Shown: one piece after another, positions 1-64,000 of the stretch
Layout: every line of letters starts with the position of its first letter
Numbering within the stretch: position 1 is the stretch's first letter
Assembly (NCBI RefSeq): GCF_009859475.1
Contig: NZ_CP044549.1
Coordinates: forward strand, 5,022,001 to 5,086,000
Direction of reading: 5' to 3'
From: Hydrogenophaga sp. BPS33
GTDB lineage: Bacteria > Pseudomonadota > Gammaproteobacteria > Burkholderiales > Burkholderiaceae_C
DNA: 64,000 nt
Program-made: the position numbers and the translations under genes
The notes under the pieces: model-generated
The model's input: only the letters and a program-made list of their open reading frames with translations
Told to the model about the DNA's origin: nothing
The model's database searches: none

Positions 1-162
1 GGCGGCGGACACTGCCAGGCCTCCCACGTCGAACACCGGGCGCGCCAGCAACACCACGACCGCGAGCACGATCATGGGAATGCCGACGAAATGGGTCAGG
101 ATGTTGCGGCGATCGCGGTGGTAGGCCGCGTACTGGCTCAAGTGGTCGTTGAGGGTTTTCAT
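1..162 (-). CDS. Mpo1-like (DUF962/YGL010w) membrane protein, C-terminus cut by window edge
   Basis: Only the first 54 codons are in the window, starting at the ATG whose complement is at 160-162, with an AGGAG-type site just upstream (complement of ctcct at 170-174). The N-terminus has the DUF962 pattern: a Tyr/His-rich start (YAAYHRDRRN), then THFVGIPMI leading into a hydrophobic segment (VLAVVVLLARPVF). In this family the conserved histidines resemble the iron ligands of the yeast Mpo1 2-hydroxy fatty acid dioxygenase, an integral membrane enzyme; the bacterial role is not established. It is transcribed away from the DNA-repair-like pair to its right. The family call is fairly safe, the function is not. 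Confidence 0.8.
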   Translation of the reverse strand, partial: MKTLNDHLSQYAAYHRDRRNILTHFVGIPMIVLAVVVLLARPVFDVGGLAVSAA

Positions 163-241
163 CGGGGTCTCCTGTCGGACGCAGAGAAAAACATCATCGC
201 CATTGAGGCGCCCGTGCGCCAGTGGGATTTCTCGCACGCGG

Positions 242-1036
242 TCACAACAGCGACTGCGCGTCGTCGTCCGGCCGCACCGCCGGCCCGCTGCGCGCCAGCG
301 CCATCCACACGTGGAACGGCAGCTGCGCCACCGCACGGCGCGGTGCTTCGCGCGCGACCACCAGCCGCTCCCCCTCCAGTTGCATCACACCGCACGCGGG
401 CGGCACTTCGTGCGGGGCGGCGATCGGCCGGCCCTTGGCATCCTGCCCGAGCACATACCAGCACGCGCCCGCCATGGCCAGATAGGCGGCCCGCTTGGCC
501 GGCCGCTTGAGGTCGCCCAGCAGGTCGGCGCGGCTGACCTTGATCTCGTGCACCACGGGCTGCAGATAGGCCTCGACCGAGGTATGGCGCACCGAGAACA
601 CATCGGGGCAAGCCGTGCACCAGCCGTGCCCTGGCGCCAATGCCGCGGCTTCGCTTTCGAAAGCATCCAACTGCACCACCGGTGCGCCCACCTCGGGCTC
701 GCCGCCAAGCAGGTCGCGCGGCAAGGGCACGCGCAACGCCAGGCCGCGCCAGGCAATGCGCCCGGCCTGTGCCAGCGCAATGGCCACGCGTTCCACCAGC
801 GCCTCGTGCGGCGTGCGTGCGGCCTTGTTGCTCGCGAACACCTCGGCCAGTCGGCGCACACCCGCATCGGTCACGCGCAAGGTCTCGAAGCCGTCGGCCG
901 AAAAGCGCCGTTCCAGCAGGCCGGCAGCCAGCAATTCCACCTCCAGCATGTCGTGGCAGGGCCAACCGGCCGAGCGGTAGATCTCGCGCAAACGCTGGTG
1001 GTGGCGGCGCGTCAGCGAAGGGGCACCCGGATGCAT
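242..1036 (-). CDS. PD-(D/E)XK-like (MmcB-like) putative nuclease
   Basis: A 264-residue protein. Residues 145-190 read PDVFSVR, then VVHEIKVSRADLLGDLKRP, giving D145...E164-x-K166, the layout of a restriction-endonuclease-fold active site. The ExKxSxxDxxxDxKxP run resembles MmcB-type DNA repair proteins. The N-terminal 80 residues (RRHHQRLREIYRSAGW..., VTDAGVRRLAEVF) look like a helical, winged-helix-type DNA-binding part. It is divergent from the helicase gene at 1070, and a LexA-like box lies just upstream of its start, so DNA-damage induction is plausible. I infer a DNA repair or processing role; the substrate is unknown. The ATG at 1036 is the first in frame. Confidence 0.7.
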   Translation of the reverse strand: MHPGAPSLTRRHHQRLREIYRSAGWPCHDMLEVELLAAGLLERRFSADGFETLRVTDAGVRRLAEVFASNKAARTPHEALVERVAIALAQAGRIAWRGLALRVPLPRDLLGGEPEVGAPVVQLDAFESEAAALAPGHGWCTACPDVFSVRHTSVEAYLQPVVHEIKVSRADLLGDLKRPAKRAAYLAMAGACWYVLGQDAKGRPIAAPHEVPPACGVMQLEGERLVVAREAPRRAVAQLPFHVWMALARSGPAVRPDDDAQSLL

Positions 1037-1039
1037 TTA

Positions 1040-1055
1040 CTGACTATATATCCAG
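1040..1055. promoter_or_regulatory. Candidate LexA (SOS) box
   Basis: The sequence CTGACTATATATCCAG fits CTG-N10-CAG and matches 13 of 16 positions of the classical LexA consensus CTGTATATATATACAG. It lies 4 bp upstream of the start of the nuclease-like gene (minus strand) and 14 bp upstream of the helicase start (plus strand), so one repressor could control both. Confidence 0.6.
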
Positions 1056-1069
1056 TACCATGCCGGTTG

Positions 1070-3352
1070 ATGCGCACCGCCCCCCTGTCTGACGAATTGA
1101 CGGCCACGGCCACCGCCACGGTGGCCGTGCGCGTGTTGTGCGCGTTCGCGGCCAAGACGGGCGATCTGGACCTGCGCTTCACACCCTCGCCAAGCGCGCA
1201 GGACGGCATCGCCGGCCATGCCACGGTCACATCGCGGCGCGCGCCGGGCTACCAGCGCGAGGTCTCGCTGAGCGCGCAGCACGATGGGCTGCGCGTGCAA
1301 GGCCGTGCCGACGGCTTCGACCCAGCCACGCCACGGCTCGAAGAGATCAAGACCCATCGGGGCGACGCGGCGCTGATTCCCGAAAACCACCGCGCGCTGC
1401 ACTGGGCGCAGGCGCGGGTGTATGGCTGGATGTTGTGCCAGCAACTGGGGTTGGAGCGCATCGAACTCGCGCTCGTCTACTTCAACATCGACACCGGGCA
1501 GGAAACCGCGTTGCCGGTGTGGCACAGCGCCATCGAGCTCAAGGCCTTTTTCGAGTCGCTGTGCACGCGTTACGCCAGTTGGGCACGCGCCGAGCAGGCG
1601 CACCGGGCCGCGCGCAATGCCGCGCTGCAGACGCTTGCTTTTCCCTTCGACGGCTTTCGCCCCGGGCAACGCGAACTGGCCGCCGCGGTGTACCGCGCTC
1701 ACGGTGCGGGCCGCCATCTGCTGGCCCAGGCGCCCACGGGCATCGGCAAGACCATGGCCACACTGTTCGCCGCCTTGCGCGCGGCACCGGCGCAAGGCAC
1801 CGACAAGCTGCTGTACCTCACCGCCAAGACACCGGGTCGCCAGCTCGCACTGCAGGCCTTGCAGCGCATGCAGACACGGCCCCTGCGCGTGCTCGAACTC
1901 GTTGCGCGCGAGAAGGCCTGCGAGCACCCCGACAAGGCCTGCCACGGCGATTCGTGTCCTCTGGCGCGTGGCTTCTACGACCGCTTGCCACCCGCGCGCG
2001 AAGCCGCGGTGCAAGCGGCCTGGCTCGACAAGGCCGCCTTGCGCAATATCGCATCGCAGCACGAGGTCTGCCCCTACTACCTCAGCCAGGAGCTGCTGCG
2101 CTGGTCCGATGTGGTCGTGGGCGACTTCAACCATTTCTTCGACGTCAGCGCGCAAGCCTGGTCGCTCGCCGTCAACGACGACCTGCGCGTGGGTCTGTTG
2201 GTGGACGAGGCCCACAACCTCATCGAGCGCGCGCGGCTGATGTACAGCGCCGATCTGAACCCCGCCGCCTTCCACGCCGCGCGCCGCGGCGCGACGGGCA
2301 CCTTGAAGAAGGCCATGGACCGGCTACACCGCCAGTGGAGCGCCCTGGCCCGCATCCACGTGCAACCCCACCAGTTGCTGCCCGAATTGCCGCAGGGCTT
2401 CATCGACGCCTTGCAGCAGCACAGCGCCGCGTTGTCCGAGCACCTGGCGCTCGAACCCAGCGCCGCACAAAACGAACTGCCGAACTGGCTTTTCGAGGTG
2501 CTGCACTTCGTGCGCATCGCCGAGTTGTTCGACACGCATTCGCTCGCGGACCTCACGCACCCAGCGCGTCCAGTGGGCCGCTCGCGCCACCCGGTACTCA
2601 CCATCCGCAACCTGGACCCGGGCCCCCTGCTCCAACCGCGCTGGCAGAGCGCGCACAGCGCCACGCTGTTCTCGGCCACGCTCAGCCCCATGGACTACGC
2701 ACACGACCTGCTCGGCCTGCCCGACAACACGCTGCGGCTGGATGTGCCTTCGCCGTTCCAGTCCACTCAACTGAGCGCGCGCATCACGCCACAGATCTCC
2801 ACGCGCTACGCCGACCGCGCCGCTTCGCTGGACGACGTGGTCGCCGTGATGGCCCAGCAGTACGCCCTGCGCCCCGGCAACTACCTCGCTTTCTTCAGCA
2901 GCTTCGACTATCTGCAACAGGCGCTGCAACGCTTGCAGGCACTGCACCCCGAGCTGCCCGTGTGGGCGCAGTCGCGCGGCATGGGTGAAGCCGAGCGCGA
3001 TGCGTTCGTGGCGCGTTTCACCGACGATGGCCAGGGTATTGGCTTTGCCGTGCTGGGCGGCGCGTTCGGCGAAGGCATCGACCTGCCGGGGCGCCGTCTC
3101 ATCGGCGCCTTCATCGCCACGCTGGGCCTGCCCCAGGTCAACCCGGTGAACGAGCAATTGCGCGCGCGGCTGCAGACGCGTTTTGGCCAGGGCTATAACT
3201 ACGCCTACCTGTTCCCCGGTGTGCAGAAGGTCGTGCAAGCCGCGGGGCGCGTGATCCGCGGGCCGCAGGACGAAGGGGTGCTGGTGCTGATGGACGAGCG
3301 CTTCGGCCGTGCCGAGGTGCGCCGCCTGCTGCCCACTTGGTGGTGTGTTTAG
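1070..3352 (+). CDS. DinG/Rad3-family ATP-dependent DNA helicase with N-terminal PD-(D/E)XK nuclease domain
   Basis: A 760-residue protein when started at the ATG at 1070; an in-frame ATG at 1031 would put the LexA box inside the gene, so 1070 is preferred. Residues about 75-170 form a PD-(D/E)XK nuclease module (ADGFDP around D81, EEIKTHRG with E92 and K94). A superfamily 2 Rad3/XPD-type helicase follows: Walker A APTGIGKT (221-228), four cysteines placed as a 4Fe-4S cluster (about C284, C291, C296, C334), the DEAH box (379-382) and a C-terminal GRVIRG motif. Such enzymes unwind damaged or branched DNA. The divergent nuclease-like gene and the LexA-like box support a DNA-repair role. Confidence 0.88.
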   Translation: MRTAPLSDELTATATATVAVRVLCAFAAKTGDLDLRFTPSPSAQDGIAGHATVTSRRAPGYQREVSLSAQHDGLRVQGRADGFDPATPRLEEIKTHRGDAALIPENHRALHWAQARVYGWMLCQQLGLERIELALVYFNIDTGQETALPVWHSAIELKAFFESLCTRYASWARAEQAHRAARNAALQTLAFPFDGFRPGQRELAAAVYRAHGAGRHLLAQAPTGIGKTMATLFAALRAAPAQGTDKLLYLTAKTPGRQLALQALQRMQTRPLRVLELVAREKACEHPDKACHGDSCPLARGFYDRLPPAREAAVQAAWLDKAALRNIASQHEVCPYYLSQELLRWSDVVVGDFNHFFDVSAQAWSLAVNDDLRVGLLVDEAHNLIERARLMYSADLNPAAFHAARRGATGTLKKAMDRLHRQWSALARIHVQPHQLLPELPQGFIDALQQHSAALSEHLALEPSAAQNELPNWLFEVLHFVRIAELFDTHSLADLTHPARPVGRSRHPVLTIRNLDPGPLLQPRWQSAHSATLFSATLSPMDYAHDLLGLPDNTLRLDVPSPFQSTQLSARITPQISTRYADRAASLDDVVAVMAQQYALRPGNYLAFFSSFDYLQQALQRLQALHPELPVWAQSRGMGEAERDAFVARFTDDGQGIGFAVLGGAFGEGIDLPGRRLIGAFIATLGLPQVNPVNEQLRARLQTRFGQGYNYAYLFPGVQKVVQAAGRVIRGPQDEGVLVLMDERFGRAEVRRLLPTWWCV

Positions 3353-3356
3353 GGGC

Positions 3357-3450
3357 TCCCCCCTGCGCCGCTTACGCGGCTTCCCCCCTCTCTAGCGCGC
3401 CTTCGGCGCTTGGAGGGGGGACAACACCTTGGGCCGGCGGAGCCGGACCC
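3357..3450. repeat. GC-rich dispersed repeat, copy 1
   Basis: Directly after the helicase stop: runs of C and G (cccccctg, ttcccccc, ggagggggg) around short palindromes such as gcgccgcttacgcggc and gccggcggagccggac. Related blocks occur near 7620-7710, 12365-12460, 21846-21925, 24090-24168 and inside xdhA. It is probably a mobile or REP-like intergenic element typical of Comamonadaceae chromosomes. Confidence 0.55.
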
Positions 3451-3542
3451 TCGGTGTTTCTGGAATGAGGCACTTCGCGCCGGAAGGGGTGTCCGCTCCC
3501 GCTCCCGTTTTCCGCCGTTGGGCCGGGCTGAGCAGCGCAGGG

Positions 3543-3603
3543 GTGCGGGGAAAAAGAAGTTCGCGTGTTTGAGCGAAGCGAGTTTGCGAACTTCTCCCCG
3601 CAC
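3543..3603. repeat. Long interrupted palindrome
   Basis: Outer arms gtgcgggg (3543-3550) and ccccgcac (3596-3603) enclose inner arms agaagttcgc (3555-3564) and gcgaacttct (3586-3595), with a gagcgaagcgag loop. It could fold as an extended hairpin. This is the middle of a 413-bp gene-free stretch (3353-3765) between the helicase and the CBS-domain gene; apart from the repeats listed, nothing gene-like is seen there. Confidence 0.6.
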
Positions 3604-3660
3604 ACCGAGCAGCGCAAGGAACCCCGAAGGGGCCCGGTCTTCGGCTCGCCTTTCTTTTGC

Positions 3661-3692
3661 TTACTTTTCTTTGGCGAAGCAAAGAAAAGTAA
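3661..3692. repeat. Perfect 12-bp stem hairpin
   Basis: TTACTTTTCTTT (3661-3672), loop GGCGAAGC, AAAGAAAAGTAA (3681-3692). The arms are perfect complements. It lies 74 bp beyond the end of the minus-strand CBS-domain gene and could help end its transcription, or be another REP-like unit. Confidence 0.55.
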
Positions 3693-3765
3693 GTCGGCCG
3701 CCGGGCCGAGACCCGGCCAGCCACGAAAGGAAAGGCGGTACTTCAAGAAAAAGGGAGCAGAGACG

Positions 3766-5088
3766 TTAGCCGCCGGCGTCAGCCGCAACGCCATCGTCGA
3801 CGACCTCGTCGGCCAGGCGCGAAATCACCACCTGATCGATGCGACGACCTTCGAGCACCAGTACCTCGAAACGCCAGCCCGCGCAATCCACGCTGTCGCC
3901 TTGCGCGAGCAGATCGCCCGCGACCGTCTGCATCAGACCCGCCACGGTGTTGTAGCGGCCCTTGTCCTCATCGGGCAGATCGTCGATGGACAGGCGCGAC
4001 TTGAGCTCGGCCACCGGCATGGCCCCGTCGACCAGCCAGGTGCCGTCTTCGCGCTGCGTGGCCCAGGCGTCCACGGCCTTGCGCGGCGAGAGCTCGCCGG
4101 TGATGGCTTCGAGCATGTCCAGCGGCGTGAGCAGGCCCTGCACCACGCCGTATTCATCGACCACGAACACCATGCGCGTGGCGCGCTCGCGGAATTGTTC
4201 GAGCAGCTCCATGCCGCTGAGCGTTTCCGGCACGAACACGGCCGGTTGCACGTGGCGCAGCAGCGGCTCGTTGTTGCCCTCGGCCTGCAGCGCGAGTATG
4301 CGCGAGACCTGGATGACGCCCACCACGTCCTCCAACCCGCCCCGGCACACCGGGTACCAGGAGTGACCGGCAGTCCAGGCCTTCTGCACTGCGGCATCGA
4401 TAGCGTCGTCCGCTTCGAGCCACTTGATCTCCGAGTGCGGCACCATGATCGAGGTGAGCTGGCGATCGTCGAGCAGGAACACGTTGCGCACCATCTGATG
4501 CTCGTGCTCCTCGATGATGCCGGCGTCCACACCCTCCTCCAGGCTGGCGTTGATTTCCTCTTCGGTCACGTGCTGTGCGGCATTGCTGTCGATGCGCAGC
4601 AGCTTGAGCACCCATTGCGTGGTGTGGGTGAGCAGCCACACGAAAGGTTTGGCCGCCTTGGCCACGAATGCCATGGGCCGCGAGACCCAGCGCGACACCG
4701 CTTCCGGGTATAGCTGACCGATGCGCTTGGGCACCAATTCGCCGAAGACGATGGTGATGAAGGTGATGACCGCCACGACCAGCGCGGTGGAAAGGACGCT
4801 GGCTGTGCCTTGCGCCAGGCCCTTGGATTCCAGCCAGAGCCCCAGATCGCCACTGAAGGCCGCCTCGCCCACGATGCCGTTGAGCATGCCGATGGAGGTG
4901 ATGCCGACCTGCACCGACGAGAGAAATTGCGTCGGATTCTCCAACAGCTTCAGCGCCATGACCGAACCCTTGTCCCCGGCCTCTGCCATGGCCGCCAGGC
5001 GCGCCTTGCGGCTGGACGCCAGCGCCAGCTCCGACATGGCAAAAGCGCCATTGAGCAGGGTGAGGAAAACGATGAGGAGGGTGTCCAT
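3766..5088 (-). CDS. Hemolysin-family (UPF0053/CorC-HlyC) CBS-domain membrane protein
   Basis: A 440-residue protein with the usual order: a DUF21/CNNM transmembrane domain (about 1-190; LIVFLTLLNGAFAMSELAL and ALVVAVITFITIVFGELVPK), two CBS domains (about 210-340; TSIMVPHSEI, RMVFVVDEYG) and a C-terminal CorC_HlyC domain (about 355-435). Family members act in Mg2+/Co2+ homeostasis or as membrane transporters; the name hemolysin is historical. The start ATG is only 9 bp from the divergent apaH start, so the two promoters must overlap each other's 5' ends. Confidence 0.9.
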   Translation of the reverse strand: MDTLLIVFLTLLNGAFAMSELALASSRKARLAAMAEAGDKGSVMALKLLENPTQFLSSVQVGITSIGMLNGIVGEAAFSGDLGLWLESKGLAQGTASVLSTALVVAVITFITIVFGELVPKRIGQLYPEAVSRWVSRPMAFVAKAAKPFVWLLTHTTQWVLKLLRIDSNAAQHVTEEEINASLEEGVDAGIIEEHEHQMVRNVFLLDDRQLTSIMVPHSEIKWLEADDAIDAAVQKAWTAGHSWYPVCRGGLEDVVGVIQVSRILALQAEGNNEPLLRHVQPAVFVPETLSGMELLEQFRERATRMVFVVDEYGVVQGLLTPLDMLEAITGELSPRKAVDAWATQREDGTWLVDGAMPVAELKSRLSIDDLPDEDKGRYNTVAGLMQTVAGDLLAQGDSVDCAGWRFEVLVLEGRRIDQVVISRLADEVVDDGVAADAGG

Positions 5089-5097
5089 AATCCGTGG

Positions 5098-5934
5098 ATG
5101 TCAATTTACATGATCGGTGATGTGCAGGGCTGCGATGCCGCCCTGGGCCGGCTGCTCGAGCACATCGATTTCTCGCCCAGCCGAGACACGCTGTACCTGC
5201 TGGGCGACCTCGTCAACCGCGGGCCGGCGTCGCTGGCGGTGCTGCGCCGGCTCATTGCGCTCGAAGGGGCCGCACACGCGCTGCTGGGCAACCACGACCT
5301 GCACCTGCTGGCTGCCGCGAATGGCGTGCGCAAATCGCACCGCCACGACACCGTCCACGACATCCTCGACGCGCGCGACCGCGATGCCCTGCTCGACTGG
5401 CTGCGCACGCGGCCCATGGCTGTATACGCGCACGGCTGGCTGATGGTGCACGCAGGTGTTCTGCCACAGTGGGACGTGGCCGATACGATGGCCCGCGCGG
5501 GCGAACTCGAGGCAGTGTTGCGCGGAGCTCACTGGAAGGCATTTCTGAAGACCATGTATGGCAACGATCCCGTGCAGTGGAACGACGCGCTACGCGGCAC
5601 GGACCGCCTGCGCGTGATCGTCAATGCTTTCACGCGTCTGCGTTTCTGCAGCGCGCAGGGCGAGATGGAGTTCGAAAGCAAGGACAGCGCCAACGACGCG
5701 CCCAAGGGCTTCATGCCCTGGTACGAAGTGCCCGGGCGGCGCACCGAAGGCGTGCCAGTGGCCTTTGGCCATTGGTCCACGCTGGGCGCCCTGAACCGCA
5801 AGGACCTGCAAGCGCTGGACACCGGCTGCGTATGGGGCGGTTGCCTCACGGCGGCGCGCATCACCGGCACGCCCGGGCAGGTGGAGCGTCTGATGGTGCG
5901 CTGCGAACAAGCGCGCCAGCCCGGCAAGGATTGA
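5098..5934 (+). CDS. apaH: Bis(5'-nucleosyl)-tetraphosphatase, symmetrical
   Basis: A 278-residue protein of normal length for ApaH, which splits Ap4A into two ADP. The metallophosphatase motifs are present near the N-terminus: YMIGDVQGCD (GD-x-G type), LLGDLVNRGP (GDxxxRGP) and LLGNHDLHLL (GNHD), with a later histidine in VHAGVLPQW and the closing histidine in FGHWS. The start ATG at 5098 gives MSIYMIGDVQG, the typical beginning. A GGAGGG run lies about 18 nt upstream, rather far, so initiation may be weak. It is convergent with the RhlE-type helicase gene downstream. Confidence 0.93.
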   Translation: MSIYMIGDVQGCDAALGRLLEHIDFSPSRDTLYLLGDLVNRGPASLAVLRRLIALEGAAHALLGNHDLHLLAAANGVRKSHRHDTVHDILDARDRDALLDWLRTRPMAVYAHGWLMVHAGVLPQWDVADTMARAGELEAVLRGAHWKAFLKTMYGNDPVQWNDALRGTDRLRVIVNAFTRLRFCSAQGEMEFESKDSANDAPKGFMPWYEVPGRRTEGVPVAFGHWSTLGALNRKDLQALDTGCVWGGCLTAARITGTPGQVERLMVRCEQARQPGKD

Positions 5935-5945
5935 AGAGGGGCGGT

Positions 5946-5962
5946 GGCGGCCAAGTGCCGCC
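5946..5962. terminator. Short GC hairpin between convergent genes
   Basis: GGCGGC, CAAGT, GCCGCC lies between the ends of apaH and the helicase gene. It has no T-run, so it is only a possible shared terminator. Confidence 0.3.
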
Positions 5963-5992
5963 TGGAAGACTCAGGGTCGGGCAACTTTGCCC

Positions 5993-7468
5993 TCAGCTTT
6001 CCTGAACCGGTGCGGGCGCGCTCTTGAACAGCGCGGGCACCTTGTTGCGGCGCGACTTGATGTTGGGCGAGACCGGGCTGCGCGCCGCGGGGCGCTGCGA
6101 AGCCTCCCACGAAGGCGGCGTGTCAGCCGGGGTGCTCGGCTCGTAGGGCTTGTCGAACAAGGGGTCGGCCGGTACACGCGGCGCGCGGGGAACGGGCCGA
6201 TGATCGCCCCGACCGTCGCGAGATAGCCGGCTGTCGCGGCTCTCGCGGATCGCGCGCCGCTCGCCATCTTCGGGCTGCTGCCAGGCCCGCTGCCCGTCGT
6301 TAAAGCGGCCGGCCGGGCGGCGGTCGGCCTCGAATTCCAGCGCTTCGAGTTCGAGCTTCTTGCCCAGCAGTTTTTCCAGATCCCCCATCAGGCGCGTGTC
6401 GCGCCCGCTCACGAACGACACCGCCAAGCCCGACGCGCCCGCGCGGCCGGTACGCCCGATGCGGTGCACGTAGTCTTCGGCATTGAACGGAATGTCGAAG
6501 TTGAACACCGCAGGCACGTCCTTGATGTCCAGGCCGCGTGCGGCCACGTCGGTGCAGACCAGCAGATCCACTTCGCCAGCCTTGAAGGCGGCGAGTGCCT
6601 TCAGGCGCTCGTCCTGGCTCTTGTCGCCGTGCAGCGCGGCCGTGTTCAGGCCCTCGCGCTCCAGCGAGCGCGCCAGGCGCGCGCAACCGAGCTTGCTGTT
6701 GACGAACACGAAGGCTTGCTTGAGGCCACGCTCGCGCAGGACCTGCTTGAGAATGCCACGCTTGTCGTCGTCTTCCACGCGGTAGAAATGCTGTTCGACG
6801 GTGGAGGCCGTGGCGTTGGAGCGCGCCACCTCGATCGTCACCGGGTCCTGCAGGTAGCTGTTGGCCAAGCGCTTGATTTCGGGCGAGAACGTGGCCGAGA
6901 ACAGCAGCGTGGTGCGCTGTTTGGGCAGGTAGGAGAGGATGCGCTGGAGGTCGGGAAGGAAACCGATGTCGAGCATGCGGTCGGCTTCGTCGAGCACCAC
7001 GTACTCCACCTGGTTGAGCACGCAGTTCTTGGCCTCGATGTGGTCCAGCAGACGGCCGGGCGTCGCCACCAGCACCTCGACGCCCTTCTTGAGCTCGAGC
7101 GTCTGCGGCTTCATGTCGATCCCGCCGAACACCACCGTGCTGCGCAGGTTGGTGTACTTCGCGTACAGCTTGACCTGCTCGGCCACTTGGTCGGCCAGTT
7201 CGCGCGTGGGCAGCAGCACCAGGGCGCGCACCGGGTGGCGCGCGGGCGAGGTGGAGGCGTTTTCGTGCTTGAGCATGCGCTGCAGCAGCGGCAGCGTGAA
7301 GGCTGCGGTCTTGCCGGTGCCGGTCTGGGCTGCGCCCATCACGTCACGGCCTTGCAGCACCACCGGAATCGCCTGCGCCTGGATCGGCGTCATGGTCGCG
7401 TAGCCCATTTCGGCCACGGCCCGCTCGATGGCGGGCGAAAGAGAAAGTTCGGAGAAAGATTGGGTCAT
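5993..7468 (-). CDS. DEAD-box ATP-dependent RNA helicase, RhlE type
   Basis: A 491-residue protein with a Q motif (MTPIQAQAIP), Walker A AQTGTGKT at 47-54, DEAD (VVLDEADRMLDIGF), SAT (LLFSATF), and the second RecA domain ending in HRIGRTGRAG. A basic, low-complexity C-terminal tail (about 390-491) rich in Arg, Pro and Ser fits RhlE-like proteins, where the tail binds RNA. Expected roles are ribosome assembly and RNA turnover, often important in the cold. The start ATG has no close strong Shine-Dalgarno site, but the MTQSFSELSLSP start is typical. Confidence 0.92.
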   Translation of the reverse strand: MTQSFSELSLSPAIERAVAEMGYATMTPIQAQAIPVVLQGRDVMGAAQTGTGKTAAFTLPLLQRMLKHENASTSPARHPVRALVLLPTRELADQVAEQVKLYAKYTNLRSTVVFGGIDMKPQTLELKKGVEVLVATPGRLLDHIEAKNCVLNQVEYVVLDEADRMLDIGFLPDLQRILSYLPKQRTTLLFSATFSPEIKRLANSYLQDPVTIEVARSNATASTVEQHFYRVEDDDKRGILKQVLRERGLKQAFVFVNSKLGCARLARSLEREGLNTAALHGDKSQDERLKALAAFKAGEVDLLVCTDVAARGLDIKDVPAVFNFDIPFNAEDYVHRIGRTGRAGASGLAVSFVSGRDTRLMGDLEKLLGKKLELEALEFEADRRPAGRFNDGQRAWQQPEDGERRAIRESRDSRLSRDGRGDHRPVPRAPRVPADPLFDKPYEPSTPADTPPSWEASQRPAARSPVSPNIKSRRNKVPALFKSAPAPVQES

Positions 7469-7619
7469 TGCGGTACGGGTGAGGGCCCTCGACTCGCTGG
7501 GCCAGGCGCCCCTCAGCAGGGGAGCAGCCGGCCCCGGGAACGCCCGACGAACGGCTAGAAAGCCTCGTATTGTCTCACTTCGACCTTATTGGGCTCAAAA
7601 AGCCGCCCGGGAGCGCCAA

Positions 7620-7710
7620 GTGCGTCGATCCAGGAGTGCCGAGGATCCGGCTCCGCCGGTCCCAGGCACTGCCCCCTGGGGGTGACGACGCAGGCGGCGC
7701 GGGGGGTGGG
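7620..7710. repeat. GC-rich dispersed repeat, copy 2
   Basis: The 247-bp gap 7469-7715 upstream of the helicase gene and downstream of the peptidase gene contains gaggatccggctccgccgg and tgccccctgggggtgacg followed by caggcggcgcgg, similar in composition and motif order to the blocks at 21846 and 24090. Nothing gene-like is seen in it. Confidence 0.5.
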
Positions 7711-7715
7711 GCCGT

Positions 7716-8621
7716 TCAAAGCGTACCCGCTTTGAACGTGTCGCAACTCTGGACATTTCCGCTCTGCAAACCGGCATTGAACCAGCGCTGGCGCTGCGCG
7801 CTGGTGCCATGGGTGAAGCTGTCCGGCACCACCTGGCCCTGGCTCTTTCGCTGCAAGGCGTCGTCGCCGATGGCGGCAGCGGCGTTGAGCGCCTCTTCCA
7901 CGTCACCCGGCTCCAGGATGGCTTTGTTCTTGTGGTTGTGGTGTGCCCAGATGCCGGCGAAACAATCGGCCTGCAGCTCCAGCTTCACCGACATGGCGTT
8001 GTACTCCCGCTCGCTCACGCGGCCGCGCGCCTTCTCCATCTGCTCGGTCAGGCCCAGCAGGTTCTGCACGTGGTGGCCGACCTCGTGCGCGATCACGTAG
8101 GCCTGGGCGAAATCGCCCGGGGCGCCGAGCTGGCGGCGCAAGGTGTCGTAGAAGCTCAGGTCGATGTAGACCTTCTGATCGCCCGGGCAGTAGAACGGCC
8201 CCATGGCCGCCTGTCCCGTGCCGCAAGCGGTGGGCGTGGCGCCCCGGAACAGCACCAGGCGCGGCTTCTGGTATTGCGCGCCCGCCTGCTGGAACACCTG
8301 GCCCCACACGTCTTCGGTGCCACCGAGCACGGCGGCCACGAAGCGGCCCATGTCGTCGGTCGGCGCCTGCGTCGGGCCTTGCGTGGTTTCCACCTGCGCG
8401 GTGGGGGACGAGCCATCGCCCACGCCACCGAGCACGCCCAGGATGGTCATGGGGTTGATGCCGAAGATCCAGCCCGCCACCAAGGCGATGGCGATGGTGC
8501 CCAGGCCAAGGCCTTTGCCACCGACGCGCCTGCCGCCCCCCAGGCCGCCAAAACCGCCACCACTGGGGTCAGAGCGGCGGTCTTCGACCTGGTCGGACTG
8601 GCGGTTGTTTTCCCATTTCAT
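7716..8621 (-). CDS. ypfJ: Neutral zinc metallopeptidase, YpfJ/KPN_02809 family
   Basis: A 301-residue protein from the ATG at 8621, chosen because AGGAGG lies 5 nt upstream and the start [16 protein letters not shown] matches the family. After a Gly-rich linker there is one transmembrane segment ([14 protein letters not shown]) and a large domain with the zinc motif HEVGHHVQN. The family is a set of putative membrane-anchored zinc proteases whose targets are unknown. The length and the conserved final part ([13 protein letters not shown]) are normal. Confidence 0.9.
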
Positions 8622-8680
8622 GGCATGCCTCCTGCGCAACGCAAGCCGTTGCAGGCGCCATTATCCGGCGCGACGCGAAG

Positions 8681-9253
8681 TCAGGCCTTCGGCAGCGTCA
8701 CGCCAGTTTGACCTTGGTATTTGCCACCGCGGTCCTTGTAGCTGACCTCGCACACGTCGTCCTTGTCGCTTTCGAAGAACAGCACCTGGGCGCAGCCCTC
8801 GCCCGCGTAGATCTTGGCCGGCAGCGGCGTGGTGTTGCTGAACTCCAGCGTCACATAGCCTTCCCACTCCGGCTCGAAGGGCGTGACGTTGACGATGATG
8901 CCGCAGCGGGCATAAGTGCTCTTGCCCAGGCAGATGGTGAGCACGTTGCGCGGGATGCGGAAGTACTCCAGCGTGCGCGCCAGCGCGAAGCTGTTGGGCG
9001 GGATCACGCAGACGTCCTTGTTCACATCGACAAAGGAGTTCTCATCGAAGTTCTTCGGGTCCACCACCGTGCTGTGGATGTTGGTGAACACCTTGAATTC
9101 CGGCGCGCAGCGGATGTCGTAGCCGTAGCTCGAGGTACCGTAGCTGATCACCTTCTTGCCGTCCACCTGCCGCACCTGGCCCGGTTCGAACGGCTCGATC
9201 AGGCCGTGTTGTTCGGCCATGCGGCGGATCCATTTGTCGCTTTTGATGCTCAT
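8681..9253 (-). CDS. dcd: dCTP deaminase
   Basis: A 190-residue protein from the ATG at 9253 ([13 protein letters not shown], the typical Dcd start); a longer frame to 9310 exists but its extra residues are not family-like. It deaminates dCTP to dUTP for thymidylate synthesis. Family features are [13 protein letters not shown], the catalytic region [15 protein letters not shown] with its Glu, and [10 protein letters not shown]. It is a separate transcription unit next to the ypfJ-like gene and divergent from the GbsR-like regulator. Confidence 0.95.
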
Positions 9254-9320
9254 GGGCCGCGATTGTAGGTGCCGTCTCCAAACCTGCCGCTTCGTCAATC
9301 CCCTCATCAACTTACCGTAA

Positions 9321-9338
9321 TTTCAGTAATTACTGAAA
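9321..9338. promoter_or_regulatory. 18-bp perfect palindrome, candidate operator
   Basis: TTTCAGTAATTACTGAAA is a perfect dyad 30 bp upstream of the GbsR/MarR gene, in an unusually AT-rich stretch. Position and symmetry suit autoregulation by that regulator and control of the bd oxidase genes behind it. Confidence 0.6.
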
Positions 9339-9368
9339 ATTCAATCCAAAGCAGTTACAGTCCATGCC

Positions 9369-9986
9369 ATGCCGCTGCAAGATCACCTTCCGCCGCTCAA
9401 CCGCGAGTTCGTCGCCCATTTCGGTGAAATGGGCAGCCGTTGGGGCATCAACCGCACCGTGGGGCAGATCTATGCCCTGCTGTTCATTTCACCGAACGCG
9501 CTCAACGCAGACGACATCGCCGAAACCCTGGAGTTCTCCCGTTCGAACGTGAGCATGGGGCTGAAGGAATTGCAGGCTTGGCGCCTGGTGCGCCTGCGCC
9601 ACCAGCCGGGCGATCGGCGCGAGTATTTCGAGGCTCCGGCCGATGTGTGGGAGATCTTCCGCGTGCTGGCCGAGGAGCGCCGCCGCCGCGAAGTCGAGCC
9701 CACGCTCTCCATGCTGCGCACCGCCTTGCTCGAAACCCCCAAGACCGAGGCCGAGCGCCACGCCCAGACCCGCATGCGCGAGATGCACGACCTGATCGAC
9801 CGGCTCATGACCTGGTTCGACGACGTGCAGAAGCTCGCGCCCGAAACCGCCTTGCAACTAATGGGCATGGGCGCTACCGTCACGCGTGTGCTCGAACTCA
9901 AGGACCGGCTCACCGGCAAGGCCCCCGCCGCACGCGCCAGCAAACCCCACAAGACAGACCACAAGACCGACCGCAAGGCCACCTGA
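9369..9986 (+). CDS. GbsR/MarR-family transcriptional regulator
   Basis: A 205-residue protein. A winged helix-turn-helix spans about residues 25-90 (GQIYALLFISPNALNADDIAETLEFSRS, then NVSMGLKELQAWRLV), followed by a helical dimerisation part and a Lys/Asp-rich tail. It lies 15 bp upstream of cydA in the same direction and is most likely co-transcribed, so it probably controls the bd oxidase. The inducer is unknown. The 18-bp palindrome upstream is its likely binding site. Confidence 0.85.
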   Translation: MPLQDHLPPLNREFVAHFGEMGSRWGINRTVGQIYALLFISPNALNADDIAETLEFSRSNVSMGLKELQAWRLVRLRHQPGDRREYFEAPADVWEIFRVLAEERRRREVEPTLSMLRTALLETPKTEAERHAQTRMREMHDLIDRLMTWFDDVQKLAPETALQLMGMGATVTRVLELKDRLTGKAPAARASKPHKTDHKTDRKAT

Positions 9987-10001
9987 TCCCGGGAGACCGC
10001 C

Positions 10002-11363
10002 ATGGACCTCGACACACTGCTGCTCTCGCGCATCCAGTTCGCCACGAACATCAGCTTCCACATCCTCTTTCCCACGATCACCATCGGCCTGGGCTGGTTT
10101 CTGGTTTTCTTTCGCGTGCGCTACCTGCAGACGCGCGAGCACGCCTGGGAAGAGGCTTACTACTTCTGGACCAAGGTGTTCGCGCTGAGCTTCGCGCTGG
10201 GGGTGGTCTCGGGCATCACCATGAGCTTTCAGTTCGGCACCAATTGGCCGGGCTTCATGGAAAAGACGGGCAACATCTCCGGACCGCTGCTGGGCTACGA
10301 GGTGCTCACCGCCTTCTTCCTGGAGGCCGGCTTCCTCGGCATCATGCTCTTCGGCCGTGGCCGAGTGAGCGAGCGCGTGCACCTCATCGCCACCTTGCTC
10401 GTGGCCAGCGGCACCACCCTCTCGGCCTTCTGGATCCTCAGCCTGAACTCCTGGCTGCAGACCCCCGCAGGCTACGAGATCGTCAACGGAGAGTTCTTCG
10501 CCGCCGACTGGTTCGCCATCGTCTTCAACCCCTCATTCCCGTACCGCCTCGCGCACAAGCTGCTGGCGGCCACGCTGACCGCGTCCTTCCTGGTCGCAGG
10601 CCTGAGCGCCTGGCAGTTGCTCAAGGGCTGTGCCACGGATGGCACGCACAAGGCCCTGCGCGCCGCCGTGTTCGCCGCGGCCATTGCGATCCCGCTGCAG
10701 TTCTTCGTGGGCGACCTGCATGGCCTGAACACGCTGAAGCACCAGCCCGCCAAGATCGCCGCCATGGAAGCCGTGTGGGAGACCGAGAAAGGCGCCGCGC
10801 TCACCCTGTTCGGCATTCCCGACGAGAAGACGGGCACCACGCACTATGCGGTGAAAGTACCCAAGCTGGGCAGCCTGATCCTCACGCACGAATGGGACGG
10901 CGAACTCCAGGGCATCGCCGAATTCCCCAACGCGCACCCGCCGGTGGCACCGGTGTTCTTTGCCTTCCGGGTCATGGTGGGCGTGGCCTCGCTCATGCTG
11001 CTGGTGGCGCTGTGGGGCGTCTGGAAGCTGTGGCCGCAGCGCCGCAACGCCCAGCTGGCACTGCCGCGCCCGCTGCTGTGGGCGCTCGCGGGCATGACCT
11101 TCTCGGGCTGGCTGGCCACGCTGGCGGGCTGGTACGTCACCGAAATCGGCCGCCAGCCCTTCATGGTCTATGGCCTGCTGCGCACGGCCGACCTGGCCAC
11201 CACGGTCGCACCGCCCTATGTGGCGCTCACCCTCGCGGCCTACCTCATGGTCTACGGCCTGCTGCTCGTCACCTATGTGGGCGTGCTCAAGTACATGGCC
11301 GAACACCCGGTGCATCCCGCGCCGGAAGCACCGCACGGTGAACTCGGCAAGGCAGGAGTCTGA
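10002..11363 (+). CDS. cydA: Cytochrome bd-type quinol oxidase subunit I (CydA/CioA)
   Basis: A 453-residue polytopic membrane protein, the haem- and quinol-binding subunit of the terminal oxidase that reduces O2 with quinol. H20 in ISFHILFP matches the haem ligand near the N-terminus; a later ligand region is YRLAHKLLAA, and GWYVTEIGRQPF is the conserved quinol-site segment. The Q-loop region is short, as in the CioA cyanide-insensitive subgroup. The start has GGGAG 8 nt upstream. It is followed after 2 bp by subunit II. No cydX-like small ORF was recognised after cydB. Confidence 0.95.
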   Translation: MDLDTLLLSRIQFATNISFHILFPTITIGLGWFLVFFRVRYLQTREHAWEEAYYFWTKVFALSFALGVVSGITMSFQFGTNWPGFMEKTGNISGPLLGYEVLTAFFLEAGFLGIMLFGRGRVSERVHLIATLLVASGTTLSAFWILSLNSWLQTPAGYEIVNGEFFAADWFAIVFNPSFPYRLAHKLLAATLTASFLVAGLSAWQLLKGCATDGTHKALRAAVFAAAIAIPLQFFVGDLHGLNTLKHQPAKIAAMEAVWETEKGAALTLFGIPDEKTGTTHYAVKVPKLGSLILTHEWDGELQGIAEFPNAHPPVAPVFFAFRVMVGVASLMLLVALWGVWKLWPQRRNAQLALPRPLLWALAGMTFSGWLATLAGWYVTEIGRQPFMVYGLLRTADLATTVAPPYVALTLAAYLMVYGLLLVTYVGVLKYMAEHPVHPAPEAPHGELGKAGV

Positions 11364-11365
11364 AC

Positions 11366-12364
11366 ATGAGCTGGTCCGAATTCCTCCCCCTGTTCTTCAT
11401 GGCCGTGATGGGCCTGACCCTGCTGGCTTACGTGGTGCTCGACGGCTACGACCTCGGCGTGGGCCTGCTGTTGCCGCTGGGCACCGACGAGCAGAAGGAC
11501 ACCATGATCGCCAGCATCGGCCCGTTCTGGGACGCCAACGAAACCTGGCTGGTGCTGGGCGTGGGTGTGCTGCTGATCGCCTTCCCCAAGGCGCATGGCC
11601 TGGTGCTGCAGGCCCTGTACCTGCCCGCGGCCCTCATGCTCATCGGCCTGATCCTGCGCGGCGTCGCCTTCGACTTCCGCGCCAAGGCCCCGGCCCCCTA
11701 CAAGCCGTTCTGGAACCGCGCCTTCTTCACCGGCTCGCTGATGGCCAGCGCGGCCCAGGGCTGGATGCTGGGCAGCTACATCACCGGCTTCGACCACGGC
11801 GGCCTGGGCTGGCTGTTCAGCATGGGCATCGCCATCACGCTGCCGGCCTCCTACTTGCTGCTGGGCGCGGGCTGGCTGATCATGAAGGCCGAAGGCGATC
11901 TGCAACAGCGGGCGGTGCGCTGGGCGCGGCGCGGGCTGTGGCCCATGGGCGTGGCCCTGCTCGCGATCTCGGCGGCCACGCCGCTGGTGAACGCCTCCGT
12001 ATTCGACAAGTGGTTCGGCATGCCGCAGCTCTTCGCGCTGTTGCCGGTGCCGCTGGTGTGCGCCGCGGCCTTCTTCGCGGTGCGCTGGGTGGTCATGCGG
12101 CCCGCGCTGATCGGCGCGGGCTACGGCTGGCTGGTGTTCGGGAACACGGTGCTCATCTTCGTGCTGGCCTTCTTCGGTCTGGCCTACAGCATCTTCCCGC
12201 ACATCGTCATCGGCAAGCTCACGCTCTGGGAGGCCGCGGCCGCGACCCACTCGCTCACGGTGAATTTCATCGGCGTGGCGATCACGCTGCCGGTGATCAT
12301 CGGCTACACGGTCTTCATGTACCGGGTGTTCTGGGGCAAGGCGCACCCGCTCACGTACAACTGA
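11366..12364 (+). CDS. cydB: Cytochrome bd-type quinol oxidase subunit II (CydB/CioB)
   Basis: A 332-residue membrane protein with about eight hydrophobic segments. It has the family start MSWSEFLPLFFMAVMGLTLL, the early YVVLDGYDLGVG and the conserved PFWDANETWLV. It is the structural partner of CydA. Its start lies 2 bp after the cydA stop, so the two are translationally coupled. The stop is followed immediately by a run of 11 C residues that begins a dispersed repeat. Confidence 0.95.
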   Translation: MSWSEFLPLFFMAVMGLTLLAYVVLDGYDLGVGLLLPLGTDEQKDTMIASIGPFWDANETWLVLGVGVLLIAFPKAHGLVLQALYLPAALMLIGLILRGVAFDFRAKAPAPYKPFWNRAFFTGSLMASAAQGWMLGSYITGFDHGGLGWLFSMGIAITLPASYLLLGAGWLIMKAEGDLQQRAVRWARRGLWPMGVALLAISAATPLVNASVFDKWFGMPQLFALLPVPLVCAAAFFAVRWVVMRPALIGAGYGWLVFGNTVLIFVLAFFGLAYSIFPHIVIGKLTLWEAAAATHSLTVNFIGVAITLPVIIGYTVFMYRVFWGKAHPLTYN

Positions 12365-12460
12365 CCCCCCCCCCCGCCGCACTGCGCGCGTCCCCCTCAA
12401 GGCGGCACACCCTCGGACCGGCAAAGCCGGATCCTCGGGTGCTCTGGCTCGCGGTACGTC
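12365..12460. repeat. GC-rich dispersed repeat, copy 3, with poly-C tract
   Basis: Eleven consecutive C (12365-12375) touch the cydB stop codon. Then come cccctcaaggcggcacacc and accggcaaagccggatcct, the same type of elements as in the other copies. Confidence 0.5.
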
Positions 12461-12479
12461 GCGCCGGACCAGGGCCTGG

Positions 12480-13172
12480 TTACGCTGTGACCATCTCGCT
12501 CCTGCGACGAACGCGCTGCGCCGGCGCGAAGCCGAGCACGCGCGCCATATCGGCCACCAGCGCGTGGATCAGGACATGCTGCATGCCAGACCCGCTCTGG
12601 AAGACTTTGTCGGTCACGAAGCCGAAACACCGGTACAGCCTGGCCAGCAGCGGTGAGCAGGAGGCGTGCAGGTACTGCACATCGTTCGTCTTGAGCAACT
12701 CCTGCACGGAGAGCGCCACGCAGGCCTGCAGCGTGGCCATGCTGCGGTGCTCGGGTGCCACGATCAGCCGGCCCACTTCCCAACTGCTCGCGCCGAACGC
12801 GGCCTTCGACCGGGTCTCACCGGCCCAGGCCTTCTCCGCCAGGGTGACGCCGTGGCCACAGGGAATGAAGCGGATCGTGGCGATCAATGTCTCGTCTCGC
12901 CAGATGGCCATGACCATGCCCAAGCGGTCCTTCTGACGTTCCAGCGCCTGGGCGCCGGGATCCAGGTCGTGTTCCGCGTCGATCGGGGCGTGCTCGCGCA
13001 AGCCCATGATGAGCGGGCCTTCCCGGTCCATGTCGAGCACACGGACGGACAAGCGGGGCTCGGTGGGCGGCGCGGCGGCGCGCGCGCGATGGCCCTCTCG
13101 AAGGCCGGCGGCGGACCGCCCATGGAATGCGCGGTGTGCGCGGGCATGCGGTGTGCGTGCGATGGTTTGCAT
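12480..13172 (-). CDS. FeeM/LuxI-like GNAT acyltransferase, copy A
   Basis: A 230-residue protein. The core (about residues 75-200) has DRLGMVMAIWRDETLIATIR, then SSWEVGRLIVAPEHRS and YLHASCSPLLARLYRCFGF, a GNAT-type fold with the WE-x-GR-L signature seen in N-acyl amino acid synthases (FeeM) and LuxI-like enzymes. Such proteins usually move a fatty acyl chain from acyl-ACP to an amino acid or homoserine lactone; the product cannot be read here. The start at 13172 has AGAGG 8 nt upstream. It is followed on the same strand by a close paralogue at 13293. The first 40 residues are Arg/Ala-rich and not conserved with it. Confidence 0.65.
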   Translation of the reverse strand: MQTIARTPHARAHRAFHGRSAAGLREGHRARAAAPPTEPRLSVRVLDMDREGPLIMGLREHAPIDAEHDLDPGAQALERQKDRLGMVMAIWRDETLIATIRFIPCGHGVTLAEKAWAGETRSKAAFGASSWEVGRLIVAPEHRSMATLQACVALSVQELLKTNDVQYLHASCSPLLARLYRCFGFVTDKVFQSGSGMQHVLIHALVADMARVLGFAPAQRVRRRSEMVTA

Positions 13173-13292
13173 GAGATTTCCTCTGGGATGGACCCAACGA
13201 CGCGCCGGATCGGCGCAGAGGAATGGTGGGGCGCGTTCATGGCACGGGAAACACCCGCCCCCGTACTTTCTGCAAACCAGAGGCCAGGGACG

Positions 13293-13940
13293 TCAGGCCG
13301 TGGCGGGCTGGGCCAGCGCAAGGCCGAGCGCGCGCGCCACGTCGTCCACCGGCGCATGGATCAGGACATGGGGCGCGCCGGTCTCGCCGCACACCGTGCT
13401 CTCGGTGGCAAAGCCAAACCAGCGGTACAGCCGGGCCAGCAAGGGCGAGCAGGAGGCGTGCAGGTAGCGCGCATCGGTGTGCTGCAGCAAGGTCTGCAGC
13501 GACAGCGCCAGACAGGTCCGCAGCAGGTCCATGCTGCGGTGCTCCGGCGCCACGATCAGGCGACCCACCTCCCAGCTGCGCACGCCAAACGCGCGCCTCG
13601 CCCGCGTCACATCGGCCCAGCGCTTTTCGGCCAGGGTGACGCCGTGGCCAGACGGCATCAGGCGGATGGTGGCGATCAAGGCATCGCCGTGCCAGAACGC
13701 CATCACCATGCCCAGGCGGTCCTTCACGCCCTCCAGCGCATCCGCGCCGGGGTCCAGATCGCGCTCGGCCTCCATGGGCGCGTGGGCGCGCAAGCCCGCG
13801 ACGAGCGAGCGCTCCCTGGTCATGTCCAACACGCGGACGCGCAGCCCGGACGCCACGGGCTCATGGGGTGAGGCACAACGAAACCTCGCCTGGGAAGCGC
13901 GGCAGGAAACACGGTGAAAAGCCGGTGCGGCTGTAGGCAT
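13293..13940 (-). CDS. FeeM/LuxI-like GNAT acyltransferase, copy B
   Basis: A 215-residue paralogue of copy A, clearly similar from RVRVLDMTRE onward (LRAHAPMEAERDLDPGADAL, DRLGMVMAFWHGDALIATIR, SWEVGRLIVAPEHRS, YLHASCSPLLARLYRWFGF). It is upstream of copy A in transcription, with 120 bp between them. AGGAGG lies 7 nt before the ATG at 13940. The pair arose by tandem duplication. N-acyl amino acid or signal-lipid synthesis is an inference from the family; no LuxR-type receptor is nearby. Confidence 0.65.
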   Translation of the reverse strand: MPTAAPAFHRVSCRASQARFRCASPHEPVASGLRVRVLDMTRERSLVAGLRAHAPMEAERDLDPGADALEGVKDRLGMVMAFWHGDALIATIRLMPSGHGVTLAEKRWADVTRARRAFGVRSWEVGRLIVAPEHRSMDLLRTCLALSLQTLLQHTDARYLHASCSPLLARLYRWFGFATESTVCGETGAPHVLIHAPVDDVARALGLALAQPATA

Positions 13941-14057
13941 GAGAATCCTCCTTGGGTTGAATCAACAAGGCGCCTTTCGAGCGCGAAGGAATACTGGACA
14001 AGTTCAAACCGAACGCCAGATTCCCACCGTCAATTCATGCAAAAGGATTCGTTCTCA

Positions 14058-14083
14058 AAGAAAACCATCTAAGAAAACCATCT
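14058..14083. repeat. Tandem 13-bp direct repeat
   Basis: AAGAAAACCATCT occurs twice head-to-tail at 14058-14070 and 14071-14083, in a relatively AT-rich 176-bp gap between the acyltransferase promoter and the 3' end of the guanine deaminase gene. Confidence 0.6.
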
Positions 14084-14116
14084 GATGCCCGGCCTTCGCC
14101 AGACCAGGCATCGGCG

Positions 14117-15406
14117 CTACCGGAGCGCGCCGCCCGCCGCCACCGTGCGCGCCACCACCCGGTCATCGCCCAGCACGATCAGCGCGAACAGCAGCTCGTC
14201 CAGGCTGTCGGCCTGCTGGGTCTTGCGCGCGAGCAAGGGCGTGGCCCGCGGATCGAGCACGATGAAATCGGCCTCGTTTCCTGGCTGCAGGTTGCCCACC
14301 ACCCCATCGAGCCCCAGCGCGCGCGCCGCACCCGACGTGTGCTGCCACCACAGCTGGCCGGGCGTGAGGCTCAGGCCCGACTTGGTCTGGCCTTCGCGGC
14401 CCACGCAGTAGGCCGCGAGCATGGTGCGAAACGGCGAGAAGCTGGTGCCGCCGCCCACGTCGCTCGCCAGGCCATAACCCATGCCGGCCGCGTCGGCCGC
14501 GAGGTAGTCGAAGAAGCCGCTGCCCAGGAACTGGTTGCTGGTCGGGCTCACGGCAGCCGTGGTGCCGGTGCGTGCCATGAGCTCGCGGTCGGCCGTGTCG
14601 AGGTGGATGCAGTGCGCGTACACCGCGCGCTGGCGCAACAAGCCGAAGTCGCCGTACACACCCAGGTAGCTGCGCGAATCGGGAAAGAGCTCGGTGGCCC
14701 AGCGCACCTCGTCCCGGTTTTCCGCCACGTGCGACTGGATCCACACGTCGCCGTACTTCGCGGCCAATGCGCCCGCGCCGCGCAACTGCTCGGGCGTGCT
14801 GGTGGGCGCGAAACGCGGCGTGATGGCGTAGCCCAGCCGGTCCACGCCGTGCCAGCGCTGGATCAGGGCTTCGGTGTCGATCAGGCTCTGCTCGGTCTCG
14901 TCGCGCACGCCGTCGGGGCTGTGGCGGTCCTGCAGCACCTTGCCGGTGATGAAGCGCAGGCCGCGCTCGCGCGCTTCCTCGAACGCCGCGTCCACCGAGG
15001 CGGGGTGCGAGGTGGCGAAGGTGAGGGCCGTGGTGACACCGTTGCGCGCGAGCTCGTCGAAGAAAAACGCGGCCACTTCGCGGGCGTGCTCGCGCTCGTG
15101 GAAGCGCGATTCGTGCGGAAAGGTGTAGTTCTCCAGCCAGGGCAACAGCCCCGCCGCGGGCGCGCCGATCACGTCGGTCTGCGGGTAGTGGATGTGCATG
15201 TCGATGAAACCCGGCGCGATCAGCTTGCCGCTCAGGTCTTCCACCGCCACGCCCGGGTAATGGCCGATCAGCGATGCGTGGTCGCCCACGGCGCGCACCA
15301 CGCGCCGGCCCTGCGCATCGGGCCCGACCACCAGAAGCCCATCGGCATCGAACACGGGAGACTGGTCGTCGGCAAAACGAAGGAGCGAGGCACGGTAGGC
15401 TTTCAT
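14117..15406 (-). CDS. guaD: Guanine deaminase
   Basis: A 429-residue amidohydrolase that turns guanine into xanthine and ammonia. The metal site is visible as DMHIHYPQ (HxH) and WIQSHVAENRDE, with the later His in YAHCIHLD and Asp in GLASDVGGGTSFS; SPTSNQFLGSG is also typical of GuaD. The start ATG at 15406 gives MKAYRASLLRFADD, the usual beginning; an upstream ATG at 15442 would add 12 residues. It is the first of the purine genes here, reads in the same direction as the BMP binding-protein gene 77 bp upstream, and feeds xanthine to XdhAB. Confidence 0.93.
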   Translation of the reverse strand: MKAYRASLLRFADDQSPVFDADGLLVVGPDAQGRRVVRAVGDHASLIGHYPGVAVEDLSGKLIAPGFIDMHIHYPQTDVIGAPAAGLLPWLENYTFPHESRFHEREHAREVAAFFFDELARNGVTTALTFATSHPASVDAAFEEARERGLRFITGKVLQDRHSPDGVRDETEQSLIDTEALIQRWHGVDRLGYAITPRFAPTSTPEQLRGAGALAAKYGDVWIQSHVAENRDEVRWATELFPDSRSYLGVYGDFGLLRQRAVYAHCIHLDTADRELMARTGTTAAVSPTSNQFLGSGFFDYLAADAAGMGYGLASDVGGGTSFSPFRTMLAAYCVGREGQTKSGLSLTPGQLWWQHTSGAARALGLDGVVGNLQPGNEADFIVLDPRATPLLARKTQQADSLDELLFALIVLGDDRVVARTVAAGGALR

Positions 15407-15483
15407 GGCGCGCAGCTTAACGTTTTGCGCGTGCCGGCTCATACGGCACGGCCGATAGATGCCATGGCGGCACCGTATGCCGT

Positions 15484-16566
15484 TCAGCGCTCCAGCGAAC
15501 CTTGAACGCCTTCGGCCAGCCACTTCATGTTGAGGATGTCGGCATCGGTGAGCGACTGGCCTGCCTTCAGCACGGTGCGCCCGGTGTTGTCGCGCAGGTC
15601 GGCGTGAGCGCTGAACACCCGGAGCTTGCCCTTGGCCATGTCGGACTGGCGCGCCTGCACTTCCTTGCGCACCTTCTCAGGCACTTTGCTGCCGAAGCTG
15701 TCGACGCGGATCATGCCCTCCTTCACACCGCCCCAGAGGCTTTCGCTCTTCCAGGTGCCGTCGATCACGGCCTGCACACGCCGCGTGTAGTAGTCGCCCC
15801 AGAGGTGGGTGACGGCGGCGATCTGCGCGTCGGGCGCGACCGAGCGCATGTCGGAGTGGTAGGCCACCGCGAGCTTGCCGCGCTCCTGCGCGGCGACCAT
15901 CACGGCAGTGGAACCGGTGTGAAAAGCGAGGACCTCGGCGCCCTGGTTCATGAGCGTCATCGCGGCGTCGCGCTCGCGTGGCGGGTTGAACCACTCGCCG
16001 AGCCACACCACCTTCACCGTGGCGCGCGGATTCACCGAGCGCATGCCCAGCGTGAAGGCGTTGACGCCCTGCACCACCTCGGGAATGGGGAAACCCGCGA
16101 TGTAGCCGGCCTGCGTGGCCATGCGTCCTGCGGCCACGCCCGCGAGGTAACGGCCTTCGTAATAACGCGCGTTGGCGGTGGCCACGTTGGGCGCGGTCTT
16201 GTAGCCGGTGATGGACTCGAACTTCACGTCTGGAAACTCGCGCGCCACCTTGAGCGTGGGCTCCATGTAACCGAAGCTGGGCGTGAAGATGATGCGGTGG
16301 CCTTGCCGCGCCAGATCGCGGATCACGCGCTCGGCGTCCGCACCCTCGGGCACGTTCTCGACGAAATGCGTCTCGACCTTGTGGCCCAGCGCGGCCTGCA
16401 CGGCCTGGCGGCCCAGTTCGTGCTGGCGCACCCAGCCCGCAGGCGTGAGCGGCGTGACATAGACGAACGCGGCCTTGAGCGGTGCTTGCGCCTGGGTGGA
16501 CGGGGGGAATAAAAAGCTGGCGGCCGCCAGTGCGCAGGCGCACTGGGCCACGAGGTTTTTGTACAT
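15484..16566 (-). CDS. BMP-family ABC transporter substrate-binding protein, copy 1
   Basis: A 360-residue periplasmic protein with a Sec signal peptide (VAQCACALAAASFLF...STQAQA, cleavage after about residue 27). It has the BMP/PnrA pattern: AFVYVTPLTPAGWVRQHELG, FTPSFGYMEPTLKVA, YYEGRYLAGVAAGRM, IPEVVQGVNAFTLGM and SLWGGVKEGMIRVD. These proteins bind purine nucleosides or bases for uptake. It is paralogous to the protein at 21928-23073 but has no transporter genes directly with it, and no lipobox is seen. It probably serves the importer at 23126-26746 with different substrate preference. Confidence 0.88.
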   Translation of the reverse strand: MYKNLVAQCACALAAASFLFPPSTQAQAPLKAAFVYVTPLTPAGWVRQHELGRQAVQAALGHKVETHFVENVPEGADAERVIRDLARQGHRIIFTPSFGYMEPTLKVAREFPDVKFESITGYKTAPNVATANARYYEGRYLAGVAAGRMATQAGYIAGFPIPEVVQGVNAFTLGMRSVNPRATVKVVWLGEWFNPPRERDAAMTLMNQGAEVLAFHTGSTAVMVAAQERGKLAVAYHSDMRSVAPDAQIAAVTHLWGDYYTRRVQAVIDGTWKSESLWGGVKEGMIRVDSFGSKVPEKVRKEVQARQSDMAKGKLRVFSAHADLRDNTGRTVLKAGQSLTDADILNMKWLAEGVQGSLER

Positions 16567-16746
16567 GGTGTTCCTCTACATGGCCCCAAGGAAGAGAAGA
16601 CACACCGGCCCGGGGGCACGGGACAGCGTGGCGCGGCAACGGCAGACGCCACCGCACGGCAAGCCCGGGATTGTCACCGATGGGACGCTCGGTCGCGCTC
16701 AGAGCACCTGTGCGCCCCGGCGCGTGCCACCGATCTGTCACAAAAC

Positions 16747-16771
16747 TTCGGGGAACCCGACATTTTTTCCG
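16747..16771 (+). promoter_or_regulatory. PIP/hrpII-box-like element
   Basis: TTCGG-N15-TTCCG, one mismatch from the plant-inducible-promoter box TTCGB-N15-TTCGB used by HrpX/HrpB activators of type III secretion genes. It lies 60 bp before the CesT-like gene in the 264-bp gap 16567-16830. The expected -10-like spacing is not exact, so this is weak. Confidence 0.3.
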
Positions 16772-16830
16772 GTTACGGATCGCGAACGTGCTGCAACGTT
16801 GGCGCGCATCGTTTTTCGACAAGGAGCGTC

Positions 16831-17307
16831 ATGCCCGAATATTCCAGCCACGAACTTTTTTTTCGACTGATGAGCGATCTGGGTCATGAACTGGGCCGCG
16901 ACGACATCGCCACCGTCGAACCCAGCCGGTTCGACCCGACCGTCATCGAGTTCGAGGTCGAATCCGTTGCCTTTCTGCTCGTTCATGCGCCCGACGACCG
17001 CCCGGATCGGTTGACGCTGATCTGCCGCTTTGGAACGCTGCCCGGGCACGAACGGGTCACCATCCTCGAACGCCTGCTTCAGGTGAACTTTTTGCTGGCG
17101 GGCTCCGAGATTCATCTGGCAATGGACCCGATGAACGAGGAAGTGGTGCTTATCAGTGGCCACCCCCTGATCGGCGTCACTGCGCACTCCCTGACCAACG
17201 CGATGACCATGCTCTCGCAACTGGCCCAACGCTGGCGCCAGGACTTCATGCTGGACACCACGCAACTCTCGACACCGGTCGCCGCGGGGCTGGCCCAACA
17301 CGTGTGA
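16831..17307 (+). CDS. CesT-like type III secretion chaperone
   Basis: A 158-residue acidic protein of the size and layout of class I type III secretion chaperones: N-terminal helix (ELFFRLMSDLGHELG), beta strands (FEVESVAFLLVHAPDD, LTLICRFGTLP), a helix (ILERLLQVNFLLAG), then IHLAMDPMNEEVVLI and a long C-terminal helix. The LLQVNFLL...D...L pattern is typical of the CesT family. AAGGAG lies 5 nt before the ATG. The candidate effector gene starts 8 bp after its stop, the usual chaperone-effector arrangement. No secretion apparatus genes are in the window. Remote homology only, but a good fit. Confidence 0.75.
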   Translation: MPEYSSHELFFRLMSDLGHELGRDDIATVEPSRFDPTVIEFEVESVAFLLVHAPDDRPDRLTLICRFGTLPGHERVTILERLLQVNFLLAGSEIHLAMDPMNEEVVLISGHPLIGVTAHSLTNAMTMLSQLAQRWRQDFMLDTTQLSTPVAAGLAQHV

Positions 17308-17314
17308 GAAACAT

Positions 17315-19657
17315 ATGAAATCCCTCAGCGACTCACTGACAAGTTTCTTCCAACCCGCTCTGCCCCACGGGCAGACCGCCCCTGGCGGTCAGACTGGCGC
17401 GAGTTCCACCGACCCCGACACGAAAACCGGTGGCTTTTTCACCTGGGTCGACGGCGCCAGCGCGAGCGTCACGGGCTTTGCCAATGGCATCTTGGCCGCC
17501 GTCACCACGTTCGTCGAAGCGCCGGTGAAAAGCACCACGACCATCCTCTCCAACGGCGACGTCGCCGACGAGGACTCCGTTTCGGTCTCAGAAGAGGAGG
17601 TGGTGGTGGTGGCGGAGGAAAAGGGGAAGGGAAATGCAGACCATCCTGGCACCCCAGGGCGCCCGGCGCTCGGCAACGCGCCAGAGAAAGGCACCACGAC
17701 CACCGTCCCGAACTTCGACTTCGAGGAGAGCGCTTCGGCATCCGGAGACGAGGAGGTGGAGGAAGCGCATGAAAGCGCACCGCCCAAGACCCCGCGTCCA
17801 TCCCACAGTCCCCTGAGGCACAGCCAACTGCTCGCGGATGTCTACACACCGGACGCCATCGACACCCTGCTGGCGAACTCCAGGGCCCGGAGGAAGGAAG
17901 CCGAGCAACGGGAAGCCACCCAGCGTCGTATCGATGCGATCGTCCGTTGGTGGAAGCACGACACATCCCCGCCGCAGGAGATGTTGAAGCGCCTTGAAAT
18001 AGAGATGGTCGACTTGCGATCGGTCGCCGTGTTGCTCAAGAAGCTGTGCGGTGAAGGATTCATGAGCCCGACCTACGAACCAGCCGTGGCGCTGGTGATC
18101 GCAGCCACGAACAGGGAAGATCGATCGCTGCACAGCCTCATCAACGACCACACGCAGGCGTCGCGACAAAACGCGACCAAGGGGGATCTCGAGTCAGACT
18201 TGAGACACGTCAGAGCAATGCTGGACGCCTGCGTTCCCAAGTTGAACTTCCAGAACTGGACGGTCCAGGAAGCGTTCAGCGCCATGCGTGTGGCCTGCCC
18301 GTGCCCACCCTCCCGGTTGCGCTCTGCGCTGGCTGTCCTGCAGAACGCGAGCACCGGACCCGCCGAGCGGACGCGGCTGGCCAGGGAGTTTCTGGCCGAG
18401 ATTCGCTACTCGAATCGCGATACCCATGGATCGCCGCAACCCATGACCTTGGCCCAGTACCTGCTGTCCGGCATGAGGAGCACAGCCAATGGGCTGCGCG
18501 AGGGCAAGTGCCATTACGCCGCACGCATCGTGGTACAGGGTGGCGCCCTGTATCTGCTGTCGGGCGCCAGTCTCCCGTTGAGGATCGGGTTTGCAGTGCT
18601 CGGCACAGGTCTGCCGCAGCTCTATGCGTGCTGGCGCCTCTACGACGTCGAAAGCAGCGAATACAAGGCGGACCCATCCAAGGCCTTCACTTTGGCAAAA
18701 ATCGTTTCCGTCGCCGGCCCCTTGCTCTTCACGCTCGGGCCTATTGCCGCGGGTGGCGCCATAGGCAGCCCTGCCTTGATGAGTGCGGGCCTCAGCCTCG
18801 GCGAGGGGTCCAGCATCAATGCCATCGGTCGGGTGCTTCGACAGGCCGTGCAGTCATGGAGCATGTCCTCCTGGACCGCAGGCATCAGCCTCGTTCATAC
18901 CGATGGCATCGGGCTGAGCGCCGATGAACAAAGGAGCCTCAATTGCGTGCGAGATGCGTTGTACACCGCCACCAGCATCTTGCTGCTGGTCGTCGGCCCG
19001 ACCGTTACGCAGGAATGGCTGAAACAGAGCATCGCCGCTTTGAAGGGAACGAACCTGGCACAGAACGCGTTCCTGGATGCCGTGCAGCGCAGCCTGTACG
19101 GCGGCTTGAACGAAATGTGCGACGGCTGGAACCCTGACGTGGCGAAGGTGGCTTGCAAGCTGCTTTGGGGAAGGGAATACATCATCCAACCCGGCACGCA
19201 ACGCAACCCGGGCAAAGATCCTCAGCATTTCTTCAACCAGACCGCTTCGCGCCAGATCACGACCGCGCCCTCGGACATCCTCTCGGCAGCCGCTCATCTC
19301 GCCGATGAGTTTGGCGCGCCGCCAGCAGTCGGTATCGCGCTGCGATCGACATCCGCTTTGTTCACCGGCCTGTGGGGAAGCCTGCGGGGCAGGGTGGTCG
19401 GCATCGTCAACACCACGGTACCGATCGATCAGGAAGGCTCGCGCAATCCCAGCGGGCTCCTGTCAACGGCCACCAAGACCGTGCAGTCCCTATGGCGCCG
19501 TTCCCCGGCGGAGAATCGATCGTGGATGTACAAACGCCCCGCCCCGCCCCCCACACAAAGCGCCCCGCAGGCAACAGGCGAAGACGAAAGCGCCCGTGAG
19601 AACAGATTCGACATCTCGGACAGCGCTGACAACGACAACGATGCAGACAACCGGTAG
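17315..19657 (+). CDS. Candidate type III secreted effector or translocated protein, unknown function
   Basis: A 780-residue protein not recognised beyond context. The first 40 residues are rich in Ser, Thr, Gln, Pro and Gly, like type III export signals; about 80-165 is acidic and low complexity (VSEEEVVVVAEEK, GDEEVEEAHE). A charged helical part (180-370) follows, then hydrophobic stretches near 403-437, 459-492 and 549-565 that could insert in a host membrane, and a polar tail ending DSADNDNDADNR. It sits 8 bp behind the CesT-like chaperone gene with a weak ribosome site, so translation is probably coupled. It interrupts the run of minus-strand purine genes. Its codons look less GC-biased than its neighbours', which suggests transfer. 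Confidence 0.6.
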   Translation: MKSLSDSLTSFFQPALPHGQTAPGGQTGASSTDPDTKTGGFFTWVDGASASVTGFANGILAAVTTFVEAPVKSTTTILSNGDVADEDSVSVSEEEVVVVAEEKGKGNADHPGTPGRPALGNAPEKGTTTTVPNFDFEESASASGDEEVEEAHESAPPKTPRPSHSPLRHSQLLADVYTPDAIDTLLANSRARRKEAEQREATQRRIDAIVRWWKHDTSPPQEMLKRLEIEMVDLRSVAVLLKKLCGEGFMSPTYEPAVALVIAATNREDRSLHSLINDHTQASRQNATKGDLESDLRHVRAMLDACVPKLNFQNWTVQEAFSAMRVACPCPPSRLRSALAVLQNASTGPAERTRLAREFLAEIRYSNRDTHGSPQPMTLAQYLLSGMRSTANGLREGKCHYAARIVVQGGALYLLSGASLPLRIGFAVLGTGLPQLYACWRLYDVESSEYKADPSKAFTLAKIVSVAGPLLFTLGPIAAGGAIGSPALMSAGLSLGEGSSINAIGRVLRQAVQSWSMSSWTAGISLVHTDGIGLSADEQRSLNCVRDALYTATSILLLVVGPTVTQEWLKQSIAALKGTNLAQNAFLDAVQRSLYGGLNEMCDGWNPDVAKVACKLLWGREYIIQPGTQRNPGKDPQHFFNQTASRQITTAPSDILSAAAHLADEFGAPPAVGIALRSTSALFTGLWGSLRGRVVGIVNTTVPIDQEGSRNPSGLLSTATKTVQSLWRRSPAENRSWMYKRPAPPPTQSAPQATGEDESARENRFDISDSADNDNDADNR

Positions 19658-19722
19658 ACGCTGCCATCGGGTGGCGGATCGGCATGGCCAACGCCGACCC
19701 CAACGCAATTTCGAGGCGGGGA

Positions 19723-21927
<2,205 letters not shown>

Positions 21928-23073
21928 TCAATTCGGGACCTTGCCCTCGACACCCTTGACGTAGAACTTGATGCCACCCAGGAACTTGTCGTCCGCGACC
22001 GTGTCCTTGGCCAGCACTTCCTTGCCGTCCGAACCCATGATGGGGCCCTTCCAGATCGAGAAGCTGCCGTCCTTCAAACCGGCGCGCACGGTGTCGACCT
22101 TGGCCTTCACCTCGGCCGGCACGTCTTCGGCCACGGAGACCATGTCGATTGCGCCTTCCTTCACGCCCCACCACACACCGCCGGTGGACCAGGTGCCTTC
22201 CAGCACATCCTTGGTGGCCCTGATGTAGTACGGCGCCCAGTTGATCACGGCCGAACCCAGGTGGGCCTTCGGGCCGTAGGCGGTCATGTCCGAGTCCCAG
22301 CCGAAGGCGCGCTTGCCCATCTTCTCGGCGGTCTGCAGCACGGCCGAGGAGTCGGTGTTCTGGAACAGGATGTCGGCACCGCCGTTGATCAGCGACGTGG
22401 CGGCTTCGGTTTCCTTCGGCGGGTCGAACCAGCCGTTGACCCACACCACCTTGGTCTTGACCTTGGGGTTGACCGACTGCGCGCCCAGCGTGAAGCTGTT
22501 GATGTTGCGGATCACTTCAGGGATTGGGATGGAAGCGACCACACCCAGCGTGTTGGACTTGGTCATGCTGCCAGCGATCACGCCTGCCATGTACGCACCT
22601 TCGTAGGTGCGGCTGTCGTAGGTGCGCAGGTTCTCGGCGGTCTTGTAGCCGGTGGCGTGCTCGAACTTCACGTCCTTGAAGTCGGGCGCGATCTTGAGCA
22701 TGGGCTCCATGTAACCGAAGGTGGTACCGAAGACCAGCTTGTTGCCCTGACCGGCCAGATCGCGGATCACGCGCTCGGCATCGGCGCTCTCGGGCACGTT
22801 CTCGACGAAGCTGGTGACGATCTTGTCACCGAACTCTTTCTCCAGCGCCTTGCGGCCGTTGTCGTGCGCGAAAGTCCAGCCGCCGTCGCCCACCGGGCCG
22901 ACATAGGCAAACGCAATCTTCAATGGTTCGGCCTTGGGCGCCTCGGCGGCGGCCGGCGCCGGCGCAGCGGGTGCGGCAGCCTCTTCCTTCTTGCCGCAGC
23001 CGATCAGCACGGCGCTGGTCAGCGCGGTGACCGCAGCGACCTTCATCAGAGAACGTTTGCTCAAATCTGTCAT
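21928..23073 (-). CDS. BMP-family purine nucleoside-binding lipoprotein, copy 2
   Basis: A 381-residue lipoprotein: twin-basic start (LSKRSLMKV), hydrophobic core and lipobox SAVLIGC with the Cys near residue 26, then an Ala/Pro linker. The binding domain has AFAYVGPVGDGGWTFAHDNG, FGTTFGYMEPMLKIA, YEGAYMAGVIAGSM and WWGVKEGAIDMVS. It is the binding component of the importer whose permeases start 53 bp upstream. BMP/PnrA proteins take up purine nucleosides. It is longer than its paralogue at 15484 and, unlike it, membrane-anchored. Confidence 0.93.
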   Translation of the reverse strand: MTDLSKRSLMKVAAVTALTSAVLIGCGKKEEAAAPAAPAPAAAEAPKAEPLKIAFAYVGPVGDGGWTFAHDNGRKALEKEFGDKIVTSFVENVPESADAERVIRDLAGQGNKLVFGTTFGYMEPMLKIAPDFKDVKFEHATGYKTAENLRTYDSRTYEGAYMAGVIAGSMTKSNTLGVVASIPIPEVIRNINSFTLGAQSVNPKVKTKVVWVNGWFDPPKETEAATSLINGGADILFQNTDSSAVLQTAEKMGKRAFGWDSDMTAYGPKAHLGSAVINWAPYYIRATKDVLEGTWSTGGVWWGVKEGAIDMVSVAEDVPAEVKAKVDTVRAGLKDGSFSIWKGPIMGSDGKEVLAKDTVADDKFLGGIKFYVKGVEGKVPN

Positions 23074-23125
23074 GGATAACCTCTTGGTTGGGGGGTGCAG
23101 AAACGCTAGCGAAAACCAAAAATCA

Positions 23126-24046
23126 TTATGCCCCTGGGTAGAAGGGTTTTCCGATCGACGACGGCATGTTGATGCGGATCCACGTCGGGTTGCGCGAGAT
23201 CAGCACCAGCACGACGATGGTGGCCACGTAGGGCATCATGGTCAGGAACTGGCTGGGCACATTGACGCCGACGCCTTGCAGGTGGAACTGCAGCATGGTC
23301 ACGCCACCGAACAGGTACGCACCAAGCAACACGCGTGCCGGCCGCCAAGTGGCGAAGGTGGTGAGGGCGAGCGCGATCCAGCCCTTGCCGGCGATCATGC
23401 CCTCGACCCACAGGGGCGTGTAGACGGTGGACACATAGGCACCGGCCAGACCGCAGAGCGCGCCACCGGCCATGACCGCGACAAGCCGGATGCGGCGCAC
23501 CGGGTAGCCCAGCGCATGCGAGGACTCGGGGCTCTCGCCCACGCTGCGCAGCACCAGGCCGGCGCGCGTGCGGTAGAGGAACCAGATCAGGAAGACCACC
23601 AGCGCCACGCACACGTAGACCATCGGATGGTGGCGGAACAGCGCCGGGCCGATCAGGGGAATGTCGCCCAGCAGCGGGACCACGTGGCGCGTCTGCTCGG
23701 GCAGTTTTTCCTGCACATAGCTGGTGCCGGCGAACGCCGAGAAGCCTGCGCCGAACAGGCTGAGGGCCAGGCCCGTGGCGTACTGGTTGGTGTTGAGCCA
23801 GATCACCAACCCACCGAAGATGGCCGCGAGCAAAGCCCCCGCCGCCATGCCGGCCGCGAAACCCAGCACTGTGCTGCCGGTGTGCACCACGGTGGCGAAG
23901 CCCGCGAGCGCGGCGCACAGCATCATGCCCTCGGCACCGAGGTTGACGATACCGGCCTTCTCGTTGATGAGCAGGCCGAGCGAAGCAATGGCGAGCACCG
24001 TGCCCGCGTTGAGCGAGGAGGCGATCAGGAGTGCAATCGATTCCAT
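23126..24046 (-). CDS. Purine nucleoside ABC transporter permease 2
   Basis: A 306-residue membrane protein of the BPD_transp_2 type, with about eight or nine hydrophobic segments and the family's NEKAGIVNLGAEGMML motif near the N-terminus (residues 27-42) and TFATWRPARVLLGAYLFGG near the end. It pairs with the permease encoded just upstream; its ATG overlaps that gene's stop (TGATG). Together with the ATPase and BMP protein it imports purine nucleosides or bases. Confidence 0.93.
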   Translation of the reverse strand: MESIALLIASSLNAGTVLAIASLGLLINEKAGIVNLGAEGMMLCAALAGFATVVHTGSTVLGFAAGMAAGALLAAIFGGLVIWLNTNQYATGLALSLFGAGFSAFAGTSYVQEKLPEQTRHVVPLLGDIPLIGPALFRHHPMVYVCVALVVFLIWFLYRTRAGLVLRSVGESPESSHALGYPVRRIRLVAVMAGGALCGLAGAYVSTVYTPLWVEGMIAGKGWIALALTTFATWRPARVLLGAYLFGGVTMLQFHLQGVGVNVPSQFLTMMPYVATIVVLVLISRNPTWIRINMPSSIGKPFYPGA

Positions 24047-25215
24047 CAGTGGTCTCCGTTGGCGGTGCGGGATGTTGGAGCGGTTGCGTCCAGAGGCACC
24101 GCAGAACCGGCTCCGCCGCGCTGCAGGTGCGGCCCCCTTGAGGGGGTCGCGCGAAGCGCGGCGGGGATGAATCTCAACCTATATGCAATCAGGGTGTCGC
24201 AGGCCAGCAGCGCAAACAGCAGCAGCCCCTGGAACACACCGGTGATCGACTTGGGCAGCCCCAGGCGCGACTGCGCCAGTTCGCCGCCGATGTAGAACAT
24301 GCTCATGAGGATGGCCGAGAACACGATGCCCACCGGATGCAGCCGCCCGACGAAGGCGACGATGATGGCGGCGAAGCCGTAACCCGCCGGCACATACGGC
24401 GTGAGCTGCCCGATCGGGCCCGCCACTTCCAGGCCACCGGCCAAGCCGGCCGCGCCGCCGGAGATGAGCAACGCGGTCCACAGCGCCTTGCGCGAGGAGA
24501 AACCCGCATAGCGCGCCGCGGCCGGCGCAAGGCCGCCCACGAGCTGCGCGTAGCCCGAGTAGGTGCGAAAGAGGAAGATCCACACCGCCACCACGCCGCC
24601 CAAGGCCAGCAACAGGCCGATGTTCACGCGCGAACCCTGCATGAGACGCGGGATCTGCGTGACCGCCTCGAAGGTCTTGGTCTGCGGGAAGTTGTAGCCA
24701 CCCGGGTCTTTCCACGGGCCGTAGACCAGGAAGTTCAGCACCTGCACGGCCACGTAGACCAGCATCAGGCTCACCAGGATTTCGTTGGCGTTGAAGCGGT
24801 CGCGCAGCAACGCGGTGATGCCCGCCCACAACATGCCGCCCAGCACACCCGCCGCGAGCACGGCGGGCACGATCCAGGGGCCGGTGGTCTTGTCGGCGGT
24901 GAGTGCCACGCCAGCGGCGAAGATCGCGCCGATGATGTACTGGCCCTCCGCGCCGATGTTCCACACGTTGGAGCGAAAACACACCGCCAGGCCCAGCGCG
25001 ATGATGAGCAGCGGGGTGGCTTTCACCATCAGTTCGGACAAGGCATAGGTGCTCTTGATCGGCTCCCAGAAAAACACCTGCAGGCCGCGCACCGGGTCCT
25101 TGCCCAGCACAGCGAACAGGATGACGCCGATCACCACCGTGATCAACAAGGCCAGCAAAGGCGAGGCATAGCCCCAGCGCGCCGAGGGCTGGGGACGGAC
25201 TTCAAGCCGCAACAT
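24046..25215 (-). CDS. Purine nucleoside ABC transporter permease 1, with repeat-derived C-terminal tail
   Basis: A 389-residue membrane protein started at the ATG at 25215 (MLRLEVRPQPSARWGY). It has the EAA-like FRSNVWNIGAEGQYIIGAIF segment and the GYGFAAIIVAFVGRLHPVGI part typical of these permeases. The last transmembrane segment ends around LIAYRLRF; the final 42 or so residues (from [13 protein letters not shown]) are translated from the GC-rich dispersed repeat at 24090-24168 and are not expected in the family. The reading frame survives and the stop still overlaps the next start. Its own start overlaps the ATPase gene by 14 bp. Confidence 0.92.
   Translation of the reverse strand: MLRLEVRPQPSARWGYASPLLALLITVVIGVILFAVLGKDPVRGLQVFFWEPIKSTYALSELMVKATPLLIIALGLAVCFRSNVWNIGAEGQYIIGAIFAAGVALTADKTTGPWIVPAVLAAGVLGGMLWAGITALLRDRFNANEILVSLMLVYVAVQVLNFLVYGPWKDPGGYNFPQTKTFEAVTQIPRLMQGSRVNIGLLLALGGVVAVWIFLFRTYSGYAQLVGGLAPAAARYAGFSSRKALWTALLISGGAAGLAGGLEVAGPIGQLTPYVPAGYGFAAIIVAFVGRLHPVGIVFSAILMSMFYIGGELAQSRLGLPKSITGVFQGLLLFALLACDTLIAYRLRFIPAALRATPSRGPHLQRGGAGSAVPLDATAPTSRTANGDH
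24090..24168. repeat. GC-rich dispersed repeat, copy 5, inside a coding sequence
   Basis: It begins ccagaggcaccgcagaaccg, then ggctccgccg, cccccttgagggggtcgcgc and gaagcgcggcgggg. It is almost identical to the copy at 21846. It lies wholly within the 3' end of permease 1 and supplies its C-terminal residues. Confidence 0.8.
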
Positions 25216-26746
25216 GGGCACTCTCCTTCTTGTGGTGGTTGTGCGGTGCCGTGTCCCACAGGCCGGACATCCACACGCCAATGCGTTCGATGCTCGCGTC
25301 CGCCCGGTCCAGGCTGGGCGACAGGCGGCCCTTGGCGATCACGTGCAGGCGGTCGCTGATTTCGAACAATTCGTCCAGCTCTTCGCTCACCACCAGCACC
25401 GCGCAACCCGCGTCGCGCAGTTTCAGGATCTCGCCACGGATCTGCGCGGCCGCGCCCACGTCCACGCCCCAGGTGGGCTGGCTCACGATGAGCAACTTCG
25501 GCCTGGCCTCGATCTCGCGGCCGACGATGAACTTCTGCAGGTTGCCGCCCGAGAGCGACTTGGCCGCCGCGTCCGGCCCGTTGGCCTTGACCTTGTAGCG
25601 CGCGATGATGTCGGCCGCCTGCGTCTTGAGCGCGCCCACGCGGATCCAGCCACCCGCACCCAGCGCGTCCTTGCGCGAGAGCAGCAGGTTGTGCGCCAGC
25701 GACAGCGTGGGCACGGCACCCCGGCCCAGGCGCTCCTCGGGCACGAAATGCAGGCCAAGCGCGCGCCGCCGCGCGGGGCCCTGGCGCGAGGCGTCCTGCC
25801 CGCCCATGCGGATGCTGCCGGCCGGTGCGCGCTTGTCTTCGCCCGAGAGGCTGTAGAGCAGTTCACTCTGCCCGTTGCCCGAGACGCCGGCAATGCCCAC
25901 CACCTCGCCCGCGCGCACCGTGAGCGCAATGTCGCTCAGGTGGGTACCGAAAGGGTCGTCGCTCTGCAGGCTGAGGCCGCTGACCTCCAGCACGGGCGCA
26001 CCGGCGTGCAGTTCGCGCACCTCCAGCGCCGGCGGCTCGGCGCCGATCATCAGACGCGAGAGCGAGGCATTGCTTTCCTGGCGCGGGTCGCACACGCCCG
26101 TCACCTGCCCGCCGCGCAGCACCGTGCAGGCGGTGCACAGCTCGCGGATCTCGTGCAGCTTGTGGCTGATGTAGAGGATGCTGCAGCCTTCCGAGGCCAG
26201 CTTGCGCAGCACCACGAACAGTTTCTCCACCGCCTGCGGCGTGAGCACCGAGGTCGGCTCGTCAAGGATGAGCAGTTGCGGGTTGGTCAGCAGCGCGCGG
26301 ATGATCTCCACACGCTGCATCTCGCCCACCGAGAGGGTGTGCACCGGGCGCGAGGGGTCGACGTCCAGCCCGTACTCCGTCGCCTTGGCTGTGATGCTCG
26401 CGCTCACCTGCGGCAGCGTGAGCGACTTGTCCAGGCCCAGCCACACGTTCTCGGCCACGGTGAGCGTGTCGAACAGGCTGAAGTGCTGGAACACCATGCT
26501 GATGCCCAGCGCGCGCGCCTCCTGCGGGTTGCGGATGTGCACCGGCTTGCCGTTGAACATCACCGAGCCCTCGTCGGGTTTGACCGATCCGTAGATGATC
26601 TTCATCAGCGTGGACTTGCCCGCGCCGTTCTCGCCCAGCACCGCGTGCACCTCGCCGGGCAATACGGTGAGCGAGACACCGCTGTTGGCCACCACGCCCG
26701 GATAGCGCTTGGTGATGCCGCTGAGTTGCAACCGTGTCGTGGTCAT
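25202..26746 (-). CDS. Purine nucleoside ABC transporter ATP-binding protein (two ABC domains)
   Basis: A 514-residue protein with two fused nucleotide-binding domains, like RbsA/NupO. Domain 1 has Walker [10 protein letters not shown], signature LSVGEMQR and Walker B LLILDEPTSVL. Domain 2 has a degenerate Walker A (GVSGNGQSE), signature LSGGNLQK and a changed Walker B region (LLIVSQPTWGVD, with Ser-Gln where Asp-Glu is usual), so only domain 1 is likely to hydrolyse ATP fully, as in related nucleoside and sugar importers. It is the first gene of the importer operon; the LysR gene lies 27 bp upstream on the same strand and may be co-transcribed with it. Confidence 0.93.
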   Translation of the reverse strand: MTTTRLQLSGITKRYPGVVANSGVSLTVLPGEVHAVLGENGAGKSTLMKIIYGSVKPDEGSVMFNGKPVHIRNPQEARALGISMVFQHFSLFDTLTVAENVWLGLDKSLTLPQVSASITAKATEYGLDVDPSRPVHTLSVGEMQRVEIIRALLTNPQLLILDEPTSVLTPQAVEKLFVVLRKLASEGCSILYISHKLHEIRELCTACTVLRGGQVTGVCDPRQESNASLSRLMIGAEPPALEVRELHAGAPVLEVSGLSLQSDDPFGTHLSDIALTVRAGEVVGIAGVSGNGQSELLYSLSGEDKRAPAGSIRMGGQDASRQGPARRRALGLHFVPEERLGRGAVPTLSLAHNLLLSRKDALGAGGWIRVGALKTQAADIIARYKVKANGPDAAAKSLSGGNLQKFIVGREIEARPKLLIVSQPTWGVDVGAAAQIRGEILKLRDAGCAVLVVSEELDELFEISDRLHVIAKGRLSPSLDRADASIERIGVWMSGLWDTAPHNHHKKESAHVAA

Positions 26747-26773
26747 GTGTCTCCTTCTCGTGGTTCTTGAGGT

Positions 26774-27718
26774 TCAGTTGTCTGCATCGGGCCGCTTGAG
26801 CGAAGCGGCCACGCTCTTGATCTGTTCGCGCAGCCAACGCCCGGCCTTGGAGGCGTGGGTGCGCTCGTGCCACAGCTGGTAGTACATCATTCGCGGAAAC
26901 GCCACCGGACAGGGCAGCACCTGCACGGGCAAGACGCTGGTGAAGCGGTCGCAGTACTGGCGGCCGGTGGTCAGCACCAGCAGGCTGCCGGCCACCATGG
27001 CCGGGATCAACCCGAAATGAGGGCAGCGCGCGGTGATGTTGCGCACCATGTCCAGCGTGGCCAGGTGCTCGTCGATGAAGCCGCGTGCACCCGGGTGGGT
27101 CGGCATGGGCGCGATGTGCTCGGCGCCCAGCCAGGCTTCCACGTCCCAGCCCCGGCGCACCGCCGGGTGCTGGTTCGACACCAGGCACACCACCTCGTCG
27201 CCGAACAGGCGGCCCAGGTGCAGGTCTTCGGGTGGCTGCGACCAGTTGCCGATCACCACGTCCACGTCGCCCTGCGCCAGGTGGTTGCGGTAGTCGGAAT
27301 CGCGCGACAGCGGGTGGATGTCGATCGGGCAGTTGGGCGCCTGGCTCTTGATCTGGCTCACCAGCTGCGGCAGGAACAACGGGTCCATGTAGTCGCTGGC
27401 GGCCAGGCTGAAGCTGTGGTGGGCGGTGGCGGGCTCGAAGCTGCGCGCGTCGGAGAACAGCACCTCGGCGCTGCGCAGGATGTCGGCCGCCGGCTCGATC
27501 ATGCGCAGGCCGGCCACCGTGGGCACCATGCCGGCGCCCGAGCGCACCAGAAGGGGGTCGCCGGCCAGTTCGCGCAGGCGTTTGAGCGCCGCGCTGACCG
27601 CGGGCTGGTACATACCCAGCCGCAGCGCCGCGCGCGAGACACTGCGCTCGGTGAGCACGGTGTGCAGCACGCGGATCAGGTGCAGGTCAATCTTGTCGAA
27701 CATGGAGACGTATTTCAT
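26774..27718 (-). CDS. LysR-family transcriptional regulator of the purine genes
   Basis: A 314-residue protein with an N-terminal winged helix (DLHLIRVLHTVLTERSVSRA, LRLGMYQPAVSAALKRLREL, about 10-65) and a PBP2-type effector domain. The start used is the ATG at 27718 (MKYVSMFDKID); an internal ATG at 27703 would remove five residues. It is divergent from xdhA, with a perfect inverted repeat between them, and lies 27 bp before the importer operon on its own strand. It most likely senses a purine and controls xdhAB and the transporter. Confidence 0.85.
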   Translation of the reverse strand: MKYVSMFDKIDLHLIRVLHTVLTERSVSRAALRLGMYQPAVSAALKRLRELAGDPLLVRSGAGMVPTVAGLRMIEPAADILRSAEVLFSDARSFEPATAHHSFSLAASDYMDPLFLPQLVSQIKSQAPNCPIDIHPLSRDSDYRNHLAQGDVDVVIGNWSQPPEDLHLGRLFGDEVVCLVSNQHPAVRRGWDVEAWLGAEHIAPMPTHPGARGFIDEHLATLDMVRNITARCPHFGLIPAMVAGSLLVLTTGRQYCDRFTSVLPVQVLPCPVAFPRMMYYQLWHERTHASKAGRWLREQIKSVAASLKRPDADN

Positions 27719-27760
27719 ACCCAGCCTGTATGCGTCTGAATGGTGATTTGGGCATTCTGG

Positions 27761-27780
27761 ACATATGGTCGAGCATATGT
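27761..27780. promoter_or_regulatory. Inverted repeat, candidate LysR operator
   Basis: ACATATG-GTCGAG-CATATGT, a perfect 7-bp dyad spaced by 6, containing a T-N11-A core as in LysR-type sites. It is placed between the LysR gene and xdhA. Confidence 0.6.
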
Positions 27781-27800
27781 TGTGCCACGAGGCCGACGCT

Positions 27801-29410
<1,610 letters not shown>

Positions 29411-29414
<4 letters not shown>

Positions 29415-31882
29415 ACGCGCGCGACAAAAACAACCCCACCGAGGCGCCCATGGTGATTTCATCCCGTGCCGACGCGGTCGCGGAACCAGCCGACGAAGCC
29501 CTGGCGCGATCCCATCCTTCCGTTCGCCCTGAGCCAGTCGAAGGGCTCACCCAGACCTTGGCGAAGGTTTCGACAGGCTCAGCCCGAACGGAGGTGGTCC
29601 GCACGCGTCAAGCGAATCCCGCCGCCGGTGTCTCCCGCTTCCACGAAAGCGCCCGCGCCCAGGTGGCCGGCGCGGCCACCTACATCGACGACATCCCCGA
29701 AGTGCGCGGCACGCTGCACGCCGCACCCGTGTGCTCCCACGTGCCGCACGGCACGCTGCGCGGCTTCGACGCCTCAGCCGCTTTGGCGGTGCCCGGCGTG
29801 CGTGGCGTCTTCGGCGCAAACGACATCCCGGGCGATCCCACGCTGGCCGCGTTCGCGCACGACGAACCGGTGTTCGCCCACGAGACCGTGCAGTTCACCG
29901 GCCAGGTGGTGGCCCTCGTCGTCGCCGACGACGTGATGACCGCGCGCCGCGCGGCACGCCTCGTCAAACTGGACATCGCGCCCCTGCCCGCCGTGCTGTC
30001 GGTGCAGGAAGCGCATGCCCAGGCCAGCTACGTGCTGCCGCCGGTGCACGTGAAACGCGGCGATGCGGCCGCGGCCTTGAAGCGCGCGCCCCACGTGCTC
30101 GAAGGCCGCTTCGACGTGGGCGGCCAGGAACACTTCTACCTCGAAGGCCAGATCGCCTACGTGCTGCCGCTGGAGCAGAACCAATGGTGGGTCTATTCGA
30201 GCACCCAGCACCCGGGCGAGGTGCAGCACTGGGTCTCGCACGCGCTGGGCATCCACAACCACGCCGTCACGGTCGAGTGCCGGCGCATGGGCGGCGGCTT
30301 CGGCGGCAAGGAAACGCAGGCCGGCCACCTCGCGGTGTGGGCCGCCGTCGCCGCGCACCGCCTGCAGCGCCCGGTGAAGCTGCGGCTGGACCGCGACGAC
30401 GACTTCATGATCACCGGCAAGCGCCACCCCTTCGCCTACCACTACCGCGTGGGCTTCGACGACAGCGGCCTGCTCTGCGGCCTCGACCTGGAGATGCTGG
30501 CCAACTGCGGCTTTTCCGCCGACCTCTCCGGCCCGGTGGCCGACCGCGCCATCTTCCACGCCGACAATGCCTACTTCCTGGAAGACGTGTCGATCTCCAG
30601 CTACCGCTGCAAGACCAACACCCAGAGCCACACGGCGTTCCGGGGCTTCGGTGGACCGCAGGGCGTGATCGTGATCGAGCGCATCCTGAGCGACATCGCC
30701 CAGGCGCTCGGCATGGACCCGCTGGACGTGCGGCTGCGCAACCTCTATGGCATCGACAGCCGCAACGTCACCCACTACCAGATGAAGGTCGAGGACAACA
30801 TCCTCGAGCCTCTCATGACCGCGCTGGCCAACACCAGCCGCTACCGCGAACGCCGCGCGCAGATCGCGGCCTGGAACGCGAAGAGCCCGGTGATCAAGAA
30901 AGGCATCGCGCTCACGCCGGTGAAGTTCGGCATCAGCTTCACGGCCACGCTGTTCAACCAGGCCGGTGCGCTGGTGCACGTGTACACCGATGGCAGCGTG
31001 CAGGTGAACCACGGCGGCACGGAAATGGGCCAGGGCCTGAACACCAAGGTGGCCGCCATCGTGGCCGATGAACTGGGCGTGCCCTTCGAGCGCGTGCTCA
31101 GCACGGCTTCAGACACCAGCAAGGTGCCCAACGCGAGCGCCACCGCAGCCAGCAGCGGCACCGACCTGAACGGGCGCGCCGCGCAATTCGCTGCGCGCCA
31201 CGTGCGCGACAACCTCGCGGCCTTCGTCGCCGGGCTCGATGGCTGCGGCGCGGGCGCGGTGCGCTTCGAAGGTGGACAGGTCATCACGCCCACCGCCACG
31301 CGCTCGTTTGAAGAAGTCGTGCACGCCGCCTACGCCAACCGCATCCAGCTCTGGAGCGACGGCTTTTACCGCACACCCAAGATCCACTACGACAAGCACA
31401 CGCTCACCGGCCGGCCGTTCTACTACTTCGCCTACGGCGCGGCGGTCGCCGAGGTCGCGATCGACACGCTCACCGGCGAGAGCCGCGTGCTCAAGGTCGA
31501 CATCCTCCACGACGTGGGCCGCAGCATCAACCCGGCCATCGACGTCGGCCAGATCGAGGGCGGCTTCGTGCAGGGCATGGGCTGGCTCACCACCGAACAA
31601 CTGGTGTGGAACGACAAGGGTTACTTGCAGACCCACGCACCCAGCACCTACAAGATCCCGGCCACCGGAGACGTGCCCGAACACTTCAAGGTCGAGCTCT
31701 GGCCCGAGGCCAACCGCGAAGACAACGTGCACGGCAGCAAGGCCGTGGGCGAGCCGCCATTCATGCTGGCCATCAGCGTGTTCGAGGCATTGCGCGATGC
31801 CGTGGCGCAGGCAGGCGGCAAGCCGTTGGCGATGAACGCGCCGGCCACGGCAGAAGAGGTGCTCAGGGCGATGGACCGTTGA
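29411..31882 (+). CDS. xdhB: Xanthine dehydrogenase large (molybdopterin) subunit
   Basis: An 823-residue catalytic subunit that oxidises hypoxanthine to xanthine and urate. Molybdopterin-binding and active-site segments are visible: GGGFGGKETQ, AFRGFGGPQG, GTEMGQGLNTK, and the catalytic Glu in VGEPPFML near the C-terminus. The mature-like sequence starts near residue 72 (NPAAGVSRFHESARAQVAGA); the first 70 residues are unusual, and residues about 37-60 are encoded by a REP-like inverted repeat. It is translationally coupled to xdhA. The usual maturation gene xdhC, commonly next in line, is absent: a TPR-chaperone array follows instead. Confidence 0.94.
29521..29590. repeat. REP-like inverted repeat inside xdhB
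   Basis: The arm starting cgttcgccctgagccagtcg at 29521 and its partner ending ggctcagcccgaacg at 29590 face each other. This is the widespread proteobacterial element of the CGTTC-GGGCTGAGC-TGTCGAA type. It lies in frame in the N-terminal coding part of xdhB. Confidence 0.8.
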
Positions 31883-31893
31883 AGGGCGCACCA

Positions 31894-31922
31894 CAGGAAC
31901 CGCTCCCCCCCGCCTGTTCCTG
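31894..31922 (+). terminator. Possible hairpin after xdhB
   Basis: CAGGAAC (31894-31900) and GTTCCTG (31916-31922) are perfect arms with a C-rich loop, 12 bp after the xdhB stop. There is no T-run. Confidence 0.35.
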
Positions 31923-31951
31923 AGGGGCTTCTGCTACCACAGGAGCCACCC

Positions 31952-32080
31952 TTGTCTGCCGCTCAATCCCCTTCCCGCGAAACACAGATTCGAGCCGTGA
32001 CGCCAGCCCTCACGGCGGCCATGAACAAGATCGCCCCAGCGCTGCGGGCCGCCCTTGGGGAGGCCCACGATGGACGGTAG
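31952..32080 (+). pseudogene. N-terminal remnant of a SycD/LcrH-like chaperone (cassette 1)
   Basis: A 42-codon frame beginning TTG at 31952 after AGGAG, as in the intact copies at 32825 and 34674. It reads like their first 30 residues (SAAQSPSRETQIRAV..., with an Ala/Leu-rich helix and IAPALRAAL) but stops at the TAG at 32078-32080, so the TPR region is missing, apparently by deletion. The next gene starts inside it (ATG at 32070), preserving the 11-nt chaperone/substrate overlap of cassette 3. Confidence 0.6.
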
Positions 32081-32747
32081 CACGGGCAGCAGTTCCGAAT
32101 CGCCGCGCTCCGTCGATCCGACGCCACGCGTGACCAGGAGCAACCAGGTGAGCGCGCACAATCCCGCGCACAACGGCCAAGGCCCGTGGAACGCCCTCGA
32201 GTCGATCAACGACATGTACCTTGGTCCCGACCCCGAGCCTGAGCCCGAGACCAACGCCATCGCCCAGACCCCATTCGAGACGCGGATCGAGACCACCACC
32301 GACATCGATTCAAGCGTCTCGCCCCCCCGATTCGTCCCCCCGCATTCCAGCAGCGCAGAAGGCCTGGACACGTCCGCACCGGCTCTTCCCCAAGTGACAC
32401 CGCCCCTGGCCAGCACACCGCCACCGGTCGACCTCTTCGCCCAGTTGAAGAGTATCCGGGTGCAAGTTCCACAGCTCCCCGCAAACTCGGCCCTGGCGCC
32501 ACGGGCCTCTGCATTGCAGCAGCACCTCGACCATCTGGCGACCGTGAGGCCGCCGTTCTGCTGTCCGAACCGGTACCTGGCCCTTATCGGCGTGGCATTG
32601 GGGGCCATGTCTGTGGCCGTGTATTTCGGCATCCAACCGGGTAGCAACGAGAGGTATGCGGCAATAGCGCCCCTCCTCCTGGCTCTTGCGTTCATAACCC
32701 AGGCCGCCATGCGGCACTACCTTGCGCGTCTGCTGCCCACGGAATGA
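32070..32747 (+). CDS. Candidate secreted partner of the chaperone array (cassette 1), two C-terminal membrane segments
   Basis: A 225-residue protein of unknown function, started at the ATG at 32070. The first two thirds are Ser/Thr/Pro/Glu-rich and probably disordered (GPDPEPEPETN, SVSPPRFVPPHSSS). The part from about 140 is shared with the protein at 35104: VQVPQ, A-x-ALQQ, RP-x-CC-x-N. It ends in two hydrophobic helices (ALIGVALGAMSVAVYFGI and IAPLLLALAFITQAAM). Class II type III chaperones escort proteins with such membrane segments, so a secreted or translocated role is inferred. Its own chaperone gene is truncated. Confidence 0.5.
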   Translation: MDGSTGSSSESPRSVDPTPRVTRSNQVSAHNPAHNGQGPWNALESINDMYLGPDPEPEPETNAIAQTPFETRIETTTDIDSSVSPPRFVPPHSSSAEGLDTSAPALPQVTPPLASTPPPVDLFAQLKSIRVQVPQLPANSALAPRASALQQHLDHLATVRPPFCCPNRYLALIGVALGAMSVAVYFGIQPGSNERYAAIAPLLLALAFITQAAMRHYLARLLPTE

Positions 32748-32752
32748 CCTGA

Positions 32753-32768
32753 CCCATCTGCGGATGGG
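32753..32768 (+). terminator. Short hairpin after cassette 1
   Basis: CCCATC, TGCG, GATGGG, 6 bp after the stop at 32747. No T-run follows, so it may only weaken read-through. Confidence 0.3.
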
Positions 32769-32824
32769 AACCATGCCCTGGTCCGTCCACTCAGTGGCTT
32801 TCATCGCACCCCAGGAGAAACCCC

Positions 32825-33382
32825 TTGTCCGCCAGTCACACCCCACCCCGTAGCACCGAACTCAGAGCCGTGATGGAAGCCGTCACCGCCGAACTGAACG
32901 AGCTCGCGCCCGCACTCCAGCAACTGGACCCCAACACGGTACCGGCCGGCGTTTCTCTGGGCCAGTTGCGGGGCTTGACGGCGTCGACCTACCTGCCCGT
33001 CTACGACGCCGCCCGTGAGCTGTGCGATCAAGGCCGTTTCCAGGAAGCCTTGCCATTGGCGATCTATCTCGTGGGCCACGAGCCGAGGTACCAGCCCTTC
33101 GTCTTCATCGCCGCCTCGTGCCTGCAACGCACGGGTGAGTTTGCAGCGGCAGCCGAGCTGTACGCAGCGGCCGCCAACGACGGCGCCAACGATGCGCTCG
33201 CCGTGTTCCGCATGGGCGAGTGCCTGGAGGCGTTGAAGCTTCGCAAGGAGGCGGGCGAAGCGTTCGACGAGGCCCTCGATCTGGGCCGGCGCAATCCGGC
33301 CCTGTGGCAACTTCAGGATTGGGCCATGAGCCGCGCCCAAGCCCTGAACGCCCAGCCGGCTTCGGAGGCCGGCCAAGGCTGA
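32825..33382 (+). CDS. SycD/LcrH-like TPR chaperone (cassette 2)
   Basis: A 185-residue protein started at TTG 32825 behind AGGAGA; the same TTG context recurs at 31952 and 34674. After an N-terminal helix comes a TPR fold of about three repeats: LRGLTASTYLPVYDAARELC, GRFQEALPLAIYLVGHEP, FIAASCLQRTGEFAAAAELY, FRMGECLEALKLRKEAGEAF. Order and spacing follow the class II type III chaperones (SycD, LcrH, CesD), where the conserved Gln/Gly-rich turn and the 'xECL' motif occur at the same places. Unlike the other cassettes, no substrate-like gene follows directly. The function is inferred from fold. Confidence 0.7.
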   Translation: MSASHTPPRSTELRAVMEAVTAELNELAPALQQLDPNTVPAGVSLGQLRGLTASTYLPVYDAARELCDQGRFQEALPLAIYLVGHEPRYQPFVFIAASCLQRTGEFAAAAELYAAAANDGANDALAVFRMGECLEALKLRKEAGEAFDEALDLGRRNPALWQLQDWAMSRAQALNAQPASEAGQG

Positions 33383-33522
33383 CAAGCCGCTTTCCCCGGC
33401 CATGTTCGCGCCCATGCCGATGCGCCCAACGAGGCGAGCAGCCCCTCTCTCTCCAAGAGGAACCCTTCCAAAAGAGGCGTCACACAAGCTCTCCAACCTC
33501 TATCCGTGGAGACCTTGCACAC

Positions 33523-34074
33523 ATGCCCACCCACCGCAGCCCACCCGACGAAGCACAGCTCATGGCCGTGCGAGACGCTGTCCGCGCTGAACTCCAAGAC
33601 CTGAGCGCCTTTCTGGAGCGCTCCACCCTTCTGACCTTGCCAAAGGCGTCGCTCGGCAAATTGCGGGGTCTGGACGCGGCCACCTACTTTCCCGTGCACG
33701 AAGCGGCCGAAGCCCTGTGCGACCAGGCCCGGTTCGAAGAAGCGCTCCCGCTGGCGCTCTATCTGATGGTGCACGAGCCAGGACACCAGCCGTTCAACTT
33801 TCTCGCGGCCTCCTGCCTTCATCGTCTGGGCCATCTCCATGAAGCCGCCGAGCTCTATGCCTCGGCGGTCAACGGCGGGCCCGACGATGCCATTGCCCTG
33901 TTCCGCCTGGGCGAATGCCTCGAAACGTCACAACGGCGCAAGCAAGCCCGCGAAGCCTATGAAGCCGCTCTGGACGTGAGCCGGGACAACGCCGATCTTT
34001 GGCAACTTCAAGATTGGGCCATGGCCCGATCGCACGCACTGAACCACACCCAGGAGAGCCAACATGAGCGCTAA
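33523..34074 (+). CDS. SycD/LcrH-like TPR chaperone (cassette 3)
   Basis: A 183-residue paralogue of the protein at 32825, but started by ATG and more diverged (SLGKLRGLDAATYFPVHEAA, FEEALPLALYLMVHEPGHQP, FLAASCLHRLGHLHEAAELY, FRLGECLETSQRRKQAREAY). The TPR core and the C-terminal WQLQDWAMARSHALN helix are complete. Its stop overlaps the start of the next gene by 11 nt (ATGAGCGCTAA), so the two proteins are made together; that supports a chaperone and its own client. Confidence 0.7.
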   Translation: MPTHRSPPDEAQLMAVRDAVRAELQDLSAFLERSTLLTLPKASLGKLRGLDAATYFPVHEAAEALCDQARFEEALPLALYLMVHEPGHQPFNFLAASCLHRLGHLHEAAELYASAVNGGPDDAIALFRLGECLETSQRRKQAREAYEAALDVSRDNADLWQLQDWAMARSHALNHTQESQHER

Positions 34075-34555
34075 ATCCACCCAGCCATACAGTTCACCCA
34101 ACCCCATTCCCCAAACCACCCCGGTTGAAACGAAGGCCGATGACGCGCACGCCAACAACACGGGCTCTGCGCAAGGCCGGTGGAACGACCACACCACGCG
34201 CGCCAAGGAAGTTCGAATCGACTCGGGCGTGCCCACCGACGCAGAGATCCCGCAAGCCCGTTCAGAGCAGAAACCAAAAGGAGCCGTGGAGAACCTCGTG
34301 AGGAGCTCCATCACGGATGGCAATGACGCAGACAACGGCCCCTTCAGAGCAGGCCTGCAGAATGTCGCCAGACGGATCCCTCCCTCAGCCCCAGACTCTG
34401 CAGGGGTCATGAGCATGCAGCAGCGGATCGATGATGCGTCCCCAAACCCGCGGGTGGCCCGTGCGACTCTTTCCCTGGGCATGAGCCTGACCCAGGTCGG
34501 CACAGTACGTTTGATACAGCTCTGCGTGACCCCACCAACAGCACCTTCAACATAG
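34064..34555 (+). CDS. Candidate secreted partner of chaperone 3
   Basis: A 163-residue polar protein of unknown function, rich in Ser, Thr, Pro, Asn and Gln at the N-terminus. A short part near 125-150 (SMQQRIDDASPNPRV) lines up with ALQQRIDAV of the cassette 4 protein. The expected C-terminal membrane segments are missing: after RATLSLGMSL the sequence turns polar and stops, which suggests a frameshift or truncation. It starts inside the end of the chaperone gene. Its product may be non-functional. Confidence 0.45.
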   Translation: MSAKSTQPYSSPNPIPQTTPVETKADDAHANNTGSAQGRWNDHTTRAKEVRIDSGVPTDAEIPQARSEQKPKGAVENLVRSSITDGNDADNGPFRAGLQNVARRIPPSAPDSAGVMSMQQRIDDASPNPRVARATLSLGMSLTQVGTVRLIQLCVTPPTAPST

Positions 34556-34611
34556 GGTGATGGACCGGCGCAGACGGCATGGAGTCCATCGCGCCTTGAG
34601 GCCTCACATCA

Positions 34612-34627
34612 AAGGAATCTATTCCTT
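34612..34627. promoter_or_regulatory. Palindrome upstream of chaperone 4
   Basis: AAGGAAT-CT-ATTCCTT, 46 bp upstream of the TTG start at 34674, in the 118-bp gap after cassette 3. It could be an operator. Confidence 0.35.
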
Positions 34628-34673
34628 CGGGTTGTTACTGAGCGGCGTCTCGTCACAACCCTAGGAGATTTCT

Positions 34674-35189
34674 TTGTCAGACTGTCACACCCCACCCTGT
34701 ACAACGCAACTCAGAACCGTGATGGAGGCGGTCACGGCCGAACTCAACGGGCTTGCTCCCGAACTCGATCGCTTGGATACCAACACCTTGCCGCCCGGCG
34801 TTTCCCTGGGGCAGCTCCGGGGCCTCACGGCGTCGACCTACCTGCCCGTTTACGACGCCGCGCGGGCCCTGTGCGACCAAGGCCAGTTCCAGGAGGCCTT
34901 GCCGCTGGCGATCTATCTCGTCGGCCACGAACCGAGATACCAGCCTTTCGTCTTCATCGCCGCCTCGTGCCTGCAACGCATGGGTGAGTTTGCGGCGGCC
35001 GCCGAGTTGTACGCTGCGGCGGTCAACGACGGTGCCAACGATGCCCTCGCCGTGTTCCGCATGGGCGAATGCCTGGAGACATTGAAGCCTCGCAAGGAGG
35101 CGGGTGAAGCGTTTTTCCGATCGGGACCAAGCCCGCGCCCATCACCGCCGGCGCCACCTCGAAGTCTCAACCAGTCCCCCACCAACTGA
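34674..35189 (+). CDS. SycD/LcrH-like TPR chaperone with altered C-terminus (cassette 4)
   Basis: A 171-residue protein started at TTG 34674 after AGGAG. It is almost identical to the cassette 2 chaperone up to RKEAGEAF (about residue 145), including the full TPR part, which points to a recent duplication. After that it runs into an unrelated Pro/Ser-rich tail (FRSGPSPRPSPPAPP) and stops, so the last helix (WQLQDWAM...) is lost. The tail is the out-of-frame start of the following gene: a deletion has joined the two. Confidence 0.6.
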   Translation: MSDCHTPPCTTQLRTVMEAVTAELNGLAPELDRLDTNTLPPGVSLGQLRGLTASTYLPVYDAARALCDQGQFQEALPLAIYLVGHEPRYQPFVFIAASCLQRMGEFAAAAELYAAAVNDGANDALAVFRMGECLETLKPRKEAGEAFFRSGPSPRPSPPAPPRSLNQSPTN

Positions 35190-35529
35190 GGGTGACTGGA
35201 AAGACCTCGTGTTGGACGAGGTCGTCGATGGGGCGCCCAATACCGGAGCGCGGACCGAAGGAGCCGATCCGTCGACCACCGTCTCCAACGATCTGGGCAA
35301 CCCAGCCGAGGTCAACGACCGCGCCCCGCAGCTGACCGTTGCGGTGCAGGTGCCGCAGGACACGTCGCCGCAAGCCACCGCACTGCAGCAGCGCATCGAC
35401 GCTGTGGTGGCGGAAAACCGTCCCCTCTGTTGCTCGAACAACGCCTTGCTCGCTTTTGGGATGGGGGCGTGGGTGATGGCCATACCTGCGCTGCGGATGC
35501 TTCTCGCGCAATGTCCCGCGCCGGGTTGA
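35104..35529 (+). CDS. Candidate secreted partner fused by deletion to chaperone 4, possibly degenerate
   Basis: A 141-codon frame from a GTG at 35104, overlapping the chaperone 4 frame by 86 bp. Real initiation may be further in, since the original start seems deleted. Residues 75-141 match the cassette 1 protein in pattern: VQVPQDTSPQATALQQRIDA, then NRPLCCSNNALLAFGMGAWV and one hydrophobic helix. The second helix is absent. Likely a shortened version of the same client family; expression is uncertain. Confidence 0.4.
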   Translation: MKRFSDRDQARAHHRRRHLEVSTSPPPTEGDWKDLVLDEVVDGAPNTGARTEGADPSTTVSNDLGNPAEVNDRAPQLTVAVQVPQDTSPQATALQQRIDAVVAENRPLCCSNNALLAFGMGAWVMAIPALRMLLAQCPAPG

Positions 35530-35672
35530 AGGGCGCATTCGCGTAACCCGAGCGCACACGAAAGACAAGCCAAACGCATGCGCTTGGGCTAAGCTGCAAG
35601 CCCATCAGGGTGGCCCGGCGCATTCAGAAATGACCTAGGTACAGACGACATGCGCCCCTCGAAACGGAGGTC

Positions 35673-36626
35673 ATGCCCATGGTGTTTCCCCCCGAGCTTC
35701 TGCCCTACCTGCTGCCCGAAGAAGCACCGCCCGAGCAGTACGCCATCGGCCGCACGCGAGGGCGGGCCGAAGACATCCGCGATCCGTTGCTGCGGCGCTC
35801 GTACCTCTGGGCCAACGCGCTGACGCTTGCGGCGCTCGAAGCCACCACACGCTTCAGCGGCAAGTTCTCCGGTCTCTCGGCGGGCATCGTCTCTCTCAAT
35901 CCAAACCAGCGGCCTGCGTCCATTCAGGCCGTCGAGGGTTTTGCGTTCGGCATCGGCGTGCACTTCGCGGCCGACGAAGCGCGGCCGGGCGAGGTGATCA
36001 CCGTGGAAGTCGGCGGCCGCGCGTTTCCCTTGGCCATCGCGCTCGGCCCCTACGAACCCCATGGCCTGCCACCGCACCCCGCGGGCGGCACTGGCACTTG
36101 CTGGATCACCAGCACGAACCGCTCGAAGTGGCACCACGGCATCCTCACCTGCCGCCATACGCTGGCCGCGCTGTCCCTGGGCGCATCGGTCGGCTTCCAG
36201 ACCAACGGGGTCCATGTGCAACCCACGCGGGGTCATCTGGCCGACATCGACGCCTGCACCATCGACGCGGCCATCGTGGAAATCGCGCCGGGCGACTGGC
36301 CTGCCGGACTTTCTCGCCTGCCCATCTGCCACACGGTGGCACCGGGCCAGTCCGTGTCGTTCCAGGGGCGGTTCGGCTCGGGCAAGGGCACGGTGTTGCG
36401 GGTGTTCCAGGACCCGATCTATCTGGGCAATCTGTTCGGGCAACGTGTGATCACCGATTGTTCGGGCGGCCCGGGCGACAGCGGCAGCCTGCTGGTGGAC
36501 AACACCAGCGGTGCGGGCGTCGGCATCTACATGGGCGAGATTCCCGACGGCCAGGGCGGACACGAGGGCATGTTCCAGCACCTGGCCCAGGCGGCCACGT
36601 ATTTCGGTTTTTCCACCCACCTGTGA
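35673..36626 (+). CDS. Trypsin-like serine protease
   Basis: A 317-residue protein. The S1-type triad is readable: GILTCRHTL (His), the Asp most likely in ADIDACTIDAAIVEI, and DCSGGPGDSGSLLVD (Ser). No signal peptide is seen, so it probably acts in the cytoplasm. An N-terminal part of about 110 residues precedes the protease domain. GGAGG lies 2 nt before the ATG at 35673 and 8 nt before an in-frame ATG at 35679, so the second may be the real start. The next gene encodes a small Pepco/Trypco-like protein 14 bp downstream; such pairs are described from NTP-dependent conflict systems, but no NTPase partner is visible here. Confidence 0.75.
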   Translation: MPMVFPPELLPYLLPEEAPPEQYAIGRTRGRAEDIRDPLLRRSYLWANALTLAALEATTRFSGKFSGLSAGIVSLNPNQRPASIQAVEGFAFGIGVHFAADEARPGEVITVEVGGRAFPLAIALGPYEPHGLPPHPAGGTGTCWITSTNRSKWHHGILTCRHTLAALSLGASVGFQTNGVHVQPTRGHLADIDACTIDAAIVEIAPGDWPAGLSRLPICHTVAPGQSVSFQGRFGSGKGTVLRVFQDPIYLGNLFGQRVITDCSGGPGDSGSLLVDNTSGAGVGIYMGEIPDGQGGHEGMFQHLAQAATYFGFSTHL

Positions 36627-36640
36627 TTGAGGAGAACACC

Positions 36641-36982
36641 ATGGCCAGTCGCGCGACACCGAGCAAAACAAAGATCCCGCTGATCACGCTGGCCCCAACC
36701 AGCGCGGCCCCCGCCGACCGGCTCGGCGGCAAAACACATGGACTGGTGGACCGGCTGGCCAACACCGTCGAGGTGGACGCGGAAAAGCTGCGCAAGAACC
36801 TCGAAGAGGCGATCACGAAACTCGATGGCGCCCTGGCCAAGCTGCCGCAGGCCGTATCGAAGAACTGGAAGATCGAGAACATCTCGGTCGGCCTGAGCGT
36901 GAGCGCCGAAGGCTCGGTGGGCATCGCCACGGCGGGCGTGGAGGCCTCGATCGAGGTGACGTTCTCGCCGAAGACGCCCTAA
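36641..36982 (+). CDS. Pepco/Trypco-like peptidase-associated domain protein
   Basis: A 113-residue protein with GAGGAG 7 nt before the ATG. Residues 45-110 read VEVDAEKLRKNLEEAITKLD, then NWKIENISVGLSVSAEGSVG and IEVTF, the layout of the peptidase co-occurring domains (Pepco, Trypco1) found next to trypsin- or caspase-like proteases in bacterial conflict systems. Which of the two families fits better I cannot say. It probably binds or restrains the protease encoded just upstream, with which it forms an operon. Confidence 0.6.
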   Translation: MASRATPSKTKIPLITLAPTSAAPADRLGGKTHGLVDRLANTVEVDAEKLRKNLEEAITKLDGALAKLPQAVSKNWKIENISVGLSVSAEGSVGIATAGVEASIEVTFSPKTP

Positions 36983-36999
36983 CCGGGATCGCCCAACCC

Positions 37000-38913
37000 C
37001 TACCCCAATCCCAAGGCCCGCATCTTGCGCCACAAGGTGGCGCGGCTGATGCCCAGTGCCTGCGCGGCACGGCCTCGGTGGCCATCCCATTGCGCCAGGA
37101 CCGCGCGCAGCGTGGCTGCGTCGTCCACCGCACGGGCGGCCATGGGCGGCTGCGCGGGCGCGAGTTCCGGGCAGTCGTACAGCAGGTCCTGCAGCGACAC
37201 CGCCTCCACGCTGGGCGCCTGCGCGTGCAACACCGCGATGCGGTCACACACGTTCTCCAGTTCGCGCACGTTGCCCGGCCAGCCGTGGGCCTGCAGCCTG
37301 GGCAACAGGCGCTGCACGATGGCCCGCGGGTCGTGCCCGCATTGCAACTGCGCCAGCCGCCGGTGCAGCGCAGCGATGGCCAGCGTTTCGATGTCGCCCG
37401 TGCGCTCGCGCAAGGGTGGCACCCACAGGCGCAGCAGGTTCAGGCGGTAGTACAGATCCCCGCGAAAGCGCCGCTCAGCCACCATGGCTTCCAACGGCTG
37501 GTGGGTGGCCGCGACGATGCGCACATCCACCGGAATCGGCGCGTGGCCGCCCAGGCGCGTGACCTCACGCTCCTGCAACACGCGCAGCAGCCGCGTTTGC
37601 AGGGGCAGCGGCATGTCGCCGATTTCGTCGAGAAACACCGTGCCCCGGTGCGCGGTCTCGAACAGGCCCGGCTTGCCGCCGCGCCGCGAACCGGTGAAGG
37701 CCCCTTCTTCGTAGCCGAACAACTCGCTCTCGAGCAAGGACTCGGGCAAGGCCGAACAGTTCAGCGCCAGAAACGGCCCGTTGGCGCGCGGGCTGGCGTT
37801 GTGCATGGCCTGGGCCAACAACTCCTTGCCGGTGCCGCTCTCGCCGGTGATCAGCACCCCGAGCTCGGTGACGGCGTAGCGGCGCGCCGCGCGCACAGCC
37901 TGCCGGAAGGACGGGCTCTGGCCCAGCAGGTCGTGGAAGCGGTGTCGCGCTGCCGGCATGCGCCGTCCCTTGCGTCGTGAGCGCAAGCTGGCATCGGCCT
38001 CGGCAATGCGCCGGGCGTCGTAGAGCGCGAGCACCGCGGCGGTGATGCGGTCGGCCTCGCGCAGGGGCGTGCGCACCGCCAGCCAGTCGCGACCGGCGAA
38101 TTGCAGCACCAGGCCGGGTTCGTCGGGAAGGCCCTGCAAGGTCTCGCCCAGGGCGAGCTCGGGCGCAACGTCGCGCAGATCGCGCCCGTGCAGCGCCGCG
38201 GCGGGAGCGCCCAGCACCGCCTGCATGGCCGAGTTCACCGCCACGATGCGGTGTGTGGCGTCCACCGCCAGCACCGCTTCCTGCAGGCTGTGCAGCACCG
38301 CCGACACCTGTTGGCTGCGCGCGCTCTCCAGGCGGGCGACGCGCGCCATCTCGATGCCGTTCTCCAGGCCGGCGCGCACCGAGGCCTGCGAATACGCCAG
38401 CACACCGCGCAGCCCGATCGCACGCGCCGCCTCGACCACGAGACTGGGGCCGACGATCACCTGACAGCCGGCGCCGTTGAGTTCGGCCACCCGGTCGCGC
38501 GCCTGTTCGGGCGTGGCGTAGGCACGCTGCATCACCTCCACGTTCAGCAGCTCCTTCACCCGTTCGAGCGGCTCGATGGTCTCGCCATAGGTGACGACAC
38601 CGACGCCGGCCACGCCATGGGCGCGCGCCTGGCGCAGCGCCAGCAGGATGTCGTAGCCGTTGATGTCGATCGTGGCCACGGGCAAGGCCACGGACTGGCG
38701 CAGCAAGGCCGCGTTGGAGCCGGCGCTCACGAACGCGTCCACCTCGCCGGACTTTTCACGCGCCCGCGCGGCCAGCAGGGCGGGCTGGAAATGCGCGTCG
38801 ACCACCTCGATCTCGACACGATCGGCGTATTCCGCGAACACCGGCGCGGCCAAGGTGCTCAGGTGGCGGTGGCTGAGAAAGCACAGGCGCAGGGGGCGGT
38901 GGATTTGTTTCAT
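37000..38913 (-). CDS. PrpR-family sigma-54-dependent transcriptional activator
   Basis: A 637-residue protein from the ATG at 38913. It has an N-terminal PrpR_N sensor domain (LCFLSHRHLSTLAAPVFAEY ... DAFVSAGSNAALLR, up to about 180), a PAS-like part (about 205-300), an AAA+ sigma-54 interaction domain (GESGTGKELLAQAMH, ELFGYEEGAFTGS (the GAFTGA loop with Ser for Ala), FLDEIGDMP, GWPGNVRELENVC) and a C-terminal Fis-type helix-turn-helix (GRAAQALGISRATLWRKM). It is divergent from the CoA-transferase operon, which it most likely controls in response to a carboxylate or acyl-CoA. Confidence 0.9.
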   Translation of the reverse strand: MKQIHRPLRLCFLSHRHLSTLAAPVFAEYADRVEIEVVDAHFQPALLAARAREKSGEVDAFVSAGSNAALLRQSVALPVATIDINGYDILLALRQARAHGVAGVGVVTYGETIEPLERVKELLNVEVMQRAYATPEQARDRVAELNGAGCQVIVGPSLVVEAARAIGLRGVLAYSQASVRAGLENGIEMARVARLESARSQQVSAVLHSLQEAVLAVDATHRIVAVNSAMQAVLGAPAAALHGRDLRDVAPELALGETLQGLPDEPGLVLQFAGRDWLAVRTPLREADRITAAVLALYDARRIAEADASLRSRRKGRRMPAARHRFHDLLGQSPSFRQAVRAARRYAVTELGVLITGESGTGKELLAQAMHNASPRANGPFLALNCSALPESLLESELFGYEEGAFTGSRRGGKPGLFETAHRGTVFLDEIGDMPLPLQTRLLRVLQEREVTRLGGHAPIPVDVRIVAATHQPLEAMVAERRFRGDLYYRLNLLRLWVPPLRERTGDIETLAIAALHRRLAQLQCGHDPRAIVQRLLPRLQAHGWPGNVRELENVCDRIAVLHAQAPSVEAVSLQDLLYDCPELAPAQPPMAARAVDDAATLRAVLAQWDGHRGRAAQALGISRATLWRKMRALGLG

Positions 38914-38942
38914 GAATGTCTCAAGATCGTTGCACGAAACAA
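38905..38942. promoter_or_regulatory. Inverted repeat at the activator start
   Basis: TTGTTTC (38905-38911) and GAAACAA (38936-38942), 24 bp apart, span the start codon of the PrpR-like gene. It could be an activator or autoregulatory site; spacing is wide, so uncertain. Confidence 0.3.
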
Positions 38943-39016
38943 TTCCAGGTCCTACAGGACAAACCAGAAGAGGAAAAATTCTTTTCAAATCAAGCACTTG
39001 AAAGAGTCCGCAGGAT

Positions 39017-39032
39017 GGGCATGCCGCTTGCA
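39017..39032 (+). promoter_or_regulatory. Sigma-54 (-24/-12) promoter-like sequence
   Basis: GGGCATGCCGCTTGCA matches the TGGCAYR-N4-TTGCW consensus at all but the first base. It points at the CoA-transferase operon, fitting the divergent sigma-54 activator. However, transcription would start at about the start codon (39044), leaving no ribosome site on the message. Confidence 0.4.
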
Positions 39033-39043
39033 GATGAGGAGAC

Positions 39044-40243
39044 ATGGCACCGCTCTCCGGCATCACCGTCCTCGACCTGACCCACATGCTCTCCGGCCCT
39101 TACGGCACCATGCTGCTGGCCGACCTCGGCGCACGCACCATCAAGGTGGAGCCGCCCGGCCGCGGCGAAGGCACCCGCCAACTGCTGCGCGACGATCCGC
39201 AGTACGCCCGCGATGGCGAGGGGGCCTATTTCCTCACGCTCAACCGGAACAAGCACAGCGTGGCGATCGACCTCAAACAGCCCGAGGGTCTGGCGGTGTT
39301 CCACGACCTCGTGCGCCACGCCGACGTGGTGTTCGACAACTTCGCCGCGGGCGTGACCACGCGCCTGGGCATCGACCATGCCGCGCTGTCGGCGGTGAAC
39401 CCGCGCATCGTCACCTGTTCGGTCACCGGCTTCGGTGGCGACGGACCGGATGCGCACCGGCCCGCGTTCGACCAGGTGGTGCAAGGCATGGGCGGCGGCA
39501 TGTCCATCACCGGCCAGCCCGACGGCCCGCCCACGCGCGCGGGCATCCCCATCGGCGACCTGGGTGGCGGCCTGTTCGGCGCCATCGGTGTGCTCGCGGC
39601 GCTGCAGGCGCGCCACAGCACGGGGCGCGGCCAGCATGTGGACATCTCCATGCTCGACGCGCAGATCTCGCTGCTGAACTACATGGCTACCATGCACCTC
39701 ATGTCGGGCGTGGTGCCCGAGCGCATCGGCAACGGCCACTTCGTGCACGTGCCCTACAACACCTACCGCACCGCCGACGGCCACATCATCATCGCCTGCC
39801 TGGGCGATGCCTTCTTCCAGCGCCTGCTCGACGTGCTGCACAGCGAGGTGCTGTGCGAACCGGCCTTCGCCCACCAGCCCGCGCGCCTGGCCGCCAAGGA
39901 CCGCATCGACGCCGCCATCAACGCCGAGCTGGCTGGCGCCGATACCGCCACCTGGCTGGCGCGGCTGAACGCCGCGCGCATTCCCTGCGCGCCGGTGAAC
40001 GACTTTGCACAGGCCTTGAGCGACCCGCAGGTGCTGGCGCGCCAGATGGTGGTGGACGTGCCGCTGCCCAGCGGAGAACGCCTGCGCATGCCGGGCAACC
40101 CGGTGAAGCTGTCGGCGGCGGGCACCCCGGCCTACACCGCACCGCCTGCCCTGGGCGCGCACACCGATGCCGTGCTCGGCGAGCTGCTGGGCTTCGCCCC
40201 CGAGCGGCTGGCCGCGCTGCGCGCGCAAGGCGCGATCGCCTGA
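39044..40243 (+). CDS. CaiB/BaiF family (class III) CoA-transferase
   Basis: A 399-residue protein of normal family length that moves CoA between carboxylic acids. Typical segments are VLDLTHMLSGPYGTMLLADL, IKVEPPGRGEGTR, DLKQPEG, VVFDNFAAGV and SVTGFGGDGP; the catalytic Asp is most likely in AGIPIGDLGGGL. GAGGAG lies just before the ATG. It is first of three genes (with a TAXI-like and a Bug protein) for uptake and CoA activation of an organic acid, probably under the PrpR-like activator. Confidence 0.92.
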   Translation: MAPLSGITVLDLTHMLSGPYGTMLLADLGARTIKVEPPGRGEGTRQLLRDDPQYARDGEGAYFLTLNRNKHSVAIDLKQPEGLAVFHDLVRHADVVFDNFAAGVTTRLGIDHAALSAVNPRIVTCSVTGFGGDGPDAHRPAFDQVVQGMGGGMSITGQPDGPPTRAGIPIGDLGGGLFGAIGVLAALQARHSTGRGQHVDISMLDAQISLLNYMATMHLMSGVVPERIGNGHFVHVPYNTYRTADGHIIIACLGDAFFQRLLDVLHSEVLCEPAFAHQPARLAAKDRIDAAINAELAGADTATWLARLNAARIPCAPVNDFAQALSDPQVLARQMVVDVPLPSGERLRMPGNPVKLSAAGTPAYTAPPALGAHTDAVLGELLGFAPERLAALRAQGAIA

Positions 40244-40282
40244 AGACTTTTCCCCAGCCCCCAGAAAGAAGGAGACCTTTCC

Positions 40283-41251
40283 ATGACAAGACCGAAGGAC
40301 CCCCGCATCGACCTCACCATGGTCGGCGACTGGGGCACCGCCAATTTCCACACCATCTGGGGCTGGGTCTCGGCGCATCTGCGCTGGCGCTCGGCGCCGC
40401 TCTCGCGCTTCACCATCCGCACCGGCAGCGCCTACCGCGACAGCGTGGAGCTGGTGGGCATGGGCGAGGCCGACCTGGCCATCACCACGCCCACGCACAT
40501 CGGCGTGCGCTGGGCGCGCGAAGGCGTGCACTTCTACAAGAACCGGGCCTTTCCCAACCTGCGCACGCTCGGCCACCTGCCGCAGGACGACCGGCTCACG
40601 CTGGCCGTGCGCGCCGACACCGGCATCACCTCGTTCGCCGACATCCGTGAGAAAAAGCCGGTGCTGCACATCGCCATGCCACCGCGCGCGGACGACTGCC
40701 TGTGCAGCTATGTGATCGACCTCATCTTCCGCGCGCACGGCATCGACCCCGAGGACATCGTGCGCTGGGGCGGCTCCTACTACGAACACGAGAACCCGCG
40801 CGCCTGCCTGAAGGCAGCGCAAAACGGTGACTGCAACGCGGTGTTCAACGAGGCCATCATGGTCTCGAACTGGACCGAGCTGGTCACGCAGTACCCGATG
40901 AACTTCATCCCGATCGAACCCGACGCCATGCGCACGCTGGTCGATCAATATGGCCTGCGCCCAGCCGCCATCGAAAAAGGCCGCCTGCTCAACGAGCAAG
41001 ACATTCCCTGCCTGGACTGGTCGAACTGGGGCATTCTGTGTCGCGACGACATGCCCGAGGACGTGGCCTACCGCGTGACCGCCGTCATGGTGGAGGAACG
41101 CGCGGAGTTCGAGGGGCGCTTTCGCCACATGCCGGTGCACCAGAGCCCGCTGACCTACCCCATCGAACCCAAGCGCATGCCCACGCGCGTGGACCTGCCG
41201 CTGCACCCTGGCGCCGAGCGCTACTACCGCGAACACGGTTTGCTCGACTGA
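40283..41251 (+). CDS. TAXI-type (TRAP) solute-binding protein without signal peptide
   Basis: A 322-residue protein of the NMT1/TAXI binding-protein fold: FTIRTGSAYRDSVELVGMGE, DLAITTPTHIGVRWAREGVH, LAVRADTGITSFADIREKKP. The N-terminus (MTRPKDPRIDLTMVGDWGTA) is polar; no export signal is seen, even in the 40 bp upstream. It may therefore act in the cytoplasm, perhaps as an enzyme or sensor, rather than in transport. AAGGAG precedes the ATG. It lies between the CoA-transferase and Bug genes in one operon. Confidence 0.7.
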   Translation: MTRPKDPRIDLTMVGDWGTANFHTIWGWVSAHLRWRSAPLSRFTIRTGSAYRDSVELVGMGEADLAITTPTHIGVRWAREGVHFYKNRAFPNLRTLGHLPQDDRLTLAVRADTGITSFADIREKKPVLHIAMPPRADDCLCSYVIDLIFRAHGIDPEDIVRWGGSYYEHENPRACLKAAQNGDCNAVFNEAIMVSNWTELVTQYPMNFIPIEPDAMRTLVDQYGLRPAAIEKGRLLNEQDIPCLDWSNWGILCRDDMPEDVAYRVTAVMVEERAEFEGRFRHMPVHQSPLTYPIEPKRMPTRVDLPLHPGAERYYREHGLLD

Positions 41252-41283
41252 ACCGGCAGCAACCCCACAACAGGAGACACCCC

Positions 41284-42276
41284 ATGACCGACACCCGTCG
41301 CACCACCACCACGCGCCGCACCGTCCTGCAGACCGCGGCCGCGGCCTGCCTCGCGCCGCTGACCTTCGGCGCGCACGCCGACACCTACCCCTCTCGCGTG
41401 GTCACCATCGTCGTGCCCTTCGGCCCGGGCAACGCCTACGACATGATGGCGCGTTACCTCGCCGATCGATTGCGCGAATCGATGGGCCAGCCCTTCATCG
41501 TCGAAGCGCGGCAAGGCGCACTGGGCGGCGTGGCCGCCTCTTTCGTGGCGCGCGCGCCGGCCGACGGCTACACGCTGCTGTTCGGTGCGAACTCCACCCA
41601 CGCGGCCAACCAGCATCTGTTCAAGACCATCCCTTACGACCCGGTGGCCGACTTCGCGCCTGTGACCACGCTGGCCACCATCCCGCAGGTGCTGGTGGTG
41701 CCGCCTTCGCTGGGCGTGAACAACCTGAAAGAACTGATTGCCCTCGCGAAAAGCCGACCCGGCAAACTCAACTACGGCAGCTCCAGCGCAACAGGCCGCA
41801 TCGCCTCGGAAGCCTTGCGGCAGATGGCCGGCATCGACGCCGTGCATGTGCCGTACAAAACCTCGGGCCAGGCCCTCACGGACCTCGCCGTGGGCCAACT
41901 GCACTTCCTCGTGACCGACGCTGGCCTGGGCATGGCGCAGGCGCAGGGCGGCCGCGTGAAGGTGCTGGGCGTGAGCTCCGCGCAGCGCGTGCCGGCGATC
42001 CCCGACATCCCGACCATCGCCGAAGCCGGTCTGCCCGGCTACGAGTTCACCGCCTGGCTCGCGATCTTCGCGCCCAAGCGCACACCGGCCGATGTGGTGA
42101 ACCGCCTGGCCGACACCATCAACGGCATCGTGCGCAGCCCGGGCATGCAGGAGAGCCTGGCGCGCATGTACGCATTGCCCTATCCGGGCACGCCCGAGTC
42201 GTTGCGCGAGCTGGTGGCGCGCGACGGCAAACGCTGGGGCGAACTGGTGAAGGCAGCCGGTATCGAGCCGGAGTGA
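41284..42276 (+). CDS. Bug-family tripartite tricarboxylate transporter binding protein
   Basis: A 330-residue periplasmic protein. The N-terminus has a twin-arginine-like TTRRTVLQTAAAACLAPLTF and a cleavage site near AHA-DTYP. The Bug fold follows: YPSRVVTIVVPFGPGNAYDM, GALGGVAASFVARAPADGYT, YDPVADFAPVTTLA, HVPYKTSGQALTDLAVGQL and AEAGLPGYEFTAWLAIFAPK. It binds a small carboxylate. No TctA/TctB membrane genes are near, as is usual for Bug proteins. It ends the CoA-transferase operon. Confidence 0.92.
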   Translation: MTDTRRTTTTRRTVLQTAAAACLAPLTFGAHADTYPSRVVTIVVPFGPGNAYDMMARYLADRLRESMGQPFIVEARQGALGGVAASFVARAPADGYTLLFGANSTHAANQHLFKTIPYDPVADFAPVTTLATIPQVLVVPPSLGVNNLKELIALAKSRPGKLNYGSSSATGRIASEALRQMAGIDAVHVPYKTSGQALTDLAVGQLHFLVTDAGLGMAQAQGGRVKVLGVSSAQRVPAIPDIPTIAEAGLPGYEFTAWLAIFAPKRTPADVVNRLADTINGIVRSPGMQESLARMYALPYPGTPESLRELVARDGKRWGELVKAAGIEPE

Positions 42277-42292
42277 CGGCGGCGGAAATCCT

Positions 42293-43453
42293 TCAGCGCA
42301 GCGCAATCCCGCGAGGGGAGGCAATGCCTGCGGTGGCCGTGCAGGCGCCCAGACTGCCATCGCCGTTGACTGGGCAAAACGACACCGCGTTGCTCCCGCC
42401 TTCTGCCACATACGCCTTGGTCCCGGTGGGGCTCAAGGCCATGTCGTAGGGGGCGCTCAAACCCGTCGCGACCGCGGTGCACGGTGCAAGACTGCCATCC
42501 GCCTGCACGCTGCACGAGGACACGGTTCCATTGCCGCCGTTGACCACATAGGCCCGCGTGCCAGCTGGGTTCAGGGACACGCCCGTGGGCAGGGAGAAGC
42601 CCGCGTTGGCGACGCATTCTGTCAAGCCACCAGCCGCTACCTTGCAGTGGGTGACGGTGTGGGTGTTGAAATTGGTGACGTACGCGATCGTCCCGCCCGG
42701 ATGGAGTGCAATGCCCGTGGGACTGCTGAATCCGCTACCGGTCGGCGCACATGGACCCAGGCTGGCGTCGCTGGCGATGGGACAGGCCATCACGCTCCCG
42801 TTGCCATTACCGACATTGGTGACATAGGCCGTCAACCCCGCAGGGTCCATGGCGATGCGGCCGGGAACACTGAACGAGGCAGCGCCTGTCACGCAGGCGT
42901 CGAGTTCGCCGTCACTTTGCAGCGCGCAACGGCTGATGGTGTTCCCGCCCGAATTGACCACGTAGACCCATGTGCCGGCAGGATGTACCGCCACGCCATA
43001 CGGCTGGTCGAACATGGGTGCACTGGTGTTGCAATGGCCCAGTTGGCCGCTCGCCGTGATGGCACATACCGACACGGTGTTGGCGGACATGTTCGCCACA
43101 TACACCTTGCTGCGAACCACCAACGTGGCCGAGTTGCTGTGGACGGCGCCCACCGTTGCCTGGATGTTCGCCGAACCGCTGGCCACTGCGGTGGCCACAC
43201 CCGATGCCGACACAGTGGCCGACGGGTCTGACGAGGTCCAGGTCAGCGCGGGGTCGGCGCTGATGTCGGCCGTCGAGCCGTCCCGATAAGTTGCCGTGGC
43301 GGTGTAGGCCTGCGTGGTCTCGATGCCGATGTGGGCGGCGGTCGGCGCGACGGCAATGGAGACCAGCGCATGGCCCGGCGACGCACCGCCGTTGCCACCG
43401 CCACAAGCCGCCAGCAAAAGGGCAAGAAACAACACGTGCCATGTAGGTTTCAT
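42293..43453 (-). CDS. Big_2/beta-propeller lipoprotein, copy 1
   Basis: A 386-residue lipoprotein (lipobox LLAAC near residue 17) with a Gly/Ser linker. A bacterial Ig-like Big_2 domain (about 30-115; SIAVAPTAAHIGIETTQAYT, DPALTWTSSDPSATVS) precedes six YncE-like propeller blades. Each blade has a cysteine pair spaced C-x(9-10)-C in a turn of the form CxVxxDGSLxxC (for example SVCAITASGQLGHC, SSCSVQADGSLAPC), so up to six disulfides. It is likely surface or periplasmic; ligand unknown. AAGGTG precedes the ATG. It is the last of three tandem paralogues in transcription. Confidence 0.75.
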   Translation of the reverse strand: MKPTWHVLFLALLLAACGGGNGGASPGHALVSIAVAPTAAHIGIETTQAYTATATYRDGSTADISADPALTWTSSDPSATVSASGVATAVASGSANIQATVGAVHSNSATLVVRSKVYVANMSANTVSVCAITASGQLGHCNTSAPMFDQPYGVAVHPAGTWVYVVNSGGNTISRCALQSDGELDACVTGAASFSVPGRIAMDPAGLTAYVTNVGNGNGSVMACPIASDASLGPCAPTGSGFSSPTGIALHPGGTIAYVTNFNTHTVTHCKVAAGGLTECVANAGFSLPTGVSLNPAGTRAYVVNGGNGTVSSCSVQADGSLAPCTAVATGLSAPYDMALSPTGTKAYVAEGGSNAVSFCPVNGDGSLGACTATAGIASPRGIALR

Positions 43454-43514
43454 TCACATCACCTTTTCGTTTGAATACCCGAAAATTCCGGGCCGTTGAA
43501 ATACGCGCCGTTGC

Positions 43515-44702
43515 TCATGGCACCGCGATGCCGTAGGGGAAGCTGAAGCCTGCGGTGGATGTGCAAGCGCCCAAGCTGCCATCGGGGTTGACCGGGCAAA
43601 ACGACACCTCATCGCCGTGGGTCAAGTACAACTTGGTGCCGGTCGGGTTGAAGGCAATGTGAGTCAGAAAACGGATGCCACTGGCAGCCGTGGTGCACGG
43701 CCCGAGACTCCCATTCACTTGCACGCTGCATGAGGATACGGTTTCAACGTTATTGGCCCGATAGGCCAAAGTGCCTGCGGGGTTGATGGCGACACCGATA
43801 GGGATGAGACCGGTTCCCACGGTAACAACGCATGCGGTCAAGCTGCCATCCGACACCGTGCAGTGGGTGAAGGTATCGTTGGCCTGATTGGTGACATAGG
43901 CCATCGTCCCACTCGGGTTCAGCGCAATGCCTTCGGGACGGCTGAACCCGCTCCTGGTAGAAACGCAGTTACCCAGACTGCCGTCGACCTGGATGGGACA
44001 CGCCTGCACGGCATCGCCGACAGCTTCCGTCACGTAGGCGGTGGTTCCCGCCGGGTTGATAACAATGCTGGCGGGACTGCGAAATAGGGCCGCGCCCTCG
44101 ACGCAAGCCTCCAATTCCCCATCGTTCTGCAGCGCGCAATGGATGATGTTTTGTCCCGCCTTGTTGGCGACATAGGCAAACGTCCCGTCGGGGTGGATCG
44201 CCACGCCAGTGGGGGAGTTGAACAATCGGTCACTCGTGTTGCACGTACCGAGGTTCCCGCTGGCCGTGATTGCACACACCGACAGGGTGCCTGAGTTAGC
44301 GTCAGTCACGTAGACGCGACTGCGAACCCGCAGCGTCGCCATGTTGCTGTTGACAGCGCCCAACGTGGCCTGGATGTTCGCCGCGCCGCTGGCCACCGCA
44401 GTGGCCACGCCCGATGCCGCCACGATGGCCGCCGGGTCTGAGGAGCTCCAGGTCAGCATGGGGTCGGCGCTGATGTCGGCCGTCGAACCGTCCCGATAAG
44501 TTGCCGTGGCGGTGTAGGCCTGCGTGGTCTCGATGCCGATGCGCGCGTTGGCCGGTGTGACCACAATGGACACCAGCGGATTCGCTGGCGGCGCCCCGCC
44601 ACCGATGCTTCCACCGGCGCTGCCCACGTTGCTACCGCCACAAGCTGTCAGTGCCATCAAAAGACAAAGCCGCCAGAACAACCCATGCCACGCCTGTTTC
44701 AT
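43515..44702 (-). CDS. Big_2/beta-propeller lipoprotein, copy 2
   Basis: A 395-residue paralogue of copy 1. The start at 44702 is chosen because AAGGAGAT lies 5 nt upstream and it gives a clean signal peptide with lipobox ALTAC. The Big_2 domain is nearly identical to copy 1 (TQAYTATATYRDGSTADISA). The six blades keep the cysteine pairs (SVCAITASGNLGTC, IHCALQNDGELEAC, SFCPVNPDGSLGAC), but one blade is irregular (AYRANNVETVSSCSV). It is 61 bp upstream of copy 1. Confidence 0.75.
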   Translation of the reverse strand: MKQAWHGLFWRLCLLMALTACGGSNVGSAGGSIGGGAPPANPLVSIVVTPANARIGIETTQAYTATATYRDGSTADISADPMLTWSSSDPAAIVAASGVATAVASGAANIQATLGAVNSNMATLRVRSRVYVTDANSGTLSVCAITASGNLGTCNTSDRLFNSPTGVAIHPDGTFAYVANKAGQNIIHCALQNDGELEACVEGAALFRSPASIVINPAGTTAYVTEAVGDAVQACPIQVDGSLGNCVSTRSGFSRPEGIALNPSGTMAYVTNQANDTFTHCTVSDGSLTACVVTVGTGLIPIGVAINPAGTLAYRANNVETVSSCSVQVNGSLGPCTTAASGIRFLTHIAFNPTGTKLYLTHGDEVSFCPVNPDGSLGACTSTAGFSFPYGIAVP

Positions 44703-44754
44703 CACGTATCTCCTTCTCAATGAGCACATCAAAATCTGATCCAGATTCGTCACA

Positions 44755-45948
44755 TCAGGGCAGCGCGACGCTGTAGGGGGAACGGAAGCCTGTCGTGAAT
44801 GTGCAAGCGCCAAAACTGCCATCGGCGTTGACCGGGCAGAACGACATGGCGTCGTGGGCGCTGTTGGTCACATAGGCCTTGGTACCCGTTGGGTTCAAGG
44901 CCACGTCGTACGCGAGGTTGAAACCGCTGGCGGCCGGGGTGCACGGCGCGAGGCTGCCATCCATCTGAACGTCGCACTTGGAAACCGCCGCGTCATTGGC
45001 CACATAAGCCCGAGTGCCAGCGGAGTTGAAAACCACACCCCTTGGGTTGGAAAAGCCCCCGGCGCTCACGGCGCATTCCGTCAGGCTGCCTGCCGACACC
45101 TTGCAATGGGTCACAGTGCCAAGCGATGGATTGGTGATGTAGGCCCTCGTTCCGCCCGGATTGAGCGCGATGCCGGTCGGTCGGTCGAACCCGCTGCCGG
45201 CCTCCCGACACCCACCCAAGCTTCCGTTGCGGAGGATGAGGCATGCCTGCACGGTGCCGCTGACGAGGGCCGTTGCATAGAGGGTGGTGCCGGTAGGGTC
45301 AATGGCGACGCGGATGGGCCCCCAGAGGGTGACAGCGCTCGTGTTGCAACCGCCCACCAGCTCACCGTCACTTCGCAACTCGCAATAACTGATGTTGCGA
45401 CCCCTTTGGTTAGCCACATAGGCAAATGTGCCCGCCGGGTGGATGGCCACGCCAGTCGGCCCATCGAACACGGCGGCGCTCGTGTTGCACGTACCGAGAT
45501 CCCCGCTCGCCGTGATCGCACACACCGACACGGTATTGCCATTCAGGTTCGCCACGTACACCCGGCTGCGGACCCGCAACACCGCCACGCTGCTGCTGAC
45601 GGCACCCAACGAAGCCTGGATGTGGGCCGCCCCGCTGGCCACCGCAGTGGCCACGCCCGATGCCGACACGGTGACCGACGCGTCTGAAGAAGTCCAGGTC
45701 AGCCCGGGGTCGGCGCTGATGTCGGCCGTCGAGCCGTTCTGGTAGGTAGCAACAGCGGTGAAGGCCTGCGTGGTCTCGATGCCGATGCGCGCGTTGGCCG
45801 GTGCGAGGGCGATGGACACCAGTGGGCCCGCCGGCGGCGCAGTCCCGCCTCCCCCACTGTCGCCGCCTCCCACGCTGCTCCCACCGCACGCTGTCAGCGA
45901 CATTGCGAGAAACCACCACCAGAACACCCTGCACCCTGCATCGCTCAT
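44755..45948 (-). CDS. Big_2/beta-propeller lipoprotein, copy 3
   Basis: A 397-residue paralogue, first of the three in transcription. The start at 45948 has GGGAGG 6 nt upstream and gives a signal peptide with Trp-rich core (VFWWWFLAMSLTAC). Then come the Big_2 domain and six blades with paired cysteines (SVCAITASGDLGTC, SYCELRSDGELVGGC, SKCDVQMDGSLAPC, SFCPVNADGSFGAC). Small differences between copies lie in the blade loops, which would suit diversified ligand binding. The three genes have short gaps (about 50-60 bp) and probably form one unit. Confidence 0.75.
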   Translation of the reverse strand: MSDAGCRVFWWWFLAMSLTACGGSSVGGGDSGGGGTAPPAGPLVSIALAPANARIGIETTQAFTAVATYQNGSTADISADPGLTWTSSDASVTVSASGVATAVASGAAHIQASLGAVSSSVAVLRVRSRVYVANLNGNTVSVCAITASGDLGTCNTSAAVFDGPTGVAIHPAGTFAYVANQRGRNISYCELRSDGELVGGCNTSAVTLWGPIRVAIDPTGTTLYATALVSGTVQACLILRNGSLGGCREAGSGFDRPTGIALNPGGTRAYITNPSLGTVTHCKVSAGSLTECAVSAGGFSNPRGVVFNSAGTRAYVANDAAVSKCDVQMDGSLAPCTPAASGFNLAYDVALNPTGTKAYVTNSAHDAMSFCPVNADGSFGACTFTTGFRSPYSVALP

Positions 45949-46034
45949 CGCGCACCTCCCCTGTGTTGGAACCACGAAGCCGGCCACGCGCCGCGGCTGC
46001 GCGGGGGGGTGGTCGGGCTCCCTGACGCGCCGTT

Positions 46035-46061
46035 GGGAACCGGTAGCGATGCCCGGTTCCC
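46035..46061 (-). terminator. Hairpin after the ModE-like regulator gene
   Basis: GGGAACCGG / CCGGTTCCC, a 9-bp perfect stem with a 9-nt loop, starting 8 bp beyond the stop of the minus-strand regulator gene at 46070. It has no clear T-run. The rest of the 121-bp gap 45949-46069 shows nothing else. Confidence 0.45.
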
Positions 46062-46069
46062 CGCCGGCC

Positions 46070-47143
46070 TCAGGCCAACGCCGGGTACAGCTCGCGCAAC
46101 GGCAGTGCAGTCCCCGCCGCCGCCGGGTCGTAGCCCGGCAAGGCCTCCAGCGCCACGCGGAACACCGGGTCGCGCAGCGCGGCCAACACCGTCTGCAGGG
46201 CCGGCGTGGCCATCACAGCGTCGCGGCACAACAGGAAGTAGCGCTCGGTGGCAATGGGCACGAAGTCGAGCTTGAAGTGGCGCGCCGGTGGCTCCAGGCC
46301 AAAGCCCACGTCGGCCATGCCACTGGCCACGTAGGCCGCCACCGCCGCATGGGTGTACTCGCCTTGTTCAAAGCCGGCGATGCGCGTGGGCGCGATGTCT
46401 TGCGACTTCAACAAGCCTTCGAGCAACAAGCGCGTGCCCGAGCCGGGCTGGCGGTTGATGAAGCGCACGCCGTCGCGCACGAGATCGGCCAACGCGAACA
46501 CCTCCTTGGGGTTACCGGGGCGCACCATCAGGCCCTGGCGGCGCGTGGCGATGTCTACCAGCGTGAGGTCCAACCCCTGCAGCCAGGGCCGGTAGTGCGC
46601 CACGGCCATCGCCTCCATCGGCCCGATGGGAATGTGGAACCCGGCGATGTCGCACGCGCCTTCGCGCAACGCGGCGGCAGCGGCCGAGCTGCTGGCATAC
46701 GAGAAGCTGAGTTTCAGACCGTCCTGCGCCAGCCGCTCGATCAGGCGTTCGACCGCAAAGCCATGGCTGGCCTGGATGCGCAAGGCCGAAGGCGCCTCGC
46801 TCAGCGCGCCGCGCAGTTCCTCGGCCAACTCCGAGGACAGGGTTTCCAGCGAAGGCCGCAGGCGGGCATGGATGCGTTTGTCCGCCCAGACGATGCGCGC
46901 GCCCAGATCGGTGAGCGTCGAACCCTTGCCGCGCGCCATCACCAGCAACGGCGTGCGAAAGTGCTGCTCGCCCAGGCGCACCAGGTCCCAGGCGCGGCGG
47001 TACGACATGCCCAGCGCCCTGGCAGCGTGCAGCAGGCTGCCGGTTTCGGCCACCAGCACCAGCAGTTCGATCAGCCGCGCGGGCAGCGGCGCGCCATCGG
47101 GGTCCTGGATGGTCCAGACGGGGCGGATGGAAACCTGGGTCAT
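46070..47143 (-). CDS. ModE-like one-component regulator with PBP-type sensor domain
   Basis: A 357-residue protein. The N-terminal 110 residues resemble the ModE winged helix (LIELLVLVAETGSLLHAARA, LGMSYRRAWDLV, TDLGARIV); the rest is a periplasmic-binding-protein-like domain (LRIQASHGFAVERLIERLA, INRQPGSGTRLLLEGLLKSQ, VASGMADVGFGLEP). Such regulators sense molybdate or another small anion in the cytoplasm. It is divergent from the formate dehydrogenase-like gene, with 149 bp between them, and probably regulates it. Confidence 0.82.
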   Translation of the reverse strand: MTQVSIRPVWTIQDPDGAPLPARLIELLVLVAETGSLLHAARALGMSYRRAWDLVRLGEQHFRTPLLVMARGKGSTLTDLGARIVWADKRIHARLRPSLETLSSELAEELRGALSEAPSALRIQASHGFAVERLIERLAQDGLKLSFSYASSSAAAAALREGACDIAGFHIPIGPMEAMAVAHYRPWLQGLDLTLVDIATRRQGLMVRPGNPKEVFALADLVRDGVRFINRQPGSGTRLLLEGLLKSQDIAPTRIAGFEQGEYTHAAVAAYVASGMADVGFGLEPPARHFKLDFVPIATERYFLLCRDAVMATPALQTVLAALRDPVFRVALEALPGYDPAAAGTALPLRELYPALA

Positions 47144-47246
47144 GGGATCGTTGAAGGGGAGACTTTATGCAGCGCGCTGCCGATGCATTGGGCCCAAGGC
47201 TTCATATTGCGCGCGGCTGGAAATCGGGAGAGCATGGACGAAGGTG

Positions 47247-47266
47247 AGCATTCTCCCCGCAATGCT
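47247..47266. promoter_or_regulatory. Inverted repeat, candidate operator
   Basis: AGCATT-CTCCCCGC-AATGCT lies 26 bp before the molybdoenzyme start, in the 149-bp divergent promoter region. It may bind the ModE-like regulator. Confidence 0.4.
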
Positions 47267-47292
47267 GGCGCCACCGCTGGCACCGAAAGACC

Positions 47293-49584
47293 ATGAGCGA
47301 ACAGAAGATCGAGTTTTATAAAGGCCCCGCGGGCGGCTGGGGCGCGTTGAACAGCGTCACGCACACCCTGCTGCGGCAAGACATTCCGATCAAGGGCGCC
47401 AAAACCCTGCTCTCGGCCAACCAGCCCGACGGCTTCGACTGCCCCGGCTGCGCCTGGCCCGACCGCCACCACGCCTCCACCTTCGAGTTCTGCGAAAACG
47501 GCGTGAAGGCCGTGGCCGCGGAAGCCACCGCACGCCGCACCGGACCCGAGCTGTTCGCGCAATACACCGTCACCGAACTCGCCGCGCAAAGCGATTTCTG
47601 GCTCGAAGACCAGGGCCGGCTCACGCACCCGATGGTGTACGACGCGGCCAGCGACAAGTACCAGCCCATCGAATGGGACGCGGCCTTCGCGCTGATCGCG
47701 CGCCACCTCAACGCCCTGCCCGACCCGAACCAGGCGATGTTCTACACCTCGGGCCGTGCGAGCAACGAGGCGGCGTTCCTGTACCAGCTGTTCGTGCGCG
47801 AATACGGCACCAACAATTTCCCCGACTGCTCGAACATGTGCCACGAGCCCAGCGGCAGCGGCATGCGCCCGCAGATCGGCGTGGGCAAGGGCACGGTCAC
47901 GCTGGACGACTTCGAGCTCGCCGACGCGATCTTCATCTTCGGCCAGAACCCCGGCACCAACCACCCGCGCATGCTCGGCGAACTGCGTGCGGCCGCCAAA
48001 CGCGGCGCGCGCATCGTGAGCTTCAACCCGCTGCGCGAACGGGGGCTCGAGCGCTTCCAGGACCCGCAGAGCAAGCTGGACATGGCCACGCTAGGTTCCA
48101 CACCGATCAGCTCGCACTACTTCCAGCTCAAAGGCGGCGGCGACCTCGCGGCGGTCAAGGGCATCATGAAGCGCGTGCTGGAACGCCACGATGCGGGCGA
48201 AGCGGTGCTCGACATGGGCTTCATCGCCGAACACACGGCAGGCTTCGACGCCCTGGCCGAAGACCTGCGGAGGGAGCCGTGGAATGTCATCGTCGAGGAA
48301 TGCGGGCTTACGCTGGAGCAGATCCACACCGCCGCCGACATCTACGCCACGGCGAAGAACACCATCCTCTGCTGGGGCATGGGCATCACCCAGCACCAAC
48401 ATGCGGTGGCCACCATCCAGATGCTGGTGAACCTGCTGCTGCTGCGCGGCAACATCGGACGGCCCGGCGCGGGCCCCTGCCCGGTGCGCGGCCACAGCAA
48501 CGTGCAGGGTGACCGCACCATGGGCATCTGGGAAAAGCCACCGGCCGCGCTGCTGGACCGGCTGCAACAGGTGTTCGGTTTCGAGCCGCCGCGCGCGCCT
48601 GGCGTGGACACGGTGGAGGCGATCCAGCTCATGCTCGACGGCAAGGGCAAGGTGTTCTTCGCGCTCGGTGGCAATTTCGCCGCCGCCACGCCCGACACCT
48701 ACGCCACCTGGAAGGCACTGCGCCAGTGCGACCTGACGGTGCACGTGGCCACCAAGCTCAACCGCAGCCACGTGGTGCACGGCCGCGAAGCGCTCATCCT
48801 GCCCTGTCTGGGCCGCACAGAGATCGATGTGCAGGCCCAGGGGCCACAGGGCGTGACGGTGGAGGATTCGATGAGCATGGTGCACATCTCCATGGGCATC
48901 AACCCGCCGGCGTCGGAACACCTGCTGTCCGAGCCCGCCATCGTGGCGCGTCTGGCCGAGGCCACACTGAAGGCACGCAGCCGCACGCCCTGGTTGTGGC
49001 TGGTGGAAGACTACGCGCGCATCCGCGACCAGATCGAAGCCGTGTTCGACGACGACTTCAAGGACTTCAACGCGCGCGTGGCCGTGCCCGGTGGCTTCCG
49101 GCTGCGCAACACCGCCAGCGAACGCGTGTGGGACACGCCCACACGCCAGGCCACGTTCTTCCCGCACCCTGTGCCGCGCGACACGCCGGTGCACCGCGCG
49201 CGCCGCGCGGCCAAAGGCGACACCATCGTGTTCTCGCTGCTCACCACACGCTCGCACGACCAGTACAACACCACCATCTACGGCATGGACGACCGCTACC
49301 GCGGCGTGTTCGGACAACGCCGTGTGGTCTTCATCCACGCCGAGGACCTGCGCGCGCTGGGCATGGCCGATGGCGACTGGGTGGACCTGCACACCGTGTG
49401 GGACGACGGGCAGGAGCGCCGCGCCGACCGCTTCCGCCTGGTGGCCTACGACATCCCGCGCGGCTGCCTGGCCGCCTACTACCCCGAGACCAACCCGCTG
49501 GTGCCGTTGTCTGCCACCGCCATCGTGGCGGGCACGCCGACGTCCAAGTCCATTCCGGTGGTGTTGCGGCCGCACACGGCATGA
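47293..49584 (+). CDS. FdhF/YdeP-family molybdopterin oxidoreductase
   Basis: A 763-residue enzyme. The N-terminus has FDCPGCAWPDRHH and FEFCENG, putative iron-sulfur ligands of this family. The molybdopterin domain has YTSGRASNEAAFLYQLFVRE, NMCHEPSGSGM, FIFGQNPGTNHPRMLGELR and a C-terminal molydopterin dinucleotide-binding part (TTRSHDQYNTTIYGMDDRYR, GCLAAYYPETNPLVPLS). It is related to formate dehydrogenase H and E. coli YdeP; the true substrate is not known for most members. The next gene is fdhD, overlapping by ATGA, which supports a formate-dehydrogenase-like need for sulfurated molybdenum cofactor. Confidence 0.9.
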   Translation: MSEQKIEFYKGPAGGWGALNSVTHTLLRQDIPIKGAKTLLSANQPDGFDCPGCAWPDRHHASTFEFCENGVKAVAAEATARRTGPELFAQYTVTELAAQSDFWLEDQGRLTHPMVYDAASDKYQPIEWDAAFALIARHLNALPDPNQAMFYTSGRASNEAAFLYQLFVREYGTNNFPDCSNMCHEPSGSGMRPQIGVGKGTVTLDDFELADAIFIFGQNPGTNHPRMLGELRAAAKRGARIVSFNPLRERGLERFQDPQSKLDMATLGSTPISSHYFQLKGGGDLAAVKGIMKRVLERHDAGEAVLDMGFIAEHTAGFDALAEDLRREPWNVIVEECGLTLEQIHTAADIYATAKNTILCWGMGITQHQHAVATIQMLVNLLLLRGNIGRPGAGPCPVRGHSNVQGDRTMGIWEKPPAALLDRLQQVFGFEPPRAPGVDTVEAIQLMLDGKGKVFFALGGNFAAATPDTYATWKALRQCDLTVHVATKLNRSHVVHGREALILPCLGRTEIDVQAQGPQGVTVEDSMSMVHISMGINPPASEHLLSEPAIVARLAEATLKARSRTPWLWLVEDYARIRDQIEAVFDDDFKDFNARVAVPGGFRLRNTASERVWDTPTRQATFFPHPVPRDTPVHRARRAAKGDTIVFSLLTTRSHDQYNTTIYGMDDRYRGVFGQRRVVFIHAEDLRALGMADGDWVDLHTVWDDGQERRADRFRLVAYDIPRGCLAAYYPETNPLVPLSATAIVAGTPTSKSIPVVLRPHTA

Positions 49585-50687
49585 GCGCCGCGCCGGGCCG
49601 CCCCAAGCAAGCTCGCACCGCAGGCGGAGCCGAAGGTACACCAGTGAACAACGCCCCCCTGGCAGAAGCCATCCTGCGCGAACTCGCGGGCGAAGCCGGC
49701 GGCATGTCCCTGCCGCGCCTGGGCAAACGCCTGAGCCAGGGTGTGAGCGTGCTGATGCGGCAGCTGAGCCTGATGGGCGATGCTTCCATCGGCGGTGTAC
49801 CGGGCCCGGGCTGGGTGCGGGTGGAACAGATCGACGACCGCTGGGTGGCCCACGTCACACCCGCGGGCAGCGCGGTCCTGTCCACGCCTGACGCGGCTCC
49901 CTCGGGTGCCCGCGCCTTCGAGGTGCGCACCTTCCGGCAAGGCGAAGCCAGCACAGGCACCGATTGGCTGGCCGACGAGGTGCCCGTGGCGCTGGTGTTC
50001 AACGGCCTCTCGCACGCGGTGATGATGGCCACGCCGGCCGACCTCGACGACTTTGCGCTCGGCTTCTCGATCACGGAAGGCCTGCTGCGCGTGCCGAGCG
50101 AACTGCGCGGCGTCGACGTGGTGCCCACGCGCGAGGGCATCGAAGTGCGCCTGGAGGTGTCGAGCGAATGCGAATGGCGCCTGCGCGAGCGCCGGCGCAA
50201 CCTGGCTGGGCGCACGGGTTGCGGGCTCTGCGGCACGGACTCGTTGTCGGCCGTTCGGCAGGCGCTGCCCAGCTTGCCCGCCGTGACCGTCGACGCCTCG
50301 GCCGTCGCCAGCGCCTTGTGCGCCCTGCCCTCGCTCCAGCCCTTGCAGCAACGCACCGGCGCCACGCATGCGGCGGCGCTGTGCCGAAGGGACGGCAGCA
50401 TCGCCCTCGTGCGCGAAGACGTGGGCCGGCACAACGCGCTGGACAAACTCATCGGCGCGGCCTTGCGCGAAGGCATCGACCTGCCACAACACTTCGTGGC
50501 CATCACCAGCCGCGCCAGCTTCGAGATGGTGCAGAAGACGGCGCTCGCCGGCGTGTCGGTGTTGGCCGCCGTCTCCGCGCCGACCAGCATGGCGGTAGAC
50601 CTGGCGCGTGCCAGCAACCTGCTGTTGCTCGGCTTCGTGCGCGACGGCGACAGGGTGGCGTATACGTTTCCAGAGCGGGTGGGCTGA
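49581..50687 (+). CDS. fdhD: FdhD sulfurtransferase with N-terminal winged-helix-like extension
   Basis: A 368-residue protein; FdhD proteins are usually about 260-280. The C-terminal part (from about 110: EVRTFRQGEASTGTDWLADE) is FdhD, with the active CxxC (GCGLCGTDS), EDVGRHNALDKLIG and SRASFEMVQKTALAGV. It carries sulfur to the molybdenum cofactor of formate dehydrogenases. The first 100 residues contain a compact helical and strand part (LAEAILRELAGEAGGMSLPR, LGKRLSQGVSVLMRQLSLMG, GWVRVEQIDDRWVAHVTPAG) that looks like a winged helix. The start ATG overlaps the upstream stop. The fusion could link DNA or protein binding to the chaperone role. Confidence 0.9.
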   Translation: MSAAPGRPKQARTAGGAEGTPVNNAPLAEAILRELAGEAGGMSLPRLGKRLSQGVSVLMRQLSLMGDASIGGVPGPGWVRVEQIDDRWVAHVTPAGSAVLSTPDAAPSGARAFEVRTFRQGEASTGTDWLADEVPVALVFNGLSHAVMMATPADLDDFALGFSITEGLLRVPSELRGVDVVPTREGIEVRLEVSSECEWRLRERRRNLAGRTGCGLCGTDSLSAVRQALPSLPAVTVDASAVASALCALPSLQPLQQRTGATHAAALCRRDGSIALVREDVGRHNALDKLIGAALREGIDLPQHFVAITSRASFEMVQKTALAGVSVLAAVSAPTSMAVDLARASNLLLLGFVRDGDRVAYTFPERVG

Positions 50688-50703
50688 GCGCTGTCCGCCA
50701 TGC

Positions 50704-50728
50704 TTTTCTGTTTTCCGGGAACAGAAAA
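50704..50728. terminator. Hairpin after fdhD
   Basis: TTTTCTGTT, loop TTCCGGG, AACAGAAAA: a perfect 9-bp stem, 16 bp after the fdhD stop. It has T-rich and A-rich arms rather than a trailing T-run, so it could also be an operator of the ROK gene. Confidence 0.45.
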
Positions 50729-50780
50729 TGGATCTGTTGCCTACGGCCGAGCGGCGAAATAAACCCATTTCAGGTCAAAG

Positions 50781-50800
50781 TTAGATCTTGCCGGGTCTAA
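50781..50800. promoter_or_regulatory. Inverted repeat, candidate ROK operator
   Basis: TTAGATC-TTGCCG-GGTCTAA, with 6 of 7 arm positions paired, in an AT-richer patch 63 bp before the ROK repressor gene. It suits autoregulation and control of the sugar operon. Confidence 0.5.
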
Positions 50801-50863
50801 TTCGACCCCCTACGATGCCCCTCCAGTGCCACACCACGATGGCACCCGAACGGAGACAAGCAC

Positions 50864-52060
50864 GTGAACTGGAAAGGCCTGAAAACCGGCGAGCGCAAGG
50901 TGCTGGACCACGTGTTCTGGGCCAGCGGCATGTCGCGCGACGCGCTCGCGGCGGCTTCCTCCTTCTCCAAAACGCGCGCCAACGCGGCCGTGGCCGAGCT
51001 GCTCGAACAAGGCCTGCTGGAGCAGACCGGTGAGCAAGTGCCCACCGGCGGGCGGCGCGCCGAAACCTTGCGCCTGAGCCGCAGCCTGGGCGTGCTGATC
51101 GGCGTGGCCGTGGGTGCCACCGGCCTGGAAGTGGGCATCCTCAGCCCCGATCTCACGGTGCTCGCGCACCACAGCGAACCCGCCGACGTGCGCGACGGCC
51201 CCGGCCCGGTGCTCTCGCGCATCCGCAGCCTCATGCACGAACTGCTGGCGCAATGCGGGGTGCCCGCGCGCCAGGTCATCGGCATCGGCATCGGTCTGCC
51301 CGGCCCGGTGGATTTCGACAGCGGCCAATTGGTGAGCCCGCCGCTCATGCCGCTGTGGGACGGCTATTCGATCCGCGACGACCTCGCCGTGGACTTCAGC
51401 GCGCCGGTGTTCGTCGACAACGACGTGAACGTGATGGCCCTGGGCGAACTCTGGCGCATGCAGCGCAGCCTGCAGAACTTCCTGGTGGTGAAGGTGGGTA
51501 CCGGCGTGGGCTGCGGCATCGTCAGCCACGGGCAGGTCTACCGCGGCGCCAACGGCTCGGCCGGCGACGTGGGCCACATCTGCGTGGTGCCCGACGGCCC
51601 GCGCTGCCATTGCGGCAACCTGGGCTGCGTGGAAGCCATGGCCGCCGGCCCGGCCATCGCACGCATGGCGACCGAGGCCGCCGAAGCGGGCCAGAGCCCG
51701 CTGCTCGCGCGCCTGCTCGCCGAGCGCGGCACATTGCGGTTGCAAGACGTGGCCGAGGCCAGCCGCGCCGGCGACATGGCGGCCAACCAGGTGATCCAGC
51801 GCTCCGGCGCGCTGGTGGGGCAGATGCTGGCCTCGGTGGTGAACTTCTTCAACCCTTCGCATGTGTTCATCGGCGGTGGCGTCACGCGCGTGGGGCCGCT
51901 GTTCCTGGCCGCCGTGCGCCAGAGCGTGTACCACCGCTCGCTGGCGCTCTCCACGCGGCACTTGGAGATTCAGTACACGCCATTGGGCGAACGCGCAGGG
52001 TTGATTGGCGCGGGCGTGCTGGCCATGCAGGAAAGCCTGCTGCAGATGGAGGCGGCCTGA
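50864..52060 (+). CDS. ROK-family transcriptional regulator (XylR/NagC type)
   Basis: A 398-residue protein. It has an N-terminal winged helix (KVLDHVFWASGMSRDALAAA, SFSKTRANAAVAELLEQGLL), then the sugar-kinase-like ROK domain: GVAVGATGLEVGILSPDL, IGIGIGLPGPVDFDSGQLVS, VFVDNDVNVMALGE, VGTGVGCGIV and the zinc motif CHCGNLGCVEAMAAG. It binds a sugar or sugar phosphate and represses transport genes until induced. It is the first gene of the operon; its stop overlaps the ABC ATPase start (TGATG). Confidence 0.92.
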   Translation: MNWKGLKTGERKVLDHVFWASGMSRDALAAASSFSKTRANAAVAELLEQGLLEQTGEQVPTGGRRAETLRLSRSLGVLIGVAVGATGLEVGILSPDLTVLAHHSEPADVRDGPGPVLSRIRSLMHELLAQCGVPARQVIGIGIGLPGPVDFDSGQLVSPPLMPLWDGYSIRDDLAVDFSAPVFVDNDVNVMALGELWRMQRSLQNFLVVKVGTGVGCGIVSHGQVYRGANGSAGDVGHICVVPDGPRCHCGNLGCVEAMAAGPAIARMATEAAEAGQSPLLARLLAERGTLRLQDVAEASRAGDMAANQVIQRSGALVGQMLASVVNFFNPSHVFIGGGVTRVGPLFLAAVRQSVYHRSLALSTRHLEIQYTPLGERAGLIGAGVLAMQESLLQMEAA

Positions 52061-53595
52061 TGGCGACGCCCCCGGTCACCACCATCGAGACCGCACCGGG
52101 TGTGCGCGTATCGATGCGCGGCATCGTCAAGCGCTTCGGCCCGGTGCAGGTGCTGAATGGCGTCGATCTGGCTTTCGAACCCGGCCGCGTGGTCGGCTTG
52201 CTGGGCGAGAACGGCGCGGGCAAGTCCACGCTGATGAAGATCCTCGCCGGCTACGAAGCGCCCAGCGACGGCACGCTGCAGGTGAACGGCCGCACCGTGC
52301 GCTTCGACGGACCACGCGCCGCCGAGGCCGAAGGCATCGTGCTGATCCACCAGGAGTTCAACCTGGCCGAAGACCTCACGGTGGCGCAGAACATTTTTCT
52401 GGGCCACGAGAGGCGGCGCGGCCCCTTGGGACTTTGGCTCGACGACGCGGCCATGCGCGCCACCGCGCGCGGTGTGCTCGACGAGGTGGGCCTGCACAAA
52501 GTGCACCCCGATACGCGCGTGCGCGAGCTCATCGTGGCCGAACGCCAACTGGTGGAAATCGCCAAGGCCTTGTCGCGTCAGGCGCGCGTGCTGGTGATGG
52601 ACGAGCCCACCGCCACGCTCACCCCCAGCGAAACCGGGCGGCTGTTCGAACTGGTGGCGCGCCTGAAGGCCGAGGGTGTGACCATCGTCTTCATCTCGCA
52701 CAAACTGGACGAGGTCGAGCGCATCACCGACGAAGTGGTGGTGATGCGCGATGGCCGCGTGGTGGCGCAGCAAGCCACGGCCTCGCTCACGCGCGCGCAG
52801 ATGGCGAACCTGATGGTGGGCCGCGAGCTGGCCGATCTCTACCCGCCACGCCATCCCGTACCCAACGACGCACCCGTGATGCTGGCGGTACAAGACCTGC
52901 AAGTGCCCGGCTGGGCGCAAGGCGTGAGCTTCGAGGTGCGCGCGGGCGAAATCTTCGGTTTCGCCGGCCTCGTGGGGTCCGGCCGCACCGAGCTGTTCGA
53001 AGGCCTGCTCGGGCTGCGCGCGCGCACGGCCCAGTCGGTACACATCGCCGGCAGCGCCGTGCTGCCGCGCTCGCCGCGCGAAGCCGCCAGCGCCGGCCTC
53101 ACCTACCTCAGCGAAGACCGCAAGGGCAAGGGCCTGCACGTGCACTTCGGGCTGCGCGAGAACCTCACGCTGATGGCGCTGGACCGCTACGCGAAGCCCT
53201 GGCTCAATCCCGCCAGCGAAGCCGCTGCGCTGCAGGACGCTGTGCGCGAGTTCGGCATCCGCGCCGGCTCGCTCGATGTGCAGGCCGGCTCGCTCTCCGG
53301 CGGCAACCAGCAGAAAGTGGCGCTGGCCAAGGTGCTGCACCCGGGCCCGCGCGTGGTGGTGCTCGACGAGCCCACGCGCGGCGTGGACATCGGCGCCAAG
53401 CGCGAGATCTATGCGCTCATCCGTCGCCTGGCCGACGAAGGCCGCGCGGTGGTCGTGGTCTCGTCCGAACTCATGGAACTCATCGGCCTGTGCCACCGCG
53501 TCGCGGTGATGCGCGCGGGCCAGCTGCAGGCCACGCTGTCGGCCGAACACCTCAACGAACAGGAGTTGATCGCCCATGCAACCGGAACACACTGA
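52060..53595 (+). CDS. Sugar ABC transporter ATP-binding protein (RbsA/MglA type)
   Basis: A 511-residue protein with two nucleotide-binding domains. Domain 1 has [21 protein letters not shown] and [11 protein letters not shown]; domain 2 has [25 protein letters not shown] and [20 protein letters not shown]. It powers import by the permease encoded next; the genes overlap by 20 bp. The start overlaps the ROK stop. The carried substrate is probably a sugar or polyol, by family. Confidence 0.93.
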
Positions 53596-54577
53596 CAACA
53601 CGGGCAAAGCCCCGGCGGCGCGGCGCGCGTTGCGGCTGCCCGCCGTGGGTCCGCTGCTGGGCCTGGCCCTGCTGTGCATCGTGGGCACGATGCTCAATGG
53701 CGAGTTCGCCACGGTCGACAACGGCCTGAACGTGCTCACGCGCACCGCCTTCATCGGCATCATCGCCGTGGGCATGTGCTTCGTGATCATCTCCGGCGGC
53801 ATCGACCTGTCGGTGGGTTCGATGGCCGCGTTGATCGCGGGCGTGACCATTCTGCTGATGAACAGAATAGCGCCGCTGGGTTGGCCCCCGGTGGCGGTGG
53901 TGATGGTGGGCATGGCCGCTGCCGTGTTGCTGGGCGCGCTGTTCGGCCTGGCGCACGGCCTGCTCATCACGCGCGGGCGCATCGAGCCCTTCATCGTCAC
54001 GCTGGGCACGTTGGGCATCTTCCGCGCCTACCTCACCTATTTCGCCGACGGCGGCGCGCTCACGCTCGACAACACCCTGGCCGACGTGTACGGCCCGGTC
54101 TACTACGGCAGCTTGCTGGGCGTGCCCATTCCGGTGTGGGTGTTCATTGCCGTAGCCCTGGGCGGTGCGCTGCTGCTCAACCGCACCGCCTACGGCCGCT
54201 ATGTGCAGGCCATCGGCTCGAACGAACAGGTGGCGCGCTATGCCGCCGTGGACGTGGACCGCACCAAGGTGCTCACCTACGCGCTGCTCGGCGTGTGCGT
54301 GGGCATTGCCACGCTGCTCTACGTGCCGCGCCTGGGATCGGCATCGCCCACCACCGGCCTGCTGTGGGAACTCGAAGCCATCGCGGCGGTGATCGTCGGC
54401 GGCACCGCCTTGCGCGGCGGCGCGGGCAGCATCGGCGGCACCGTGGTCGGCGCGATCCTCCTCTCGGTCATCAGCAACATCCTCAACCTCACCAGCATCA
54501 TCAGCGTGTACCTCAACGCGGCGGTGCAGGGTTTCGTGATCATCGCCGTCGCATTCATGCAGCGGCGGCGTCCTTGA
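53576..54577 (+). CDS. Sugar ABC transporter permease (RbsC type)
   Basis: A 333-residue membrane protein with eight to ten hydrophobic segments and typical motifs: [71 protein letters not shown] and [20 protein letters not shown]. It forms the channel with the ATPase made just upstream. Its ATG lies 20 bp inside the end of the ATPase gene, so translation is coupled. Confidence 0.93.
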
Positions 54578-54629
54578 AGGCCATGGCCTTCTGTTTCTCT
54601 GTCAGCAACACCATCCCAAGGAGACAAGC

Positions 54630-55592
54630 ATGAAGAACCGCATCCGTCTGCACGCGCTGGCCGCCGTGGCCACCATCGGCCTGGCCAGCCCGCTGCTGGC
54701 ACAGGCCCAGAACAAGGTGAACCTGGGCGTGGCCATTCCGGCCGCCACCCACAGCTTCGCTGCCGGCCTGGTGTACTGGGCCGGTGAGGCCAAGAAGGAA
54801 CTGGAAAAAGATCCCAACATCAAGGTCACGATCAAGACCGCCAGCGGCGCGCCGGAGCAGGCCAACCAGCTGCAGGACTTGCTCACGGCCACCAAGATCG
54901 ACTCGCTGGTGATCCTGCCGTTCGAGTCCGCCGCCCTCACGCGCCCGGTGGCACAGGCCAAGGCCAAGGGCGTGTACGTGACCGTGGTCGACCGCGGCCT
55001 CACCGACACCGCCGCGCAGGACGCCTATGTCTCCGGCGACAACACCGCCTTCGGCAAGGTGCCGGCCGAGTACCTGGCCAAGGCCCTGAATGGCAAAGGC
55101 AACATCGTGGCGCTGCGCGGCATTCCCACCACCATCGACAACGAGCGCATGGACGCGTTCAACGCGGTGATGAAGAACCACCCCGGCATCAAGGTGCTCG
55201 ACGCCAAGCACGGCAACTGGAACCGCGACGATGCGTTCAAGGTCATGCAGGACTACTTGACGCGCTTCAAGCAGATCGACGCCGTGTGGGCGGCCGACGA
55301 CGACATGGCGTTCGGCGTGCTGCGCGCGATCGAACAGGCCAAGCGCAAGGACATCAGAATAGTCTTCGGCGGCGCGGGCGCGAAGGCGATGGTGAAGACG
55401 CTCATGGACGGCAGCAACCCGCTGATCCAGGCCAACGTGTCGTACTCGCCCAAGTTCCTCTACGACGCGATCAAGATGACCGCGCTCGCGCGTGCCAAGG
55501 GCGAGAAGCTGCCGGCCAACACCATCGTGCCGTCGGTGCTCATCACCAAGCAGAACGCCAAGGATTTCTACTTCCCCAATTCGCCGTTCTGA
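54630..55592 (+). CDS. Sugar ABC transporter substrate-binding protein
   Basis: A 320-residue periplasmic protein with a Sec signal ([21 protein letters not shown], cut near residue 27). It is of the RbsB/Peripla_BP_4 type: [80 protein letters not shown]. It catches the sugar for the ATPase-permease pair. AAGGAGA lies 7 nt before the ATG. Confidence 0.93.
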
Positions 55593-55618
55593 TCCCGCGC
55601 GCACCAGGAGGACCCCAC

Positions 55619-56677
55619 ATGAAAACGATTCAAGGCCCTGGGATCTTCCTGGCCCAGTTCATCGGCGACGCCACGCCCTTCAACTCGCTCGACGGCCTGG
55701 CGGGCTGGGCCGCGTCGCTGGGCTACAAGGGTTTGCAGATCCCCACGTCGGACGCGTCGATCTTCGACCTCGCACTTGCCGCTGAAAGCGACGCGTATTG
55801 CGACGAGGTGAAAGGAAAGCTCGCCGATCACGGCCTGTCGATCACCGAGCTCTCGACCCACCTGCAAGGCCAACTGCTGTGTGTGCACCCCGCGTACGAC
55901 CTGCAGTTCGACGCCTTCGCCGCGCCGCATGTGCGCGGCTACCCGGCCGCGCGCACCGCGTGGGCACACGAACAACTGCTGATGGCCGCGAAGGCCTCCA
56001 AGCGCCTGGGCCTCCAGGCCCACGCGTCGTTCTCCGGCGCGTTGGCCTGGCCCTATCTCTACCCTTGGCCGCAGCGACCGCCCGGCCTGGTGGAGGCCGC
56101 GTTCGCCGAACTCGCGAAACGCTGGCGTCCGGTGCTCGACGCCTTCGACGAAGCGGGTGTGGACGTGTGCTACGAACTGCACCCCGGCGAAGACCTGCAC
56201 GATGGCATCACCTTCGAGCGCTTCCTGGACGCGGTGGACCAGCACCCGCGCGCCCACATCCTCTACGACCCCAGCCACTTTGTGCTGCAGCAGCTCGACT
56301 ACCTTGCCTTCATCGACCACTACCACGAGCGCATCCGCGCCTTCCACGTGAAGGACGCCGAGTTCCGCCCGAACGGCAAGCAGGGTGTGTACGGCGGTTT
56401 CGCGAACTGGATTCACCGCGCCGGGCGCTTCCGCTCGCTGGGCGACGGGCAGATCGACTTCAAAGGCATCTTCTCGAAGATGGCGCAATACGGCTTCGCG
56501 GGCTGGGCCGTGCTGGAGTGGGAGTGCTGCCTCAAACACCCGGAGGACGGCGCGCGCGAAGGCGCGGCCTTCATCCGCGACCACATCATCCGCGTGGCCG
56601 ACCGCGCCTTCGACGACTTCGCCGCCAGCGCGGGCGATGCCGCCACGCTCAACCACCTGCTGGGGCTTGACCGATGA
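55619..56677 (+). CDS. Sugar phosphate isomerase/epimerase-type TIM-barrel protein
   Basis: A 352-residue protein of the xylose-isomerase-like TIM-barrel group (AP endonuclease family 2). Likely metal-binding residues sit in CYELHPGEDLHDG (Glu/His), ILYDPSHFVLQQLDYLAFID, FHVKDAEFR and WAVLEWECCLK (Glu). It probably interconverts a sugar or inositol derivative brought in by the transporter. AGGAGG lies 6 nt before the ATG at 55619. It overlaps the next gene by 4 bp (ATGA). Confidence 0.9.
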   Translation: MKTIQGPGIFLAQFIGDATPFNSLDGLAGWAASLGYKGLQIPTSDASIFDLALAAESDAYCDEVKGKLADHGLSITELSTHLQGQLLCVHPAYDLQFDAFAAPHVRGYPAARTAWAHEQLLMAAKASKRLGLQAHASFSGALAWPYLYPWPQRPPGLVEAAFAELAKRWRPVLDAFDEAGVDVCYELHPGEDLHDGITFERFLDAVDQHPRAHILYDPSHFVLQQLDYLAFIDHYHERIRAFHVKDAEFRPNGKQGVYGGFANWIHRAGRFRSLGDGQIDFKGIFSKMAQYGFAGWAVLEWECCLKHPEDGAREGAAFIRDHIIRVADRAFDDFAASAGDAATLNHLLGLDR

Positions 56678-57819
56678 CCGACGACCGCCGCACGCGCCGC
56701 ATCCGCCTGGGCATGGTGGGTGGCGGCGAAGGCAGCTTCATCGGCAGCGCCCACCGCATCGCCGCGCGCCTGGACGACCAGTTCACACTCGTGGCCGGCG
56801 CACTGTCGTCCCAGCCCGAGCGCGCGCACGCGAGCGCGCTGAAGTTGCACATCGCGCCCGAGCGCAGCTACGCCGACTACGCCGAGATGGCGCGCGCCGA
56901 AGCGCGGCGCGAAGACGGCATCGACGCGGTCGTCATCGTCACGCCCAACCATTTGCATGTGCCGGTGGCGCGCGCCTTTGTCGAGCAGGGCATCCACGTG
57001 ATCTGCGACAAGCCCCTGGCCACCTCGATGGCCGAGGCACAGGCGCTGGCACAGGCCGTGCGGGAACGCGGCCTGCAGTTCATGCTCACGCACACCTACG
57101 CCGGCTACCCCATGGTGCGCCAGGCGCACGAGCTGGTCGCCGCAGGTGAACTGGGCGAGATCCGCATCGTGCAGGTGGAGTACGCGCAGGACTGGCTGGG
57201 CACGCCACTCGAACAGCACGGCAACAAGCAGGCCGAGTGGCGCGCCGACCCGCAGCGCGCGGGCCCAGCCGGTGCGCTGGGTGACATCGGCACGCACGCC
57301 TACCACCTGGCGCGGTATGTCAGCGGTCTGGCGGTGCAGGAACTTTCGGCCGAACTCAGCACCTTCGTGCCGGGCCGCGCGCTCGACGACCACGTGCAAG
57401 CCCTGCTGCGTTTCGAGGGCGGCGCGCGCGGCATGTTGTGGGCCAGCCAGGTGGCCAGCGGCGCGTGCAACGCGTTGCGCTTGCGCGTGTACGGCACCAA
57501 GGCCTCGCTGCATTTCGACCAGGAGCAACCCGAGTTCCTGGGCTTCGCGCCGCAGGGCGAACCGGTGCGGCAGCTGCGCCGGGGTATGTCACCGCAGACA
57601 CCTGCGCTGGCGGCGGCGAGCCGCATTCCCGCAGGGCACCCCGAGGGTTACCTGGAAGCTTTCGCGGCGCTGTACCGCGATTTCGCACAGGCCTGGCGCA
57701 GCGGCATAGCACCGACCGAGATGCCCGGCCTGCCAGACGGGCTGCAGGGCATGGCTTTCATCGAGGCTGTGCTGAGCAGCCACCGGCAGAACGCGCGCTG
57801 GGTAACGTTGGGGTCGTGA
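56674..57819 (+). CDS. Gfo/Idh/MocA-family NAD(P)-dependent oxidoreductase
   Basis: A 381-residue protein. The N-terminal Rossmann domain has [38 protein letters not shown] and the EKP-like [18 protein letters not shown]; the C-terminal domain has [20 protein letters not shown], with the catalytic Asp and His. It most likely oxidises or reduces a sugar or inositol together with the isomerase just upstream. Last gene of the ROK operon. The 149-bp gap to 57968 shows no gene or clear terminator. Confidence 0.92.
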
Positions 57820-57968
57820 AGAACTGGGTGAAGTTGGCTGCCTGACGACACAGACGCGGCAGGCGGCATGGCGCCCCCCCTCGCTCACATGTGTAGATAC
57901 CCATGCCCGGAGGGGGAAGGAGCCAAGTCAAGCGGCCTCTCCCGCTCCCTCGCCTTCTGGGGAAGGCG

Positions 57969-58793
57969 TCAGGCGGACGGGGCGCGCAAGCGCTCGATCA
58001 GCGCCATGGCAGCCGCTGGCGCGCGCTCTTTCGCGCCGCTGATGAAAAACATGAACACGTCGCGCGCAGTGGCCTTCTTGCCGGGACTGTCAAGCAAGGG
58101 CACATCGGCCGGCACGCCGCCAGCAGCCCAGGTCTTCGCCGCCTCGGCCCACCGGTCCAGCGCCTTGGCAGCGTAGCCGGTCTTCACACTCGACTGGGTG
58201 CGCATCAAACGCGCATAGACGAAGTCACCCGTGAGGTCGGCAAAGGAAGGGTAGTCGTCCGAATCGGTGAACACCGTGGCGCACTGGTACCGCCGGGCGA
58301 GCGCGAGATAGGCCGGATCCATGAAGCTGTTGTGCCGCACATCGAGCGCATGGCGCAGCGGCAGGCCGTTCACCTCGCGCGGCAGCAGCTTCAGGAAGGC
58401 CTCGAAATCCACCGGATCGAACAGCTTGGTGGGCGCGAACTGCCACACCAGCGGCCCGAGCTTGGGGCCGAGTTCGCTCAAACCGCTGCCGATGAACCGT
58501 TCGATGGAATCGCCCGCTTCGGCCAGAACCCGGCGGTTGGTGGTGAAGCGGTTGGCCTTGAGCGAGAACACAAAGTCCTCGGGCGTTTCGTCGCGCCACT
58601 TGGCGAAGGTGGGCGGCTTGAAGGTGCTGTAGTAGGTACCGTTGACCTCGATGGCGGTGAGCTGGGAACTGGCATACGCCAGTTCCTTGCTGTGCGCGAG
58701 GCCCTTGGGGTAGAAGTTGTCGCGCCAGGGCTCGTAGGTCCAACCGCCCACGCCGGAACGGATCGCGCCAGACGACGCCTTTTTCGTTGCCAT
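57969..58793 (-). CDS. DUF72 domain-containing protein
   Basis: A 274-residue protein with the DUF72 (YecE-type) TIM-barrel marks: GVGGWTYEPWRDNFYPKG near the N-terminus, YASSQLTAIEVNGTYYSTFK, FVFSLKANRFTTN, LGPLVWQFAPT, HALDVRHNSFMDPAYLALAR, YARLMRT. The structure resembles nuclease-type TIM barrels but no activity has been agreed for the family. It has a Lys-rich start (MATKKASSGAIRSG) and stands alone. Confidence 0.9.
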   Translation of the reverse strand: MATKKASSGAIRSGVGGWTYEPWRDNFYPKGLAHSKELAYASSQLTAIEVNGTYYSTFKPPTFAKWRDETPEDFVFSLKANRFTTNRRVLAEAGDSIERFIGSGLSELGPKLGPLVWQFAPTKLFDPVDFEAFLKLLPREVNGLPLRHALDVRHNSFMDPAYLALARRYQCATVFTDSDDYPSFADLTGDFVYARLMRTQSSVKTGYAAKALDRWAEAAKTWAAGGVPADVPLLDSPGKKATARDVFMFFISGAKERAPAAAMALIERLRAPSA

Positions 58794-58894
58794 GCCCGTC
58801 TCCTTGGAAGCACGTCAGGAAACCGCATCCTGACGCTTCGCATCCCAATGTACCCGCGGTGTTCGCAAAAAAGCACAGGAGATCAAGCCCACGC

Positions 58895-60319
58895 CTACAG
58901 CTGCGCAAATATCTTGCCCGGGTTCATGATGTTGCGCGGATCGAGCGCCTGCTTGATGGCGCGCATGACGGCAATGGCCGCACTGCCCGCCTCCTGTTCC
59001 AGGAAGCCGATCTTGTGCAAACCGACGCCATGTTCACCCGTGCAGGTTCCACCCAGCCGCAGCGCCCGCTCCACCAGGCGCCGGTTCAGCGCTTCGGCCG
59101 TGTCGCGCTCTGCGCTCACACCCGGGTCGATGAGGTAGCCAAAATGGAAGTTTCCATCTCCGACGTGGCCTACCAGAAAATACGGTATCCCGCTGGCGTT
59201 GGCCTCGTCGATGGATTCCAGCAGGCAATCGGCCAACCGGGAAATGGGCACGCAGACATCGGTCGTCACCGCCCTGCAACCGGGTTTGGACTGAATGGCT
59301 GCAAAGTAGGCGTTGTGCCGCGCCGTCCACAAGCGGGTACGGTCTTCGGGGGTGGCGGACCATGCAAAGGCGTTGCCGCCATTGTCAGCCGCGATGTCCT
59401 GGACCAGTTCCGCCTGCTCCTTGACGCTGGCAGGCGAACCATGAAACTCCATCAACAGCATCGGCTCTTCGCGCAAGGCCAGTTTGCTGTGAACGTTGAC
59501 CATGCGCACCGTATTTGCATCGAGCAATTCGACACGTGCAATCGGTATCCCCATCTGGATGATCTGAATCACGGTCTCGGTCGCCTGCGAGATCGAAACA
59601 AAGGAGCAGACTGCCGCCGAAATGGCTTCGGGGGTGGGATACAGCCGCACAGTGATCTCGGTCATGACGCCCAGCGTGCCTTCGCTGCCGACGAAAAGAC
59701 GGGTCAAGTCGTAGCCGGCCGATGACTTCTTGGCTCGGGTACCTGTGCGCACACGCTCCCCGTTGGCCGTGACAACCTCCAATGCCAGCACGTTCTCGCG
59801 CATCGTGCCGTAGCGAACCGCATTGGTCCCGGAAGCACGGGTGGCCGTCATGCCGCCAATGGATGCGTCCGCGCCCGGATCGATCGGAAAGAACAGGCCA
59901 GAATCCTTGATGGCTTCGTTCAGTTGCTTGCGGGTCACGCCCGGCTGGACCGTGACGGTCATGTCCTCTGCATTCAGCGAGACGATCTGGTCCATGCGGC
60001 TCACATCGATGCAAATGCCGCCCTTGACGGCCAGCAAGTGCCCCTCGATCGATGAGCCGGCGCCATAGGCGATCACGGGAGTTTCGAACTGCGCGCAGAG
60101 ACGCACCGCGTCCTCGACATCGGTTGTCCGCTCCGCGAACACGACCGCGCTGGGTGGCGGTACGTCGAACGGCGACTCGTCGCGACCGTGCTGTTCGCGC
60201 ACGGCCATCGACGTGGAAAGCTGACTGCCGAAGCGCTCTCGCAATTGTCCGATGAGGGACTGCGGTGCGTCGGCATGGGCGATGACGGGCCAGTGAGTGG
60301 GGAAGGCGATGGGGTTCAT
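58895..60319 (-). CDS. FAD-linked oxidase, D-lactate dehydrogenase (cytochrome)/GlcD type
   Basis: A 474-residue flavoprotein. The FAD-binding PCMH domain is at about 45-225 (VIAYGAGSSIEGHLLAVKGG, VTVQPGVTRKQLNEAI, FFPIDPGADASIGGMTATRA, FVGSEGTLGVMTEITV). The C-terminal domain has GHVGDGNFHFGYLI and CTGEHGVGLHKIGFLEQE, the metal-binding and catalytic histidines of 2-hydroxyacid oxidases. It likely oxidises a D-2-hydroxy acid. The start at 60319 gives MNPIAFPTHWP; GGGA precedes it. It is third in an operon after a sulfatase and a Bug protein, which suggests use of a sulfated or hydroxy acid nutrient. Confidence 0.9.
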   Translation of the reverse strand: MNPIAFPTHWPVIAHADAPQSLIGQLRERFGSQLSTSMAVREQHGRDESPFDVPPPSAVVFAERTTDVEDAVRLCAQFETPVIAYGAGSSIEGHLLAVKGGICIDVSRMDQIVSLNAEDMTVTVQPGVTRKQLNEAIKDSGLFFPIDPGADASIGGMTATRASGTNAVRYGTMRENVLALEVVTANGERVRTGTRAKKSSAGYDLTRLFVGSEGTLGVMTEITVRLYPTPEAISAAVCSFVSISQATETVIQIIQMGIPIARVELLDANTVRMVNVHSKLALREEPMLLMEFHGSPASVKEQAELVQDIAADNGGNAFAWSATPEDRTRLWTARHNAYFAAIQSKPGCRAVTTDVCVPISRLADCLLESIDEANASGIPYFLVGHVGDGNFHFGYLIDPGVSAERDTAEALNRRLVERALRLGGTCTGEHGVGLHKIGFLEQEAGSAAIAVMRAIKQALDPRNIMNPGKIFAQL

Positions 60320-60338
60320 GTTTGCGCGTCCCATCCGG

Positions 60339-61313
60339 TCATTCCGCCTTGATCGCAAATCGCTTGATGGTTTCCTCGTGCCGTTTGAGTTCGGTCTTCA
60401 TGCGCTCACCGAACTGGGCGCCCGGGAGAGCGACCACTTCCGTGCCCATCTCGGCCAGCTTGGCGCGGATGTCTGGTCGCGCCAGGACATCGGCAATGGA
60501 CTTCCGCAGCGTGTCGACGATCGCCGGCGATGTGTGGGCGGGAGCCAACAGGCCGTACCACGTCGTGTAGATGTCCACGCCCTTCACGCCCGAGGCTTCC
60601 TCCACTGTCGGGATGTCCGGTGCCAGCCGGCTCCGATGGGCCTGCGTGACGGCCAACGCACGCAGCTTGCCCGAACGGATCAGAGGCATGAGGGGCGGTG
60701 AGCCTGCGAGCACCAATTTCGTCTGCCCGCCAAGCGCGTCTGCGACCGCCGGCCCCGCGCCTTTGTAGGGCACGTGAACCAGTTCGCTCTTCGTCGAAGC
60801 CTTGATGATTTCAAGGGCCAGATGCTGCGCCGAGCCCTGACCGGGCGTGCCGACGGCCACCGGGCCGTCCACGCCTCGGCCGGAGAGGATGTCGCCCAGC
60901 GAACCCTTCACGCCAGGATGCGCGGCGAGGATGTTGGGTGACTCCGCCACCAGCATGATCGGAATGAAGTCGCGCGTCACGTTGTAGCGCATCGCAGGGC
61001 TCAGCGCGGGGTTGATCACCAACTCCGGGTTGCCTGCCATGAGCAAGGTATAGCCGTCCGGTGCCGACCTCGCCACGTGCTCCGCGCCGATCATGCCGCC
61101 GCCACCGGCGCGGTTGTCCACGATGAGGCTTTGGCCCAGGCTTTCGCTCATGGCCTGGCTCACAAGCCGGGCAATCGCGTCGAGACCGCCGCCTGAGGCA
61201 TAGGGCACCACCATGCGAATGGGCTTGGTGGGGTAAGCCGGTTGCGCCTGCGCGATGGCGCTCAGACCCATGCTCACCAAGAGGGCGGCTACGCCCAGAA
61301 TGCGTCGTTTCAT
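60339..61313 (-). CDS. Bug-family tripartite tricarboxylate transporter binding protein
   Basis: A 324-residue periplasmic protein with a Sec signal (ILGVAALLVSMGLSAIAQAQ, cut near residue 24). The Bug fold is clear: YPTKPIRMVVPYASGGGLDA, NRAGGGGMIGAEHVARSAPD, VGTPGQGSAQHLALEIIKAS, VHVPYKGAGPAVADALGGQT and PDIPTVEEASGVKGVDIYTT. It is 43 bp after the sulfatase and 19 bp before the oxidase on the minus strand, so it probably binds the substrate or product of those enzymes. Confidence 0.93.
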   Translation of the reverse strand: MKRRILGVAALLVSMGLSAIAQAQPAYPTKPIRMVVPYASGGGLDAIARLVSQAMSESLGQSLIVDNRAGGGGMIGAEHVARSAPDGYTLLMAGNPELVINPALSPAMRYNVTRDFIPIMLVAESPNILAAHPGVKGSLGDILSGRGVDGPVAVGTPGQGSAQHLALEIIKASTKSELVHVPYKGAGPAVADALGGQTKLVLAGSPPLMPLIRSGKLRALAVTQAHRSRLAPDIPTVEEASGVKGVDIYTTWYGLLAPAHTSPAIVDTLRKSIADVLARPDIRAKLAEMGTEVVALPGAQFGERMKTELKRHEETIKRFAIKAE

Positions 61314-61356
61314 GTTTTGTCTCCTGTGGGTTCGCGGTCTTGGCCAATCGGCATCG

Positions 61357-62811
61357 TCAGTAAAAGCGGGCACCTTCTCCGGGCGCCGGCGTGTTGCCAA
61401 AGTCACCCCGCTGGACGATGGCCTCGCGCCCGCCGTGCCGTTCAATCAGCTCGGCCTGACGGCCTTTGGCCCGGCGTTCGACGTCTTCAGGGTTGCAGAT
61501 CGCGCGCAATGTGCGCTCGCAATCGGCCAGTTGGACCGCATAAGCAGGGTCCTGGGCGACGTTGGTCAACTCTTCCGGATCTGCTTCCAGGTCGTAGAGT
61601 TCGGCAGGCAGGTTGATGTAGTAAACGTACTTCATCTTGCCTTTGCGCAGCGCGAACGCACCCGCCGCCGACCCTGTGGCGTGGTATTCAACGAGCAGGC
61701 CCCGATCGGGCTTCGCGCCCTCGGCAAAGGCCTTGAGCGAAATGCCGGGCCGCTCACCCATGAGCGGCGTCGCGTCCTCACCGGTGCTCTCGAAGATGAA
61801 CGGAAAGACATCGATGTGGCCTACAGGCTCGGTGACCACTTTGCCCTGCGGCAACCCTTCTCCCGCAATGATCAGCGGGCAGCCTGCCGACTCTTCGTAC
61901 ATGGTGGACTTTCCCCAGAGCCCACGTGAGCCGAGGTTGTCGCCATGGTCGCTGGTGTAAACGACGCGCGTGTTCTGCTCCAGGCCGGCATCGCGCAAGG
62001 CTCCCAGGACCTTGCCGATCTGCTCGTCCAGAAACGTGCATAGCCCGTAGTAGGAGGCCAAGGCTTTGTGGACATGTGCATCGTCTTCGAAGTAGGCGCC
62101 GTAGTCGATGCACGACGCATAGCCGCGCACATAGGGATGAAGCTGGTCATCGGGCCGCTGGTGCAGCTTGGGCATCGGCAGCTTCTGATCGGCGTAGCGG
62201 TAGTAGTGCTCGGGCGGTGCCGTGAGAGGGAAATGGGGAGCAACGAATGAGACGAACAGCACCCAGGGCTTTTCCTGGTACTGCTGCGCCTTCTCGCGCA
62301 ACCACACCTGGGCCTGCGCTGCAATGGCGCGGTCATAGGTGGTGTAGGTCGACTCGCCGGGGCCGGCGGTCGCCGCCAACTTCCGAGCGTGGCCACGGGC
62401 AGCCAGTGGGTCTCGCAACAGGCCGATCAGATCGCCCTTGCCTTCCACCACATGCATGGGCAGGATCTCCTCGGAGAAGCCGTTGTCTTCATCGGTGCTG
62501 CGAAAGTGGAGCTTTCCGATGGACGTCACCTGATGCCCGCGCTCGCGCAACAGGTGATGCCAGCTCTTGATCGAGCCGTCGTACGGGTCGGCGTTGTCCC
62601 AGAAGCCAATCTGGTGAACGTACTGGCCCACCGCGAAGGCAGCCCGCGCCGGCACGCAGATGGGGCTCGTGGTGTAAGCATCGGAGAAGCGGGTACCGCG
62701 TTGCGCCAGTGCGTCCAGGTGGGGGGTGTGCACGATGGGATTGCCATAGCAACCCAAGGTCTTGCGGCTGTGCTCATCGGACATGATGACGAGCAAATTC
62801 TGTGGTGTCAT
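61357..62811 (-). CDS. Sulfatase (arylsulfatase/choline-sulfatase-like)
   Basis: A 484-residue hydrolase from the ATG at 62811, which has AGGAG 5 nt upstream. The calcium-binding start is LLVIMSDEHSRKTLGCYGNP and the active site is SPICVPARAAF (CxPxR: the Cys would become formylglycine). Also present are HLLRERGHQVTSIGKLHF and VVYTSDHGDNLGSRGLWGKS. No signal peptide is seen, so it acts in the cytoplasm on an imported sulfate ester or related phosphonate-type ester. A formylglycine-making enzyme is not in the window. It is the first gene of an operon divergent from a LysR regulator. Confidence 0.9.
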   Translation of the reverse strand: MTPQNLLVIMSDEHSRKTLGCYGNPIVHTPHLDALAQRGTRFSDAYTTSPICVPARAAFAVGQYVHQIGFWDNADPYDGSIKSWHHLLRERGHQVTSIGKLHFRSTDEDNGFSEEILPMHVVEGKGDLIGLLRDPLAARGHARKLAATAGPGESTYTTYDRAIAAQAQVWLREKAQQYQEKPWVLFVSFVAPHFPLTAPPEHYYRYADQKLPMPKLHQRPDDQLHPYVRGYASCIDYGAYFEDDAHVHKALASYYGLCTFLDEQIGKVLGALRDAGLEQNTRVVYTSDHGDNLGSRGLWGKSTMYEESAGCPLIIAGEGLPQGKVVTEPVGHIDVFPFIFESTGEDATPLMGERPGISLKAFAEGAKPDRGLLVEYHATGSAAGAFALRKGKMKYVYYINLPAELYDLEADPEELTNVAQDPAYAVQLADCERTLRAICNPEDVERRAKGRQAELIERHGGREAIVQRGDFGNTPAPGEGARFY

Positions 62812-62891
62812 GTGGTCTCCTTGACGCATCGCGGGATGCGTCAGGGCAGTTTAGGCAGCACCACAAAAAGCACACCGCCGTTTTCTAATGT

Positions 62892-62913
62892 GACATATGA
62901 TTTTTCTTATGTC
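62892..62913. promoter_or_regulatory. Inverted repeat at the LysR start, candidate operator
   Basis: GACATA (62892-62897) and TATGTC (62908-62913), spaced by 10, overlapping a TATGAT -10-like hexamer and the LysR start codon. It could be the autorepression and activation site between the LysR gene and the sulfatase operon. Confidence 0.45.
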
Positions 62914-63883
62914 TAAACCCCGATTCGAAGCCGTTGGCGAGGCCGCTGCGGCACTGCGGCGCATGACCATGGCCGAACTCCGTGCGCTGTCAGCCATCAA
63001 GTCGGCTGGCAACATCTCGCGCGCCGCCATGCAGATGGGCGTCAGTCAACCGGCGCTCAGTCAGCACGTCCGCGAGCTGGAAGACAAGTTGGGCGTTTCA
63101 TTGTTCGTGCGCCACCGCCGTGGGCTCGACCCCACGCCATTCGGCAGCACACTGCTGCGGCTTGCCGATGCGATGCGCGTGGATTTCGGCATCGCCGCCG
63201 AGGAGTTGGTGCGTGCCTCTCGCGAGGATCAGGTCCCCTTGCGCGTGGGCAGCATGCCCGTGACGTCCGCGGGCTTGTTGGCAGTCGCCATCGGCCGCTT
63301 TGTGGGCGAACCTTCCCATCCCGACGCGGTCATCGTGGAAGGGCCACGCGAACTCCTGATGGAACACCTGCGCCACGGCCGGATCGATCTCTTCGTGGGT
63401 CGACTACCCTCTGCCGATGCAACGTCGGGCCTGAACAGCGAAACCTTGTTTTTGGACGGTGCGGTGGTCATTGCCTCATCGCGACATCCACTGGCGCGCA
63501 AGTCGAGGGTTCTCCTGCCGTCCCTGCTTTCACACCCTTGGATCCTGCCGGCGGAAGACACTTCGTTTCGCCAGCAGATCGAGGAATCCATCCGCAACGC
63601 AGGTCATCCCTTGCCCCCTGCACGCATCGCGACCTATTCCATGCTGTCTTTTCCAGCCGTCGTCGCAACATCGGATCTGCTGGGTTTCCTGCCGACCTCG
63701 CTGTTCGCGTCAGGCACCTTGTCCAGCTCTCTACAAAGACTGCCCGTCGAGATGAGCTGGATCCCGTCGCCGCTGGGCGTCCTGACGCGCAAGAACATGG
63801 CGGACCCTCAACGGGTTGAAAAGCTTCTCGCCATCCTCCGTTCGGTGGCCGCCAGTGCCAATGGCGCCTTGACCCTGAACTGA
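62909..63883 (+). CDS. LysR-family transcriptional regulator
   Basis: A 324-residue protein from the ATG at 62909; an in-frame ATG at 62897 would add four residues, and neither has a good ribosome site. The winged helix is at about 22-85 (MAELRALSAIKSAGNISRAA, MQMGVSQPALSQHVRELEDK), and the sensor domain follows (LRVGSMPVTSAGLLAVAIGR, MEHLRHGRIDLFVGRLP). The 20-residue extension before the helix-turn-helix is common in this subgroup. It is divergent from the sulfatase-Bug-oxidase operon, which it should control. Confidence 0.9.
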   Translation: MSKPRFEAVGEAAAALRRMTMAELRALSAIKSAGNISRAAMQMGVSQPALSQHVRELEDKLGVSLFVRHRRGLDPTPFGSTLLRLADAMRVDFGIAAEELVRASREDQVPLRVGSMPVTSAGLLAVAIGRFVGEPSHPDAVIVEGPRELLMEHLRHGRIDLFVGRLPSADATSGLNSETLFLDGAVVIASSRHPLARKSRVLLPSLLSHPWILPAEDTSFRQQIEESIRNAGHPLPPARIATYSMLSFPAVVATSDLLGFLPTSLFASGTLSSSLQRLPVEMSWIPSPLGVLTRKNMADPQRVEKLLAILRSVAASANGALTLN

Positions 63884-63902
63884 CCCCAGGCCAGCGGCCT
63901 GC

Positions 63903-64000
63903 TCAGCGCGCCACGCGCGTCGCACTCCAGCGCTCACCCTTGTCGGTCGTGCCCTTCATCGTGCGGCCATCGAACTCGCCGCTGTAGGCAATGTGGTCCA
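63903..64000 (-). CDS. C-terminal fragment of a hypothetical protein
   Basis: Only the last 32 codons are present, read on the minus strand to the TGA at 63903-63905: they end YSGEFDGRTMKGTTDKGERW and SATRVAR. The repeated Gly-x-Phe/Thr turns suggest a beta-barrel or lipocalin-like C-terminus, but I do not recognise the family. It is convergent with the LysR gene, with 19 bp between. Confidence 0.55.
   Translation of the reverse strand, partial: DHIAYSGEFDGRTMKGTTDKGERWSATRVAR

Follow-up and report, generated by a model that had tools for sequence, protein, structure and literature searches.

Duplicated, partly decayed SycD/LcrH-like chaperone–client cassettes in Hydrogenophaga sp. BPS33 as probable remnants of a lost type III secretion system

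What does a tandem run of TPR chaperone genes, alternating with genes for small proteins, represent in the genome of Hydrogenophaga sp. BPS33? The array occupies positions 31,952–35,529 of the window, i.e., the whole 64,000-nucleotide stretch of DNA analysed here. The window probably holds chaperone–client cassettes that were duplicated, have partly decayed and once served a type III secretion system (T3SS) now lost.

Layout and partial decay of the array

All open reading frames named in the first-pass annotation were present at the coordinates given there. Three small proteins, here called clients, are interspersed among three TPR proteins that are complete or almost so and one 5′ stub.

TPR0, 31952..32080, plus strand: 5′ remnant of a gene for a SycD-like chaperone; the first ca. 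32 codons are homologous, the rest is gone
Client 1, 32070..32747, plus strand: 225 aa; polar N-terminal part, GPWNA at residues 38–42, CC core, two C-terminal hydrophobic segments
TPR1, 32825..33382, plus strand: full-length SycD/LcrH-like chaperone, 185 aa
TPR2, 33523..34074, plus strand: full-length SycD/LcrH-like chaperone, 183 aa
Client 2 (tentative), 34064..34555, plus strand: 163 aa; QGRWND motif, without a hydrophobic tail
TPR3, 34674..35189, plus strand: SycD-like copy, sister to TPR1; homology ends after ca. 35114
Client 3, 35104..35529, plus strand: N-terminus apparently truncated; CC core, one hydrophobic segment; overlaps the end of TPR3
Segment of ca. 18.9 kb, 31873..50752, no strand: lacking at the corresponding site of Hydrogenophaga sp. 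2FB (G025); its left end is formed by the array

The start of client 2 overlaps the stop of TPR2 by 11 nt. In blastn, window positions 29620–31872 and 50753–57803 were contiguous in L142 of Hydrogenophaga sp. 2FB; the survey of this XDH site covered the loci of 29 relatives with 1.5-kb flanks, out of 57 genomes with a match.

TPR1 and TPR3, which had been described as nearly identical, are 78% identical overall, with 84% DNA identity over 300 nt and 87% identity across the 147 codons preceding the divergence of TPR3, and they pair in the tree with a support of 100/99. From about 35115, the C-terminus of TPR3 is an unrelated replacement sequence. The 42-codon frame at 31952 was rightly read as a true TPR fragment: over 32 residues it aligns with the beginning of TPR1 at a score of 89, matched by none of 2000 shuffles, and an AGGAG–TTG start region is common to TPR0 and TPR1, with a DNA score matched by none of 500 shuffles. 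The array, described as degraded, is only partly so: two of the four chaperone copies are broken, and TPR1, TPR2 and client 1 are whole. Consistent with the first-pass annotation, no description of such an array was found in the open-licence literature searched.

Affinities of the chaperones and their clients

Profile, predicted fold and tree all placed the TPR proteins as SycD/LcrH-like (class II) chaperones, as first proposed, and no unrelated family was nearer in profile searches. The nearest profile was TIGR02552 (SycD/LcrH; TPR1: E = 6.5e-17, 61.5 bits; TPR2: E = 1.3e-14, 54.1 bits; TPR3: E = 1.7e-13, 50.4 bits). Since all of these scores are under the curated cut-off of 104.8 bits, we use the name “SycD/LcrH-like”; the T3SS-locus chaperones of the relatives G032 and G065 were also under it, at 104.0 and 98.8 bits. 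Pfam gave only generic TPR families. The best structural matches of the AlphaFold2 model of TPR1 (pLDDT 90) were SycD, IpgC, PcrH, AcrH and Scc3, with class II chaperones ranking above other TPR folds, and the predicted structure has the TPR fold of SycD, IpgC and PcrH. The SscB model NF011886 matched TPR1 (E = 0.007) and TPR2 (E = 0.005) weakly, and 10 of 10 relatives matched it better.

The midpoint-rooted tree comprised 39 rows, with TPR3 used only to 35114; classical SycD, IpgC and PcrH sequences were not among the rows, and TPR0, L052 (G065), L105 (G298, internal stop), P0003, P0005 and P0008 were left out. In this tree, the TPR proteins of the array belong to a single clade (21 of 21 rows, support 98/97) whose members are encoded away from T3SS loci. 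The clade grouped with nine T3SS-locus chaperones (98/96), its neighbours being translocator chaperones from one T3SS subtype. The array resembles SycD, LcrH, IpgC and PcrH in its all-helical TPR fold, protein length (165–185 aa) and gene position beside that of a hydrophobic-segment protein, but differs in its sub-cut-off scores, its own clade away from T3SS loci, the tandem TPR copies and neighbours without an SseC match.

The core attributed to all three small proteins was recovered in part. The CC core is present in the products of the frames at 32055 (client 1, most likely starting at ATG 32070) and 35104 (client 3) and absent from the 34064 product (client 2), which has only MQQRIDD of the core besides its QGRWND motif. 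Hydrophobic helices were correctly assigned to two of the proteins, with two segments in client 1 (from residues 170 and 196), one in client 3 and none in client 2. The N-terminus of client 3 is apparently gone, and the core of this protein matches that of client 1 (37% over 57 aa, tblastn). Codon-usage scores per codon were 0.05, −0.11 and 0.01 for clients 1–3 versus 0.45 for the neighbouring XDH gene; given this poor codon usage, clients 2 and 3 are less certain as expressed genes than client 1, to which a metagenomic relative (P0011) can be aligned end to end (69% identical over 95% in BLASTP, 75% in MAFFT). No window client had a confident Pfam or NCBIfam match, and two protein searches for function by homology each gave one relative beyond the query, one of them having scored the best 7997 word-sharing candidates.

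Class II chaperones are known partners of translocon proteins, according to a review (one of PMC9993115 and PMC6110835). The first-pass annotation pointed to the membrane-inserting translocators that are encoded beside SycD/LcrH chaperones. Clients 1–3 had no SseC match, nor had L103, L049, L045, L048 or P0011; among three T3SS-locus clients, L106 scored 87 bits (over the cut-off of 30.2), and L102 and L058 scored 25 and 28 bits. Judged from their sequences, the clients resemble membrane effectors more closely than they do translocators. An SseF-type layout (polar N-terminal part, C-terminal hydrophobic segments) is seen fully in client 1, partly in client 3 and without the segment in client 2. 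None of the three window clients carries the [PV]xLxxP motif, the chaperone anchor of class II substrates N-terminal to the membrane region. It was found in 6 of 13 clients overall (1.3 in shuffles; L046, L047, L050 and L052 left out) and was absent in three of the four T3SS-locus clients tested; components of SPI-2, E. coli and Chlamydia without this anchor are mentioned in that review.

An N-terminal WN dipeptide occurs in 5 of 12 clients against 0.62 expected, with 2 of 20,000 shuffles as high (w3, L046, L047, L050 and L052 left out). It is treated as a lead only, because it had been spotted by eye beforehand and because two pairs among the clients are probably related, w1/w2 as paralogues and L020/L049 as homologues.

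T3SS traces in the genome and recurrence in relatives

The cassettes had been regarded as orphans. This is correct insofar as the genome-wide T3SS search, which covered SctV, SctN and SctJ, found none of them above the cut-off in the Hydrogenophaga sp. BPS33 genome, but the genome keeps T3SS traces. A T3SS ghost at 2.63 Mb, 2.4 Mb from the array, consists of a whole-frame sctC (745 uninterrupted codons), a CesT gene and, found beside sctC, a C-terminal piece of a cut sctU. Its gene order is the same as in the sctU–CesT–sctC part of the G032 and G065 T3SS loci, from which the genome differs in having no SctV, SctN or SctJ above the cut-off; identity with G032 is 38% for SctC and 52% for the SctU piece. 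A second chaperone–client pair lies at 6.02 Mb. Two matches were rejected as injectisome parts: the hrcV match is flagellar FlhA (850 bits to TIGR01398), and an ATPase match below the cut-off, 20 kb from FlhA, is presumably FliI.

As the first-pass reading required, a T3SS exists in genomes carrying the same chaperone clade, which was found in T3SS-bearing Comamonadaceae relatives and also in T3SS-less ones; its presence tracks one T3SS subtype. The family search gave at least 27 matches with eight first-look candidates scored per genome, so copies may have been missed, and 13 of the 27 were discounted as TPR proteins of a generic kind (frames of at least 351 aa or below 42 bits). Ten genomes of the genus had a match, two of them weak and set aside (G047, G059), and a G444 copy on a 9-kb contig was not counted as unlinked. 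A neighbour with hydrophobic segments was present in 11 of the 14 loci read outside the window; the 67–71-aa neighbours at L060, L100 and L101 have no such segment, so that their status as clients is doubtful. Gene order varies, with the client downstream of its chaperone at some loci and upstream at L046, L048, L050, L051 and L052, and the unlinked G032 copy has a 159-codon frame with two hydrophobic segments just upstream. Alignment between clients of separate cassettes mostly fails. No injectisome was detected in seven carriers of unlinked copies, some being incomplete assemblies (G033 88%, G163 92%, G018 93%). The second FlhA-like protein of G003 and G032 was rejected as a T3SS, since the ORF starts around it point to another gene set of flagellar type.

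Origin and persistence of the cassettes

The reading as remnants of a lost T3SS builds on the TPR family and fold, the clade, tandem copies, truncations, the lack of SctV, SctN and SctJ above the cut-off, the T3SS ghost and the recurrent pairing in relatives, all of which were observed. Each unit would have comprised a SycD/LcrH-like TPR chaperone gene and, after it, the gene of a small client containing membrane segments. While an ancestor still had the T3SS, the chaperone would have bound the N-terminal region and hydrophobic helices of the client, prevented it from entering the bacterial inner membrane and delivered it to the injectisome, in the manner of SscB with SseF. The secretion machinery would then have disappeared from this genome except for the ghost at 2.63 Mb, with four chaperone copies and three clients remaining here and one pair at 6.02 Mb. 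Chaperone–client binding, past export, the effector identity of the clients and a common origin of ghost and cassettes in one system are inferred. The leftover cassettes are best read as a membrane-effector/chaperone type parallel to SscB–SseF. According to PMC9993115 and PMC6110835, Salmonella SscB binds the chaperone-binding domain and transmembrane segment of its effector and prevents inner-membrane insertion. The likeness to SscB with SseF/SseG would lie in a chaperone for effectors with hydrophobic segments; SscB and SseF belong to the SPI-2 T3SS, and the array clients were compared with SseF through Pfam and NCBIfam only. If so, helper–cargo pairs can multiply and outlive the secretion machine that they served, and their persistence would offer a view of secretion-system dismantling in which export genes go first and chaperone–cargo pairs last. 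Such dispersed, tandem-multiplying cassettes could also be a route to unknown membrane effectors of Hydrogenophaga relatives.

Several observations run against a lost T3SS, including the sub-cut-off TIGR02552 scores, absent anchor motif, mostly unalignable clients, varying gene order, lack of a confident Pfam or NCBIfam client match, seven injectisome-less carriers and segment-less neighbours at three loci. Moreover, long-lived pure relics should not show the constraint observed at 6.02 Mb, where the chaperone, compared between two genomes without SctV, had an omega of 0.13 (purifying selection) versus 0.09–0.29 for four neighbours; the client omega was 0.56 (own genome/G025), from a poor alignment. 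Given this constraint and the intact TPR1, TPR2 and client 1, a continuing role, e.g., with the flagellar exporter, is conceivable. It is unlikely, though conceivable, that the unlinked clade and its membrane clients are now injectisome-independent and selected in T3SS-less Hydrogenophaga, via the flagellar export gate or intracellularly. We consider it less probable still that the cassettes are not relics at all and function with no injectisome, the chaperones passing their membrane clients to an exporter such as the flagellar one. The flagellar FlhA in a genome without SctV over the cut-off would suit this possibility, as would the 6.02-Mb constraint, one G003 pair inside a flagellar gene cluster, and G025, G003, G018, G022 and G033, which lack SctV/SctU over the cut-off and whose sub-cut-off matches fit FlhA/FlhB. 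However, only that one of the loci read lies among flagellar genes, G163 has a copy yet not a single SctU/FlhB match, the clade occurs in step with one T3SS subtype, two of the four window copies are broken, and the G018/G033 chaperones look relaxed (omega 0.44 versus 0.08 and 0.19 for two neighbours). For the G032/G003 chaperones, omega was 0.27 versus 0.15 and 0.50 for two neighbours.

Generic TPR adaptors beside unrelated small membrane proteins, with no T3SS past, would account for the generic Pfam results and clients without a known family, but this is very improbable and already disfavoured by the placement with T3SS-locus chaperones, the T3SS co-occurrence and the leading class II fold matches. 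Equally little is to be said, or slightly less, for retained chaperones acting as regulators with dispensable clients. Regulators or enzymes can be targets of T3SS chaperones, a T3SS chaperone acting in c-di-GMP regulation has been reported (PMC9637222) and TPR1 is whole although no client belongs to it; nevertheless, no regulator partner was seen, and a metagenomic relative retains client 1. Within the lost-T3SS reading, and compatible with it, the loss may have been recent, so that the chaperone constraint predates it and all cassettes are now drifting. We regard this as a tentative possibility, well short of even. The unbroken sctC frame beside a cut sctU and the mixture of broken and whole cassettes are in line with recent loss. 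Against it, the orthologue of the 6.02-Mb pair is whole in G025, a genome where sctC gave no match at E ≤ 1e-60.

Architecture and site of the chaperone array

The array is best read as a branch of class II type III secretion system (T3SS) chaperones that has dispersed, multiplied in tandem and partly decayed, the remnant of a lost system. The first-pass annotation, which had described orphan chaperone–client cassettes, was largely right in its overall reading. The window spans C1:5,022,001–5,086,000 of the 6.77-Mb genome (3 contigs), whose relevant features are as follows.

Window 31,952–35,529, + strand: array of SycD/LcrH-like genes (TPR0–TPR3) and small neighbours (clients 1–3), in the order TPR0 stub, client 1, TPR1, TPR2, client 2, TPR3, client 3
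Window 31873–50752: 18.9-kb segment that Hydrogenophaga sp. 2FB lacks at the corresponding site
C1:2.6309–2.635 Mb (L018 18928–20000, L019 1–2900): T3SS remnant ("ghost") with whole-frame sctC, a CesT gene and a C-terminal piece of sctU
C1:6.022 Mb (L020 8135–9796): second TPR–client pair (fourth TPR), client of 380 aa

The chaperone–client order and the 11-nt overlap between the TPR2 stop and the client 2 start suggest four ancestral TPR–client units. Little of the TPR gene would be left in unit 1, the client would be missing from unit 2, and unit 4 would lack both the TPR gene end and the client start. TPR1 and TPR3 are the closest copies (tree support 100/99), and TPR2 groups with metagenomic proteins. 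For client 1, a metagenomic relative could be aligned over the full length. The C-terminal hydrophobic helices reported in two of the three small proteins were recovered as segments in clients 1 and 3, with none in client 2. The lower GC content of the array (0.645 vs. 0.666 in the window) and the poor codon usage of its clients would fit acquired or fast-changing genes.

The array forms the left end of the 18.9-kb segment. Window positions 29,620–31,872 and 50,753–57,803 are contiguous in strain 2FB (G025); the segment is either extra here or was lost there. In 29 other relatives, no TPR match lay within 1.5 kb of XDH. Beyond the array, the segment holds a trypsin-like gene and many further ORFs. 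The trypsin-like peptidase gene (weak match, below cut-off) is followed by a small protein with a Pepco/Trypco1 domain (35673–36982), a pairing familiar from peptidase-associated conflict systems. Close to their starts, two adjacent ORFs (42293–44573) have a stretch in common (AHIGIETTQAYT / ARIGIETTQAYT); beta-propeller lactonase and Ig-like families match the second ORF. Elsewhere in the window, two neighbouring ORFs (12480–13040 and 13293–13856) look alike, and the first matches the N-acyl amino acid synthase FeeM.

Secretion genes elsewhere in the genome

The sole SctV match in this genome was flagellar FlhA, and the best SctN and SctJ matches reached 474 bits (cut-off 605) and 68 bits (cut-off 162). 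The claim that the cassettes lie away from any secretion apparatus therefore holds for an injectisome as judged by SctV, SctN and SctJ, but a T3SS ghost is present at 2.63 Mb. Its SctC (C1:2.632 Mb) scored over the cut-off, the CesT gene adjoins sctC (E 8.9e-10), and SctU is cut down to its C-terminal part (profile 221–340 of 341). This sctC/CesT/sctU order is that of the T3SS loci of two relatives (G032, G065). The ghost neighbours a sensor-kinase-like ORF on the opposite strand and an RsbW-like ATPase gene. Judging gene order by ORF starts, it is flanked by rpoD and an aldo/keto reductase gene; the same reductase–rpoD site is occupied by a TPR gene and its client in G018, G033 and G065. The 6.02-Mb pair corresponds by place and sequence to a pair in strain 2FB (chaperones 86%, clients 40% identical); its client contains long runs of threonine and ends in a hydrophobic helix.

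Distribution and phylogeny of unlinked chaperones

Within Hydrogenophaga (Comamonadaceae; strain 2FB included), a profile of the genome's own TPRs matched 10 of 67 genomes, two weakly. SctV exceeded the cut-off in three (G032, G065 and G066, whose type scores lower), and SctC matched at E ≤ 1e-60 in three (own genome, G032, G065). Among 397 family genomes (even draw, completeness floor 90%), 27 had a TPR match at E ≤ 1e-8, with short frames in 14. Every one of the 12 genomes carrying the high-scoring SctV type (878–965 bits) was among these 14, and none of the 21 other SctV genomes was; 11 of those 12 had one or more TPR matches close to SctV, as the T3SS's own chaperone. Among family genomes with SctV, G410, G418 and G298 (with a stop) had copies away from the T3SS; G163 and our genome had TPR copies without SctV. 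In Caenimonas koreensis, the TPR copy lies on a 337-kb contig and SctU, over the cut-off, on a 335-kb contig. A search of relatives for both cassette and T3SS had been suggested; the genus, family and C. koreensis matches together place unlinked copies in six T3SS-bearing genomes (G410, G418, G298, G032, G065, C. koreensis) and seven without a detected injectisome, some incomplete (own, G025, G003, G022, G018, G033, G163).

In a midpoint-rooted tree of 39 TPRs, 21 unlinked TPRs grouped as a single clade (98/97), recovered in 96% of bootstrap trees, and thus look like one old lineage rather than repeated local escapes. Nine T3SS-locus chaperones (79/87 as one group) join this clade in a 98/96 group, and nine further T3SS-locus TPRs fall outside it. 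Three neighbours of the former nine were scanned, giving one SseC-type translocator over the cut-off and two weak SseC matches.

Clients and possible present role

The clients are probably membrane effectors. At 11 of 14 unlinked loci outside the window (L020, L045–L052, L103, L105), a frame beside the TPR gene encodes one or more hydrophobic segments, and the neighbouring frames at L060, L100 and L101 (3/14) had none. The client is mostly downstream of the chaperone (upstream in L046, L048, L050, L051 and L052). The clients of G410 and G298 share 59% identity, and both retain a P/VxLxxP anchor in the form VSLTLP/VALTLP. Within the first 120 residues, this anchor occurred in 6 of 13 clients; shuffled sequences gave 1.3, and 3 of 5000 shuffles reached the observed count; it was found in one of four T3SS-locus clients and none of the three window clients.

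As described for SscB–SseF, the chaperone covers the client N-terminal domain and transmembrane segment (PMC9993115, PMC6110835). By analogy, the present chaperones may shield the same parts of their clients, which would keep the clients from entering the bacterial inner membrane before they are exported; no injectisome was found in this genome as an export route. The whole copies might still have a role: omega for the 6.02-Mb TPR against strain 2FB (0.13) resembled that of four neighbours (0.09–0.29), but the G018/G033 TPR was relaxed (0.44). A same-clade chaperone–client pair in G003 (L048 8865–10296) lies inside a flagellar gene cluster, between what we take, from ORF starts, to be fliC-like and fliE/fliF-like ORFs.
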